Positions 1 through 64,000 of a stretch of DNA of 64,000 nt are shown piece after piece. Source of the DNA: Ceratorhiza oryzae-sativae (Eukaryota > Basidiomycota > Agaricomycetes > Cantharellales > Ceratobasidiaceae). The translations under genes and the position numbers were made by a program. Below the pieces are notes generated by a model. It did no database searches and was not told the DNA's origin. It saw only the letters and a list, made by a program, of their open reading frames with translations. Position 1 is the stretch's first letter. Each line of letters begins with the position of its first letter. Location of the stretch: NCBI GenBank assembly GCA_030998015.1, contig JARWMV010000057.1, positions 1 through 64,000 on the forward strand. Reading direction: 5' to 3'.

Positions 1-272
1 GTCATGTGACTCAGGGAATGTTCCGGACCGGTAACCGAGATGTATTTCAACTCCAATGTGAAATTCCGCAGTTCCGCAGTCGCTTCTACTGCTTCTATCT
101 CTTATCTGTTGTGACTCACTGTACAGACTTGTTTGTTATGATGTGGCTCGTACTATGTATATAAACCGGGTCAAGTTCGCAGAGGACTCCTCAAGAACTT
201 GACCTCTCGTCGAATACAAGTTCTTTTATTTTCTTACCATTTTCCTCATCGCCTGACTTGTCGCCGTCGACA
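1..272 (+). repeat. LTR of Gypsy family A, cut by the window edge
   Basis: This stretch matches the inner and 3' part of the LTRs of the element at 3819-10418, including the TATA box, the TSS-proximal inverted repeat and the terminal CGACA. It runs off the left edge, so its 5' end and any matching target-site duplication cannot be seen. The first five bases after it are ACAGA. It has landed inside the 5' part of a Tc1/mariner transposase gene, removing that gene's start from the window. Confidence 0.9.
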
Positions 273-1277
273 ACAGATGCCCAAAAGTCACAAATCTTGA
301 TGATGAAGAATCTTGGTATTGCGAGTAGCATGGTTGCTTGCATTGTTGGTGTCAATCATACTACTGTCAACCGAGTTTATCGACAATTTCTCAAACCACG
401 TGCAACGTATCCCAAGGCCATTTGTACAGGTCGTCCATGCAGAATGATGGCCAGGGACAATCGCCTTGCCTTGATCAGGCTGTCCAAACTTTGTCACAGC
501 AATGCCACTGAGCTACAGCAACAATACTTCCCTCACCTCCACCCTGACACAATCCATTGCCATCTTCAAGAGCTAGGGCTTATGGCGCATTGTTGTCAGC
601 ACATTCCTTCCCTGACATATAAGCAAAGATCAGCTCGTTGTGGCTGGTCTGCTGAGCATATAAGTTGGGACACCTTGATGCGGGCCCAGGTCATCTTCTC
701 TGATGAGTCGAAATTCAATGTATTCTCCTCTGATGGACTCGAATATATTTGGAGGCGACCTGGACAGGCGTATGATCCTCAATATACCAAAAAAACCATC
801 AAACATGGAGGTGGGAGTGTGATGGTGTGGGGGTGTATAACATGGAATGGAGTAGGCTGTCTCCATCGAATTGAAGGCATTATGAATGCTGTCATGTACA
901 TGGAGATATTGAAGGAGGACCTTCTGGGGACTCTGAAGGACTGTAATCTCAAGACACGTAGTGTCATCTTCCAGTGTGACAACAATCCAAAACATCGATC
1001 GCACTTGGCGTCCAACTGGCTTGAATCAAAACACATCAAGGTACTTCCCTGGCCCTCGAACTCACCGGATATGAACATAATCAAACATGTATGGAGCTAC
1101 TTGGATCGCAAGGTGCAAAAACGGGCTGTTCGTTCATGCAATGAGGACGAGTTGTGGGAGGCACTGAAGGAGGAGTGGGAGTGCATTGATGCCACTGTGA
1201 TCCAGAATCTGTATTATTTGATGCCTCTCAGGGTGGCTGAGCTGCAAGATGCAAGGGGTGACAATACTCATTACTAG
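273..1277 (+). pseudogene. Tc1/mariner DD34E transposase, 5'-truncated, catalytic Glu replaced
   Basis: An open frame of about 334 codons encodes a Tc1-like transposase: an N-terminal helix-turn-helix region, then a DDE domain with VIFSDESKF (first Asp), FQCDNNPKH (second Asp) and SPDMNIIKHVW at the third catalytic position. The family normally has SPDLNPIEHVW, so the third acid is Lys here. The spacing of 34 residues after the second Asp is still that of DD34E elements. The 5' end is lost at the LTR junction; no ATG precedes residue 10 or so. The missing start and the E-to-K change both argue that this copy is inactive. Confidence 0.85.
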
Positions 1278-1568
1278 GTTAGACTGAATGTATGTGTACC
1301 ATTCTGGAGGATTTATGCTTTCAATGCCAAATTGCATTTACACACAAAAGTCTTGCCTCAAGCATGCACAAACAGAACGTGTGCCACTCCTCGTAATCCC
1401 ATTGTGTAATTTTGTTTTTTTTTACAGATAGATTCGCAAGAACCTATTGTACATTATCTATTATTACATCTAGTCGATATCTACGCTAGCCGAGGAGAAA
1501 TGAGCAGTGCAAGCTTTTCTTGTCACATGAGGCAAGACTTATTCGAGCCAGTGTATTCTCCCATGGTT
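1278..1568. other. no gene seen; 3' flank of the Tc1-like element
   Basis: No coding frame, RNA gene or clear inverted terminus was recognised. The sequence probably holds the 3' end of the Tc1-like element and a junction with the next LTR fragment. Confidence 0.4.
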
Positions 1569-1826
1569 TAACAGTCATGTGACTCAAGGAGCATTCTGGA
1601 ATCTTTGGAAGATGCTGATGTGTTGCAGTTTGATATCAGTTTGCCAATTGTTGTTTGCATCTGTGTAGGCTTGGCTGTGCCTTGTGGAATATATAAGGAG
1701 GGTCAAGTTTGAGGGAGGATCCCCAAGAACTTGAGCTCCTGTTCTGAGCAATACAGGTTCTCCCTTTAGACTAAGTAGTAGAACATGACATCTTGGCCCA
1801 AGTGGAGCTTTCTTCTTAAGGCTAAC
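1569..1826 (+). repeat. degenerate LTR related to family A
   Basis: A GTCATGTGACTCA start block, a TATATAAGGAGG promoter-like site near 1690 and the inverted repeat GGGTCAAGTTT...AAGAACTTGAGCTC resemble the LTR-A layout, but the sequence is strongly diverged. A solo LTR of family C is inserted at its 3' side, and the fragment may resume at 2356-2372. Confidence 0.55.
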
Positions 1827-2350
1827 TGTCATGGCCTAGACCATGATGCAGATTTTATTATGATTTTCCTATATTTTATACATCTCTCTTTCTCATTTTT
1901 TGGACAAGTCCTGTTTAAACAGATATATGCATAGAATTACTTACATGATCACATGACCTTGTTGTTGTTTACATTCTGTTTGTACCTTCTGGAATATTCT
2001 GTTATGTGGCACCATTCTTAGATTGTATGATAGTTGTCTCACACCATATGTGTATTTGATATAGCTCATTGTATGAATATATAAGGGAGAGTCTGAGAGC
2101 CTTAAGCCTCAGAACTTGACCTCCTGTTGTATCCCCTCTACTACCTGTGTGACTTACAGTCCATAGTCCCTGCCCAGTCCTCTTAAGGACAAGTGCACCT
2201 ACTTCCACATCCCTGCATCTTATCACACCCTACTCCTTGTTGCACATCTCCCCCTTGATGTTGTGACTTAGACCTCTGGCACTGTTGCCTATAGGTCTCC
2301 CATCATCCCCTTAGATGTTTGGGTCATCCCTTCTGGTTGTAGCTCTGACA
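1827..2350 (+). repeat. solo LTR, family C, TSD CTAAC
   Basis: It begins TGTCATGGCCTAGACCATGA and ends GCTCTGACA, like the family C copies at 46779, 47547 and 51526. A perfect 5-bp duplication CTAAC lies at 1822-1826 and 2351-2355, so this is an intact insertion reduced to one LTR by recombination. A TATA box (ATATATAAGG, about 2077-2086) is followed by the CTGAGAG...CTCAG inverted repeat seen in every family C copy. Confidence 0.92.
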
Positions 2351-2534
2351 CTAACTAGTGTCAGAGTTGACACAAATAACAACTACAACCCAGTGCTTGT
2401 GAGGCAAGGGCAGATCCAAAGGCTAGGGGGCTGAGGATCAGGACTACAATTGTTATGACCAGCCACATGGCTGTAACACCAAACCACCCAGTGCTTAGCC
2501 ACCTCCACCTTGTACTCCTGTGTTCTTGCTTGTA

Positions 2535-2988
2535 TGTCAGTGGCAACAAGTCAGGTGACAGTGTGGGCACCTTAGATCACAAGGGCAGAGCCCAGGAGCA
2601 ACTTGGCAGCAACAATGAGGGAGGTAAAGGCAACAATGACACATCACAAGATAGTGAGCAGAAAGAGAACAAGACTTGTATTGATGAGGAGGTCAAGTTC
2701 ATGAAGAGACCTTGTTGAACTTGACCTGGTTTATATACAATCTTCAAGCCACATCAAAACAAACACAACTATACTACAAGTCATATCACTAAGCAATAAA
2801 AGCTGCTGCAGAGCTGCAGAATTTCACATCAAAGTTGAAATACATCTTGGTAAGCAGTCTGGAACATTCCATGAGTCACATGATACAGTTGTCCCATAAA
2901 AGGAAAGTGTGTTTTGAAAATGTTCCTAAAAATTGTAATAATTCAAGAAAATATTATATGGTGAATATATGCATGTCAGGTTGTGACA
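2535..2988 (-). repeat. solo LTR, family A2, TSD TTGTA
   Basis: It is a minus-strand LTR of the A2 subfamily, matching the copy at 44349-46247. A perfect TTGTA duplication lies at 2530-2534 and 2989-2993. Its segment around 2535-2575 is the uninterrupted counterpart of the site where a hAT-like element sits at 44774-46215. It has almost no CpG. Confidence 0.9.
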
Positions 2989-2993
2989 TTGTA

Positions 2994-3298
2994 CCTGCTT
3001 GTCACAACCTCTGAAAGTGGCTGTTGGACTTTGCTTTACAAGTGGCTAATGCCTCTGATGGGTCTGGACTATGTCCTGACTACTGCTGTGTGGCTTGTCT
3101 TGGCTTGATGCCTTGTGTGTCTACTGTTTCATGGCTTGACACTGTATGCACTTATGTGCTTGTGGCTGATGGACACCTGTTGCTGAGTAAGCAACTGTGG
3201 ACAGCAGCTAAGTCAGATGCTTAGTGCTGGGGCTTGCGATGTGGTCTTGACTCAAGACCCTTCTAGCTGTTACTTAAGCTAATAAATCAGCTGGGACT
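2994..3298. other. no gene seen; host sequence of the A2 LTR
   Basis: CpG-poor sequence with a short open frame (3024-3224, 66 codons) that matches nothing I recognise. It is probably old repeat sequence. Confidence 0.4.
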
Positions 3299-3600
3299 GT
3301 TATTCACACTGGATGCTTTAGAGGGGAATTGACAAGGTAGAGCAAGCTGGGGTAGACCAGCTTGCTCTCCTTGCTTTTATACTATTCTAACCAAGGGAGT
3401 GACTAAGTGTACATGCAGGATGAGTAAGAATGAATGGCAGTGATCAGTCAGCCAGTTACAAAAGTATGTCCCTCAGTCAGCAAGTAACTAATAATAGTAG
3501 GATGAGTAAGGTGAATGGCAGTGATCAGTAAGCAAGCAACTAATAATAGGTCAAGGCTCAGTAAGCAGGTGGAGGTGCTTACTCATGAAAGGAGAGTGGT
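3299..3600 (-). repeat. LTR-like fragment related to family B, with internal direct repeats
   Basis: On the minus strand a TATAAAAG box is followed by a near-perfect 11-bp inverted repeat (GAGCAAGCTGG / CCAGCTTGCTC, about 3338-3365), the same TSS-proximal layout as family B. Direct repeats of about 70 bp sharing GATGAGTAAG and GGCAGTGATCAGT lie at about 3418-3545. The outer ends are not certain and no TSD was found. Confidence 0.5.
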
Positions 3601-3818
3601 CAAGCCACAAGACCAGAATGGTGGACAAAGGAAAGAAAATGATGGTTAGCCACAAGACCTTTTGATTGTGGCTCATGACAACACAGAAAGTTATAGAGGT
3701 GCACTTGTCCTTCAGATGACTGGGCAGAGACTGCTAGGGTTGGTGACCACACAGTTAGAAGGGATAATTTGACAGGAGGTTGAGTTCTGAGGCTTAAGGC
3801 TCTCAGAATCTCCCTTGG
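3600..3818 (-). repeat. family C LTR, left arm, interrupted by element 1
   Basis: This is the 3' portion of a minus-strand family C LTR. The other arm resumes at 10419. The uninterrupted version of the junction can be read in the family C copy near 49370-49420. The left end is diverged and its position is approximate. Confidence 0.75.
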
Positions 3819-4195
3819 TGTCACGAACTGACACGCATACATCCACTCTACAATATTTTCTTGATTTATTACATTTTATGAGATTATCTTCAAAACATAC
3901 TTGCCTTTTATGGTATATCTGTGTCATGTGACTCAGGGAATGTTCCGGACCGGTAACCGAGATGTATTTCAACTTTGATGTGAAATTCCGCAGTTCCGCA
4001 GTCGCTTCTACTGCTTCTATCTCTTATCTGTCGTGACTCACTGTACAGACTTGTTTGTTATGATGTGGCTCATACTATGTATATAAACCGGGTCAAGTTC
4101 GCAGAGGACTCCTCAAGAACTTGACCTCTCATCGAATACAAGTTCTTTTACTTTTCTTACTATTTTTCTCGTTGCCTGACTTGTCGTCGTCGACA
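3819..4195 (+). repeat. 5' LTR of element 1
   Basis: It starts TGTCACGAACTGACA and ends TCGTCGACA (TG...CA ends). It contains the promoter and an inverted repeat GGTCAAGTTC (4091-4100) / GAACTTGACC (4117-4126), with a smaller GAGG/CCTC pair inside the loop. Confidence 0.97.
4080..4087 (+). promoter_or_regulatory. TATA box of element 1 LTR
   Basis: TATATAAA lies about 33 bp before TCAAGAACTTGACCT (4113-4127). That is a normal TATA-to-start distance and places the RNA 5' end on the sequence complementary to the primer binding site. The start site itself is inferred. Confidence 0.75.
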
Positions 4196-4197
4196 TC

Positions 4198-4212
4198 AGG
4201 TCAAGTTCTTGA
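4198..4212 (+). other. self-priming primer binding site of element 1
   Basis: AGGTCAAGTTCTTGA, two bases after the LTR, is the exact reverse complement of TCAAGAACTTGACCT in R (4113-4127). No tRNA 3'-end complement (TGG...) is present. This is the arrangement known from Tf1 of fission yeast and several fungal Ty3/Gypsy elements, where the RNA 5' end folds back to prime reverse transcription. Confidence 0.85.
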
Positions 4213-4537
4213 CAATCTGGCACAACCTTTTACAGAAGATCAGCGCTGCCGTCTGTGTGGGTGGTTTGGACACCTATCGATCCACTGCTTCACCCTCAAC
4301 TCGGTCGAAAGTATCCTTGAAGAAGCAGGGCACATCGATTTTAGCCGAGTAGTAATTATCAAAGTCCGCCCCCAGAGAGTCGGACGTGCCCAACAAGCCT
4401 TCGTCACTGAGCCAGGTGCCCCTGAGTGCAAGATCTGCCGTCGGCCAAACGAAGCCACCTTCCCCGCGCACTGCCCCTATTGTCCTAAGAAGGACAAATT
4501 CCTCTATTACTACACCATCCCTCGCAACCAGCTCTAA
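4199..4537 (+). CDS. leader open frame a: zinc-knuckle protein without ATG
   Basis: The frame is open from inside the LTR to a stop at 4535-4537. It encodes CRLCGWFGHLSIHC, a CX2CX4HX4C zinc knuckle, about 15 residues in, then a Cys-rich tail with CKIC and CPYC. The same frame is conserved in element 2. There is no ATG, so translation would need a non-AUG start, another splice form or recoding; it may also be a relic. It overlaps frame b by about 150 nt in a different frame. Zinc knuckles usually bind nucleic acid, but no function is shown here. Confidence 0.45.
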   Translation, partial: GQVLDNLAQPFTEDQRCRLCGWFGHLSIHCFTLNSVESILEEAGHIDFSRVVIIKVRPQRVGRAQQAFVTEPGAPECKICRRPNEATFPAHCPYCPKKDKFLYYYTIPRNQL

Positions 4538-4925
4538 GCTGGAGAACCTCGGTCAACAGCTTCTTCGTCACCTGTTAAACACTATCGAAAACTTCCAAGA
4601 CAGGTACCGCTATTACCGGAATAAGTACGAAGAAACCCGTGAAAAACTTCACGAAGCCGAGGCCTGTTGCGCATACTTAACTGAGCGTTTGCGCGAACAC
4701 CAGGAGGACTATCTATCCCTCCTCCAAGACCATCTCAGACTAGAAGCTATAGTCCGAGAAACAGTTGAACCCCACGAGTACGCCTTCCACGTCTTCTCAA
4801 CGCCATCAGACCTTCCTCACCCCACCTTTCTAAGTGGCACGGGCTCGCCAATTCAGGAAGAAACATCCCTTCCAGCAGCCCAAGCCAATTCTCCCCAAGG
4901 AGACACTCCTGCGGGATCAAACTAA
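4386..4925 (+). CDS. leader open frame b: coiled-coil-like protein without ATG
   Basis: A 179-codon frame, conserved in element 2 (181 codons), begins at a GTG and has no ATG. Its middle (from KLENLGQQLLRHLL to RLEAIVRET) is rich in charged heptad-like sequence and likely helical or coiled-coil. The tail is Pro/Ser-rich. It overlaps frame a upstream and frame c downstream, each step being a +1 change of frame. A +1-recoded polyprotein is possible but not shown. Confidence 0.4.
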   Translation: MPNKPSSLSQVPLSARSAVGQTKPPSPRTAPIVLRRTNSSITTPSLATSSKLENLGQQLLRHLLNTIENFQDRYRYYRNKYEETREKLHEAEACCAYLTERLREHQEDYLSLLQDHLRLEAIVRETVEPHEYAFHVFSTPSDLPHPTFLSGTGSPIQEETSLPAAQANSPQGDTPAGSN

Positions 4926-5112
4926 ATTGAAGAGGGTGGAGTGCGCATACCGTTGCCAAGACACCAAAAGTTGGGACTTGGACGACACCTGGCTAAGGTT
5001 TGCAGGGATCAGAAACTTCGAAATTTATAGACTTGTGCGGGGGAAAGAAATCCTATATTACCAAAACAATTCCCAATTCCCTGTACTTCCTTACCGTCTC
5101 CGTCGCCTTTAA
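4834..5112 (+). CDS. leader open frame c: 92-codon basic protein without ATG
   Basis: It starts at a GTG and ends 23 bp before the gag ATG. It is conserved in element 2 (41038-41316) with few changes, including the block CQDTKSWDLDDTWLRFAG. It overlaps frame b by 92 nt. No family recognised. As for frames a and b, expression would need a non-AUG start or recoding. Confidence 0.35.
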   Translation: MARARQFRKKHPFQQPKPILPKETLLRDQTKLKRVECAYRCQDTKSWDLDDTWLRFAGIRNFEIYRLVRGKEILYYQNNSQFPVLPYRLRRL

Positions 5113-5135
5113 AATTCTATCAAACCTCCTCTGAA

Positions 5136-6527
5136 ATGGCGTCACAACCTCCTGCCCCTGCCTGGGCGAATATGTCTGATGAAGATAAGGTCATCTATAT
5201 GCTTCGATCAATGGACGAACTGCGAGAGCGAACCAATAATCTCCAAAATGATATTGGGGACGTCGAACACAATAATAAAACCTACACAGATTCACTCGAG
5301 GCCAAGCTTACCACGAATCAGACGAAAATAGATGCAGACATGGCCGGACTAGCCACCAATGTCAACAACTTAGTGGGAATGTTAACCATTCTCCAAACTA
5401 CTATCACGCGCATTGAAGCGCAAGTCAACATCACCATGGGTGGCTCAGGCGCTGCTCAAGTACTAGCTCCCACTGGTACAGTCCAACCACAACCAGCAGC
5501 ACCTGCTCCCTCTGGAGGATCGACTGCAAAGGTTAAGATGGCCGCCCCTCAAAAGTTTGATGGCACAAAACGGGAAGACGCCATCTCATTCAGAATTGCA
5601 TGTGCCTGATACATCAATACAAACATGAGCGGCCACTCAGCGGACCAAGTGGTCGCCTTCATCACCTCTTATCTCGAAGGGTCAGCAGCCGAATGGGTTA
5701 ATTTGTATGAAGAATTCGAAATTCTAAACCCTGGAACTGCGATCCCCTGGCTTCACAATGCCAATTTATTCTGGCAAGAATTTACTACCCGTTATGGGGA
5801 CCTGAACCGCACCGAAAATAACCGCGACAAGTGGCGGAAGTTAAAACAATCCAAGACAGTTCAAGACTACCTCACCCTATTCAACCTATATTCCACAGGC
5901 CTCAACTACAACAATGCCGCCATGCGTGATCAATTTTACGACGGTCTGTCGTCAGACGTAACAGATAGCATGGTGGCCCAAAACTATGACCCCCGCACCA
6001 AAACCTTTGCCCAACTCACCCAGCGAGCCTTGGAAATTGACCGCCACCTCATCTCATTCGGTAGCAAACGAACATCTCATGGGGGTAATAAGTCCAGCAG
6101 CAACAATGCTTCGACTAGCAGGCCCGCGAATAACCCCCAAAGCACCTCCCAAAAAGAGAAATTCAAGAATGGGGAACGCATATACAAGATTAAAGATGGC
6201 AGGGCTGTAAAAGGTCAAATTGTAGCCATTGGCCCTAATGCAAAGGGCTTCACGGTTCCAACCATCCGTTACGATGGCAGTAATACCAACATACAAGAAT
6301 CCTTCAAGGACATAAAGAGGGACAACCATCCGCCGGCGGCCCCAAAGGCAAAGGATCCAGACGCAATGGATCTGGATAGCGCAGGAAAAGGAAAGGGGAC
6401 GAACACCTGCTATAACTGTGGAGGACAGGGCCATATTGCAGCCAAATGCCCCTCAGCTAAGATGTCAGGATACGAGGCAGTGGTTGAGGATGTAGAAACA
6501 ACCGACGATGAGTCGGTAAAAGAATGA
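5136..6527 (+). pseudogene. gag: gag of element 1, one in-frame TGA
   Basis: A 1392-nt gag frame encodes a capsid-like domain and a zinc knuckle CYNCGGQGHIAAKC (CX2CX4HX4C) near the C terminus. The start is the first ATG of the transcript. A TGA at 5607-5609 interrupts it; element 2 has CGA at this codon, so the stop arose by C-to-T at a CpG. The next codon pair also shows GTC-to-ATC at a CpG. The gag stop overlaps the pol start as ATGA at 6524-6527, conserved in element 2. Confidence 0.92.
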
Positions 6528-9500
6528 GCTCAAACCGTGCCAGGGGGGCGGTCTTGGGCGCTATGTTACAAAATGCGCATAACGAAAATAAAAATATGGG
6601 AATGGAATGTATGTCATTAGGAAACCAATCACAATTACAGTTTTTCTTTCATGCATTCCCTCTGCGCATAACCCCCGAATGCAAGTCTGCATATAACATG
6701 AAAAAATTCAACGGATGGGCCATGATCGATTCAGGGGCCACATCAGTATTTATACATGAAAACTTGGTTAAACAATACCGTATTCCTACCGTCGTCCTAA
6801 AAACACCCAAGAAACTGAGGGTAATTGATGGAAGGGAGATAGACTCTGGGTCTGTGACCCATTACTGCACCTTTGAATTGTGCATTCAAGAGCACCGAGA
6901 AATCCTCAGTGCCTACGTTGTGAATGTTGGCAAAAATGATTTAGTCCTGGGCATGTCATGGCTCAAATTCCATAACCCCAATATTGATTGGGATGGGAAA
7001 GACATGAAGTTTAACTCACCAATATGCCTGAAGCACTGCATCACAAAACCCCTGCATGTGCAAGCAAATGAACCTAAGGAGCTTCAGTTGGACTCCCTAG
7101 ACTCCCTCCCAACAAAATATAAAGAATTCCAGAAAATATTCGCTGAAGAAGACAATGTCCAACCATTACCACCCCATAGGAAGTGGGATATGGAAATAGA
7201 TTTAAAACCGGATGCCAAGCCAAGGCATGGTCCCATATATAGCGTGGGTGTCAAGGAAGATGCAGAATTGCGGAAAACCCTGGACCGCCAACTGAAAGCA
7301 GGGCATATCAGACCCTCAAGGTCACCAATGGCATCCCCAGTCATATTTGTCAAAAAGAAGAATGGGAAGTTGCGCATGTGCATCCACTACCGGCGACTAA
7401 ATGAAATGACAGTCTCTAATGTGTACCCACTCCCACGCATCAATGATATTGTGGAGACTCTGCGTGGGGCAAAGATATTCACCAAGTTTGATCTAAAGTG
7501 GGGCTTCAACCTCATACGAATTTGGGAAGGGGACGAATGGAAAGCAGCTTTTAAGACCAAATATGGGCTGTACGAGCCTTTAGTCATGCAATTTGGTCAA
7601 AAGAACGCACCAGGAACCTTCATGGCCATGATCAGGGAAGAATTCCAAGACATCAAGGGCATTTACGTGGTAATCTATATGGATGACATATTAGTATTCT
7701 CCAAAAACCAGGAAGAACACGATGAACATGTCAAGGAAGTCTTACGTCGCCTTCAAAAAGCTGGCCTATATTGCGCTCTGGAAAAATGTGTCTTCGATGT
7801 CACTGAAGTCGATTACCTGGGAATAGTAGTGACTCCCCAAGGAATTAAAGTAGACCCAGCCAAGGTTGAAAAAGCTGTTGAATGGCCAACCCCTACCAAC
7901 CCAACCGAAGTCCTGGAAGGGTTGGGGTTTGCAAATTGGTTGAGGCACTTCATAAAAGACTTTTCAAAAATTACAAGATGTCTTTATGAACTTGTCAAGA
8001 AGGATGTAAAATGGGAATGGACAGAAGAAAGGGATCAAGCATGGAATCTGCTGAAGCAAAAATTAAAAGAAGCCCCCCTCCTAATCCAGCCAGAGCCCAA
8101 CAAACCATTCATTTTGGAAACTGACGCCTCAGGCTATGCCACAGGCGCTGTATTATTACAATATGGGGAGGACGGAATGCTCCACCCAATTTCCTATTAC
8201 TCCAAGGCAATGGTCCCAGCAGAAAGAAACTATGATATTTACAACAAAGAAATGCTGGCAATTATCAAGGCCCTTAAACACTGGCGTCATTTGCTAGAAG
8301 GGGCCGAACACCCAGTAAACATTGTTTGTGATCACAAGAACTTGGAGTACTGGAAGACAAATCGGCCACTGAACGGGCGGGTCACACGGTGGCATGAGTT
8401 CTTATCCAGGTTCGAATTCAAGATTTTATATATTGAAGGGGCAAAGAATGGCCGGGCAGACATACTCTCTAGGCTGTCAAGACACATCCCGAAAGAGGGG
8501 GGTGAGAGCCAAGCTCTGCTTGCGCAAAACCAATTTTTGGAATTAAAAGCTTTGTGGTTACAAGCAATCACACCAGACCATGACCTGGAACAACTCATTA
8601 GGGACGCTATCCCAGGGGATGAGCACCTGTCAAAAGTGCTAAAAGCCCTAGATGACAATGAGAAGGTCAAAGATTGGGAATGGGATGAAGGACTCCTACG
8701 ACACAAGGGTAGAATCTACGTCCCAAATAACAAAGAACTTCGCAAACTGGTCATCGAAAGCCGTCACGATAGTCCAGCAGCAGGACACCCAGGACAGTTC
8801 AGAACATATGAGTTGTTAAATCGCAAATATACGTGGTTATCAATGAAAAAATCAGTCAACAAATATGTCACACACTGCGAGTCATGCATCAGGAACAAGC
8901 ACAGCAACCAAGTTCCCCCAGGGCTCTTAAACCCAATACCTGCACCAGAAAAACCTTGGGAAGAAATTACCTATGATCTGATCACCGGGCTACCCCTGTC
9001 AGAAGGATTTGATGCCATATTTACAGTCGTCGACCGCCTGACAAAAATGGTCCACTTTATTCCATGTCAATCGGAAGCCAGTGCCATGGACTGCGCAAAC
9101 TTATTCCTAACCTATGTATGGAAACTCCATGGACTACCACGGAAAACCATTTCAGACCGTGGCCCCAACTTTGCATCCAAATTCCTAAGGCACCTGTATA
9201 AACGGCTAGACATAAAACCCTCCTACTCTACAGCATATCACCCACAAACGGATGGCCAGTCAGAAAGGGCCAACCAAGTAGTAGAAGGGTACCTGAGACA
9301 CTACGTATCAGACCGGCAGGACAACTGGGTCCCTCTCTTACCTCTGGCCGAATTTGCCTACAACAATGGCGTTAACGCCTCAACCAGCAGAACGCCGTTC
9401 TTTGCAAACTATGGCTTCCATCCAAGGCTGGCAGTTGGAGACAAGGAGGAACAGGAATTCCCTGTAGCAGATAAACATGCAGAATGGCTTCAAAAGGGCC

Positions 9501-10054
9501 ATGACGAACTCAAGGCTGCTCTGGAACTAGCAAACCAAAGGACCAAAGAATACTATGATCGGAAACATCGGACCCCAGAAGTCATTAAGGTGGGAGATAA
9601 AGTCTGGCTCGACACCAGGAACATACACACACAACAGGCCTCCAGGAAATTGGCCCACAAGAGAGTTGGACCATTCAAGGTGGTAGCACAACACGGCACC
9701 CATGCCTTCAAACTGGACTTGCCAGTAACCATGAAAATACATCCAGTATTCCACGTCTCGCTCCTGACCAAACACAAAGACGACCCATATGGCCGTCAGA
9801 CCCCCCCACCACCACCTGTGGTAACTCCTGAAGGAGAAGAAGAGTTCGAAGTGGAACAGATCATAAAGTCACGATACAACAAAAGATCTAACGTCTTCGA
9901 ATACTATGTCAAGTGGCTCGGCTATGACGAGCGACAATGGCTAACCTATGACGACCTGGTAAATGCACCAGAACTCATCACCGACTACGTCAAGTCTCAT
10001 CCAAAGGCACCCCAGGACCCCCGTGCCTTGAAGGGGGGAAGTGTCACGAACTGA
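6524..10054 (+). CDS. pol: pol polyprotein of element 1: PR-RT-RH-IN-chromodomain
   Basis: An intact 1176-codon frame. Order: aspartic protease with DSGA (residues 69-72), reverse transcriptase with YMDD (385-388), RNase H with ETDAS (about 531-535), integrase zinc domain (about 755-800) and D,D35E core (DLITG near 815, SDRGPNF near 877, SERANQ near 913), then a GPY-type region and a chromodomain (about 1105-1160, with FEYYVKWLGYDERQWLTYDD). It starts at an ATG overlapping the gag stop (ATGA), which suggests termination-reinitiation rather than frameshifting. The stop lies 13 nt inside the 3' LTR. Confidence 0.97.
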   Translation: MSSNRARGAVLGAMLQNAHNENKNMGMECMSLGNQSQLQFFFHAFPLRITPECKSAYNMKKFNGWAMIDSGATSVFIHENLVKQYRIPTVVLKTPKKLRVIDGREIDSGSVTHYCTFELCIQEHREILSAYVVNVGKNDLVLGMSWLKFHNPNIDWDGKDMKFNSPICLKHCITKPLHVQANEPKELQLDSLDSLPTKYKEFQKIFAEEDNVQPLPPHRKWDMEIDLKPDAKPRHGPIYSVGVKEDAELRKTLDRQLKAGHIRPSRSPMASPVIFVKKKNGKLRMCIHYRRLNEMTVSNVYPLPRINDIVETLRGAKIFTKFDLKWGFNLIRIWEGDEWKAAFKTKYGLYEPLVMQFGQKNAPGTFMAMIREEFQDIKGIYVVIYMDDILVFSKNQEEHDEHVKEVLRRLQKAGLYCALEKCVFDVTEVDYLGIVVTPQGIKVDPAKVEKAVEWPTPTNPTEVLEGLGFANWLRHFIKDFSKITRCLYELVKKDVKWEWTEERDQAWNLLKQKLKEAPLLIQPEPNKPFILETDASGYATGAVLLQYGEDGMLHPISYYSKAMVPAERNYDIYNKEMLAIIKALKHWRHLLEGAEHPVNIVCDHKNLEYWKTNRPLNGRVTRWHEFLSRFEFKILYIEGAKNGRADILSRLSRHIPKEGGESQALLAQNQFLELKALWLQAITPDHDLEQLIRDAIPGDEHLSKVLKALDDNEKVKDWEWDEGLLRHKGRIYVPNNKELRKLVIESRHDSPAAGHPGQFRTYELLNRKYTWLSMKKSVNKYVTHCESCIRNKHSNQVPPGLLNPIPAPEKPWEEITYDLITGLPLSEGFDAIFTVVDRLTKMVHFIPCQSEASAMDCANLFLTYVWKLHGLPRKTISDRGPNFASKFLRHLYKRLDIKPSYSTAYHPQTDGQSERANQVVEGYLRHYVSDRQDNWVPLLPLAEFAYNNGVNASTSRTPFFANYGFHPRLAVGDKEEQEFPVADKHAEWLQKGHDELKAALELANQRTKEYYDRKHRTPEVIKVGDKVWLDTRNIHTQQASRKLAHKRVGPFKVVAQHGTHAFKLDLPVTMKIHPVFHVSLLTKHKDDPYGRQTPPPPPVVTPEGEEEFEVEQIIKSRYNKRSNVFEYYVKWLGYDERQWLTYDDLVNAPELITDYVKSHPKAPQDPRALKGGSVTN
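10030..10041 (+). other. polypurine tract of element 1
   Basis: GAAGGGGGGAAG lies immediately before the 3' LTR and would prime plus-strand DNA synthesis. Element 2 has the same tract at 36115-36126. Confidence 0.9.
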
Positions 10055-10418
10055 CACGCATACATCCACTCTACAATATTTTCTTGATTTATTACATTTT
10101 ATGAGATTATCTTCAAAACATACTTGCCTTTTATGGTATATCTGTGTCATGTGACTCAGGGAATGTTCCGGACCGGTAACCGAGATGTATTTCAACTTTG
10201 ATGTGAAATTCCGCAGTTCCGCAGTCGCTTCTACTGCTTCTATCTCTTATCTGTCGTGACTCACTGTACAGACTTGTTTGTTATGATGTGGCTCATACTA
10301 TGTATATAAACCGGGTCAAGTTCGCAGAGGACTCCTCAAGAACTTGACCTCTCGTCGAATACAAGTTCTTTTACTTTTCTTACTATTTTTCTCGTTGCCT
10401 GACTTGTCGTCGTCGACA
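10042..10418 (+). repeat. 3' LTR of element 1
   Basis: 377 bp, differing from the 5' LTR at one position by my reading (CTCTCGTCG here against CTCTCATCG at the 5' side). Confidence 0.97.
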
Positions 10419-10687
10419 CTTGGTATATTAATGTCCAAGGCTGTACATATCAAATCCTAGGAGAAATAAGAAGTAAGGAAGAATTGTGCAATATGAGAGA
10501 TGGTGCCATGTCAATAGAATATTCAAGAACACATCAATAGTGGTCAACAACAGCAAGGTCACAAGACACAGTCAATAATTCCATGCATGTATCAGAATAA
10601 ATAGGACTTGTCTAAACAGAGGAAGCAGAGGATAAATGAAATGAGGAAAATCAGAATAAATTTATGCTCATGGTGTAGGCCATGAGA
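10419..10687 (-). repeat. family C LTR, right arm, interrupted by element 1
   Basis: It continues the minus-strand family C LTR begun at about 3600 and ends near CTCATGGTGTAGGCCATGAGA, the reverse complement of the usual TGTCATGGCC start with a few changes. Confidence 0.75.
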
Positions 10688-10691
10688 TTTC

Positions 10692-11076
10692 TGACACTAG
10701 TTTACCTCTCAGAATGGCTGCCTTAGATTTACCATTAAGTGCAGGCCAGAGCTGGACAAGAAATCATGGCTCCTCAGCTAAATGCTAAGTCAATTCAAGA
10801 ATATTACCACTTACCAATCAGAAATCTGATCCAGTGCAGGCCAATACTCATGGATAGTAGCAAATGGGGCTTGAACATGGAGTCAGGCAGAAGTTCTGGA
10901 AAACCAGAGTCCAATTTTCAATATATGGTAGCCCTGAGGACTCATCCCATTGTTCCTGCAGTCAGGAATTGGTTCAAAACTCTGTGTTCAGAGGTTTAAC
11001 CCCACCAAAACCCCACCCCAACCCCACCCCATAGTTTCACCTTACACAAATACAGCAATGTGCTGTCATGATAGGG
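10692..11076. other. no gene seen between two LTRs
   Basis: CpG-poor sequence with short open frames and a simple CCCCA-rich stretch at about 11000-11030. Nothing recognised. Confidence 0.4.
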
Positions 11077-11081
11077 CACCA

Positions 11082-11891
11082 TGTCATGACCTACTCAGCA
11101 GTCATAACAGAACTAGGGAGTCAATCTACTATAAGTAGCATTACCTCCCAAGACAAACAGGTGGTAAACAAGATCACATGACCTTGGTGCTTATCTCAGT
11201 GCTTACCAAGTCACTCCTCTTAAATCTCTCCCTTGTAATGATGAGCAAGGAGTGAGTTATCATGTGACTTCAGTGCTTACCTCAGCACTTACCAGTTGCT
11301 CCTCTTAAATCTCTCCTTTGTAATGAGAGAGGAGTGAGTTATCATCTGACCTCAGTGCTTACCTCAGCACTTACCAGTTGCTCCTCTTAAATCTCTCCTT
11401 TGTAATGAGGAGTGAGGAGTGAGTTATCATCTGACCTCAGTGCTTACCTCAGCACTTACCAAGTTGCTCCCCTTAAATCTCTCCTTTGTAATGAGGAGCA
11501 AGGAGTGAGTTATCACATGACCTCAGTGCTTAAATCATGTGACCCTGGGACCTCACATGGCTCTATAAGATTTGGAGCTGCAACAACCCTAAGAGTGACT
11601 TACATAAGGGTTATAGACAATCATGTGAGGTATCCACACTGTTTACTCATGACCAAACCACTCATGTGACCTGTAAACACTATGGACTGCAGAAGGTATG
11701 ACTCACACCTTGTGGAGTATATAAGAAATAGGGAGCAAGCTGGAAGACCTCAGCTTGCTTTATCTTGTCCACCACAGGGACCTCAACCATACACTGTAGA
11801 ATAGAGACACACAATAGATAGAAATAGACAACACAACCAACATAGCCACTACTTAAGGAAGACCAAAGGATAGTAACAGGGGGTCTTGACA
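11082..11891 (+). repeat. solo LTR, family B2, TSD CACCA
   Basis: It begins TGTCATGACC and ends GGTCTTGACA, with CACCA at 11077-11081 and 11892-11896. The promoter region (GAGTATATAAG near 11718) is followed by AGCAAGCTGG...CAGCTTGCT, the family B inverted repeat at the expected start site. It holds a fourfold internal tandem repeat. Confidence 0.9.
11180..11545 (+). repeat. tandem repeat, about 83-bp unit, four copies, inside LTR B2
   Basis: Copies of GTGAGTTATCA start near 11252, 11334, 11419 and 11502. Each unit carries TTAAATCTCTCC and an AGTGCTTACC block. Family B LTRs at 43.0 kb and 62.5 kb have related tandem arrays with CACGTG palindromes, so the array is a family trait, perhaps a U3 enhancer. 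Confidence 0.8.
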
Positions 11892-12300
11892 CACCATGAA
11901 CATTTAGTGAATGTATTTTGTTTGAGAAGATGAGGGAACACTTCTCAACAAACACAGAGCTGACTAATCAATGTCTCCTACAGGGTCCTTTCTCATAACA
12001 TAGCCCTTTGAACCTGTCAGGTTTTGGTGTCTCATTTGTGACAGGGGGGGGGAGAAAAGGTGACCAGACCTCTGGATTTTGGCAGGGAAGTTTTCAGGGG
12101 AGCTGTAGATAATAATATACTCAGCTCCAGACACAAATGTGAACAAGAACTGTATTCTGTACCTGTAGATAATAATGTACTACAGGATTGTGAGCAACAT
12201 GAAAAGTAATGAAAATGTAAACATACCTCAGCTCCAGACACAAATGTGAACAAGAACCGAGGGTACATTAAACTGCAGTCGCGCATACATAAGCGGAGTC
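11892..12300. repeat. short direct repeats at the end of the repeat block
   Basis: A block CTCAGCTCCAGACACAAATG occurs at about 12120 and 12226, and CTGTAGATAATAAT at about 12104 and 12164. This is the last CpG-poor sequence before the gene island. Confidence 0.6.
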
Positions 12301-14685
12301 ACATGACTACGTTACATGCTCGTAACACTGAAATCCAACACTGGAGCCGTAGCCGCCAGAGGGAATACTGTTGAAGAGTGAGAAATAGTTATGTGTATGC
12401 CTACGTATGTACTACACACAATGAACTACTAGATTTTTGGTCTCTGACATTCCCCGGGTTGCTAGGAACAAGATGACTTGTTCTCCAAGGTGTCTCTGAA
12501 CGTTATCTGCTGCCGCGGATTTTACTACGCCACATGATTATATCTAAGCGACAGCAGTTTCTAGGTCGGTCATTATCACCTGTTCGCACCTAATCACAAG
12601 CCCCAACAAGAATTTCACCGCCATATGAACTTGATCCGCGTTGACGCATGTGGCCCCTGATAGCCCTCCTCGATGATCCTGCTTCATTGGAAATCAGCTA
12701 ATGGCTTCGTTACCCGACTCCTGTGTGAAATACGTCATTAGTGAAAGCGCTCAGCGAGGCGTTCCACTCCCATTTGAGCACACGAGTCCGGGAATGAGAA
12801 GGTGTGGAGCGCTGGCCCAATAGTGGGTCGGTACTTGCACCCCTGTGTGCAATGCGGGAAATGCAAATGCGTTGTCTGCGGGCGCGTAAAGAAAAGGGAC
12901 ACTCGTCCAAGGCTGATGTTGGGGTTTCACTCGAGATGTCCAAAATAACGTTGGGTTTTGTTTGCCTTGTGGGTGTACGACGCAAGGTTCAATCCCAGCT
13001 TTGACCCACGTGATAGCGAGATTGCGATGAGATAGGCTAAGGCATATTTGAACACTGTTGGCCAAGGATCGTGGTTTGAATGAATCGTGAGAGTACAAAT
13101 GTCGTGTGAGTGATGCATACGAGGGACGATTGTTTTGTCCAAGAATACGTACGAAAGCCCATCCTCGGGATCTGATGAACTCATCCCGATTTAGTACATC
13201 GTCATCATCACGTTCGGAGCCTGGCTGAAACGATCTGGAAAGGATCTACAGTGCGTATGACTAACCTACCAGCCTAGTATGCTGCCCAAGGCCCGACCGG
13301 ATTCGTCTCCGCTAATTTCAACCGAAAAGAGTAAATCGTATCTCACCTCGCTCCTCTAGCGAACATCTGCCTAAAAGAAGAGAGAATTCAATAGGAAGGA
13401 ATGTGAGCGAATCAAACCCTTTGTTTGCGAGAACATGTCTGAAGCTCTCTGCCCTGCGCACCGATCGAGCCGAGCGTCTCTCACGAGAAGAAGAGATCCC
13501 TTGTCCTTGGGTTTCTTGAGCGTGGGTGGTGGCGTGGCCTTTCAGTCTCGCGCAAGGAGGTGGCGTAAGTGATCGATATTCATGAAGGGACAAGGGGTGC
13601 GTGAATGTGAAACGCGAGGATAATAATTACGCATTTGACCCAAGTAGGCCTCGTAATTAACGATGACTAGTATGTTCGTGTGGAGCTTTCGGTGTTTTAG
13701 TCCTTTTGGTCATGCGGCCATGCGGCCAGGCATATGGGCCCGCGCGAACCTACGGTAATTACCCGATGCGGAAATTCGGCCAGTGTATGCGCTGCGGGCT
13801 TAGGGGTTTGAGATGACTCCGATATGAAGTTCCAGAACCGATATGAAATAGCGATGATCCACTATATGGCCAGTGTGAACACATCTCTGGCACTTTTTGA
13901 CCATGAGCGATTTGTCCCTGGGATGTACAGTGTCCCTTTATGCGCGCCACGTGGCGTGGAAGCCGTTTCTGGGATGCTATGACGGCCTTTTCGTTCTTTC
14001 TGGGTGAGGTGCGTTGGGGATGTGATGGAGTTCCCGCGGTATCACAACACGCGGTTGCTTTTTTTTTTCAGTCGATAGGTTCGAGCTAGGCTATGGATGG
14101 ATGGCTGTACTGTTGGGTCCTCGGATGCAGAAGCACTCCCCAAGTTGTATGAGGTGATTTCCACGGAGGCTAAGATTAAAGGAATCCTGGTGGGTCAGTT
14201 CGGAGACTAGACTGGAGGGAGTAATGATGTGCTAGGCGGGCGGGGTGTTCTTCGGGTATGATTTACGTCTTTGTGTGCGTAATCGAGTTTACTTGTTCAC
14301 GACTTAGGAATCAATATAATTCACTTGGCACGAGCTGAGTGCTAATAAGAAAGGGTATGATCGGACAGAAGAAAAAGGATTAGAGGAAAATCGGATGAAT
14401 TTGGATGGATCTGTGTCCTAACGTACAAGTTACAACAGGCAAACAACAAGAACAACAGACAACAGGGGAGAGGAAATTGGACAAAAGGGGAGAGAGATCT
14501 GGAGGACAGACAGCAGAATGCGGGAAACTCATACTAGTACAAGGTATGATTATATGCGTGACGAGGCGTGAAAGGGAGCAAGAAGAGATTGTTCGTGAGG
14601 GTGAGAGAAAGATGCGATCCTGCAGAAACGATGCGATGAACCCCAGACAGAGAAAGGGAGAATCGTAACCGGGAAGGGAATATGA
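12301..14685. other. 2.4-kb stretch without a recognised gene
   Basis: CpG returns to normal levels. Several overlapping frames of 60-115 codons exist around 12.7-13.6 kb, but none has a recognisable domain or intron pattern. The last few hundred bases are likely 3' UTR of the minus-strand gene ending at 14686. Confidence 0.4.
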
Positions 14686-15357
14686 TTAGAAGCCCAAAGC
14701 AGTGTTGAGGGCACCCTCGACGATCGCGCCGTACGAGTTAAGACCCGAGATCCAGAGTTTGAACCAAATACCGGCGGTGATGGCGCCCAACAGACATCCG
14801 GCAAGAACCTGTTCCATAGTGTGGTGGTGGAGGCCGACGCGCGAGAGGCTGACACCAGCTGCCCAGGGAAGGGAGATCACAGACGGGATAACGCGGACGT
14901 AAGGGGAGGATGGGAAGTGCCATGCAGGGTGGATGGGGAGCACGTTTGCGGATAGGATAATGTAGATCGCGTAGAATGTAATCGCGGCAGAGTGGGTACT
15001 TGGCATTCTAGTTGATAGGGTGAGTGAATTGAATGGAGCACGTTCAGAGGAACAACTTACCCATAGGTAACCTTGTCAGTCCCGACTGGCCGAGGTTGGC
15101 GGAGGACCTTCTTGAGCTTCTTGGCAAGGAAGCAGACGACGATGACACCGAGGCCAAAGAATGCGATGCCAGCAGACCTGGTAAGCAGGACAAGGGCAAT
15201 GGTGGCTGAAATGAAGATGGATTGGGTCTGTCACAGTCATGAGTATGAGCAGCGGAGATGGGAAAGCGGCGGCGCATACCTCGCGGAAGAGAACCTTGAG
15301 GTGGGGAAAGTCGTTGAGGAAGGCCTCGCAGTCGATGGTGGAGAACGAGGTGGACAT
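14686..15357 (-). CDS. PAP2-family membrane phosphatase, dolichyl-diphosphatase-like
   Basis: Three exons (15357-15280, 15227-15061, 15007-14686) with two GT-AG introns give a 188-residue protein starting MSTSFSTIDCEAF. All three PAP2 motifs are present: KKLKKVLRQPRP, MPSTHS and SRVGLHHHTMEQVLAG, with catalytic His in the last two. Hydrophobic helices surround them, as expected of an ER membrane enzyme. Fungal dolichyl-diphosphatases (Cax4/Cwh8 type) remove a phosphate from dolichyl diphosphate to recycle the N-glycosylation carrier. The protein is on the short side for that group, so another lipid-phosphate substrate remains possible. Confidence 0.85.
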
Positions 15358-15699
15358 GATGGGGTCGTGAGAGACGTGGAAGAGGAGAAGAGGGGAAGCA
15401 AGACAGGGGATGCTGGTCTCATCGGCACTTGGGTGGGCTGCTTTTATGGAAATCCGCCCCCATTACAGTCCACTCGACGGGCGCTCCCGCCTGAAATCGG
15501 GGCTGAAGCGATCAGGTTTCGGGAGCCAGCCGCGGGGGCGACCCTGTGCTTTGTCAGCCGCCCGCCTGGCTGGGTCATCGTCGCTGCCCAATTCTCTGCT
15601 AAACCTCGATAGTATTGCCACCAGCTTCACCGATGTGGGATCAGGTCTATTTACCTTTGTACGTCTGCTGATTTCTGTTTCTTGCGCCAGGTTTTCTGG

Positions 15700-18600
15700 A
15701 GGGCGCACGCGACAGAACCAGTCCGACTATGTCCACGACGGGCGCTCGTCGGCGGACCCCCATTTCCCGACGCGCCCCGTCGACCGCGACAAGGCCGAGG
15801 CCGAGCTCACGCTCAACATCAAGAAGGCGACGAGCCCGGAAGAGACGGCGCCCAAGCAGAAACACGTCCGCAGTACGTTGTCACCGCGGTCGTCCGGTTC
15901 GTGACTGACGCGTCGCAGAGTGCATCGTGTACACATGGGACTACCACTCGTCCATGTCGATCTGGACGGCCTGCGCGTCCAGCCCATCCTCTCCGACGAG
16001 GTCCAGACGTTCAAGGCGCTCATCACCGTGCACAAGATACTCCAGGAGGGCCACCCGGTGGTACGTGTTTGGTGGGAATCGCCACCACCGCAGTACTAAT
16101 TCCCCAGCAGGCCATCCGCGAGGGCCAGAACCAGACAGGCTGGCTAGAGACCTGTGCTCGCACGATCGGGAGTGATGGCATGCGAGGTACGCGCGAGTCG
16201 GCCCGACGCCGAGATGTGCGCTCACGACTTGCCAGGATACGGCTCGCTCATCCGGGCGTATGTCGCGTTTATCCTATCCAAGCTCCGCTTCCACAGGACG
16301 CACCCCGAGTTCAATGGCATGTTCGACTATGAGGAATATGTCTCGTTAAAGAACATCGACGATCCCAATGAGGGGTAAGTACAGACCCGTGCCGCGTGTC
16401 AACTAGACTGATCTGGTAACTCTGGGTATGTGATAGGTATGAAACCATCTCGGATTTGATGAACTTGCAAGACCAGATCGAGTCCTTCCAAAAGCTCGTC
16501 TTTTCGACCTTCCGTCATTCCGTCAACAACGAGTGCCGTATTTCCTCCTTAGTTCCGCTCGTCAAGGAAAGCTATGGCATCTACCGCTTCATCACGAGCA
16601 TGCTGCGCGCGATGCACCGTCGTACGTGATTCTTCCGATTTACCAGGCTTCTCCAAACGATCCACCATCGTTCACACACTTCGACACCCCCCGCCTGTAA
16701 TCTGACCCGGCCTATCCCACAGGAACCGACGCTGGTGATGCACTCGAGCCACTCCGATCTCGATACAACTCTCAGCACTACAACCTCCGCAAGTTTTACT
16801 ACGAATGTTCCAACCTGAAATACCTCACGGGTCTGATCAACGTTCCCAAGCTCGGGCAAGAACCACCGTCGTTAACCGACAGTGGATCTGCGCCCGAGTT
16901 GCCCAAACGGCCCAAATCGACGGCCGCACCCGCGACACCGCCCCCGGCGCCCTCGCCCGACCCGACCGCGGCACAGATCGCAGAACAGGCGCGCATGCTC
17001 AAGGAGTATGAAGATCAGCAGGCCGCGTTGATCGCTTCGCGCCAAGCCGAGGAGACTAGGAGGCTGGAACAGCAGATGCAGCAACAGCGCGAGTTTGAAG
17101 AGGCCCAGAGGCTGCAGGCCGAACGTGAGAGGCTCGCACAGGAAGAGTTGATGCGGCAGCAGGCTCAGATGGCTCAGATGTCCATGCAGAACCAGGCGGC
17201 GGTGAGAATACAGGAGATGGAGCGCGAGATGTTGAATATGAGGAGTCAGTGGGAGCGCGATCAGCTCATGCTTGAGCAGTATGACCGAGTGAGTGTTGCC
17301 ATCTTTCGTGCAAAACCATGTATTTATATTCTGCAGAGGGTTAAAGCTCTGAAGGCGCTCTCAACTCGGCTAATTCGGACGCGATGGCACAAATGGGTGG
17401 CAAGGACGAACTCATCAAACAACTCCAGGACCAAGTCACCCTCTGGCGCAACAAGTATGAATCCCTCGCCAAACTCTACTCCCAACTCCGGACCGAGCAT
17501 CTCGACATGCTCAGCAAGTTTAAGCAAATGCAGCTCAAGGCCAACTCAGCCCAAGAAGCGATCGACCGCATGGAACGCATGGAGCGGGACATCAAGACCA
17601 AGAATCTCGAACTTGCAGATATGATTCGAGAGCGGGATCGTGCCCGATTCGACTTGGACCGTATGAAAGCGGTGGGTGGCCAAATTATCTTCGATCAAGT
17701 GTGGCGTTTCTCATTTTGGTGTCCCCTTCGTTGCAGAGTCACAAGGAGGATATGGACCGAGTTCGCCGCGATCTCAGCTTTGCAAACGAGCGGGCCGAGG
17801 ATGCCAGCCGAAACAAGAGTTCCGAGGTCTCGACTATGATGTCCAAGTACAATCGTCAGCTGAACGAGCTCGAGGACTCGCTCAGGGTGCGTGCTATCCC
17901 TGGTTTGAGAATTAATGTGGCCACTCGAGTCTAATTGTGAGATGGCAGGCTAAACAAATCCAAATCGACGATTTACTGCGCAAGCTCGATGGACAGGACT
18001 CGGCGGTGGAAAGGTTGAGGGAGGAGAAGGACCAAGAAATTGCGATCCTTCAAGAGGAGATGGACAGCACCATTCAGAAGATGGCTGAGATGCAGCTCGA
18101 GCTCAAAACGGTGCGCGCAACATTAATTATGCGAATAGGGGGGCTGAATATTATTGGTTATGCAGACGCAAGATATTACGGAAGAGACCGCGAACCAGCA
18201 AATCGACACGCTCATTTTGGATAATCGCAAGAAGCTCAATCAAATTATTGGTAAGTTCGATAACAGTTAAACTTTGGCTCTATTCTCATTAAGATCAACA
18301 GATTCGATTCTCCAGAGCTGCGTGCAAAAGATGGATGACGCGATTTACGAGCTCGAATCCCCTAACCAGAATGGGAACCAGACCGCGACGCCCGAGTATA
18401 CGCTCTCGATGATCGAAAAGGCTATCAACAACGCCACCGAATTCGCTATGACGTTCAACTTGTACCTGGGTGGAGAGCCTGGAGGCGACCATGTCGACGT
18501 CATCAAGGCCGCCAACGAGTACGCGCATTCGCTGTCCGAGGTCCTTCTTAACTGCAAGGGAATCACTCGGCTCGCCAACGACGACAATGCGGTGGACCGG

Positions 18601-19527
18601 TTGATTGCCGATGCGAAACATGCGGGCGACGTCGGCTTGCGGTTCTTCCTGAACCTGCAATCCTACAAACTGGACCTGATACCCCAGTCTCAACGCACGG
18701 AGATCCCGTTGCGAAACAACGTCGAGGCGCGTGGTGCGCTTACAAAGCTTATCGACGTGGTCGACAAACTCGTTCCGAAGAACAAGTCTGGAGCGCGCGC
18801 AAATGGAGACTTGGGCGATATGGTCGAGCAGGAGATGTTGGGCGCCGCACGCGCGATCGAGGCTGCGACTCAGCGGCTGCAGCAACTGATTGACCGCCCA
18901 CGCGACGCATCCCGATTCAGCGCCGTCGACCTGCAGGTTCATGATTCAATCCTTGCCGCGGCAATGGCCATCACCAATGCGATCGGCCGACTGATCCAAG
19001 CCGCGACCGAATCCCAGCAAGAGATCGTCGCCCAGGGCAAAGGTTCTAGCTCTTCGCAACAGTTTTACAAACGCAATAACCGCTGGACCGAGGGTCTTAT
19101 TTCTGCGGCCAAGGCTGTGGCTTTTGCGACGAATTTGCTTATCGAGAGCGCGGATGGCGTTTTGAACGGAACCCACTCGTTGGAGCAACTGATTGTGGCT
19201 TCAAACGAAGTCGCGGGCGCCACTGCCCAACTTGTCGCAGCCAGTCGCGTCAAGGCCTCGTTGATGTCCAAGACTCAGGATCGACTAGAATTGGCAGCCA
19301 AGGCTGTGACCGAGGCGTGCAAAGCGCTGGTCCGACAGGTCAAAGCCATCACGGCTAAACAGCTCGAGGCGGAGGAGGTCGACTATCGCGCCATGGCGGT
19401 ACACGAGTTCAAAGTTCGGGAGATGGAACAGCAAGTCGAGATTCTCAAGCTCGAAAAGGAGCTCGGGGCAGCCAGACACCGGTTGGGAGCCATGCGTCGG
19501 GCTGGGTACCATGCGGAAGAGGAGTAG
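15700..19527 (+). CDS. sla2: Sla2/End4 endocytic adaptor (HIP1R family)
   Basis: At least nine exons. The N-terminal ANTH domain (LTLNIKKATSPEETAPKQKH, CIVYTWDYHSS, LRVQPILSDEVQTFKAL) binds PI(4,5)P2. A Pro-rich linker and a long Gln/Glu-rich coiled coil (about 16.9-18.2 kb) follow, then the I/LWEQ (THATCH) actin-binding domain (about 18.8-19.4 kb). The protein links clathrin-coated pits to actin. The start is uncertain: no in-frame ATG precedes the ANTH block, so a short upstream exon is likely. Two apparent 1-base losses break the frame, at about 15966 (between W and GLRVQP) and about 17350 (VKAL/EGAL); both lie in G runs and look like sequence errors. Confidence 0.93.
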
Positions 19528-20025
19528 ACGGAACGGCGTTGGATGTGGTATTTTGCTCTTCGTTTGATAATTACACGATCTAGGCCTCTTGGCTAACCGT
19601 CCCGGGTTGATGCGACACTGTAATACCCACCTGTAAATGTGACGTTACTCTACGGTTTTTCATTTTAGGGTGGTGGGTGCATGGTGCGTGGTGGTGACCT
19701 GGAATAGACATTTCCTGAATTGTTGAAGCATACTCGGCTGGGCGGTAACCGGCGGCCCATCGGCCAGGCTATTTGATCCAGCCGCCAGATGGACATCAGC
19801 CGCACATTTGTCAAAGTGTCTAGACACAGAGGGCATCTTACCCCGTGATCTGCCGTTGTAATGTGTAGGTGACAGCGGCCCCTAGCCCCAAAAAGCCTGC
19901 CCCGCTTTCAGGCATCGGCCCGATTTCAGCCGTGATAATCAGCCGCTCGAGACTAGCAGCCATTCACCAAATGAAAAGCGCGATCATCATTCACCGCCTC
20001 GGGTGAGGACTTTTACGTCTGGATC
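19528..20025. other. intergenic, sla2 3' side
   Basis: No gene recognised. It includes the sla2 3' UTR and a GC-rich stretch at 19.75-19.95 kb. Confidence 0.4.
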
Positions 20026-20283
20026 ATGAAACCTTATGGAGCCTATGGAGCCCATTCCCGTGTGGGAGGTCCTTCACGAATTGAGCTGCAGAGTTTTGAC
20101 AGCTGCCCCGATTGCAAGCGGTATTTGCCGCCAGCCAATCGATTTCGTGGCCACCTTGCCTTACGCCACTCATGCGTGATGATGCATGGAGGTAAATGTA
20201 CGGTGCGATATGTTCCTTTCAACAGGTGTATCTTAATAATGGTAGCCAACTTCCATAAGCGGAATAGTGTGCCCGTTGATTAA
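20026..20283 (+). CDS. possible small C2H2 zinc-finger protein
   Basis: An 85-codon ATG-started frame contains CPDCKRYLPPANRFRGHLAL followed by RH, matching CX2CX12HX4H spacing of a single C2H2 finger. Nothing else identifies it, and no intron or neighbour supports it. It could be a chance frame or one exon of a decayed gene. Confidence 0.25.
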   Translation: MKPYGAYGAHSRVGGPSRIELQSFDSCPDCKRYLPPANRFRGHLALRHSCVMMHGGKCTVRYVPFNRCILIMVANFHKRNSVPVD

Positions 20284-20652
20284 TTCAGGCGAGCAAATGA
20301 ACTAAATCTCCTCCTTTGCTTATTCTACATCGTTACGTCATTACACTGAATGGAGGGTCCAAATGCACAAAGGCTGAGAAATGAATGCTCGAGTACCGAA
20401 TGAAGGCCTTCACACGCGCACGTGCAACACGGTTGTCCACCGAGTCTCTGCCGGCTTCCTGGCTTCCCACACTACATCAGCCCATGCTGCCCAAACCCCG
20501 TGAGTCGAAGTCCGGCCCGCCCTCGAGCCTGAAGAGAACCATTATGGGAAATCTCGAGATCCATATGGAAAGTACACCCATGTTATAGCCCTCGAGCGTA
20601 TAAAGGGCACGGCCGCTGAGCTCACCTTGGGTCCTGTGATCGAGGTCACAAA

Positions 20653-23600
20653 ATGGTGTATGTCTCAACCCTGAGCGTCGCTTTGCTTGTACCCTTTGTG
20701 CTAGGCCAGCGTATACCGACACTTGGACTCGCCAATGGCTATATTGGGCTTGACATCGGATCGTCCACGAGCGTTAGACTGGTCAAGGATTCCCAGGTGT
20801 TAGCTTCATTCAAACCCAGCGCATCCTTTGACTTTGCCCCTTTCGATCGATTGCTCCAACGGCAGTACGATGGGTACGTATATTATTAAGTTTAGCTAAA
20901 CCCCGTATCGCTAACGCGTGTTGCTGAAAAACACGTGGGGCTATAGGAATTACCACACGGGTGATATCGCACTTCGCATCCGGCCGGTGGGAACTACAAC
21001 GTGGACCGCGGGCGATTCTGCGGTGGCGCGAAAGCCTGTGGCCGAGCTAGCGATATCAGGCACTACCCTGGCCTCCGCAAATCTGGCCCCCACGCTGCCT
21101 GACTCAATCACGTCATATCTTGATATCACTCGCTCGTGGGTGCGCTCGTCGAGTGGTGTCCTGGGTCTGCGGTTCGCGTTGCAAAACAAGGGGACAACCG
21201 CTATTGAAATCGGTTCGCTCGAGTTTCCTATTGCTTTCAATTCGATATTCACCGACCGGACCGCCGCGGACACGACACAAACTGCTCGCTCGCCGACCCG
21301 TATGTTGGTCTGGATGCTGGTTTTGTTCGAGTCGTTCCTCTTAGCGGAACTGGACCCGTGCTTCTCGTTGTGCCAGGTGCAGGTTCAAGCAACGGGCCTC
21401 GAAGCTTGGCGATTCTTGGCCGAGAACTCGGACTCGACCGATAACCCGCCCTACTATCAGAGTCAGACCTTTGAGGGGTACTATTCTTGGCAGGTGCACT
21501 CCAAGGCTTATGCAGATGCAGAATGGAAAAACGTCCCGGGTGGCCCGTGGAACATGGCCTCGAGTGTGACTATTCAACCTGGTGAAACTAGGCATTACGC
21601 GCTCGACTTTTTGCTTGCGATGGCGTTCGCTCGATTGATAAGCGACTAAGTGAAGCTGGACGTCCCATTGCCTATGGAATCCCCGGCTATATTCTTCCTG
21701 CGGATACGCCTGGGAAACTGTTCCTCAAACACTCTTCGGCGGTCAGTAGCCTATCGGTCTCTCCCCCAGGTGCACTTTCATGGGCTACAAACTCCGAAGG
21801 AAAGAATGGGTGGGCCGGGTACACTATCACTCCCCAGAAGTGGGGTCGCTCTCGCCTCACAATCACATATATAGATGGTTTGATTCAGACTGTCCACTAT
21901 CACATTTCTCATGCCGCAGTCCAAACCGTTACCGAACTCGGCAACTTTTTGACGACCAAACAATGGTTTGAAAACTCGTCGGATCCTTTTGGACGATCTC
22001 CATCGATCATCACATACGACCGAGAAGTAAATGCACTTGTGTTGCAGGACCCCCGCGTCTGGATTGCTGGCCTCAGCGACGAGGGTGGCGTAGGTGCCTG
22101 GTTGGCCGCGGTGATGAAAAACGCATTCCTTCCTGTTGGAACCGAGGTTGCAAAACTCGAACGCTTCGTGCCGAGACCGTTTGGGGCGACTTGCAATATT
22201 CAGTTGGTTCGAATATGTATGGCGTGAAGAAGAGTGTGTTCTTCTACGAGCCTGCACAACTCCCTAGTTACAACTATAGCACCTCGATTTATTGGGGAAA
22301 CTGGTGATTATATGCATGATATCTGAATAGGCAGAGAGCTGAATGTTTGAACCGAAGGTGGTCATGGAACAAAGCCAACTCGAATGCCTTCGATCGTGCA
22401 TATGATTACGTTCACGTCACGGCCCTGTACTGGTCTCTCTACCGGCTTGGGAGAAACTATCCCGGGACGCTCAAGACCCAAACATGGAAGTGGTACCTTT
22501 CACAGGCTCTGAATACTGCGTTATTTGCAACCAACGGGCGGGTTTGGTACGCCGACGTTGGTCTTATGGGCGAGACAGTGTTCCTGTATCTTCTTGATGA
22601 TTTGAAACGAGAAGGTCTAGCCGCCAATGCGACAGCTCTCGAAGCTAGAATGAAGACACGTGCGGTCAACTGGGGAAAAGAACCTTATCCATTTGGGAGC
22701 GAGGTGAGGTTGATTTGATATTTTAGAATCTTCACATGCTAAAATGATAGCTAGATGGCATGGGACTCGACTGGACAAGAGGGGGTGTATGCTTGGTAAG
22801 AAAATACTCATCGCAATTACGATGTGTCTTTCAACCTGTGACATATAGGTCACGATATTTTGGCATAGATACGACAGCCACAAATACTATAAACTCAATC
22901 TTAGGCTACATGCCGACAGTCCCACACTGGGGTTGGAACGGAAATGCAAGAAGGTGAGTTTCAAACTCTCGAAATCAACCTTGTGTTTCACGATTTGGCT
23001 GCGCAGGTACTGGGATATGATTTACGGCGCAAAGCTGCAACGTATTGAAAGGCAGATCCATCACTATGGCAGCGGCTTGAATGCACTGCCGCTCATTTCT
23101 GAATTCATGATTCACCCGACTGACATATATCTTCTCCAAGTGGGATTTGGCGGACTTAGTGGTCCACTGTCCAACATTGATCAAGAAGGTTTTGCCTCAG
23201 CTGCCTTCCATTCATTTCCTGATACTTTGGCGTGGGACGCATATAGTGGCGATTATGGGCCAAACTTTCTCGGACATGTACTCAACACCGGTTCTTTCCT
23301 GGTCAATCATCCGGACTTCGGTTGGCAGGTGTTTGGAGGTGTATTGACCAAGGTCGACTCTACCTCAATCACCTTTAGTATACGTGACACGTTGCGACGA
23401 CGAATTTACGTCGCGCCCCTAGGCGTACTCCTTACCCTCGACGCTGGTTCATTTGAAACAGCAGAATACACGATATATACCAAGAGTGTCACTTTGACAA
23501 TCGTTCCTGCAACAGCTGGGATTCGAGCTCCACAAGGACGATTGGTGATATCGCAACCTGCCACCATTCCGGGAATAGGATTAATCACGCCAATAGGAAC

Positions 23601-23676
23601 TTTTACCAAGGATTCCGGAGCCTATACCGTACCTTTCACAAATGGGAAGGCCACCGTCATGGTACGCTCGACTTGA
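20653..23676 (+). CDS. large secreted protein, six-hairpin glycosidase-like (DUF5695-type)
   Basis: A signal peptide (MVYVSTLSVALLVPFVLGQ) leads into GLANGYIGLDIGSSTSVRLV and, after an intron, NYHTGDIALRIRP. Later blocks include YYQSQTFEGYYSWQVHSKAY, a helical region with WNKANSNAFDRAYDYVHVTA, SEMAWDSTGQEGVYAWSRYF and LGYMPTVPHWGWNGNARRYW. This pattern recalls fungal secreted DUF5695 proteins with an alpha-barrel; substrate unknown. At least five short GT-AG introns are visible, including three between 22712 and 23008. Frame breaks at about 21280, 21394, 21630 and 22170 each fit loss of bases in a homopolymer, so the gene may be intact in the organism. Confidence 0.7.
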
Positions 23677-23989
23677 GAATGGTTATCGGGGTTGGGAAAA
23701 TAGCCGGATTTACATTTGCTCGAATGTAGTACGTACTGCCTGATAATGAGACGAAAACCTGCCTGCAGAGAACAAAATAAATGTACATTACGCATGGATT
23801 CCACATATGACGGAAGTTAAATTCAGCTTGAAATCCGCTACTTTAAAAATACATAACCCATTGCGACTTGGATTGAGGTTGGAGTCAGGCCGAGGTGCGT
23901 GAGCTGAGTGCCGAAATGATGACAAGATTTCAAATGCCGTCTCTGTCGTGGCCACCACATCTCCCCCGCGAAGCCACCCTTCCCGCCAC

Positions 23990-24535
23990 CCGCGAGATAC
24001 AAATCAAAGATTCAATATTTATGCGGGAGCTTGAATCCAAGCAGCTAACGCGGAATACCAAAAGCTTCAAGAAGGTACGCGTACATTGTCCAACTTGACG
24101 AAGACATCCATTCGATCGAGGCAGCATTTGGGTGCACAGCTAAACGAAAATGAGGCTGTCAAAAGAGCGAGCTTCGCCAACCCAGTAGGGGAATGTATGT
24201 AATTGAGTAAGGGTTTAGGAATTTCCGACACTCAAATCACACAACACTGTGTGCGAACTTATCGGCCCGGTCTTAGTAAAGCAAGGCCAACTAGCGGCCA
24301 AGAATAACGTTGATGAACTTCTAGAATATATTCGTGGAGAAATATGTGTCTTTTTCTCGCATCCTATTCAGATTGGGAATTCTGATTGGATTAGGTTAGA
24401 TTGAGAGCTGAAGTACACATCACTATTACTTACCTCCCCAATAAATCCGAAAAAGCCAGGAACAAGAGAGTGGCGATTCAGGCGGCGTTAAACACACAAA
24501 TTGAGGCTGGCGGAGAAGCTACCACCGTGAGCTAG
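23990..24535 (+). pseudogene. prefoldin subunit 6-like gene, decayed or mis-sequenced
   Basis: Pieces of the beta-class prefoldin Yke2/PFDN6 can be read in order: ANAEYQKLQE (about 24046), LGAQLNENEAVKR (about 24129) and, after an intron-like gap, NTVCELIGPVLVKQGQLAAK continuing NNVDELLEYIRGEI (about 24245-24345). Family members have VYKLIGPVLVKQ and AQLNENEAVKKEF at these places. The region between the first two blocks is altered and no single splice pattern gives a full protein. Prefoldin delivers nascent actin and tubulin to the TRiC chaperonin. I cannot tell a pseudogene from a functional gene with sequence errors. Confidence 0.6.
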
Positions 24536-24539
24536 TTTT

Positions 24540-26817
24540 TGCTACTCGCCCCCTTGTATGCACACCCAATATTATACCAAACCGTAATTTCCCACCAGGT
24601 GTATCACATTTCCCGTCCGCTCCAATATGTTCCGGGCCCTAATCACGGAACCAGCATAGTCACAAAGCGGCGCCGAATCACGACATCTCTATTCTTTACA
24701 GCAGCCGTCGTCACTGGCTGCCGTATACCAGCGTACCGAAGAGGAGATCAATTTCGCCAGTGACCGCATCACTCTGAATGTCCGAGTTGTCTAATATTCA
24801 CATCTACAACATTCAAATGGAATTAGACTAATAGTCCTCCCAGCGACCACTGCCTTATCCTGCACTGACTCGGTTGGCGATTGTAGTGATGGTTAGGACT
24901 CAATTCGCCTCGACGCAGGTTAATTCAAAGACGCGCATATTATGTAGCCCCAACAGCCAAAAGTAGGCCTCTTGGTGAGGTCGGGCGATCCCCCTGGCTC
25001 ATCAGCAAGTTCTAAATCCTCATGTGCCCCCACCCAACCGCTCTACACATATTTCGCTCCAAACTGAAATTAGTCAGTGGATGGAATGATTGAACCGACT
25101 CGACGAGATTTGGAATAGACCGTTGGGGCTCGGTGGTGGGCTAAAGTTCAGTTTATGGGAGGTCGATATGATCATTATACTTGGTTCAGTCTGTTCACAG
25201 ATATGTTTGTGGATAGCTCGTTTGTCTCCGAAGGCAGAATATATCTTCGGGTCATATGGAAATTTATGCAGAGAACCCATTGAATGTCAGCGCATACATG
25301 CCTACGCTCTACCGCCTAGAAAATTTCTTCATAAATTTGTCCGCATTGTAAGAAGTCATGGGAATTTTTTTTATGCTTACAGCCACTACTCTGACAGAGG
25401 ATTGCACTTCTGACGCCAGATGCATATAACCTCACGATCCTATCCACAACGGAAGACCCGCTAATTTTATCGCGATTCGTGATCCTTACTGATTATCATC
25501 TGCGGAAGCTCTTATAGAGTTTCCATACTGGGTCCTCACATATACTCCACTTGCTCTTGCACCTGGAGCGTCCAGCGCCGTGCAGAATCTCGATCAGCGT
25601 TGAGTCATGCCAGCCCCCAAGGCGCCCCTCCCCGGATACGGGTGTTTTTTTTTTTCGCCACTCTCCTATTAACTGGCTTGGTCAGTGAGGAAATCCTGAA
25701 AATACGGCTCTGGTGTCCCGAATCCTAGGTTATTGCATAGCAGACTCCGCCTTTGCATCCAAAAACGGAAAACCACTGATCGACCCCATATCTGACAGAT
25801 GACCAACGCTATCTTATTTCCTTCACGAGCTGGCCTCGGTCGCTTTCGTCTCACATCCATAGCCAAAGAATCCAACAATTCGGAGCTAGCAAATAGTTCG
25901 TCATAAACAATCGATTCGCACTCGTAAAAATACATTCTCAGGCTAGAGCACACAACGCCTTGTCTGAATTGGGTCCGTCGGGAAAGAAGCCCGACAATTC
26001 GCTCGTCGTGCAAACCAAATCGCCGCCTCACCGTGAGTCCGAACCCCCGAGCCAGAATTGAACCCCAGAACCAACGAAAAGCCCTCCAGTTTCAAGGCGT
26101 TATTCCACAATTCTCTGGAAACAAGCATAGAAGCGATTATATCGAATCTTACTGATGTTTATTGCGTGCCGTCAATGGATCTAATTTGGTTCGATTTGGC
26201 CGGTAGCAGTGTTTTCGGACGTGCAAATGTCTATGATTCTGGGAATCAGGGGTTACCAATCTTGCAAGAATTTTGTGTAAGCTGGGAAGTCGATGAACCA
26301 GAACAATCCCTTAAAAAGACAAAAGATCATTAACATCGCCGGATTATGGACTAAGCTCACCTTCGTTGTGCGAGAACTATCTAAAGTACCTATAACCCCC
26401 TGGTGTGAGCCCGAATAACTCCTCACTGCAGGCATACATTCCGGAACAGCGGCATAAAATAATGAGTTATGGACTCCGGTACGAGCCAATGCCAAATAGC
26501 CCCCCAGGACTCAGGGATATTGATTTATTCATCCGAACAACCTGCCAACCCAGAATACCTCGACGCGGCTAGTTAATGCGTTGTTTGTTCATGTTTGAAC
26601 CATGGCCCCTCTCTGGCATCACTCGTGTGAAGCATGAGTTCTCATGAAAACTGTGATACATGGATTCGTTCAATAAGAATGTTTTATATATAGGTAAAGT
26701 GCGAATGATTCATTTAGCTTAATAGCGTTTAGTACGCGTATGGGGCAATCTATCTGGTATTGCCATAAGTGTCACGATCTCGAGGCAGTCGATTCAACCT
26801 GAACTTATTGACGCCCA
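24540..26817. other. 2.3-kb stretch without a recognised gene
   Basis: Scattered open frames of 60-120 codons, none with a recognisable domain. A T-run lies near 25646. Confidence 0.35.
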
Positions 26818-27725
26818 TCAATTAACGGAATAGACATTGAGATTTAATATCTCACTATGTGGATCTGTGGGCTTGTTCGTTTGGTCGATGGCTGCAGGTT
26901 CCGAAACAGGAGCCATAATTGCGGCTTCATCATCGTCACTGAGGAATGTGTACAGCCGACATTCTACGTTTCCCCATTTCTTAGCGGGGAGTCAGAATTG
27001 GATCTTAAGCCAGGCATAACCGTAGGACTCACTGCCAAGGACGCCATTGTTATCAGGTCACCCGACCTACTTCTTCCATCAATCTCCCTAAATATACCGC
27101 CATGGCCAACCAGTATAATGTTCTTCTCGGGTCGGCCACGCACATAATTCCGGACCCACTTGGCTCGGTTTTCAAGAGCTTCAGTCGTGGGTGCATAGAA
27201 GCCCTGGTTCTTGTTCCAATCTTCGGTCAACGGACTCCAATCGACGCCTTGCGATGCCATATCTTTGAACTCCTCGCTGGCCTCGAGTACCTCTCTATCT
27301 GAGCCAGTGTCGCATGGGAAATCATGCGTCTCCTGGAGTTGTGGGAGTAAAATCACTTTCCCCTGGCCCACAAGCCGAGAGTAGGCTTTGGGAAGTGCCA
27401 AAAGAGTAGTAGATAGCGTCCTGCGAAATGCTGAGGTAATGATGACTTCAGGAATGTCTTGGAAACTGGGGTCGGCTTGGGCAAAGTCAATGCATTGTTG
27501 TCGTCCGAGTGCTGTCAAAGGGGCATCCAGAACTTTTGGGGTCAGGCAGGTTTAGCACAATCGACAGAGCTTTCCCGCTTATACTTACTTGAAAAGTCGT
27601 TATTCACGCTAGCAAAAAATGGACGTCGATCAGCCTACAAGTTCCACGGCCAAGCCCAAGCCCAAGTGTACCAACTTGTGTCTAGCTTGACCGTGCCGCA
27701 AGAGGTAAACTCGTTTGCTCGTCAT
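26818..27725 (-). CDS. histidine phosphatase / phosphoglycerate-mutase-family protein
   Basis: The ATG at 27725 starts MTSKRVYLLRHGQARHK, carrying the RHG catalytic motif of the family. Two short introns lead to VNNDFS, then LDAPLTALGRQQC. A long exon contains the second catalytic His block IILVGHGGIFREI. A further intron near 27040-26990 joins to NVECRLYTFLSDDDEAA and a stop at 26818-26820. Length is about 250 residues, as usual for fungal cytosolic members. The exact substrate cannot be read; many such fungal proteins are broad-specificity phosphatases rather than glycolytic mutases. It reads in the same direction as the SF3A2 gene 290 bp upstream. Confidence 0.85.
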
Positions 27726-28011
27726 AGGTAGTCACGTAGAAGAGGTTGTAGAAGTTTCAAAAGATGGAGTCACAAATGAGTGGGACGTTCGAGGTCAAGG
27801 GAAGATTCTTGGCTGATCGGCGCATCACTGGGGTTTTTGAAATGAGAGTGGGCGCTAGACTTAGCTTAGTCATAAGTAAGCCAGTCTCCGCCATACCAGG
27901 CACACAGCTGGAAGACGCTGGGAAGGGCATGAACGAGAGTAATCGAACACTAGGAGGGGCTGAGGAACGTGTATAGTTACAAACAGGGGACATACGAAGC
28001 ATTACAGGCCA

Positions 28012-28925
28012 TCATTGCATGTACACTAGAGACGAAGTGCGGAACATGAATTGGAAACTGTATTGCTTGGTATCAGTATCCCAATGAGACCAGTTCCAGT
28101 CCGGGTTCTCCTCTGGATCTTCAATCTCTCGTGCAGGGATTCTAAATGCAATGCTCTCGTAGGGTTCCGCAGCGACCTATCTTTCTATTAGCATATGAAA
28201 CGAGAATGGGATAGTTGACTCACGATCAGGTACTGGTACGACCGATTCGGTTGCTCTTTTTTCTGTTCCCATGCACTCATAAAACGCCTTCGCGGAATAA
28301 CACCTTCCTTAATTTGAGGAAGGTGAACCTGAACCATCATTCCCTCCTTCGCGCCTCCTCCGCCAAGCGTAGCAGCTGTTAGAGGATCGCGCACCTTGGT
28401 AACACGATAACCCGGACGCCCAATCTTGATGAACATTTTGCGTGGGACAGGAGCAGCCTGAGCCGGCGCAGTAATGAGTTGAGTGTCCTTTGCATCACGG
28501 GCCGCACGTCGTGCAAGATTCGTCTGGTGCTTTTTACCTTGCGTGTGAGCAAGGTAGGAGCCCTCATTAGTGTGAAGAGTTAAACACAGTCGACATTCGA
28601 GGGAGCCAAGATGGTTGCGTAGGATATATGGATCCTACGCGAGCATTTCTTTAGCAAGAATGCGACCGAATGAGAATATGAGAAGACTTGCCTTTGCCAA
28701 GTCAATTGTCTCAAGCGCAAGCTTGCGCAAACGTTCACGCCGGTCAACGTTTGCCTCGGACGCGCCAGCAACACCTCCACCACCAAATTTGCTACCAACA
28801 CGGTTCTGATAGGTATCGTTAGACCCTAGGTATCAATTTTTGGTAGTCTCAGCGAATTATACCTGATAATCTGATACAAGTTAGTGTCGACGTGTCAATG
28901 TAGCACCAGCTAGAAACTCACCCAT
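28012..28925 (-). CDS. SF3A2: splicing factor 3A subunit 2 (SF3a66/Prp11)
   Basis: The protein starts MDYQNRVGSKFGGGGVAG and contains the matrin-type zinc finger CRLCLTLHTNEGSYLAHTQG followed by KKH, then RKMFIKIGRPGYRVTKVRDP and AAEPYESIAFRIPAREIE, ending FQFMFRTSSLVYMQ. It is part of the SF3a complex of the U2 snRNP. Exon 1 is only ATGG (28925-28922), exon 2 is an 8-nt microexon (28870-28863), and the third intron (28691-28635) begins GCAAGT and ends AG, a GC-AG intron. A GTGAGT...AG intron follows LIV near 28240. Confidence 0.93.
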
Positions 28926-29522
28926 GGTTGATGGTGGCTCGTTGTCCGATGGTCACGTGAAACCCTTCGGGGCTGCCTCAAGCGCCATGGTTGGCACATC
29001 GCTCTCCATTATTGAATTAACCCTGTTACACAATATTTCGTGCAGCTTGCGTCAATTCAGGACAAGTAACATAGTAGTTGGGGGATTATTCTCGTAGCGA
29101 ATCGGTGGCAACGTGAGGAAAGAAATTAAGGCTTTGAAGACGAATAGGTAAACATGGGCTGAAGATAGTCAGTGTTAGACTGGAGGCGGAATGAGCTGAG
29201 CGCCGAGGGTCCCGTGATGTCGTGAGTCGAGACGGTGACAAGGGACGAATGTACGGTGCAGATGGACTAAAGCGAGCGGAGCGAGCGAAGGCGGAGAACA
29301 ACTGGGGTTGAATACGATGGGGATCCACGTGCATTTTCATAAGGTTGGTATATAAGATAGACCATAAAAACAAATGCGCCATGAAATACATGGGCCACTG
29401 CATATAAGCCAGCGTGGGCGAGCGATCGAGAACGAAATTAAGCAAACAACAACTTTCGATCTGTAGAGCGCCTTACCGCTCAGCAAAAACCTGTGGGGGT
29501 AATGGTGTGTAATTAGGCATAA
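28926..29522. other. SF3A2 upstream region, no gene seen
   Basis: Contains the SF3A2 promoter side. A 119-codon minus frame (29086-29445) has no recognisable domain and is probably chance. Confidence 0.4.
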
Positions 29523-29660
29523 GGAGGGGTAATGAAAACAGGGGTGTGGTAATGGTGTCATCATGCCAAATTACACTGGTGTAATGCGATAATGACAGAT
29601 AATTATGTGTGATTTCATGGAATTACACCATTACTACACCCCCCTGTTTCATTACACCTC
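29523..29660. mobile_element. foldback/MITE-like element with about 38-bp inverted ends
   Basis: The left arm (about 29523-29559: GGAGGGGTAATGAAAACAGG, then GGTGTGGTAATGGTGT) is an imperfect inverted repeat of the right arm (about 29622-29660: ACACCATTACTACACCC, then CCTGTTTCATTACACCTC). About 60 bp lie between. A partial extra copy of GGTAATGGTGT lies just outside at 29499. No clear TSD. Confidence 0.65.
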
Positions 29661-29889
29661 AAGTTTTTCCTGAGCGAGCTTTGATACAACCTTCGAAATC
29701 CGACACAGTTACCAACCCCGAGAGTATCTCTGATCTCATTCAGTTCGCCTACCAGGACGGGACAATACAACTTGTCGGTGGCGTTATGGAGGAGATGACA
29801 AGGGCTTGGGTAGGGACGCGAATGGATAATTTATCTTTATCGGATGCAATGGCGAATCTTACCTGAGGTACTTCAGTTAAGGCTCGGTT

Positions 29890-30530
29890 TAGGTTCATGC
29901 TCTTGGACCAGAGGAAACCCAGTGGACACGATAACTTGTGGAGGGACGCGCATCGCTTCAGTTGATGAACTTTACAAGCGCACAACACGAGCAGTGACCG
30001 GACCAGACGAGATTTACCCCCTGGTGAAGCGATATCAAAATATTGCTACTATTCTGGAAAATCTTGCCATTTAGAGAATTCAGCTTGAGCCCAGCTAATC
30101 ACACGAAACCAACTGACCACCTCCGGGATATTTTATTTTTTGAATCTCAGATAGCGATGAATCATGAGCCCGATCAGCGGCGTGTCTACATTGTGGTCCA
30201 AGAGAGTTACACTTCCAACTGCGTCCAATTCTAAGGCCGAATGCGAGGGGTGGGAGGGGGCTGAGTTAAGGTCTACAGTAAGATGTGAATCCCCAGCATA
30301 TATGTCCTCATTCAGAAAAATCAGGAAATGTTGCCAGACAAACAGACCCGAGGGACAGGATAATTAGGGACACTAAATCACACAAACCAAAGAACAGAGG
30401 TGGTATCGCCTGTATATATTCTGTCCCGAAACCGGCCCTCTCAGCCCTCAAGAAGTTTTGTCTGCTTCATGCGGGTCGGCTAAAATGTTGTCCTCGCGGT
30501 GAAACCGGCAGGATGCTGCCATCGGAATAT
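29890..30530. repeat. dispersed repeat F, copy 1 (CpG-containing)
   Basis: It aligns in the same orientation with 62856-63640. Shared blocks include ATTGCTACTATTCTGGAA, TCTACATTGTGGTCCAAGAG and CCTCAAGAAGTTTTGTCTGC. Many differences are CG here and TG or CA in the other copy. No coding function was recognised. It may be part of an old transposon or a duplicated segment. Confidence 0.85.
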
Positions 30531-30892
30531 TCCAAGAAATGAGGCATTGATTGCGGATAGCTATCTGTCTTACAGACACCAAGACACACACTCCAGAACC
30601 GATGTCAACTTGCATTTGATACGACATGAACTGATGTGTCGCCGTAACGTCCGCCGGCCAATTTCGCCGAGGTTATATCATGACCCATTTCTAGAGTAGC
30701 TAGACCCATAACCCCCAGAGGAAGCGTCTTGGGAGATTATTGTGCTTAAATAGCCCAAATGATTGATTATAGACTAAATATATGACATATGCATCGGGAA
30801 GACCAACCCGTCCCGACGTTGATTAATGTTCTCTTCGTTCTGCAAGCGTGGCTAAGCTCTAGCGCCCAATAGGTGAAGAGCCAGGAACCTGT
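30531..30892. other. no gene seen
   Basis: Short frames only; no repeat or RNA gene recognised. Confidence 0.35.
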
Positions 30893-32572
30893 CTATCTCG
30901 CTACGGCGCTGGAAATACGAACGCTAGACATTTCAGACATTTGAGCAGCGGGCGTGTTCGGTTCGGCGTTCAACTGTTCACCAAAGGTGACGTTGCTGGT
31001 TTGGAACGTTGTCATAGGAATACCGAGTCCGAAAGTTTTTGAAGATATCGGCATGAGCTTAATCACGGTTGTTGATCGACCGAACGAGTATAGTGAGCAA
31101 ATGAGTCGATTGCACATAACGCTCCTAAATGATGTATATATGCTACGGGATGATTAGGCCGTCAGCCCTATGGTTGATGCGTAAAAGATGAGAACGTATT
31201 CACCCAGACGAGACTGCTGCCATCCTGACACCCGGTATCATTCCTCCGATGCACTGGAACAAAAGGTCCAGCAAAATGGCGAAATAAAAGATCGTTCCAC
31301 TAGTGTGGCAACCTATGAAAACCAGAAAGACAGGATGGATAGTGACACGTACTCCTTCAACAACTGTTTCGCGAGTGGCATGGAACCAAATTCTCCCATC
31401 AGGCTTCTTGTCCGTTGAACGGTCATGGCGAAAACGACGGTTTCGAACACGAAAGGGAACATGAAAATTAACCATGGTTTGCCGCCGCTGGGAATTATAA
31501 TGCATCCTACGAATACGCCCGGCACTAACACGAGTCATTCGCTGTACGAACCCATGCATGACCAACTTACAAGGGGTGCTTAAATAGGTCTGGCGCTTGG
31601 CGCAAATTGGCTGGGGGGTTCAGAGGCAATATACGGCAAGGTACTTACTTCTGTTTGTACATGGATAAGCATGACAGTCGGGATAAGGAATATGACGATG
31701 AGGCAACCCCCCAGAAGACTTAAATGTGACCTGAACAACTAAGTCCACAAAAGATTTTTGTGTCTTACATTGCGACGATAGATCTAATTCAAAGGTCAGT
31801 GCTTTAATAAAGACACAATTTTAAAAATAACTCACTGCTGATTGTATAGTGCCCAACAACGCGCGACGAGAGTGACTATATTTTTAAGGTTAGCCTAGCT
31901 CGGCCTTGAAACATATCACCTTACTGCCAATCACAATGTCACAAAAGATACAGCCGTATGAAGACGCATAAACTAAGGTTTTGCACCTGTCCGAGGAGGC
32001 GTTAGATGTCCGCTTCAAATGCATCAAGGTCAAACTGACTCCTATGTGGAAGGATTAGAACTGAAATCCACCGTTCAATTTAATTGGTGAAGTACTAACC
32101 GCCGGGTACGTGGTTGGCGCAAGAAAGACTATCAAAAACGAGTCCCATTAAGCACGAGAAGGCACCGAGAATAGCTCAAGAGATGTACTTATAGCGTTGA
32201 GTCTTTACGCCACAAGCAGGAAACTGAGCACCTCAATCCGTGGATAGTCGCAGGGAAGGAAACTTACGATAAAAGGAGCACGGGGGTGAAGCGGTTAAGA
32301 AAGTACAGAACGCGAGCTAAGGTCCAACGGCTAAGCCATATGTAGTTGATTTCATCGTCAAGCCCGATAAGAATATCGAAGACGAGTAACATGAAAGCTG
32401 CCACTATTCCAGCAGCGGTGAGTGCGATTGATGTGCTGAAGCAACAAGACAGAGGTGTGAAGAACGCACTTGCGAGGTATTTGGCAGTTTGTACTGCCGG
32501 ACTGGCCTCGGCAAGTGCACGGATGAGCTCGAGGTTGGGTCCCGAAGCCATCGCAACAACGGCAGCGAACAA
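30893..32572 (-). CDS. DUF6533-like multispan membrane protein
   Basis: The first exon (from an ATG at 32572 or 32551) has hydrophobic helices and the signature LDDEINYIWLSRWTLARVLY followed by FLNRF, typical of basidiomycete DUF6533 proteins. Further hydrophobic blocks follow on the minus strand between short introns: LMGLVFDSLSC (near 32140), GGCLIVIFLIPTVMLIHVQT (near 31690), then GVFVGCIIIPSGGKPWLIFM running on into FPFVFETVVFAMTVQRTRS (near 31470). A soluble Ser/Thr/Pro-containing tail ends at 30893. The exon joins were not all resolved. The function of the family is unknown. Confidence 0.6.
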
Positions 32573-32599
32573 AATGAGGGCGTCAGGAGCAAGGGCGCG

Positions 32600-34300
32600 T
32601 CATACATCGGCTCGGCGAACCAAGACTTTATACCGAGGGTACTTGTTCGGGGACGTGAGTAGGCCAGGGCGATGTTAGACAGTTCTACACATTGTAATGT
32701 CAACATAAGTTTAGACCACGTCATCATCATTATCGAGGCGAGGCCCGTTCGGGCAGCTGTCTCGTTAGCCGCAGCAGTTTATCCACGTGGATTGGCTTGG
32801 CCTCGAGATCGCCGCCCCTCGAAACGAACTAAGAGCGGATTTTGCATTTGAATTGAATGTGGCTCTATACGAATAAGTTATAGTTTTCAGTCCTTACTAC
32901 TCTGGCCAACGATGGCATCAATGCGTCCATTTATTACCAAACACTTCGGAAAATGACAAGTTAGATGCTCTTATGACGCTCGGGTTCGCTACTTGAGCTG
33001 AAGGGGTGCTTCCAGTTTGTATGAGAATGTTGTGAAGACCCAAAATGGGGATAATTATTTGTATACAAAATGATAAATCGGAGTTAGCCGATCAACAACG
33101 CTGCTGGCGACAATCCCATGAGAAAACTCGTTCTTCGTATTTGCAATCATGTCATTAGACAGCCCTACCGAAAGACGGCTTCCTAAGTGCGCTTTGCCGT
33201 TCGTTTGACCAAAGATCTCTCTCCATTTTCAGTACCACGATAAAATCGGCGAAAGATGTCCAAGTTGAATATACGATATTTACTTGAATGTACCGCTAAT
33301 TTTTTACCACTAGACATCTCCAGCGGTCGTGAGACCCCCATTTACGAAACGTTCCGTAGTTCGCCGCCACGGAGGAGGGGACCTACACATGGCATAGGAA
33401 TACTTACAATACACAACTGGAAGCGCAGCAGTAGCCGGAACTCGAGTCCAGGCACACCATTCTGAAAACGGAGTTTCGATCCAACGGGCGCTACCCCTCT
33501 TCATTCTTTCAGGTACAAACCCGCTGACGTTAAATCGCCCAGTCGGTCTCTTTATGGCGGCTGAACGAGCGACATTTCCAGACTCCTTGCTAGTGAGGAC
33601 CCACAATTCTTCGAAACCTAGACTGCAGGACAGATTCTAGAGAATAGACCAGAATTTTAGTGCAGTTTTCGATGTATCTGACACTTGAGGACAGCTCAGA
33701 CCTGAAATCCTGCGAGGAGACCCTTGAGGTCACCGCAGCGTGTCACTGCGACCACTCAAGCTGACTAATGAGCCACTAGTGACAGGCGATCTCAGGGTGA
33801 TAGTGCTCGATTTGAACACTGGGCGTGACCTGCTGTAATCGCGGCAAGAAGTGAGATTAAACATTCGTATTCATAATTCTGTAGTGTACATGGTGGTCTG
33901 TCTAAGTTGTGGGTAGGAAAAGGTAAGAAAACGAACGACGACCCTCTCGCAACAGTCGCACCATACACTCGCCCTAATACAACGCTGACATCTCTAACCT
34001 GATCGAATAACGGCGATGTCGCCTTAGCACAAAACAGGAGTCATTCGGCGTAGACAAGGTTGGCATGGGATGAACGTCGAGCATCACACAACAACTCTTG
34101 CCGTGAACAAACACGATACAACGAACATCAGGGCATTTGGGGTGGGCTCAAGAGGTTATTGGAGCTTGGGGACAGCTAGAGCTATCCCCCACCTAGCGCT
34201 CCCCGGATCTTCCGGGAGCCGAGCGGAGCCGAGCACCAAACGTGCGCCCGCTTAGGAGGTTCGGGCAGCCGTAGCCCCGCTTACACGGCGTCCGAGACAC
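32600..34300. other. 1.7-kb stretch without a recognised gene
   Basis: Normal CpG content. Frames of 60-110 codons around 32.4-33.6 kb show no domain. The gene island ends near 34.3 kb, where CpG falls again. Confidence 0.35.
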
Positions 34301-35183
34301 TGCGAGCCTAACCACGTAAGCAAGGTACAGACCCTAGAGCACACGACTGCTTCTGCGTGTGGGCACCGCTGTCGGCTGCTCTGCCAGAGTCCAAACAACC
34401 AGTGCACTGGGTGCTGTTTGTTGCTTGGCAGGCAAATAATGTCCACTTGCCAATTAGTCCAAATATCCATCCATTGATCAATCAGTTTGAATGTCCACCT
34501 GCCAATCAGTCTAAACAAGTGTTCATTGATCTGCACATGCAGATGAATATTTGTTTACAGCTGGCTGAAATGTGAGTGCACTGCTCTGTAGAGCAAGTTG
34601 CATTTTCAAGTGACATGCCAGGATGTTGTGACTTGCTGGCCTTTGACAGCATGTATGCATGAAAGAAGAACAGAATATCACATTTAAACAATGTATCGAG
34701 CAACAAGAACAAATGCGATATTCAAAATCAAAACCAGAGCCATAGGGAGGGACAGCAAGATGTGTGGGATGGTGATCAAAACAGTGGGGGACAACAAGCA
34801 GGATTGGGAATGTCAGAGATTTTAACTGCAAAACACAAAAATCATCTGTGCAGACTCAAGATTGTGAAACAATGCCAAATTCTTAAAAGGGAGGAAATAA
34901 GTAAGCCATTCACTTAGTTTGAGATGTTCCTTACTATTCTCTACATTCATTGTTGTCCAAGAGATGACTGGAAACTTGCAAAGCCAAGTACTCTTTCCTA
35001 TTAAACCCAATGGAGTAGATTGAGTCAACAAAATCTCCAAAACAGACCAAGCATAAGGAACTTACATGATTTCCACCATATATGCTTTTCATACTTCCCC
35101 CATCTCTCAGTATTTCCTCATTTTTGCCAATATCCTTTGGTAGTCTTTGCTGTATTTCCCTTCACTAAATTGTACAGGCTTCT
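34301..35183. other. CpG-poor flank, no gene recognised
   Basis: Base composition changes at about 34.38 kb towards the repeat-type, CpG-poor sequence. No LTR ends or domains recognised. Confidence 0.35.
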
Positions 35184-35705
35184 TCAACTTGGGATTGTGC
35201 ATTGAAGAATTGCCAGCCTTAATTGAGTGGAGTGCATGGAGAACCAAGACGTTATCAGATGAGCTTTGGTAAGGCAAGGGTCTGTACATACTAGAGTACA
35301 TGCCAAGGCAATGGTTCTGATTGGAGCTTCAATTGAGTGAGGGTCTACACCTGCTGGTGAGCCTCCAGGCAACTTGCAAATGAACCAGACACCCAGTGGT
35401 TTCCTGCACACACACTTTGGGAAGAGGACTAGCCTCACAACCTTGAAGAGACATGGATGACCATACCTCCTGGTCAACTTCTTGGCCTGTATGCAGATCA
35501 GTTGGGTGTTATATATTTAATATATAAAAGCACTCACAATGGGATTGTATGATGCATGAGCAAAATTCATATTGTTGATAAGTTCTTTGATCTTGCCAGG
35601 AGAGGCTTTTGTGTTCATGTCATAGCTCTGCTTGATAACCAGCAGTGAGCCATCTAAAAACTGATTTTGGAAGTTTGAGTCCTTACAAACCTGAAGTAGT
35701 TGGTC
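35184..35705 (-). pseudogene. unknown multi-exon gene, downstream part, split by nested LTRs
   Basis: Reading leftwards from 35705, an open frame (DQLLQVCKDSNFQNQFLDGS...NFAHASYNPI) is followed by a GTGAGT...ATACAG intron (about 35535-35486) and a second frame (AKKLTRRYGHPCLFKVVRLV...). Across the family B LTR insertion (TSD AGATA) the frame joins exactly to the piece at 43335-43500. The family was not securely recognised; it faintly recalls basidiomycete DUF6532 proteins. The insertion destroys the gene. Confidence 0.5.
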
Positions 35706-35710
35706 AGATA

Positions 35711-35738
35711 TGTCGTGACCCTCTGGAGGCTCCCTTGT
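35711..35738 (-). repeat. solo LTR family B, short left arm
   Basis: The first 28 bp (TGTCGTGACCCTCTGGAGGC...) of a family B LTR whose remainder is 42678-43334. The outer TSD is AGATA (35706-35710 and 43335-43339). The uninterrupted homologue is at 62202. Confidence 0.9.
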
Positions 35739-36114
35739 TGTCGACGACGACAAGTCAGGCGACAAGGAAAATAGTAAGAGAATAAAAGAACTTGTATTCG
35801 ACAAGAGGTCAAGTTCTTGAGGAGCCCTCTGCAAACTTGACCTGGTTTATATACATAGTACAAGCCACATCATAACAAACAAGTCCGTACAGTGAGTCAC
35901 GACAGATAAGAGATAGAAGCAGTAGAAGCAACTGCGGAACTGCGGAATTTCACATCAGAGTTGAAATACATCTCGGTTACCAGTCCGGAACATTCCCTGA
36001 GTCACATGACATGGATATACCATAAAAGGCAAGTATGTTTTGAAGATGATCTCATAAAATGTAGTAAATCGAGAAAATATTGTAGAGTGGATGTATGCGT
36101 GTCAGTTTGTGACA
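35739..36114 (-). repeat. 3' LTR of element 2
   Basis: 376 bp, begins TGTCGACGACGACAAGTC on the plus strand and ends GTTTGTGACA. Confidence 0.96.
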
Positions 36115-39100
36115 CTTCCCCCCTTCAAGGCATGGGGGTCCTGGGGTGCCTTTGGGTGCAACTTGACATAGTCGGCGATGAGTTCTGGTGCGTTCACCAG
36201 GTCGTCATAGGTTAACCATTGTCGCTCGTCATAGCCGAGCCACTTAACATAGTATTCGAAGACGTTAGATCTTTTGTTGTATCGTGACTTTATGATCTGT
36301 TCCACCTTGAACTCTTCTTCCCCTTCAGGAGTTACCACAGGTGGTGGTGGGGGAACCTGACGGCCATAGGGGTCGTCTTTATGTTTGGTCAGGAGTGAGA
36401 CATGAAACACTGGGTGTATTTTCATGGTTATTGGTAGGTCCAATTTGTAGGCATGTGTGCCATGTTGTGCTACCACCCTGAATGGTCCAACTCTTTTGTG
36501 GGCCAGTTTCCTGGAGGCCTGCTGTGTCCGTATGTTTTTGGTATCAAGCCAGACTTTGTCTCCAACCTTAATAGCTTCAGGAGTCCGATGCTTCTGGTCG
36601 TAGTATTCCTTGATCCTCTGGTTTGCTATTTCCAGGGCTGCCTTAAGTTCGTCATGGCCTTTTTGGAGCCATTCTGCATGGTTGTCCGCTAAAGGAAGTT
36701 CTGGTTCCTCCCTGTCCCCGACTGCTAGCCTTGGGTGGAAATGGTAGTTTGCAAAGAATGGTGATTTGCCAGTTGAGGCGTTGACACCATTATTGTAGGC
36801 AAATTCAGCTAATGGTAGGAGCGAGACCCAGTCATCTTGTCTGTCTGATACATAGTGTCTGATGTACCCTTCCACTACTTGGTTGGCTCGTTCGGACTGG
36901 CCATCTGTCTGAGGGTGGTATGCTGTGGAGTAGGAGGGTTTTATATCCAGTCGTTTGTATAAGTGCCTTAAGAATTTGGATGCGAAGTTGGGGCCACGGT
37001 CTGAGATTGTTTTCCATGGTAACCCATGGAGTTTCCATACATATGTTAGGAACAGGTTGGCACAATCCATAGCACTGGCTTCCGATTGACATGGAATAAA
37101 GTGGACCATTTTTGTCAGACGGTCGACCACTGTAAATATGGCATCAAATCCCTCTGACAGAGGTAGCCCGGTGATCAGATCATAGGTAATTTCTTCCCAA
37201 GGTTTTTCTGGTGCAGGTATTGGGTTTAAAAGCCCTGGGGGAACTTGGTTGCTGTGCTTGTTCCTGATGCATGACTCGCAGTGTGTGACATATTCGTTGA
37301 CTGATTTTTTCATTGATAACCACGTGTACTTGCGATTTAACAACTCATATGTTCTGAACTGTCCTGGGTGTCCTGCTGCTGGACTATCGTGACAGCTTTC
37401 AATGACCAGTCTGCGAAGTTCTTTGTTATTTGGGATGTAGATTCTGCCCTTGTGTCGTAAGAGTCCTTCATCCCATTCCCAATCTTTGACCTTCTCATTG
37501 TCATCTAGGGCTTTTAGCACTTTTGACAGGTGCTCATCCCCTGGGATAGTGTCCCTAATGAGTTGTTCCAGGTCATGGTCTGGTGTGATTGCTTGTAACC
37601 ACAGCGATTTTAATTCCAAAAATTGGTTTTGTGCAAGCAGAGCTTGGCTCTCACCCCCCTCTTTAGGGATGTGTCTAGACAGCCTAGAGAGTATGTCTGC
37701 CCAGCCATTCTTTGCCCCTTCAATGTATAAAATCTTGAATTCGAACCTGGATAAGAACTCATGCCACCATGTGACCCGACCGTTCAGTGGCCGATTTGTC
37801 TTCCAATACTCCAAATTCTTGTGGTCACAAACAATGTTTACTGGGTGTTCGGCTCCTTCTAGCAAATGATGCCAGTGTTTAAGGGCCTTGATAATTGCCA
37901 GCATTTCTTTGTTGTAGATATCGTAGTTTCTTTCTGCTGGGACCATTGCCTTGGAGTAATAGGAGATTGGGTGGAGCATTCCGTCCCCTCTGTATTGCAA
38001 TAATACAGCACCTGTGGCATAGCCTGAGGCGTCGGTTTCCAGAATGAATGGTTTGTTGGGCTCTGGCTGAATTAGGAGGGGGGCTTCTTTTAATTTTTGC
38101 TTCAGCAGATTCCATGCTTGATCCCTTTCTTCTGTCCATTCCCATTTTACATCCTTCTTGACAAGTTCATAAAGACATCTTGTGATTTTCGAAAAGTCTT
38201 TTATGAAGTGCCTCAGCCAATTTGCAAACCCCAACCCTTCCAGGACTTCAGTTGGGTTGGTAGGGGTTGGCCATTCAACAGCCTTTTCAACCTTGGCTGG
38301 GTCTACTTTAATTCCCTGGGGAGTCACTACTATTCCCAGGTAATCGACTTCAGTGACGTCAAAAACACATTTCTCCAGGGTGCAATATAGGCCAGCTTTT
38401 TGAAGGCGACGTAAGACTTCCTTGACATGTTCATCATGTTCTTCCTGGTTTTTGGAGAATACTAATATGTCATCCATATAGATTACGACATAAATGCCCT
38501 CGATGTCTTGGAACTCTTCCCGGATCATGGCCATGAAGGTTCCTGGTGCGTTCTTTTGACCAAATTGCATGACTAAGGGCTCGTACAGCCCATATTTGGT
38601 CTTAAAAGCTGCTTTCCATTCATCCCCTTCCTGAATTCGTATGAGGTTGAAGCCCCACTTTAGATCGAACTTGGTGAATATCTTTGCCCCACGCAGAGTT
38701 TCCACTATATCATTAATGCGTGGGAGTGGATACACATTAGAGATTGTCATTTCGTTTAGTCGACGGTAGTCGATGCACATGCGCAACTTCCCATTCTTCT
38801 TTTTGACAAATATGACTGGTGATGCCATTGGTGACCTTGAGGGTCTGATATGCCCTGCTTTCAGTTGGCGATCCAAGGTTTTGCGCAATTCTGCATCTTC
38901 CTTGACACCCACGCTATATATGGGACCATGCCTTGGCTTGGCATCTGGTTTTAAATCTATTTCCATATCCCACTTTCTATGGGGTGGTAATGGTTGGATG
39001 TCGTCTTCTTCAGCGAATATTTTCTTGAACTCCCTGTACTTGGTTGGGAGGGAGTCTAGAGAGTCCAACTGGAGCTCCTTGGGTTCGTTTGCTTGCACAT

Positions 39101-39626
39101 GTAGGGGTTTCGTAATGCAGTGTTTCAAGCATATTGGTGAGTTGAACTTCATATCTTTCTCCTCCCAATCAATGTCTGGGTTATGGAATTTGAGCCACGA
39201 CATGCCCAGAACTAGATCATTTCTGCCGACATTCACAACGTAGGCACTGAGGATCTCTTGGTGCTCTTGAATACACAACTCAAAGGTGCAGTAATGGGTC
39301 ACAGACCCAGAGTCTATCTCCCTTCCATCGATTACCCTCAGTTTCTTGGGTGTTTTTAGGGCAATGGTGGGAATACGGTATTGTTTAACCAAATCTTCAT
39401 GTATAAATACTGACGTGGCCCCTGAGTCGATCATGGCCCATCCATTGAATTTTTTCATGTTATATGCAGACTTTCGTTCAGGGGTTATGCGCAGAGGGAG
39501 TGCATGAAAGAAAAACTGTAGTTGTGATTGATTTCCTAACGACATACATTCCATTTCCATATTTTTATTATGCGCATTTTGTAACATAGCGCCCAAGACC
39601 GCCCCCCTGGCATGGTTTGAGCTCAT
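36102..39626 (-). CDS. pol: pol polyprotein of element 2: PR-RT-RH-IN-chromodomain
   Basis: An intact frame of 1174 codons, very similar to pol of element 1. DSGA protease, YMDD reverse transcriptase, ETDAS RNase H, the integrase zinc domain with its D,D,E core, and the C-terminal chromodomain (FEYYVKWLGYDERQWLTYDD) are all present. RT retains CIDYRRLNE where element 1 has CIHYRRLNE, so this copy keeps the usual residue. The start overlaps the gag stop by ATGA (39623-39626). The stop lies inside the 3' LTR. Pol could be functional and might serve defective relatives in trans. Confidence 0.97.
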   Translation of the reverse strand: MSSNHARGAVLGAMLQNAHNKNMEMECMSLGNQSQLQFFFHALPLRITPERKSAYNMKKFNGWAMIDSGATSVFIHEDLVKQYRIPTIALKTPKKLRVIDGREIDSGSVTHYCTFELCIQEHQEILSAYVVNVGRNDLVLGMSWLKFHNPDIDWEEKDMKFNSPICLKHCITKPLHVQANEPKELQLDSLDSLPTKYREFKKIFAEEDDIQPLPPHRKWDMEIDLKPDAKPRHGPIYSVGVKEDAELRKTLDRQLKAGHIRPSRSPMASPVIFVKKKNGKLRMCIDYRRLNEMTISNVYPLPRINDIVETLRGAKIFTKFDLKWGFNLIRIQEGDEWKAAFKTKYGLYEPLVMQFGQKNAPGTFMAMIREEFQDIEGIYVVIYMDDILVFSKNQEEHDEHVKEVLRRLQKAGLYCTLEKCVFDVTEVDYLGIVVTPQGIKVDPAKVEKAVEWPTPTNPTEVLEGLGFANWLRHFIKDFSKITRCLYELVKKDVKWEWTEERDQAWNLLKQKLKEAPLLIQPEPNKPFILETDASGYATGAVLLQYRGDGMLHPISYYSKAMVPAERNYDIYNKEMLAIIKALKHWHHLLEGAEHPVNIVCDHKNLEYWKTNRPLNGRVTWWHEFLSRFEFKILYIEGAKNGWADILSRLSRHIPKEGGESQALLAQNQFLELKSLWLQAITPDHDLEQLIRDTIPGDEHLSKVLKALDDNEKVKDWEWDEGLLRHKGRIYIPNNKELRRLVIESCHDSPAAGHPGQFRTYELLNRKYTWLSMKKSVNEYVTHCESCIRNKHSNQVPPGLLNPIPAPEKPWEEITYDLITGLPLSEGFDAIFTVVDRLTKMVHFIPCQSEASAMDCANLFLTYVWKLHGLPWKTISDRGPNFASKFLRHLYKRLDIKPSYSTAYHPQTDGQSERANQVVEGYIRHYVSDRQDDWVSLLPLAEFAYNNGVNASTGKSPFFANYHFHPRLAVGDREEPELPLADNHAEWLQKGHDELKAALEIANQRIKEYYDQKHRTPEAIKVGDKVWLDTKNIRTQQASRKLAHKRVGPFRVVAQHGTHAYKLDLPITMKIHPVFHVSLLTKHKDDPYGRQVPPPPPVVTPEGEEEFKVEQIIKSRYNKRSNVFEYYVKWLGYDERQWLTYDDLVNAPELIADYVKLHPKAPQDPHALKGGSVTN
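36115..36126 (-). other. polypurine tract of element 2
   Basis: The plus strand reads CTTCCCCCCTTC, so the sense strand is GAAGGGGGGAAG, directly abutting the 3' LTR. Confidence 0.9.
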
Positions 39627-41014
39627 TCTTTTACCAACTCATTGTCGGTTGTTTCTATATCCTCAACCACTGCCTCATATCCTGACATCTTGGCTGAGGG
39701 ACATTTGGCGGCGATATGGCCCCGTCCTCCACAGTTATAGCAGGTGTTTGTTCCCTTCCCCTTTCCTGCGCTATCCAGATCCATTGCGTCTGGATCCTTT
39801 GCCTTGGGGACCGCCGGTGGGTGATTGTCCTTCTTTATGTCTTTGAAGGATTCTTGTATGTTGGCATTACTGCCATTGTAACGGATGGTTGGAACCGTGA
39901 AGCCCTTTGCATTAGGGCCAATGGCTACAATTTGACCTTTTACAGCCCTGCCATCTTTGATCTTGTATATGCGTTCCCCATTCTTGAATTTCTCCTTTTG
40001 GGGAGCGCTTTGGGGGTTATTTGTGGGCCTGCTAGTTGAGGCATTGTTGCTGCTGGACTTATTACCCCCATGAGATGTCCTCTTGCTACCGAAGGAAATG
40101 AGGTGGCAGTCAATTTCCAGGGCCCGCTGTGTGAGCTGGGCGAATGTCTTTGTGCGGGGATCATAGTTTTGGGCCACCATGCTATCTGTTATGTCTGACG
40201 ACAGACCATCATAGAACTGATCACGCATGGCGGCATCGTTGTAGTTGAGGCCTGTGGAATATAAGTTGAATAGGGTGAGGTAGTCCTGAACTGTCTTGGA
40301 TTGTTTCAACTTCCACCACTTGTCGCGGTTATTTTCGGTGCGGTTCAGATCCCCATATCGGGTAGTAAACTCTTGCCAGAATAAATTGGCATTGTGAAGC
40401 CAGGGGATCGCAGTTCCAGGGTTGAGAATTTCAAATTCTTTGTACGAGTTAACCCATTCAGCTGCTGACCCTTCGAGATAAGAGGTGATGAAGGCGACCA
40501 CTTGGTCAGCCGAGTGCCCACTCATGTTTGTATTGACGTATCGGGCACATGCAATTCTGAATGAGATGGCGTCTTCCTGTTTTGTGCCATCAAATTTTTG
40601 AGGGGCGGACATCTTAACCTTTGCGGTCGATCCTCCAGAGGGAGCAGGTGCTGTTGGTTGTGATTGGACTGTACCAGTGGGAGCTAGTACTTGAGCAGCG
40701 CCTGAGCCGCCCATGGAGGTGTTGATTTGCGCTTCAATGCGCGTGATAGTAGTTTGGAGAATGGCTAACATTCCCACTAGGTTGTTGACATTGGTGGCTA
40801 GTCCGGCCACATCCGCGTCTATTTTTGTCTGATTCATGGTAAGTTTGGCCTCGAGTGAATCTGTGTAGGTTTTATTATTGTGTTCGACATCCCCAATATC
40901 ATTTTGGAGATTATTGGTTTGCTCTCACAGTTCGTCCATTGATCGAAGCATATAGATGACCTTATCTTCATCAGACATATTCGCCCAAGCCGGGGCAGGG
41001 GTTGGCGAGGCCAT
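39623..41014 (-). pseudogene. gag: gag of element 2, one in-frame TGA near the start
   Basis: The frame is 1392 nt, exactly as in element 1, with a zinc knuckle CYNCGGRGHIAAKC. A TGA at 40925-40927 interrupts it about 30 codons in; element 1 has CGA there. The next CGA of element 1 is CAA here. Both are CpG transitions. An internal ATG at 40837 could give a shorter Gag lacking the N terminus. Confidence 0.92.
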
Positions 41015-41037
41015 TTCGGAAGGGACTCGAGTAGATT

Positions 41038-41316
41038 TTAAAGGCGACGAAGACAGTAAGGAAGTACAGGGAATTGAGAGTTGTTTTGATAATAAAGAAT
41101 TTCCGTTCCCCTCACAAGTCTATAGATTTCAAAGTTCCCGATTCCTGCGAACCTCAACCAAGTGTCGTCCAAGTCCCAGCTTTTGGTGTCCTGGCAACGA
41201 TATGGACACTCCACCCTCTTTAGTTTAATTTGGTCCCGAAGGAGTGCTTCCTTGGGAAGGATTGATTTGGGCTGCCGGAAGGGGTGCTTCTTCCTGAATT
41301 GGCGAGCCCGTGCCAC
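41038..41316 (-). CDS. leader open frame c of element 2
   Basis: 92 codons, colinear with 4834-5112 of element 1 and differing at only a few residues. No ATG start. Confidence 0.35.
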   Translation of the reverse strand: MARARQFRKKHPFRQPKSILPKEALLRDQIKLKRVECPYRCQDTKSWDLDDTWLRFAGIGNFEIYRLVRGTEILYYQNNSQFPVLPYCLRRL

Positions 41317-41770
41317 TTAGAAAGGTGGGGTGAGGGAGGTCTGACGGTGTTGAGAAGACGGGGAAGGCGTACTCGTGGGATTCAATTGTTTCTCGGACTA
41401 TTGCTTCTAGTCTGAGATGGTCTTGGAGGAGGGATAGATAGTCCTCCTGGTGTTCGCGCAAACGCTCGGTTAAGTATGCGCAACAGGCCTCGGCGTTGTG
41501 AAGTTTTTCATGGGTTTCTTCGTACTTATTCCGGTAGTAACGGTACCTGTCTTGGAAGTTTTCGATAGTGTTTAGTAGGTGACGAAGAAGCTGTTGGCCA
41601 AGGTTCTCCAGCTTATAGCTGGTTGTGGGGGATGGTGTAGTAATAAAGGAATTTGTCCTTCTTAGGACAATAGGGGCAGCACGCTGGGAAGGTGGCTCCA
41701 TTCGCCCGATGGCAGATTTTGCACTCAGGGGCGCCTGGCTCGGTGACGAAGGCTTGTTGGGCACGTCCAA
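41225..41770 (-). CDS. leader open frame b of element 2, coiled-coil-like
   Basis: 181 codons, with the same helical core as in element 1 (FQDRYRYYRNKYEET to LRLEAIVRET). The one in-frame ATG (about 41512) comes from ACCCGTG becoming ACCCATG, a CpG change relative to element 1. Confidence 0.4.
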   Translation of the reverse strand: MDVPNKPSSPSQAPLSAKSAIGRMEPPSQRAAPIVLRRTNSFITTPSPTTSYKLENLGQQLLRHLLNTIENFQDRYRYYRNKYEETHEKLHNAEACCAYLTERLREHQEDYLSLLQDHLRLEAIVRETIESHEYAFPVFSTPSDLPHPTFLSGTGSPIQEEAPLPAAQINPSQGSTPSGPN

Positions 41771-41932
41771 CTCTCTGGGGGCGGACTTTGGTAATTACTA
41801 CTCGGCTGAAATCAATGTGCCCCGCTTCTTCAAGGATACTTTTGACTGAGTTGAGGGTGAAGCAGTGGATTGATAGGTGTCCGAACCACCCACACAGATG
41901 GCAGCGCTGATCTTCTGTAAAAGGTTGTGCCA
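41613..41932 (-). CDS. leader open frame a of element 2, zinc knuckle, exon after the intron
   Basis: Same CX2CX4HX4C knuckle (CHLCGWFGHLSIHC) and Cys-rich tail as in element 1. The predicted splice acceptor at 41933 is nine residues upstream of the knuckle. The frame stays open some way into the intron. Confidence 0.45.
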
Positions 41933-42279
41933 CTTGAGGGCCGTGCGTTCTGTCAGAGACGTACTCGAGCAAGAGCAAGATAAAAGGAAAAATAGACCCT
42001 TTCCCAAGTCTATTGGAATAGGAAAGTGACCTCCGTTGCTCAGCTACTTAAGGGCAATGAGCGACCCCACCTCTTGTTGACGAAAGAGATTGGAGAACTG
42101 AAGCTTGTTACGACGTGTGAGGGACCTGGCTATGCAAGGTTTCACAGAGGCGCGTATAGGGCAACAATATCTTGTGGCTGTGGATAGGTGGAGTAGGATT
42201 TGGGGAAGGCAACGGGAAGTTATCTTGAGACGATGCCAACGGCGTTCCAGAACGTATCCCAGACAACACTGAGACTTAC
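41933..42279 (-). other. predicted 347-nt spliceosomal intron in the leader of element 2
   Basis: On the sense strand it starts GTAAGT and ends CTCAAG, with a CTGAC branch-like site about 20 nt before the acceptor. Element 1 has the two flanks joined at exactly these points, apart from one T/C difference at the last exon base. Leader lengths are 1287 nt here and 940 nt in element 1; 1287 minus 347 is 940. Confidence 0.85.
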
Positions 42280-42284
42280 AATTG

Positions 42285-42299
42285 TCAAGAACTTGACCT
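42285..42299 (-). other. self-priming primer binding site of element 2
   Basis: The sense strand reads AGGTCAAGTTCTTGA, two bases after the 5' LTR and identical to element 1. It is perfectly complementary to the R sequence in its own LTR. The predicted intron begins six bases further on, so splicing would leave this site intact. Confidence 0.85.
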
Positions 42300-42301
42300 G
42301 A

Positions 42302-42677
42302 TGTCAACGACGACAAGTCAGGCGACAAGGAAAATAGTAAGAGAATAAAAGAACTTGTATTCGACGAGAGGTCAAGTTCTTGAGGAGCCCTCTGCGAACT
42401 TGACCTGGTTTATATACATAGTACAAGCCACATCATAACAAACAAGTCCGTACAGTGAGTCACGACAGATAAGAGATAGAAGCAGTAGAAGCAACTGCGG
42501 AACTGCGGAATTTCACATCAGAGTTGAAATACATCTCGGTTACCGGTCCGGAACATTCCCTGAGTCACATGACACGGATATACCATAAAAGGCAAGTATG
42601 TTTTGAAGATGATCTCATAAAATGTAGTAAATCGAGAAAATATTGTAGAGTGGATGTATGCGTGTCAGTTTGTGACA
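42302..42677 (-). repeat. 5' LTR of element 2
   Basis: 376 bp. The TATA box (TATATAAA on the sense strand, 42409-42416) precedes the inverted repeat AGGTCAAGTTC/GAACTTGACCT at the predicted start site. Confidence 0.96.
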
Positions 42678-43334
42678 CTTGTGGAGCACTTAAGTAGTGG
42701 CTGCGTTGACGGTTTGGTGCTATGCAGTATGTATTGAGCGTTCTAGTTACAGTGTTTTGCTATGGTCTATGGTGGTTGACGAGATAAAGCAAGCTGAGGT
42801 GTTCAGTCTTGCTTTACTCCCCTTATATACATGTGACTGCAGTTGCTGTGGTGGCCCCCCTTTCCTAAGTGCCGTCTACAGCAGTTATAGGTTCTATATA
42901 GTACTAGGTCTTAGGTAATCGTTTATCCTAAGTTTGTGTGGCTCCGAATCTTATAGAGCCGCGCAAGGTCTGAGGGTCATGTGACTTTTGGACTTAAGCA
43001 CCCGGCGCTTAATCGCTGGATAAGCGCCAAGGTCACGTGACAACTCGCTCCTCGCTCCAAGTAACATGGGAGAGAAACGCTGGAGCGAGTTCAGGGTAAC
43101 CACCAGCGCTTAATCGTTGGGTAAGCGCCGAGGTCACGTGACAACTCACTCCTCGCTCCAAGTAACATGGGAGAGAAATGCTGGAGCGAGTTCAGGGTAA
43201 CCACTGGCGCTTAATCGTTGGGTAAGCGCCGAGATCACGTGATCCTGTTTATGGTTTGTTCCGCTTTGGGAAAAATGCCATAAATCTGTACAATATTCGG
43301 TTGTTAGGTTATGTCTGCTAGGCGGGGCATAACA
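42678..43334 (-). repeat. solo LTR family B, main arm, with tandem CACGTG repeats
   Basis: It continues the LTR begun at 35711 and ends GGCATAACA, followed by the TSD AGATA. It carries about three copies of a 101-bp unit containing TCACGTGA (near 43031, 43132 and 43233). It still has many CpGs, whereas the homologue at 62202-62855 has TG or CA at most of those sites. Confidence 0.92.
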
Positions 43335-43500
43335 AGATAGGCTTGCTTGCTTGAATGCTTGACTCACAAAATCAAACATCTGGGCAAGTGGGTACTGCAT
43401 GTGCAAGGATTGAAGGGTATGTTCCACATATGCAATGCAAAGCTCCCAAGCAGGATAAACATTGATGGGAAATGGGTCTTCAGTTGCCAGGAAGAACATC
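43335..43500 (-). pseudogene. unknown multi-exon gene, upstream part, split by nested LTRs
   Basis: The minus frame MFFLATEDPFPINVYPAWEL...FDFVSQAFKQASLS runs up to the TSD and joins in frame with 35705. Further upstream (to about 43600) the same frame reads PAKPAATGAFQYDKVVFSNY, with one stop between. No family was securely recognised. Confidence 0.5.
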
Positions 43501-43749
43501 TAGCAGTACTTCATATAATTGCTGAAGACAACCTTGTCATATTGAAATGCCCCTGTTGCAGCAGGTTTGGCTGGTATGGACCAGTGGAGGATGCAGTAGT
43601 AGGAGGACAGGGTAAGCCAGTATTGGTGAGCTATGTGTTTGAGGGGATAACCAAGGACTGTCAAGTACCCTCAGTTTTGGGTGATGGATTGAGGGCAATG
43701 GAACCAGGAGAGGAGATGGTGACTACTTGGCTATTATGTTGAACCTGGC

Positions 43750-44343
43750 CTCTGTGCAATGCAATTGTGCTCATTGGATTTTGTGGGAGCTCAAGTTCAC
43801 CAGTGCTAGTAAATGGATGCACCAAAGCAGAGTGTGATGACTAACTCCTTTATCCAGGCCAGAACAACTCAAGCCTAGGAGTGAGAGTAAACAAAGGCTT
43901 ACCCTAAGTGGACCCTCTTCCTCTGTATTGCATCTGTAGTAGTGCTGGGCATGTATTGCACCATTGTAACCACCTTTATACAATGGTACCATTGTTGCTA
44001 CCTTAAGATGGTGTAAGGATAGCAGTCACATGACCACTTGTAGTTCATATATGCATCACAAATTTGATGTGTGCAGCTCAGTCTTGTATTTACTACCACC
44101 TTGTTTTCACTTGAGTGAATATCATACTATGTACACATGTTCTATTGCTGCACAATGCAATTTAAGACCTTAAGTACAATTTTTTATTGAGGGCAGAGCC
44201 CTTACAGATGGCCTCATGGCAACAGATATGACTCAGCAGTTTCAACTATGACTCACCTAGGATCCTTATTGGCTGAGAAGTTATGACTCACACTGTTGCT
44301 GTATGAGCCATTATGTTGCCACAACCTACTCTTAGATATGACT
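43750..44343. other. CpG-poor stretch without a gene
   Basis: Short frames only; likely old repeat sequence that received the A2 LTR at 44349. Confidence 0.35.
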
Positions 44344-44348
44344 CACAC

Positions 44349-46247
44349 TGTCATGACCTGAGATGCATATATTCATCACATAATATTTTCTTGATTTACT
44401 ACACTTTTTAAGAACATTTTCAAAACACACTTTCCTTTTATGGGACAACTGTATCACATGACTCACAGAATGTTCCAGACTGCTTACCAAGATGTATTTC
44501 AACTTTGATGTGAAATTCTGCAGCTCTGCAGCAGCTTCTATCAATTAGTGATGTGACTCATAGTATAGTTGTGTTTGTTTTGATGTGGCCTGAAGAATGT
44601 ATATAAACCAGGTCAAGTTCAATGAGGCCTCCTCATGAACTTGACCTCCTCATCAATACAAGTCTTGTTCTCCTTGCTCACTGCCTTGTGACATGTCACT
44701 GTTGCCCTTACCCTCATTGTCATTGCCAAGTCACCCTTGAGCTCTGCTCCTGTAACCAAAGGTGTCCACACCATAGAGAAGCTGTGCCAGAATTTTGCAG
44801 GACTCCGGCACCTGCAGCAGGACTCCTGCGCTTTTTGGCCATTCTGGCACTGGCACTGGCACTGGCTTGCCAGTTGCCGGAGTCCGTGCCAGAATTCTGG
44901 CAGGTGCAGGAGCATGCCAGAATCCCGGGACTCCTGCAACTGGCTATGGTCAGAACTCACCACATCAAGTTGTGTAATAGCTCATTAGATGCGCAGAAGA
45001 GAGAGCATTCCAATGATATAGAGCACGTTTCATACGAAATTCATTCTGGCAAATTTTACGCAGTTCTTTTGTTCAGGTCTTTGTGGCCAACATTTCCAGG
45101 GCCATAAACCTCACCACAATCTCTCGCAAAGTAGCTCATTAAATGCGCAAAAATCAGGAGATCACAGATATGTCATTTGCTCCGCGCAAAAAATTCGATA
45201 ACGCATAGTTGTCGCTCCAAATTGATGCTCAGGAAATATTCTGGGAAATGCGCACATGCTATTTCACCACAAAGAAAGCTGTTTGAAGCTTATCCGACCA
45301 GCTAGCCTTTCTCCTGAGCTTGAAAAACCCCTACTGACATTATATCTAGTAAATACATTGACTGGATAACTATGAACCGGGGTGTGTGCAGGCAACCTCA
45401 CTGTCAACCCAGCAGAATCACTGCACATGGTCAGAAATTTATGTTATAAGCTTGTTCCAGATGTTTCAGGTACCTGAGATAGGGCAATAAGCATCCCTGA
45501 ATCTGTCTGTGATACTAAGAAAGCCAGAATAGCACTGTGTGGGTGTCCATGGCGCATTTCAGGGGTTTTCAGCATCAGGGGCGCTGTTCCCCCAGTTTCA
45601 CCAGCTAAAACACCTTCAATCAGGCTGGTTTTTGGTATATAGAGTCCTTATGATAATGCGCATCGACTCCGCGCAAGGGAGCGAGGTTTGCACGGCTGGT
45701 TTCACTAGCGCTTGTGGCGCTGTTCAGGGGTTTCCCCCTTTATATCGCTGATAACTTTCGATAAAAGCGTTCGTTTATTATGAAAATATGTGCATTCGAT
45801 TCCTCTCAGTGAGACGAGTCGATTAGTATGTATATCGCCCCAATTAGAGCTCAGGATAGCGAGCTTGAACATCTGCACATCCCCCTGAATATTTTTCTTA
45901 GACGATTCTGTGCCGATACTGCTCATTTCTTAACCGTTTGTAATCAAGTAAAGTACAATTTGATCCGCTAAATTTTGCGCATTTTATGAGTGCTTAATAT
46001 ATGCAATCCGTGGTGGTCGTGTACAGGTGACAATGTGCCAGTATTCAGGTATGCAGGTATGCAGGTATGCCAGTACTGCAGGACTCCACCTAGGACTCTG
46101 GCACCCTTGAGGCTATTCTGGCACCTGCACTGGCAACTGGCACGCTGGAATTCGCTGGAATTTTAGCCAGAATTCTGGCAAGTTCTGGCTGCAGGAGCCT
46201 GGCACAGCACCTCTACCACACCATCACTTGACTTGTCACCACTGACA
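44349..46247 (+). repeat. solo LTR, family A2, TSD CACAC, interrupted by a hAT element
   Basis: It begins TGTCATGACC and, after the hAT insertion, ends CCACTGACA at 46247. CACAC lies at 44344-44348 and 46248-46252. The TATA box (near 44600) is followed by GGTCAAGTTCA...TGAACTTGACC, an 11-bp inverted repeat whose loop differs from family A. Confidence 0.92.
44774..46215. mobile_element. non-autonomous hAT element, 1442 bp, 8-bp TSD CCACACCA
   Basis: Terminal inverted repeats TAGAGAAGCTGTGCCAG and TAGAGGTGCTGTGCCAG are bounded by a perfect 8-bp duplication CCACACCA (44766-44773 and 46216-46223), the hAT hallmark. Both ends carry dense palindromic GCCAGAATTCTGGC/CCGGAA-type subterminal repeats. 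There is no transposase frame. The empty site can be read in the A2 LTR at 2535-2575. The termini resemble those of the larger element at 52794-59669, a possible source of transposase. Confidence 0.9.
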
Positions 46248-46252
46248 CACAG

Positions 46253-46778
46253 AATATGACTTGCCTGGGAGGGATAGGATTGGTTCATGGTATGATGTAT
46301 GTTATAAGAACAGCCTTGTATGTAGAGTATAAATATGCTCCTGCTGGAGCCCTGTAATGCATCCTCTTTCTTACATTCAATCAGATATACTTAGCCATGA
46401 GCACCTTGCCATTTGCATAACCTGAAAGTGCCATTATACACATCTTGAGACTTCATATAAGGATCATCTGCTCACTTATTGCAGTGTCACTAGTCTGTGT
46501 AAGTCCAAATATATACCAGGTAGCACAGTGTCATAGCACCCCATAAGTGAAGGACCCTTCAAGTGAGATATACTTGAGCACTTTGTGGTACTCCTGCTAC
46601 CAGCAATTAGTAAGGGACTTGGCTGGACTAAGTCTGATTGTTTGATCAGGATTGTTACTACCATTATCTTTTGCATTAATAACAGTCTGGTGTAGCACAG
46701 AGGTCACAGGCACCAAAGGGAAGACAGGAGGAGAGTGCCATAATACTTGCAAATAGCATGTTTGCATCAGGGGGAGGC
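46253..46778. other. CpG-poor stretch with a promoter-like TATAAATA, no gene
   Basis: GTATAAATATGCTCCTGCTGG near 46330 looks like another LTR promoter, but no ends could be defined. Confidence 0.35.
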
Positions 46779-47304
46779 TGTCATGGCCTAGACCATGCCA
46801 CAAATTTATTTTGATTTTTTATAATTTTATCTTTACTTCTTTTCTCTGCTTTTTGGACAAGACCTGTTATTTCAGATATATGCATAGAATTACTGACTGA
46901 GTCATGTGACCTTGTTGTTCCTGACCATTGTTAGTGTATTCTGGAATATTCTGTTGACATGGTACCACCTTACATATTGTACAATTTTACCTTAGCTTCT
47001 TATTTCACATGTACTGCCTCAACCTTGAATATGTAAGGGAGAGTCTGAGAGCCTTAAGCCTCAGAACTCAACCTCCTGTCAAACATCCCCTTCTACCTGA
47101 GTTGGTCACCAAGCCACTTAGTCTCTGCACAGACCTCTTCAGGTCAAGTGCACATCTGAAACCCCCCTGTGTGTCTTTGCACCACATCCCTTCACTGCAC
47201 ATCCCCTCTAGATGTTGCAGTCTTGATCCTTGGCATTACAGCCCTTGGATCTGCCATCACCTCACAAGCATTTGGCATTATTGTTCAGGTCATTGGCTCT
47301 GACA
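46779..47304 (+). repeat. family C LTR, probable 5' LTR of element D
   Basis: It starts TGTCATGGCCTAGACCATG and ends GGCTCTGACA. The flanking pentamers (GAGGC and TTAGC) do not match, unlike the solo copies. It is followed by TTAGCTCAAGTTCT, in which TCAAGTTCT is complementary to AGAACTTGA of the related LTR at 1827, consistent with an eroded self-priming site. Confidence 0.75.
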
Positions 47305-47546
47305 TTAGCTCAAGTTCTTTGTACCCCTCAGGAGTTGAGACAAACCCCTGTACTAGCCTACTGTGAAAAGGAGAAGGGCTCAGACTGCATAATTGTCAAA
47401 AGCAGAAAGAGACTATCCAGTAACAGGTGTCTACAAGGCAGACAGTTCCTATCACCCAACACTAGGACTCCTGTCCAACACTGCATGTGTTGTAGTCAGC
47501 AAACCACCTGCTTGCAAAGAAGACACTCTATATCATGCCTGCCAAC

Positions 47547-48070
47547 TGTCATGGCCTAGGCCATGAGCACAAATTTATCTGAATTTAATACAATTTATTC
47601 TATCACTATTTTTCTGCTTTATGGACAAGTCCTGTTTATTCAGATATATGTGTAGAATAATTAACTGTGTCATGTGACCTTGTTGTTATTGACCCTTGTT
47701 GATGTGTTCTGGAATATTCTGTGATGTGGCACCATTTCTGCTATTGTACAATTTGCCCAGACTTCCTATTTCATATGTACTGCCTCACCTTTGAATATAT
47801 AAGGGAGAGTCTGAGAGCCTTAAGCCTCAGAACTCAACCTCCTGTTGAACATCCCCTTCTACCTGTGTGGTCACCAAGCCTAACAGTTCCTGCCCAGACC
47901 TCTTTAGGTCAAGCACATCTCTCCTACCTTCCTGCATGTCATTGCACCCCATCCTCTCACTGCATGTCCCCTTCTAGGTGTTGCAGTTATACCTTTGGCT
48001 GTCACAGCCTATAGGTCTGCCATCACCTCACAAGTGTTTGGCATTGTTGTTCAGGTTGTTGGCTCTGACA
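47547..48070 (+). repeat. solo LTR, family C, TSD CCAAC
   Basis: Perfect CCAAC at 47542-47546 and 48071-48075. It sits in the leader of element D. Confidence 0.93.
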
Positions 48071-48751
48071 CCAACAGCTTGTTGATTAGCAGTAGTCATT
48101 GTCCAATGCTAGGTGGCAGAGCAACCACAGTGTTTGAGAGTGAAAATCCCAGCCTCAAGAGCACCCCTGTTTCCATGCATCCCCTTTTTCCATTATAGCT
48201 ATGTCATCCACTCCTGCTGCCCTTGCTGCCACTCCTGCCCCTACTCTTGCCCCTGCACCAATTACATTTCAGTTGACCCCAACCAAATCACACTCCCTGC
48301 CAACCAGGCTGACCAGGCCAGGTTTTTCCAAGAAATTAAAGATGTCCTGGTTGCCATCAATCACAACTTTACAGTATACATGGGAGTCACTGGGGCTGAT
48401 TTGCAAACAGCCAACAATAATATGCAGAGTATGGAGGCCAGCATCCAAGCCCTCAAAAAAAATATGAAGGGCAAGGCAACATCCTTCAGGGTTGCAGTCA
48501 TGCATTATTTGTGTATTTCATATCCCCAGGCATCTATTGATGAGCAGATTGCTTATTTTATCTCCTGCTTAGGAGGCAAGGCCCACAAATGGCTCAAATC
48601 ATATTTTGATCAAGACATTGTTCAAGGCATGCCAGTCCCCTGGTTGCATGACCTACAAAGCTTCTGGGAGCAATTCAATGCTTGTTGGAGTGTCTCCAAT
48701 AAAACTGAGAATTTCTGTGCTAAATACATGGAGCTTACCCAAATGGGATTG

Positions 48752-49647
48752 TGTAAAGGCCATGCTGTCATGACTAAGGCCAAACACTGATGAGGCAATG
48801 GCAGACCTATGGGCTATAACAGCTGGAGGTCAAACTGCAATGTTTAAGGCAGAACACACAGTGAGCAAGGGGTCTGGTGTGATGAGATGCAGGGTAGAGT
48901 AAGGGAGCACTTGCTATGAAGATAGCTGGGCAAGGGACCTCTGGCTTGGTGGCCTAGAGTGTCACAAACTGACATGCATATATCCACTCTATAATATTTT
49001 CTTGATTTATTACATTTTATGAGACCATCTTCAAAACATACCTGCCTTTTATGGTATATCTGTGTCATGTGATTCAGGGGATGTTCTGGGCCGATAACCA
49101 AGATGTATTTCAACTCTGATGTGAAATTCCGCAGTCCCACAGTCGCTTCTACTGCTTCTATCTCTTATCAGCCATGACTCACTGTATGGACTTGTTTGTT
49201 ATGATGTGGCTTGTACAATGTCTATAAACCAGGTCAAGTTTGCAGAGGACTCCTCAAGAACTTGACCTCTTGTCGAATACAAGTTCTTTCTTTTTCTTAC
49301 TATTTTCCTTGTTGCCTGACTTGTTGTTGTCGACATAGAGGGTAGACAACAAAGAGGGTAGAACAGGAGGTTGAGTTCTGAGGCTTAAGGCTCTCAGACT
49401 CTCCCTTTATATATTGATGGCCAAGGCAGTACATATCAAATACCAGGACCAATAAGAAGTAATTATGCCACATCATCACAGAACCTTCCAGCAAAACCAA
49501 ACATTGAGTCAACAATCAACAAGGTCACATGACATCAAGGTAAATATATCTGAATCAACAGGACTTGTTCAAAATACAAAGAAATGTGTGATAAATAAAA
49601 TGATTAAAATTCATAATAAAATTGTGCTCATGGTCTAGGCCATGACA
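48752..49647 (-). repeat. solo LTR, family C, TSD GATTG, itself interrupted
   Basis: The right end is GGTCTAGGCCATGACA and the left end TGTAAAGGCC. GATTG lies on both sides in the gag frame of element D. A family A LTR occupies 48960-49335. Confidence 0.88.
48960..49335 (+). repeat. solo LTR, family A, TSD TAGAG, inside a family C LTR
   Basis: It begins TGTCACAAACTGACATG, ends TTGTCGACA, and has TAGAG at 48955-48959 and 49336-49340. This is the third level of nesting (A in C in element D). Confidence 0.93.
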
Positions 49648-50344
49648 GATTGGTTCAGGAGTACTTCAAGGACTTCCAAACATACTCTCAAGGGCTCTGG
49701 TATAATGACCAGGTACTGTGTGACCACATCTATGACAATCTCTTAGTTGAAATCAAGAAGGTCATGGTGGCCCAAGACTTCAATTACAACCTCAGCTCAG
49801 TCACACTCCAAGTGTTGGCTGAGAAGGCTCTAAAAATCAATCAATGTCTTGAGGCTTTCAAAAGCCAAGACAGGTCATCTAAAGCAGGAACATCCAAATC
49901 AAGCAATACCTCTTCCAAGAGCATGGCCTTGCTGTTGATGGCATCTCCCACAGGCAATGCCAGGGAAAAAATGTCTGTTGGGGAAAAGGTCTATGCAATT
50001 GTGAATGGTAAAGCTCAAAAAGGAACAATCACAGCCATCAGTAAAAGCACAAAAGGCACAGTAGTCCCAACAGTCCAATGGAATGACAGAGGTTCTGAAG
50101 AATCTACTTTTGAAACCATCAAAAAGGATTTGCATCCTGTTGCCATTGTTGCTCCCTCCACTCCCAAGCTCACTCCTGCCCAGGGTCCTGGACCCATGGA
50201 TCTTGATCCTGCAGGCAAATGAAAGAAACCTATCATTTGTAATACCTGTGGTGACCATGGCCATTATGCAAGCATCTTTCCCTCAAAATCTTATTCTGGA
50301 CAAGGCATGTTGCTATCTGATGGGGAGTTGGAAAATGAAGACCT

Positions 50345-50874
50345 TTGAACACCAATTCTGGAGCAAGCATTTCAGGGGAAAAAGATATGGACTTTGAGAT
50401 ATATGCTGTAGATAATGTTTTGCCTTTAAATATATATTTTACTGCATCTTCAGTCCTGTCCACTCCCACAAACAAAAGTGTCCACCAAATGCAGACAATG
50501 CACAGTTGGGCAATGGTTGACTCAGGTGCCTTGTCATGCTTTATTTACCCAAGACTAGTCACCCAATACCAAATACCCACTCAGAAAAAGAAAAACCCCA
50601 AAAAATTAAAAGTTATTGATGGTTGTGAAATCAGTTCTGGTCTTGTTGATATGGAATGTACATTTATTTTAAAAATAGGCAGTCACAAAGAACAATTAGT
50701 TTGTAATGTAGCAGACATAGACAGATGCATCCTTGTACTTGGAATGTCCTGGCTCAAATTACATAACCCTAGTATAGACTGGCCTAACAAACATCTTACC
50801 TTTGATTCTTCCTACTGTATAAAAAATTGTGTCCCAGCTTCTAATGTAGTTCTTGGTAATGTCAGGGGCCATTT
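50345..50874 (+). pseudogene. pol: element D pol, protease part
   Basis: The frame contains MVDSGALSCFIYPRLV (aspartic protease active site) and ILVLGMSWLKLHNPSIDW, aligning with residues 65-160 of element 1 pol. It is cut by the LTR at 50875. Confidence 0.85.
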
Positions 50875-51245
50875 GTGTCACAAACTGACATGCATATATT
50901 CTCTTTACAATTTTTTCTTGATTTATTATATTTTAGGAGATCATTTTCAAAACATACTTGCCTTTTATGGTATATCTGTATCATGTGACCCATGGAATGT
51001 TCCAGACTGCTGACTGAGATGTATTTCAACTCTGATATGAAATCCCACAGCTCTGCAGCAGCTTCTATCCCCTATTGGATGTGACTCACTGTATGGACTT
51101 GTTTGTTATGATGTGGCTCATGAGATGTATATATACTGGGTCAAGTTCACAGAGGACTCCTCAAGAACTTGACCTCTGTTGAATACAAGTTCTTTTATTC
51201 TCTTTATTTCTGTTTTGCTCATCACCTGACTTGTTGTTCTCAACA
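50875..51245 (+). repeat. solo LTR, family A, TSD ATTTG
   Basis: It begins TGTCACAAACTGACATG and ends TTCTCAACA; ATTTG at 50870-50874 and 51246-51250. It is diverged from the LTRs of elements 1 and 2 and CpG-poor. Confidence 0.92.
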
Positions 51246-52793
51246 ATTTGGACCCATTTGACTTGGACCTAGGGGGTGTCAAGGTTTTCCACTCTCTTGC
51301 AGGCATCCCTAGGGACCCTGGAGGTGTCATGGTGTCAAAACCACTTGAAGGCATCCCAGAGGAACTCCAGGACTATACAGATGTATTTGCTGAAGACAAT
51401 GTGGTGATGGAGCTTCCTCCCCATCAACCCTTTGACCTTGAGATAGTCCTCAAGGACCCTACAGCACCAGTCAAGGGACCTGTATACCTGTTAAGGCCTT
51501 CTGATGATGAAGAATTGCACCAGATTGTCATGGCCTAGACCATGACCATGATTTTATTATGAATTTTAATCATTTTATTCATTGATGATTTCTTTGTATT
51601 TTGGACAAGTCCTGTTTATTCAGATATATGTGGTTTATTTAACTAGATGTCATGTGACCTTGTTGTTGCTGACTCACTGTTTGGTTTTTCCAGAATGTTC
51701 TGTAATGACATGGCATTTGATACTTCTTATTGGTCCTGGTATTTGATATGTACAGCCTTGGCCATGAATATATAAGGGAGAGTCTGAGAGCCTTAAGCCT
51801 CAGAACTCAACCACCTGTTCTACCTCTCACACATCCCTTTGTGCCAGTGGTTGCCATGCCATTTGGTACTTAGCCCAGGTCTTCCAACAACCAAGTGCAC
51901 TTTACTTACACTCCTCAACATGCCTTGTCACAACCCACCTTGCTGTGCGATCTACCTTAGTTGCTGTGGTTTGACCTCCAGCTGTCATAGCCTATAGGTC
52001 TGCCCTCACCTCAGACATGTTGGGTCTTATCTGTTCAGGTTGTGGCTCTGACACAGATACTCAAGGAGCAACTAGACAAGGGGCTCATTAGACCCTCCAA
52101 GTCTTGCTGTTGCTCCCCAGTCATCTTTGTTCCCAAAAAGAATGGCAAATGGAGGATGTATGTCAACCATTGTTTGCTCAATGCTAATATTGTGAAAAAC
52201 ATGTACCCCCTCCCAATCATATCTACACTAGTGGAGAAACTCAGGGGTGCAAAAATATTCACTACCTTGGATCTGAAATGGGGCTACAACCTAGTCCAGA
52301 TCAAGGAAGGTGACAAATGGAAGACCACATTCAAGACTAAATCCAGATTGTTTGAATACTTGGTGATGCTGTTTGGGCTGTGCAATGCTCCTGCTACTTT
52401 CCAGAACTTCATGAATGAAATCTTCAGGGATATTCTAGATATCTTTGTGATTGTCTATCTTGATGAGATACTGATATTCTTGAACACCCCTGAGGATCAC
52501 ACTAGGCATGTTGCAGAAGTACTCTGCTGACTCAGGCTTCACAAATTGTACTGCAACCTGTCCAAATGCATATTTAATGCTTCAGAAGTGGAATATCTAG
52601 GTATGATCACTAATGGCAAGGGAGTATGCCCCAATCTGACAAAATCACAGAAGCAGTGAACTGGGCAACACCCAAATCCATGAAAGGTGTTCAGGAATTC
52701 CTTGGCTTTGTAAACTTCTACCACTGGTTCATTGAAGACTTTGCACAAAGAGTGTTTCTGCTTGACCAATTATTGCAAAAAGAAAACCCATGG
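51246..52793 (+). pseudogene. pol: element D pol, reverse transcriptase part, interrupted
   Basis: The piece ending LHQI (about 51524) and the piece starting LKEQLDKGLIRPS (about 52059) are parts of one RT split by a family C LTR. Later motifs include SPVIFVPKKNGKWRMYV and VYLDEILIF, where the catalytic YxDD has become YLDE, plus a stop after EVLC. The sequence ends at the hAT terminus at 52794. Confidence 0.85.
51526..52053 (+). repeat. solo LTR, family C, TSD CAGAT
   Basis: Perfect CAGAT at 51521-51525 and 52054-52058 within the RT frame. It starts TGTCATGGCCTAGACCATGA and ends GGCTCTGACA. Confidence 0.93.
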
Positions 52794-53030
52794 TAGAGAT
52801 GTCATGCCAGAAAAATGCCAGATTCCTGCTCTGGCAGCCGGATTCCGGCCCAAAAACCCGGTTCCAGCTCTGTCTCTGGCTCTGAGTGCTGGAAGACGGA
52901 TTCCACACGGAATTCCAGCTTGTGCCGGAATTCCTGCATTCCTGCATATGCCGGAATGCAGGAAGCCGGAACGCAGGATTTCCGTCCTTTGAAGGAATGC
53001 AGAAAGCTGGAATACTCCTTGTAGGAATAC
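52794..53030. repeat. left subterminal palindromic repeat region of the hAT element
   Basis: Many short copies of CCGGAATTCC, GCCGGAA and CTGCATTCC in both orientations. In hAT elements such motifs bind the transposase. Confidence 0.7.
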
Positions 53031-54931
53031 ACATAAGGACAGAAACACATGGAGCTGGAGCGACAATACCACTGACCTGAGGGTAGACAATAGCTAGTAT
53101 TACTCAAGTTGTAGACCAACTATTTGTTAAGCACACTGAATCGAAAGCAAAACATATCATATATTGCTACTAGCAAACCGTCACTCATTCAAGGTCATAT
53201 TTTGACATCGCTGTTGAACAAACTGAATATGAAAAAACAACACAAAACAGAGAAGAAACGTGAGAGCAAGGGTGTTTGCGCAAGAAAAACAACAATCAAC
53301 ATGTTAGAAAGAAACGTGAGAGCGAGCATGTGCGCGTATGTGAAGAAGGAACTAAAAAAATTGAAAGCAAGAAATCTGATGAAAAGCTCATCGCTGGTTT
53401 ACGGTTTAAGATATCAGTAATTGGATCAACAACCAAGATCAATCGTACTTACCACGTACGACATAATGTCAATATTGAGCACCCACAACTGAAGCATAGA
53501 TCGGCGTTGGTGCAGCCATTCGTAAGCAGCCGAGACGTGGTACTTGGAAGCGAGACAAGGGGCATGCATGTGTCCGGCAAGCTCAGCCGGGCTGGGATAA
53601 ACATGCATCGAGTATCCAGGTGACCTGGGGGTGACATGGCCAGCAGGGGACTGGAGAGGATATGACGATCGGTGAAGGGGTGTGTGATGAGGCCACTGGA
53701 CATTGGCGTGTACCGTCAGCACTAGGCTGTTTCCAGGTAGGCATGTGAGTATTTGTCGAAGTTAGTTTGAACTAAAATACATACCTTGCAATGATTCACC
53801 TTAGCTGACAAGAAAACCAGTATTTTGGGGAACGCAACAAACGATTGAGGCCGTGGTGGAGGGCTAGTAGTCACACACGGCCAAGAGCAGTTGTTGCATT
53901 GGACGAGAGTGGTTCAACAAGTCCAGAACCCATCGCCAAGACGCGATCACACCAAGGGGTATACACGCATCCAATTAGTACCTGCATAGCGCGACACGAC
54001 CATACATACCCTTGTACCCCAGCCAATGTGGCTTGCCCACAGGTGCTATTATTCTCATTGTTTGTAAAAAATGGGCGAGTTGGCTCATAACCAATCACAA
54101 TAACCACATAGGATATGTACTAGGTACCGACGAAGTGAACTGCAAGGCGGGCTTTGTCAAATTTGTGCTAGGGTCGTGAATAAACCAAGCCGTTATTCGA
54201 GTCAGTTGACACAAAAAAAAAATGGAAAAATGAAAAAGAGAGCGTACCCGTGCTCAAACCCTTTGGTACCAAACGGCGACGCGACTAGTGATATGTTGAG
54301 CAGGCCCAAAATTCTGGATGACTACGATATATGGTTAGTAAAGGCGGTGGTCAATTATCAAAAGATGTACATGGGACTCACAAGATATACACCTGTGTCG
54401 GAAACACGACTGGAGGGATGGAGAGTCTACGTACTCGGTATCTATTCTCCGCGCGACGGTGGTTTAGGGCGTGAATATCAGTGATAACGACAACGTTTTG
54501 ATGGTCGGATGGTGCTCACCTTGAACCAAATAGGTTAAGTGCAGTTGTGGGCGAATAGGCGAACGATACGTACGTGCGGAGGCCAGGGTGGTGTGGTTGA
54601 GAACAGGAGACTACCGAGTCATGTGCCAGACTGTTTACCCGCATTGGGTGTGCCCCCGCCGCCTAGTACTTGACCAAAAATTCACTATAAAAGTGAATCA
54701 TCCGACGATGCTGTTCATATCAGACTTGCGCCGTCTAGACATACAACAGTGGATTGAGCTTGTCTCAAACTCGGTTGCTGCACCACTCCCCGATCACGTG
54801 GGACTAACGATGGACTCCAACAACGAAGTAGTTGCCATAGGTATTCATTTCGATTCACTGTATTCCTTTACTAAACCTGCTAATTACGCAGAGCCCCAAA
54901 CACGACTGATTGTGAAAGCCCCTCGTACTAA
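53031..54931. other. hAT internal region without a supported gene
   Basis: Open frames of 60-147 codons occur (for example 54176-54484 and 54588-55031) but show no domain. The 54588 frame might hold an upstream exon of the transposase; I could not find a splice that joins it in frame. Confidence 0.35.
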
Positions 54932-57900
54932 ATGCCAGAGAGACGAGTCGAGTCCACTCGACGGCAAGTATATTCTCCCAAACGCATTTACTATATTATT
55001 TACATACCCCCAGAAGAACACCAGATCATAGTTGATAGGAATACGAAGTATCGGCGTCCCACGCCTTACGAATCTAGCACACGCGCATCGACTCCAGCTG
55101 GCTCGACGCGCACGCAGTCAGAGGCTGACGCCCGATCTGAGTCTGGCCACATTTCCGAGACTAGTTCAGTTCCCATCATTGCATGTTGGACTAAAACGAA
55201 ATTGAAACGTCAGGAGAATGATCCAGAATTGGAACTCGGTGAGTAACTCAGTTCATCGATCCTTCTCGAGCGATCTGTTTACTTATTCACATACAGCTCA
55301 GACAATTCGTTGAATCAGCACGTCCAAGTCCACCGCATACACAGGGTTTTCGGACCCAGTCATCGACTGGGACAGCAGGAAACCCCCTACTCGACACATA
55401 TGGACATGTCTTGCGTGCGTATCTAACTACTGAAACCGGGCTTTGGACTTACAAGGTCTCTCAGGTGCAAGAAAACGGTCACACGCGAGGTTGGTGCATC
55501 AGACACTACTGCATTCCTATCGCATAAGGAACGTTACTGCCGAAAACCGACTAAACAGGATACCGAGCTTGGTGACCATGGCTTCCGCGGTTCTGGCGAA
55601 AACATGACCGAAAGGGACGTGCGCGAGTTTTGTGCACTGTGGGTCGCTCGATGCTCGCGCCCCTTAAGCATTCTCAACGATCCGCATGTGAGTGTGCCAT
55701 CTATTCTATGTTCATAGACTTACTTCACTCAGTGCTAGCTTCATGATCTGCTGCATCCAACTGTGCGTCGACACAAGCCTCACCGAACCACGATCAGCGC
55801 CGACATCAAATTGATGTACAAGGCGATGCAAAACAAGATTAAGGGCGACTTGGCAGTAAGGCACATCATACTTAGTGCTGAAAATGCGCTTATGTCACAT
55901 CAGAGCATTCAAGGTACCATGCATCTCGCGCTTGATCTCTATTCTTCAGACAACGGATATGACTACCTGGGAATAGTCATATTCCATCAAGAGGTCGTCA
56001 CTGCAACTATGAAGATCAAGCGCTTTGTTTTGGAGTGCTTAAAGTCAGGTAGCTTACATTCCTACTGGATAAAATGTACTGACAATTGAAATAGCTTCAA
56101 TGGTGATGCACACACAGGCAACAATCTGGCCAAAAAGCTGCAGAAGGTGTTGATCAAGTTTGGCATCGAAAATTCAGTGAGTATATGCGACATGGAATCA
56201 ATGGATTTTTGACTCAGCCGGCAGTTCTGGGGCATGGTTGGGGATGCCGCCTCAAATCACGACACGATGCTTGATCGCCTGGCCAAGTACAAACTCGAGC
56301 GCCACAAGGGACGCAAGTCTCGCGTATATTGTTTGTGCCACGTGCTCAATCTTGGCGCTCAGGCAAGTACTCGGTTTGGTCCTCCCAGATGCATTCACTC
56401 AGCTATATACTAAGTACAGGAGGCGGCAAAGCCATTTCGCAAGGCAATAGTGTGTGACGACAGTGAACTTGAGGACGACAAGGATGAAATGGATGAGGAT
56501 GGGGAGGAAGATGGTGACACGTTGGTGAGTGTGCCTGGGGGTTTCCATCAATCAAACCTTGCTTACCCTGCATAACAAAACAAGGACTTGGAGGACTACG
56601 ACCAAGACAGCGAATCCTTGTCGTGGGCTCTCGACGGTGATGACAAAGACAATGACCTCGCAAGCGACATTGGGCGGGAGGTCGACGATTACAACATACC
56701 ACCAATTGTCCCAGGATCTGATGAGGAGCGCTTGGCCAAGCGCACTGGCCTCATTCTGAAGAAAGTACGTAGAATCTACGTGTAGTCGTGAAGCTTTATT
56801 TAACCTGGGAGTAACTCTATCAGCTTGGTTACTTTTCAAAGAAGATTCGATACTCCCCCTACGCTAAGAAAGCATTCCGTAAGGCTTGCCGCAAGCTAGG
56901 AATCAAGGGTACACACAACATTCGACGCGACATTCGAACACGCTGGAATTCAACAGGAAACATGACCCAGGATGGTGAACACACATTCCCAGCCATGTAA
57001 GTCAACAGTTATCGCTTTTATCCTGGCGCTCATGACTAAGTGTATCTCGCTTGCAGTCTTGAAGTTCAAACCAATCCTCAAGTAAACATCCCACGTGCCT
57101 ATCGCTTCGACAAAGACGATCTCGAGCACATCGAAAACTTGAACCGGCTCTTCAATGTGAGTATCATATGTATCCTATTTGTTGCGCTTTGCTCAGAGCG
57201 TTTGTAGGCTTTCCAGGTCGTTACCAATGTCATGTCGCGCGCCGAGGTTCCCATGCTTGCTGATGTTATCATCCATCTCGACTCCCTTGACTACATGTTC
57301 GGCCAAATGTGCGAAGATAACACACTCCCTCTCTATGCCCGGCACACTGCCAATCGCGCATGCAAGAAGCTCAATGAATATTACAGCAAGACTGATACTT
57401 CCGATGCGTACCGCTTCTCTATTCGTACGCATGAGCTACCGAGTCTTAATTGTATTGGCTAACCGTTGCCGTTCTACAGTCTGCCATCCTTCTATGCGCG
57501 CAAAATATCTGCGAATGTCCAATTGGCAGCCTGACTGGATCAAAGACGCTATTAACGCGCTCTTTAATGTGTATCGCGACTTCTACAAGCAGCGCGGGCA
57601 ACCTGCGAACTCGATCGTTTCCACTCCAGCTGTGTCTCAGTTTGGATATTCGGTAAGATTTAACCACTCTATTATATTTCATTTAGTTAACGTAAATGAT
57701 AGTCGTTTGCGTTGCATCTTTTTGGCCAAGAAGGCGGTCAAACGGCTTCTTGATGCCCTGTTCGTGAGTTTGTGAATGGTAAGTGACGTTGATCTTTAGT
57801 GCTCGCGCGATCTGACTGACAATCAACAGCGCCGATTGTGGCCCCTCTGCCAGATGCGAATGGGAACCTGATTCTTTGTAACCTGCTGGCATGGTGGCAT

Positions 57901-58228
57901 AGTCAACGCGTGGCTGGCAATGAATGGAGTGGATTTACTCAGCTCGCATTAGATGTGTTGAGCATGCCGGGTGAGTGGCCTCTAGGGGTGTTCACACAAT
58001 ACTGATGTTTGTTCAGCTACAAGTGTCGACGTTGAGCGCCTTTTTTCGTTCGTGGGTTCGACAGTAAGCAAACGTTGCCACCGCCTCAGCTCCTACACAA
58101 TCCAGGCCTCTGCTATGCTTGGTGCATATGACAAGGCTGGACTTGTACTGCCTGGTTGCCTTGTTACGCCAAAGATAATAAAGAACGGTGCTGGAAGGGC
58201 ACAGGCAAAGGCAGTTCCAGCTGCTTAA
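54932..58228 (+). CDS. hAT transposase, multi-exon
   Basis: Exons can be followed from a Ser/Thr-rich N terminus (to about 55240) through a zinc-finger-like segment (HIWTC, then CKKTVTREVGASDTTAFL), a DNA-binding or helical region (TISADIKLMYKAMQNKIKGD), and the RNase-H-like core with the Asp motif MVGDAASNHDTM (about 56233). An acidic insertion (56.46-56.74 kb) follows, then the RW motif IRTRWNST (about 56935) and the C-terminal hAT dimerisation domain ATSVDVERLFSFVGS...CHRLSSYTIQASA (58015-58115). About ten introns of 45-70 nt are visible. The stop is at 58226-58228; the start and first exons are uncertain. It may also mobilise the shorter element at 44774. Confidence 0.82.
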
Positions 58229-59430
58229 TGTTGTCTTCTACCTCCCCGAACATTTTGCTATTTTCTATACAAACCTCACGACTAGTCTGCTTGTCTACGA
58301 TTTAAAATATATTGCCGTTGATCTACAATCCCACAATAAACATCCCGCTTTCCCTGAGTGGTGTGTTGTGTGTAATACGGTCATGTGATCAAGTCCGTCC
58401 TATCAGAAACCACCACGGTCGGGTGATGGCGAACTCCAATATCTACACACCATTCTTGGTTCAAACTGGTACATATCCTACACTTGAGTGACATTACTCT
58501 GGCTCATTATTAGTGGTGGGCCTATGGCTTTTGCTTAAAAACCTGCTTGAACTCTGCCATGCAGCCTCATCCATGCCACCACAGTTCCAAGTTCATGGTG
58601 CCTGACTTGCGCAGTTCTCCCACACTTGTCACAGCAAGCCAGGATTGTGCAAAGAGATTCACTATATGAGTAAAGCTAAGTTGTATACAGGAACAAACAT
58701 GAGGAATGGAGGGTCGCAATTATTCAACATACGGAATCTTGGGAGAGAAGGGTACATTATTCGGGAACCGCTCTCAATTGCGGAACACAGCTTGCATTAT
58801 GGCGGGTGCATTAGCGGATGTCGCGTCGCCAGAGTCACAAATGTCTGTTCGGTCTTGGGTAAGTCACATTTTCACAATCGTAAATTATCATCTTACTCAT
58901 CTCAACTCTCTTGTCCAGCTCTGCCCCCTTGAGTCCCTCCGCACCGTCTGCACAACCCTTTTGGCCCCGGCATCCCGGAATGCTGCCAAGACACTGGTGC
59001 GCTCGCCGAGCGCTGTCAGCCGTTTGCGTTCGTTAGGCTGAGTACCTGACTCAGCTACTGTTATTCCTGGGCGGCTTGTCAGGTGAGTACAACAAAAGTG
59101 TATGTCTCAAACTGTACCTGATACAACGCGAGGGACAGTTTTGTTATGTTACGTGGTTCTTTGTTGCCCGCGTATGTGCCATTCTCATACTACTATTTTC
59201 ATTGTATCGGGTGTGTGTTTGGTATCCTTCGTGTATTGTTTATAACAGTTATACACGCTTGTTTGTTTGGTTTTTGAGTTCATGTGATACGAATCAATTT
59301 ATCGTCAATTTTCTAAACGTTGTTATACTTGATTAGAGCTCAGCGTATGCATGACACTAAGGATTTGTCATGTTGAACTGCGGGGAAGTGCAGTATCATT
59401 AGCTAGGTTTGCTGATCACAAACAGGAATG
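58229..59430. other. hAT 3' internal region, no gene supported
   Basis: A 111-codon frame (58706-59041) and others show no domain. Confidence 0.35.
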
Positions 59431-59669
59431 ACAGAACTGTCGGAACACCTTGGATGCCAGAACGCCAGAATGCCAGAATGCATGCCGGAATGTCGGAACG
59501 CCGGAATGCCGGAATGCCAGAAGCAGGAATCAGACGGTTTCAGAGACGGAGTCCAACAGGTTTTGTTGATTCCTGCTCCGTTTCTGGCTCCGGCATCACC
59601 GGAAATAGCCGGAAATGGGCTGGAATATCCGGCCAATTCTGGCAGCTGGAGTCTGGCACGACATCTCTA
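59431..59669. repeat. right subterminal palindromic repeat region of the hAT element
   Basis: Runs of CCAGAACGCCAGAATGCC and GCCGGAATGCCGGAATGCC, then CGGAAATAGCCGGAAATGG, up to the terminal repeat at 59669. Confidence 0.7.
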
Positions 59670-59712
59670 GCTCCGCTCCCTTGATCTGGTCCATTTTGAA
59701 GTCCAGGTCTCC

Positions 59713-60228
59713 TCAGTGGGGTGGAAGTTCTCGGAAACCTTCTTCCCCAAACAGGTCTTCAAAATCCCTAAATTCTTCTGGGATTTGTAGGCTTTCACTT
59801 GCTGCCCTTGCCTTGATTTTGTCTGGGTATGAGATGGTAAGGTCTTTCCAATCTATGATAGGTTCTGCTTCCTCAAGCCATTCTTTCCCTAGGACTATGT
59901 CTGTGTCACCTAGGGTCATCACATAAAGGGAGCATTTCAGTGTCTTCCCTTCCACTTCAATATTTAGTTCTGCCCTTTCTTCTATGGCATCCTTGATTTC
60001 ATTTCCATCAATGGCCACAATTGATTTCTTGTGTTTGAGGGGAGTGGTCTGGATCCCTTTTTCCCTTGAATAGGCCTTATCGATGAAGTTGGTTGAAGAT
60101 CCTGAGTCAATCAGTGTCTTTGCTGGTTCCATGATTCCCTCTACCATAGTGTATATTATTGATTGATTACTAGATTTCTTGAGGTAACATACATCTGTGG
60201 TAGGGGTTATATCATGGTCCTCCAACAT
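59713..60228 (-). pseudogene. pol: element E pol, protease part
   Basis: The frame has TLIDSGSSTNFIDKAYS (aspartic protease), DIVLGKEWLEEAEPIIDW, and IPEEFRDFEDLFGEEGF leading to ELPPH and a stop, beyond which similarity to the RT N terminus continues for about 15 codons (GDLDFKMDQIKGAE) until the hAT junction. Confidence 0.8.
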
Positions 60229-60332
60229 GGAAGTGGTAGGACCAATTAGTTTTCTGACTTGGAGCTGCTTTCTTCTTCAACTTGTCTGCTGGCCTTCCCT
60301 TGTATCTTAGCTTTGTCATAGGTCCACTGGCC

Positions 60333-62045
60333 TCAGCAGTCCTTCAGGACATGCCCTGATTTACTGCATTTGATACAGAGTCCTTCTTTCCTTTGCTTGT
60401 CTTTTTCACTGTTTGGTATTCTTACCATGTTGTTAGTTTGGGTATTCCCTGGTTTGCTGCTGGTCCCTGAAGGCTTGTTCCCCCCTTGTTTGTATTTTGC
60501 TGGTGCCCAAGTTGAATTTGATGAGTTGCTGGTCCTTGCATTCATTTTCTGGTTTGCAAACTGCATGTCATCCATTTTGCAGGCAAAGTCAATTGGTTGA
60601 TCTAGGGCAGATGATGGTCCTTTGGCCTCATTTGCCAGCACTTCAATCCTTAAGATCTCTTGTTGTACTTCAGGTTTTAACCCTTCCCTGAATTGGTCCT
60701 TGAGGGCTTCCTGGTTCCAGTCTACCTCTTGGATCAGGATCTGGAATTGGGTAGCATAATCCAATGCACTCTTGGTTTGTGTTAATTTCCTTAGCTTCCA
60801 GATGGTCTTTTCCTTTATGACTGGGTTGTTAAAGGCATCCAGGAATCCCTTCCTGAAATCCTTCCAGGATGCAAGGATCCCTGTGCATTCACCTGCTAGT
60901 AGTTTCCAGCAGTAAGGTTGTGCCCAGTTTGCTGCTTCCCCATCCTCCATGTTCATTAACACAGTAGATATCTTTTTTCAGTCATCAAAGGCTGATTTGT
61001 CATAGTCAGCAAAGAAAAGTTCCATGCCAATTATGAAGTTCTCTGCTTCCTTCCCCTTTTTCCTGTTAAATTTGCTGGGTCTCCCTAGTTGCACCTCCTT
61101 AGGAGTGTGGTTTGCAGCAAGGGTAGGTTGGTTTGCTTGGGATGGAGGTTCTGTTCAGGGTCTCATTGTGGACTTGGCCTGGAAGGTTCTTCCCAGAAAG
61201 GGTGTTTGTACTGGGGAGGCTGAGGGGGATTGTGAGGGGCTTCCTATGACCACCCTAGTTCTTCCCCTGTTCTCTTCTGTCCTTTCCCTCAGCCTTCCTG
61301 CTTCAGTTGTTTTCTGGAGCTCATTTCCTAGATCAGTTACCTGTTGTTCTAGTACAGTCAGGATCTCCCCTGTGTTTTCAGTTTTCTTCTCTAAGCTTTC
61401 AAGCTTTTGCTCTTGCATTCCCAATACCTGGTTTATTTCCAAGGAGATGTCCTTTTATTCTTTTATCAGGTTCCCCATTTCTGCTTTCAGGTTGTCCTGG
61501 TTCTTTGCCACATAGAGGACATTTCTGTTGGATGTTTCCATTGATCTTACCATCCAGTCCACGTTTCCTTCTTGTTGTGTTAGTGATATTTGACACTGGT
61601 TTATACTTGTGATTGCCTTTTCTAGTTCCCTATGGTTATTGTCTCTAAGTTCCTTGAGCCCTGCCCTGATGGCAGTGGCAATGGTGTGAATAGGGTTGGC
61701 AGTGGTTATGGCTCTGGAACCTGGCTGGGGTTGTGTCCTTGCATCTTCTGCCAAGGCTGTGCCTTGTTTGTATATGGTTCAGGTCATATCTTCTACCTCA
61801 TCCCTCTCTGGATTTGAGATATCTTCTGGGTCTGGATTTATCATGAGAATTGGCAGTTGAGGGCTGCGGAGTGGTATTCCCCTTATTTGCCCTCCCAGGA
61901 TGGGGGCCTGAGTGGGGTTAGGTTGAGCCACTGGTTGTGGATTTTGTGGCAACCCCCCTGGCATTCCTTGGAGGGTTTCATCTGCATTACCTTTGGCCTC
62001 TGGGGGAGTAACAGGTTTGGGTGATTGTGGTCTACTATTTGCCAC
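60333..62045 (-). pseudogene. gag: element E gag, several stops
   Basis: Four open pieces in order: a Pro-rich N terminus (62045-61779), a helical part (61754-61455), a Gln/Glu-rich coiled coil (61442-61155) and a capsid-like part with WKDFRKGFLDAFNNPVIKEK, ending in a CX2CX4HX4C knuckle CIKCSKSGHVLKDC (60962-60333). Stops separate the pieces. It differs clearly from gag of elements 1 and 2. Confidence 0.78.
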
Positions 62046-62187
62046 TCTGCTTTGAGATCAAGTTTGTGGTCTCTGTGACATAGTTTCTTTATGTTCTCTT
62101 ATGTATCACAGGAGTTAGCTGGTTTCTCATGTACTCAGCCCTTAGTATCTGTGTAGTATACTTATGTTTGCCACTAGTTAAGTTAAG

Positions 62188-62199
62188 AGCTTGCTTTAT
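62188..62199 (-). other. self-priming primer binding site of element E
   Basis: The sense strand reads ATAAAGCAAGCT two bases after the LTR. It is exactly complementary to AGCTTGCTTTAT of the LTR (62330-62341 as its plus-strand complement), which lies about 34 bp after the LTR TATA box. Offset and layout are the same as in elements 1 and 2, with an unrelated sequence. Confidence 0.75.
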
Positions 62200-62201
62200 A
62201 A

Positions 62202-62855
62202 TGTTGTGACCCTCTGGATGCTTCCTTGTGAAGCACTTAAGTAGTGGCTGCATTGATGGTTTGATGTTATGTGGTATGTATTGAGTGTTCTAGTTACAGT
62301 GTTTGCTATGGTCTATGGTGGTTGACAAGATAAAGCAAGCTGAGGCATCCAGTCTTGCTTTATCCTTCTTATATACATCTGTGGCTGTGGTGGCTGCAGA
62401 TGTATTATTTAAGCACAATCTGCAGTAAGTACAAGTTATATACAGTACTATGGGTTAGGCAATTGTTTATCTTAAGTTTGTGCAGCTCTGAATCTTATAG
62501 AGCTGCACAAGGTCTGAGGGGTAAGTGCTGAGGTCACGTGATCCTGCCATAAGTGCCAAGATCACATGACAACTTGCTCCTCACTCCAAGTAACAAGGGA
62601 GAGAAATGCTGGAGCAAGTTCAGGGTAACCACTGTAAGTGCTGGTTAAGCACTGAGATCACATGACAACTCACTCCTTGCTCCAAGTAACAATGGAGAGA
62701 AATGCTGGAGCAAGTTCAGGGTAACCACTGTAAGTGCCAGTTAAGCACCTGAGGTCATGTGACCTTGTTTATGGCTTGTTCCACTTAGGAAAAAAATGCC
62801 ATAAATCTGTAAAATATTTGGTTACTCTGTTATGTCCATTTGACAGGTCATAACA
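62202..62855 (-). repeat. 5' LTR of element E, family B, uninterrupted
   Basis: 654 bp; the plus strand begins TGTTGTGACCCTCTGG and ends GGTCATAACA. The TATA box is at about 62369-62375. It shows the uninterrupted form of the site into which element 2 inserted (TTCCTTGTGAAGCAC). Tandem units with TCACGTGA/TCACATGA lie at 62.52-62.76 kb, with most CpG converted. Confidence 0.9.
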
Positions 62856-63640
62856 TAGGACCAATGGAAACCTGGTAGATGCAATAATGTGTAGAGGGGT
62901 ATGCATTGCTTCAGTTGAAGTACTACATGGGCACACCATGCAGACAGCAACCAGACCAGACAAGACTTACCTCCTGTGAAGCAATATAAAATATTGCTAC
63001 TACTCTGGAATATCTTGCCATTTAGGTAGCTCAGCTCAAGTTCAGTTATACACACACAAAACCAACTGATCCACCTATGGGATATTTTATTGTTTAATCT
63101 CAGATACTGATGAATCATGAGCCCAATCAGTGCCATGTCTACATTGTGGTCCAAGAGGGTTACACTTCCAACTGCATGCAATTCTAAGGCCAAATGAGAG
63201 GGGTGAGAGGGGGCTTAGTTAAGGCTACATTCCCAGCCAAAAGCAAATTTGCTAGTTAGGGCTAGTTAGAGTCCTGGTTCTACATAAGCAGAATTGACAC
63301 CCAGGTAGCTTGGATTAGCATGCATTACTGGCATCTGTTCTGCTTAGGTAGAACTGGTGCTCTGACTAGCCCTCAGTAGCAAATTGGATTTTGCCCAAGT
63401 TAAGATGTGGATCCCCAGCACATATGCTGGCATTCAGATAAATCAGGAAATGTTTTCAGACAAATGAACCTGAGGGACAAGATAATTGGGCACACTAAAC
63501 CACACAAACCAAAGAACAGGGTGGTATCACCTATGTATATGCTGTCCCAAAACTGGCTCTCTCAACCCTCAAGAAGTCTTGTCTGCTTCATGCAGGTCAG
63601 ATAACTTGTTGTCCTCACAGCACGGCCAGCAAGATGCAGC
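62856..63640. repeat. dispersed repeat F, copy 2 (CpG-depleted), with a foldback insertion
   Basis: Aligns with 29890-30530 in the same orientation. It is interrupted by element E on its left and by a MITE-like element at 63228-63400. Confidence 0.85.
63228..63400. mobile_element. MITE-like foldback element, 173 bp, probable TA target
   Basis: Arms of about 60 bp are inverted copies (AATTTGCTA, GGGCTAGT and GTTCTAC.TAAGCAGAA shared at both ends). It is flanked by TA on both sides. Repeat F copy 1 lacks it near 30275-30290. Confidence 0.75.
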
Positions 63641-63644
63641 CATT

Positions 63645-64000
63645 GTGTTGAACTGACCCATATATTGTTTGATGTTATATTGATGTTGTTCCTTACTCTC
63701 CGCATGTACCCCAAGTTTTGTATGTTAACTCCATTCATAGATACATTAGATAGATACACCTGTTATTCACGCATTGTATTCTCCAATTCTTACTATATAA
63801 CTGAATGTATGCGTCACCTCTCTACTCAGCAACTTTCACCTCTCACTTGTGTATTATACATTTCGTTGAGCTCTTCCACTTCGCATACACTACGCTGAGT
63901 TACTGAAGTGTACTATACATACACTAGATGTTTCAATAGGTTATGAGCCCTGAGCTTTGTTGAGCTCACCGTTGCTGCCAAACTGTTGAATCCCCAGCTA
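63645..64000. other. no gene seen at the right edge
   Basis: AT-rich sequence with short frames only. Confidence 0.35.

Follow-up and report, generated by a model that had tools for sequence, protein, structure and literature searches.

A number of LTR retrotransposons, namely Ogre, BARE, EVADE and Cer1, are capable of partial splicing according to the accessible parts of their descriptions (PMC6317226, PMC12786077, PMC3735527, PMC10309623). Transcripts of the plant Ty3/Gypsy element Ogre are partly spliced and its intron is kept in the genomic copies, as stated in the available sections of two reports (PMC6317226, PMC12786077). The Ty1/copia element BARE1 has a small intron within gag, and the accessible text describes its spliced RNA as translated and another RNA as replicated (PMC3735527). 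The spliced RNA of the LTR element Cer1 of C. elegans encodes an additional protein, CERV, which is needed for export of the unspliced RNA (PMC10309623). Retroviruses prefer the unspliced RNA as genome (PMC5035971, available in part), and self-priming elements carry a primer site complementary to the 5' region of their own RNA (PMC6317226, in its accessible part). The retention of an intron by an element that is copied from RNA is an old puzzle, as passage through spliced RNA ought to remove it every time. Here, one genome with about 300 leader sites and repeated exact losses makes the rate and fate of spliced-RNA copying readable from DNA. The locus lies in a 64,000-nucleotide stretch of Ceratorhiza oryzae-sativae (the window) and holds two copies of a Ty3/Gypsy chromodomain element. 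Sequence comparison makes it very probable that a 347-nt segment in the leader of this element is a spliceosomal intron and that 14 sites without it came from repeated reverse transcription of spliced RNA. The recurrent retrocopying is the firmest part of this reading and can be held with high confidence, while a retrovirus-like switch built on the intron has a little less than an even chance; the splicing itself we infer from the borders and losses described below.

Element 1 (3819-10418, plus strand) and element 2 (35739-42677, minus strand) each extend from LTR to LTR and their bodies are 92% identical. The LTRs of element 1 (5' LTR 3819..4195; 3' LTR 10042..10418) are 99.7% identical and flanked by the target duplication CTTGG, and those of element 2 (5' LTR 42302..42677; 3' LTR 35739..36114) are 98.4% identical and flanked by ACAAG. 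In both elements gag (5136..6527 and 39623..41014) carries an in-frame stop, after 157 codons in element 1 and at codon 30 in element 2, and pol (6524..10054 and 36102..39626) is open, that of element 2 encoding protease, RT, RNase H, integrase and chromodomain. Pfam models matched above their cut-offs were Retrotrans_gag, zf-CCHC, RVP_2, RVT_1, RT_RNaseH, Integrase_H2C2, rve and Chromo. By the zinc knuckle of gag, the order of protease, RT, RNase H, integrase and chromodomain, and LTRs with a short target duplication, the family is a Ty3/Gypsy chromovirus. The closest named relatives of gag are in Ceratobasidium sp. AG-Ba (46-55% identity) and Rhizoctonia solani AG-8 (40%), with one further relative at 93% identity, and a search for relatives of pol in viral contigs found none. 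The stop of gag and the start of pol overlap as ATGA in both elements (6524-6527, plus strand; 39626-39623, minus strand), which suggests coupled termination and reinitiation rather than frameshifting.

Elsewhere in the window, an LTR fragment of the same family occupies 1-276 and an open frame with a DDE_3 transposase domain 258-1277. Further LTRs lie at 48958-49335, 50875-51245, 2561-2992 and 44345-44771, of which one is about 91% and one about 82% like the element LTRs, and two are of a related family (about 77%). Host-like frames at 18274-19527 and 20918-23676 contain an I/LWEQ domain and two parts of DUF5695, and other Gypsy fragments at 60333-60962 (minus strand) and 50345-51013 (plus strand) a gag domain and a weak protease match below the cut-offs.

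In the 5' region of element 2, all on the minus strand, a TATA box (TATATAA, 42416-42410) is followed by the block TCAAGAACTTGACCT at 42369..42383, which starts 33 nt past the start of TATATAA in the predicted 5' end region of the RNA and is complementary to the primer site AGGTCAAGTTCTTGA at 42285..42299; self-priming is predicted. The predicted donor lies 5 nt downstream of this primer site. An earlier note on this DNA had described 347 nt between GTAAGT and CTCAAG directly after the primer site of element 2, and the segment was confirmed at 42279-41933. Element 1 was said to be without precisely this segment, and its intronless junction indeed reads AATC/TGGCAC at 4217..4218 (the slash marks the join), or GACAATC/TGGCACAACC at more length. 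The exon-side bases of element 2, GACAATT and TGGCACAACC, match these apart from the one T/C difference already recognised. The leaders, measured from the LTR end to the gag ATG, are 940 nt (4196-5135) and 1287 nt (42301-41015) long and differ by the 347 nt claimed, and the branch-like CTGAC placed about 20 nt before the acceptor was found at 41956-41952 with its A 20 nt upstream.

The 48.8-Mb assembly (253 contigs) was searched for further copies. With the leader of element 2 as query, the best 40 of 331 candidates were scored, and at least 40 copies, its own among them, carry the segment at 94-100% identity. Pattern searches, which pass over more diverged copies, gave 218 sites for the CTCAAG acceptor when up to 2 mismatches were allowed (1 in the backward control), 68 for the CTCAG acceptor (control 0; at least one of them, on contig C56, also fits the CTCAAG form), 246 for the donor with up to 3 mismatches (control 0) and 14 for the intronless junction (control 0), element 1 among these. 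A pattern tuned to a third subfamily returned the same 14 intronless junctions. The tally stands at about 285 intron-type sites against 14 intronless ones. L043 and L044 share their 5' flank and represent one insertion, and L044 was dropped before the counts; L075, L076, L090 and L092 were dropped as exon 1 was absent within 480 nt, leaving 68 readable leader rows with the segment and 13 distinct rows without it. The pairs L043/L044 and L075/L076 (contigs C237 and C12) have the same neighbour arrangement, which looks like segmental duplication. The complement of the primer site within the LTR spans 15 nt in 60 of the 81 rows and 9-16 nt in the rest, the RNA start being predicted.

All 68 intron rows share the borders seen in element 2. 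Young intron copies have GT...AG ends, CTGAC or CTAAC 20 nt upstream of the acceptor and the same exon borders, and older copies end in CTCAG in place of CTCAAG with the exon border still at AG. The earlier note had proposed tabulating breakpoints across the family: all 14 intronless sites (AATC/TGGCACAA in 14/14) are cut at the exact GT-AG boundary with no varied ends, and intron copies end in CTCAAG or CTCAG. Such borders, the branch-like site and the exact loss, probably through cDNA, are those expected of a U2-type spliceosomal intron, with a decayed AT donor in 4 of the 68 rows. The donor context was C/GTAAGT in 48 rows, T/GTAAGT in 16 and C/ATAAGT in four, and the junction reads CTG in 13/13 distinct intronless rows. 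A simple reading of the T/C exon difference would be CpG decay in C/GTAAGT, T/G and C/A being its two products, with the CpG gone from intronless rows. The intron measures about 345 nt in 56 rows and 386-407 nt in 12. In an alignment of 19 introns the extra length is mostly due to a block of nearly 60 nt, which some copies have and others lack (noted for L077-L084, L093, L099, L103 and L104), under both acceptor forms.

The 3' LTR was readable in eight intronless copies, among them element 1. All eight are separate insertions, each flanked by its own matching 5-bp target duplication, and their LTR pairs differ at 1, 3, 8, 3, 11, 4, 6 and 14 of about 377 positions; five of the remaining copies had no LTR match in the 3' piece and for L041 no 3' piece was taken. 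A leader tree was built from the 398 nt before the junction and about 410 nt after it, with the intron omitted, for 80 rows (67 with and 13 without intron; L009@464 was too short and left out). It required 13 changes for the 13 intronless rows (bootstrap range 12-13; label-shuffle mean 12.3), at least nine of them forced by starred branches, and again 13 when the long row L007@952 was removed. The tree is weakly resolved (15/77 starred branches, 30/77 forks open, bootstrap not settled) and a single loss may underlie both L039 and L041; what can safely be stated is a minimum of nine separate losses. It replaced a first tree of exon 2 and gag, from which older intron copies were missing and which gave 10 changes (at least four forced) and two intronless groups, with L038, L040, L043 and L044 in one clade. 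Several of its rows left homology early, L039 after 203 nt, L041 after 255, L042 after 452 and L005 after 625, and the pairing of L041 with L042 in it was rejected as an artefact: in each, exon 2 gives way to an inverted LTR of this family, 255 nt past the junction in L041 and 452 nt past it in L042.

By pairwise distance, the nearest relative of each of seven young intronless copies (L031 to L037) is an intron copy on both sides of the junction, with L031 tied with the intronless L032, and the nearest row of L038 to L044 is mostly intronless in a comparison still without the older intron copies. Element 1 was also considered as a daughter of element 2 and rejected, as their bodies are only 92% identical and its closest relatives are the intron copies L056 and L028, tied with intronless L032. 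The proposal that element 1 was copied from spliced RNA, and that such RNA can be reverse transcribed, comes out of this strengthened, with the losses repeated rather than a single event. All 13 losses lie on end branches, which make up 83% of the tree length; at p 0.09 under neutrality, sterility of the intronless copies is only suggestive.

Other origins for the intronless sites can be weighed against the same data. Deletions are common in transposable elements, and chance or repeat-mediated genomic deletion might be invoked, but the end points are identical at 14/14 sites, and deletion via direct repeats would have no substrate because no bases are common to exon 1 and the intron end or to the intron start and exon 2; we give this next to no chance. 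It is also extremely unlikely that the intronless state is ancestral and that the segment came in later, by insertion of an intron or a mobile element. Although this comparison is confined to copies within one genome, each intronless row stands alone among rows with the intron, in young as well as old subfamilies, the borders have no target duplication or shared bases, and repeated identical gain at the same base is not credible. The spread of the 5' end of one intronless lineage by template switching or gene conversion would fit the grouping of the four older intronless rows in the first tree and the rise of divergence along the element, which hints at mosaic histories. We hold it to be very improbable, however. 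The leader tree rests on just the sequence that such a transfer would carry along (LTR, exon 1 and 410 nt at the start of exon 2) and still needs 13 changes, and on either side of the junction each of the seven young intronless copies is closest, outright or in a tie, to a copy with the intron. Repeated copying of spliced RNA accounts best for the data.

The intron is as conserved as protein-altering sites, beyond its own splice signals. When 9 younger intron copies were compared with 7 older ones, divergence was 0.130 in the intron, 0.131 at positions 1 and 2 and 0.279 at position 3 of the adjacent frame F2 described below, and 0.121 in LTR U3. The intron is slower than the adjacent silent sites (p 0.0002; transversions p 0.0012), and no rate difference was found between it and LTR U3, than which it is no slower. 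Its slowest stretch lies at positions 200-250 (0.060, and 0.021 outside CpG). Since divergence climbs along the element towards gag, comparisons were confined to neighbouring segments; the histories of the elements may be mosaic. A search for RNA structure in the intron gave a single-sequence fold no better than shuffles (z -0.41). A consensus fold of 19 sequences was set aside as well: 13 of its 89 pairs change on both sides, but most of these go from CG to UA, a change that decay of a CpG on each strand can produce.

The earlier note had treated the region before gag as a plain leader, which does not hold, as the part after the intron is coding and three frames ahead of gag evolve as protein. 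Exon 2 opens straight into F2, which has 106 codons and a CX2CX4HX4C motif recognised by eye and stays open over that length in 60 of 81 rows. Next come F0 and F1, both shifted in frame and both closed by TAA, and then gag. In element 2, F2 covers 41613..41932 (AUG-less; TAA at 41615-41613), the helical, coiled-coil-like F0 41225..41614 (TAA at 41227-41225) and F1 41038..41224 (TAA at 41040-41038), the starts of the last two being putative; in element 1 the three frames lie within 4218..5112, with stops at 4535, 4923 and 5110. When 14 younger copies were compared with 9 older ones, each of the three frames showed its excess of changes at the expected third positions (p 0.0002, 0.007 and 0.0002), as in gag used as a control (0.0002), and the favoured frame changes near each leader-frame stop. 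This pattern was absent from every frame of the last 190 nt of the intron and of 110 nt of exon 1. A frame change accompanies each TAA (4218-5112, plus strand; 41932-41038, minus strand), and the two changes after F2 count against the switch model considered below. A small deletion in L037 lets F2 read into F0. A second intron joining F2 to F0 was looked for, and the short stretch inspected ahead of the F2 stop holds no GT. The protein database gave no homologue of F2 or F0 at E 0.01 (1 and 13 candidates scored), and Pfam returned no match for F2 and for F0 only models below their own cut-offs.

The region from the predicted RNA start to gag is depleted in AUG, with none in 1023 nt of element 1 and two in 1369 nt of element 2, compared with shuffled expectations of 7.8 and 11.1 (0 of 1000 shuffles reached so low a count); CAT, the reverse triplet, occurs 9 and 12 times and shows no depletion. 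No AUG is present in exon 1 of 53/53 rows or in the intron of 21/39. At the opening of F2 the predicted join of C to TG makes the near-cognate codon CTG (48 + 4 of the 68 intron rows), with A at -3 and G at +4. Element 2, where the last base of exon 1 (42280) would join 41932-41931 (TG), has TTG instead, and in element 1 the predicted CTG start would take base 4217. Exon 1 differs in length by single bases among rows, and for this reason a reading frame is not kept upstream of the junction. The junction CTG is a candidate start codon of F2.

The mechanism that these features would allow can be set out as follows. The unspliced RNA would serve as genome and gag-pol messenger, and splicing would join C to TG to give a CUG start for an AUG-less protein ahead of gag, comprising the zinc-knuckle frame F2 and perhaps continued in F0 and F1. 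The spliced RNA could still be reverse transcribed because the primer site, 5 nt upstream of the donor, would stay in it, and the intron would carry a signal that is missing from the intronless offspring. Unspliced RNA is likely favoured as genome because most counted sites hold the intron. The imbalance of about 285 to 14 might mean that splicing is rare, that unspliced RNA is chosen or that intronless copies fail; choice combined with failure is favoured in our analysis. The whole scheme, a switch in which splicing assembles the C/UG start of a frame-hopping accessory protein, the retained intron marks the genome RNA, copies of spliced RNA are recurrent dead ends and their number would be a tally of packaging errors, must be called unlikely in full, though possible.

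Its main competitor also takes the intron as genuine and its loss as the result of copying spliced RNA, but sees its sole role in raising RNA accumulation, intronless copies being poorly expressed, with no switch or packaging signal. The position of the intron near the 5' end suits this, and intron-dependent mRNA accumulation is described, in the accessible parts of the reports, for Cryptococcus neoformans (PMC3744415) and for mushrooms (PMC8379801, PMC4935854, PMC7017817). However, efficient splicing with blind packaging would make most new copies intronless, against the 14 and about 285 sites counted, and the intron is conserved beyond its splice signals. We regard this explanation as a serious candidate that is nevertheless doubtful as the sole one, and RNA accumulation and a choice of RNA at packaging may both act. 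If the CUG and packaging steps of the switch hold true, this would be a splice switch outside the animal retroviruses, and its start codon would come into being only through splicing. A conserved protein ahead of gag can, moreover, escape annotation that relies on AUG.

The family resembles self-priming chromoviruses of the Tf1/sushi type in its chromodomain pol with a Tf2-1-like SH3 domain, and may also do so in its primer site, which is complementary to the predicted 5' region of the RNA. To our knowledge, Tf1 has no leader intron or extra frames before gag. The accessible parts of the descriptions of Ogre, BARE, EVADE and Cer1 mention neither an intron placed immediately behind the primer site nor genomic copies that have lost one exactly and repeatedly. 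No leader intron of a fungal Gypsy element was found in the literature searched, with subscription journals mostly outside its reach. The Ogre intron lies, in the available text, between the gag-protease and RT frames, whereas that of the window family lies between the primer site and F2, which sets it apart from the Ogre type. The spliced RNA of BARE1 is argued not to be replicated (PMC3735527), whereas here it apparently is, and repeatedly. Cer1 has a five-exon mRNA sharing exons with gag, and no intron directly after the primer site is described in the available portion of its report (PMC10309623). There is also a likeness to the retroviral leader donor, which follows the primer site and goes with a preference for unspliced RNA as genome (PMC5035971, in its accessible part). 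Unlike in retroviruses, the acceptor of the window family stands before gag, so that gag-pol stays in the spliced RNA, and there is no env. In MLV, glyco-gag starts at a CUG upstream of gag that is genomic and in frame with gag. The CUG of the window family, in contrast, would exist only after the predicted splicing or after loss of the intron.
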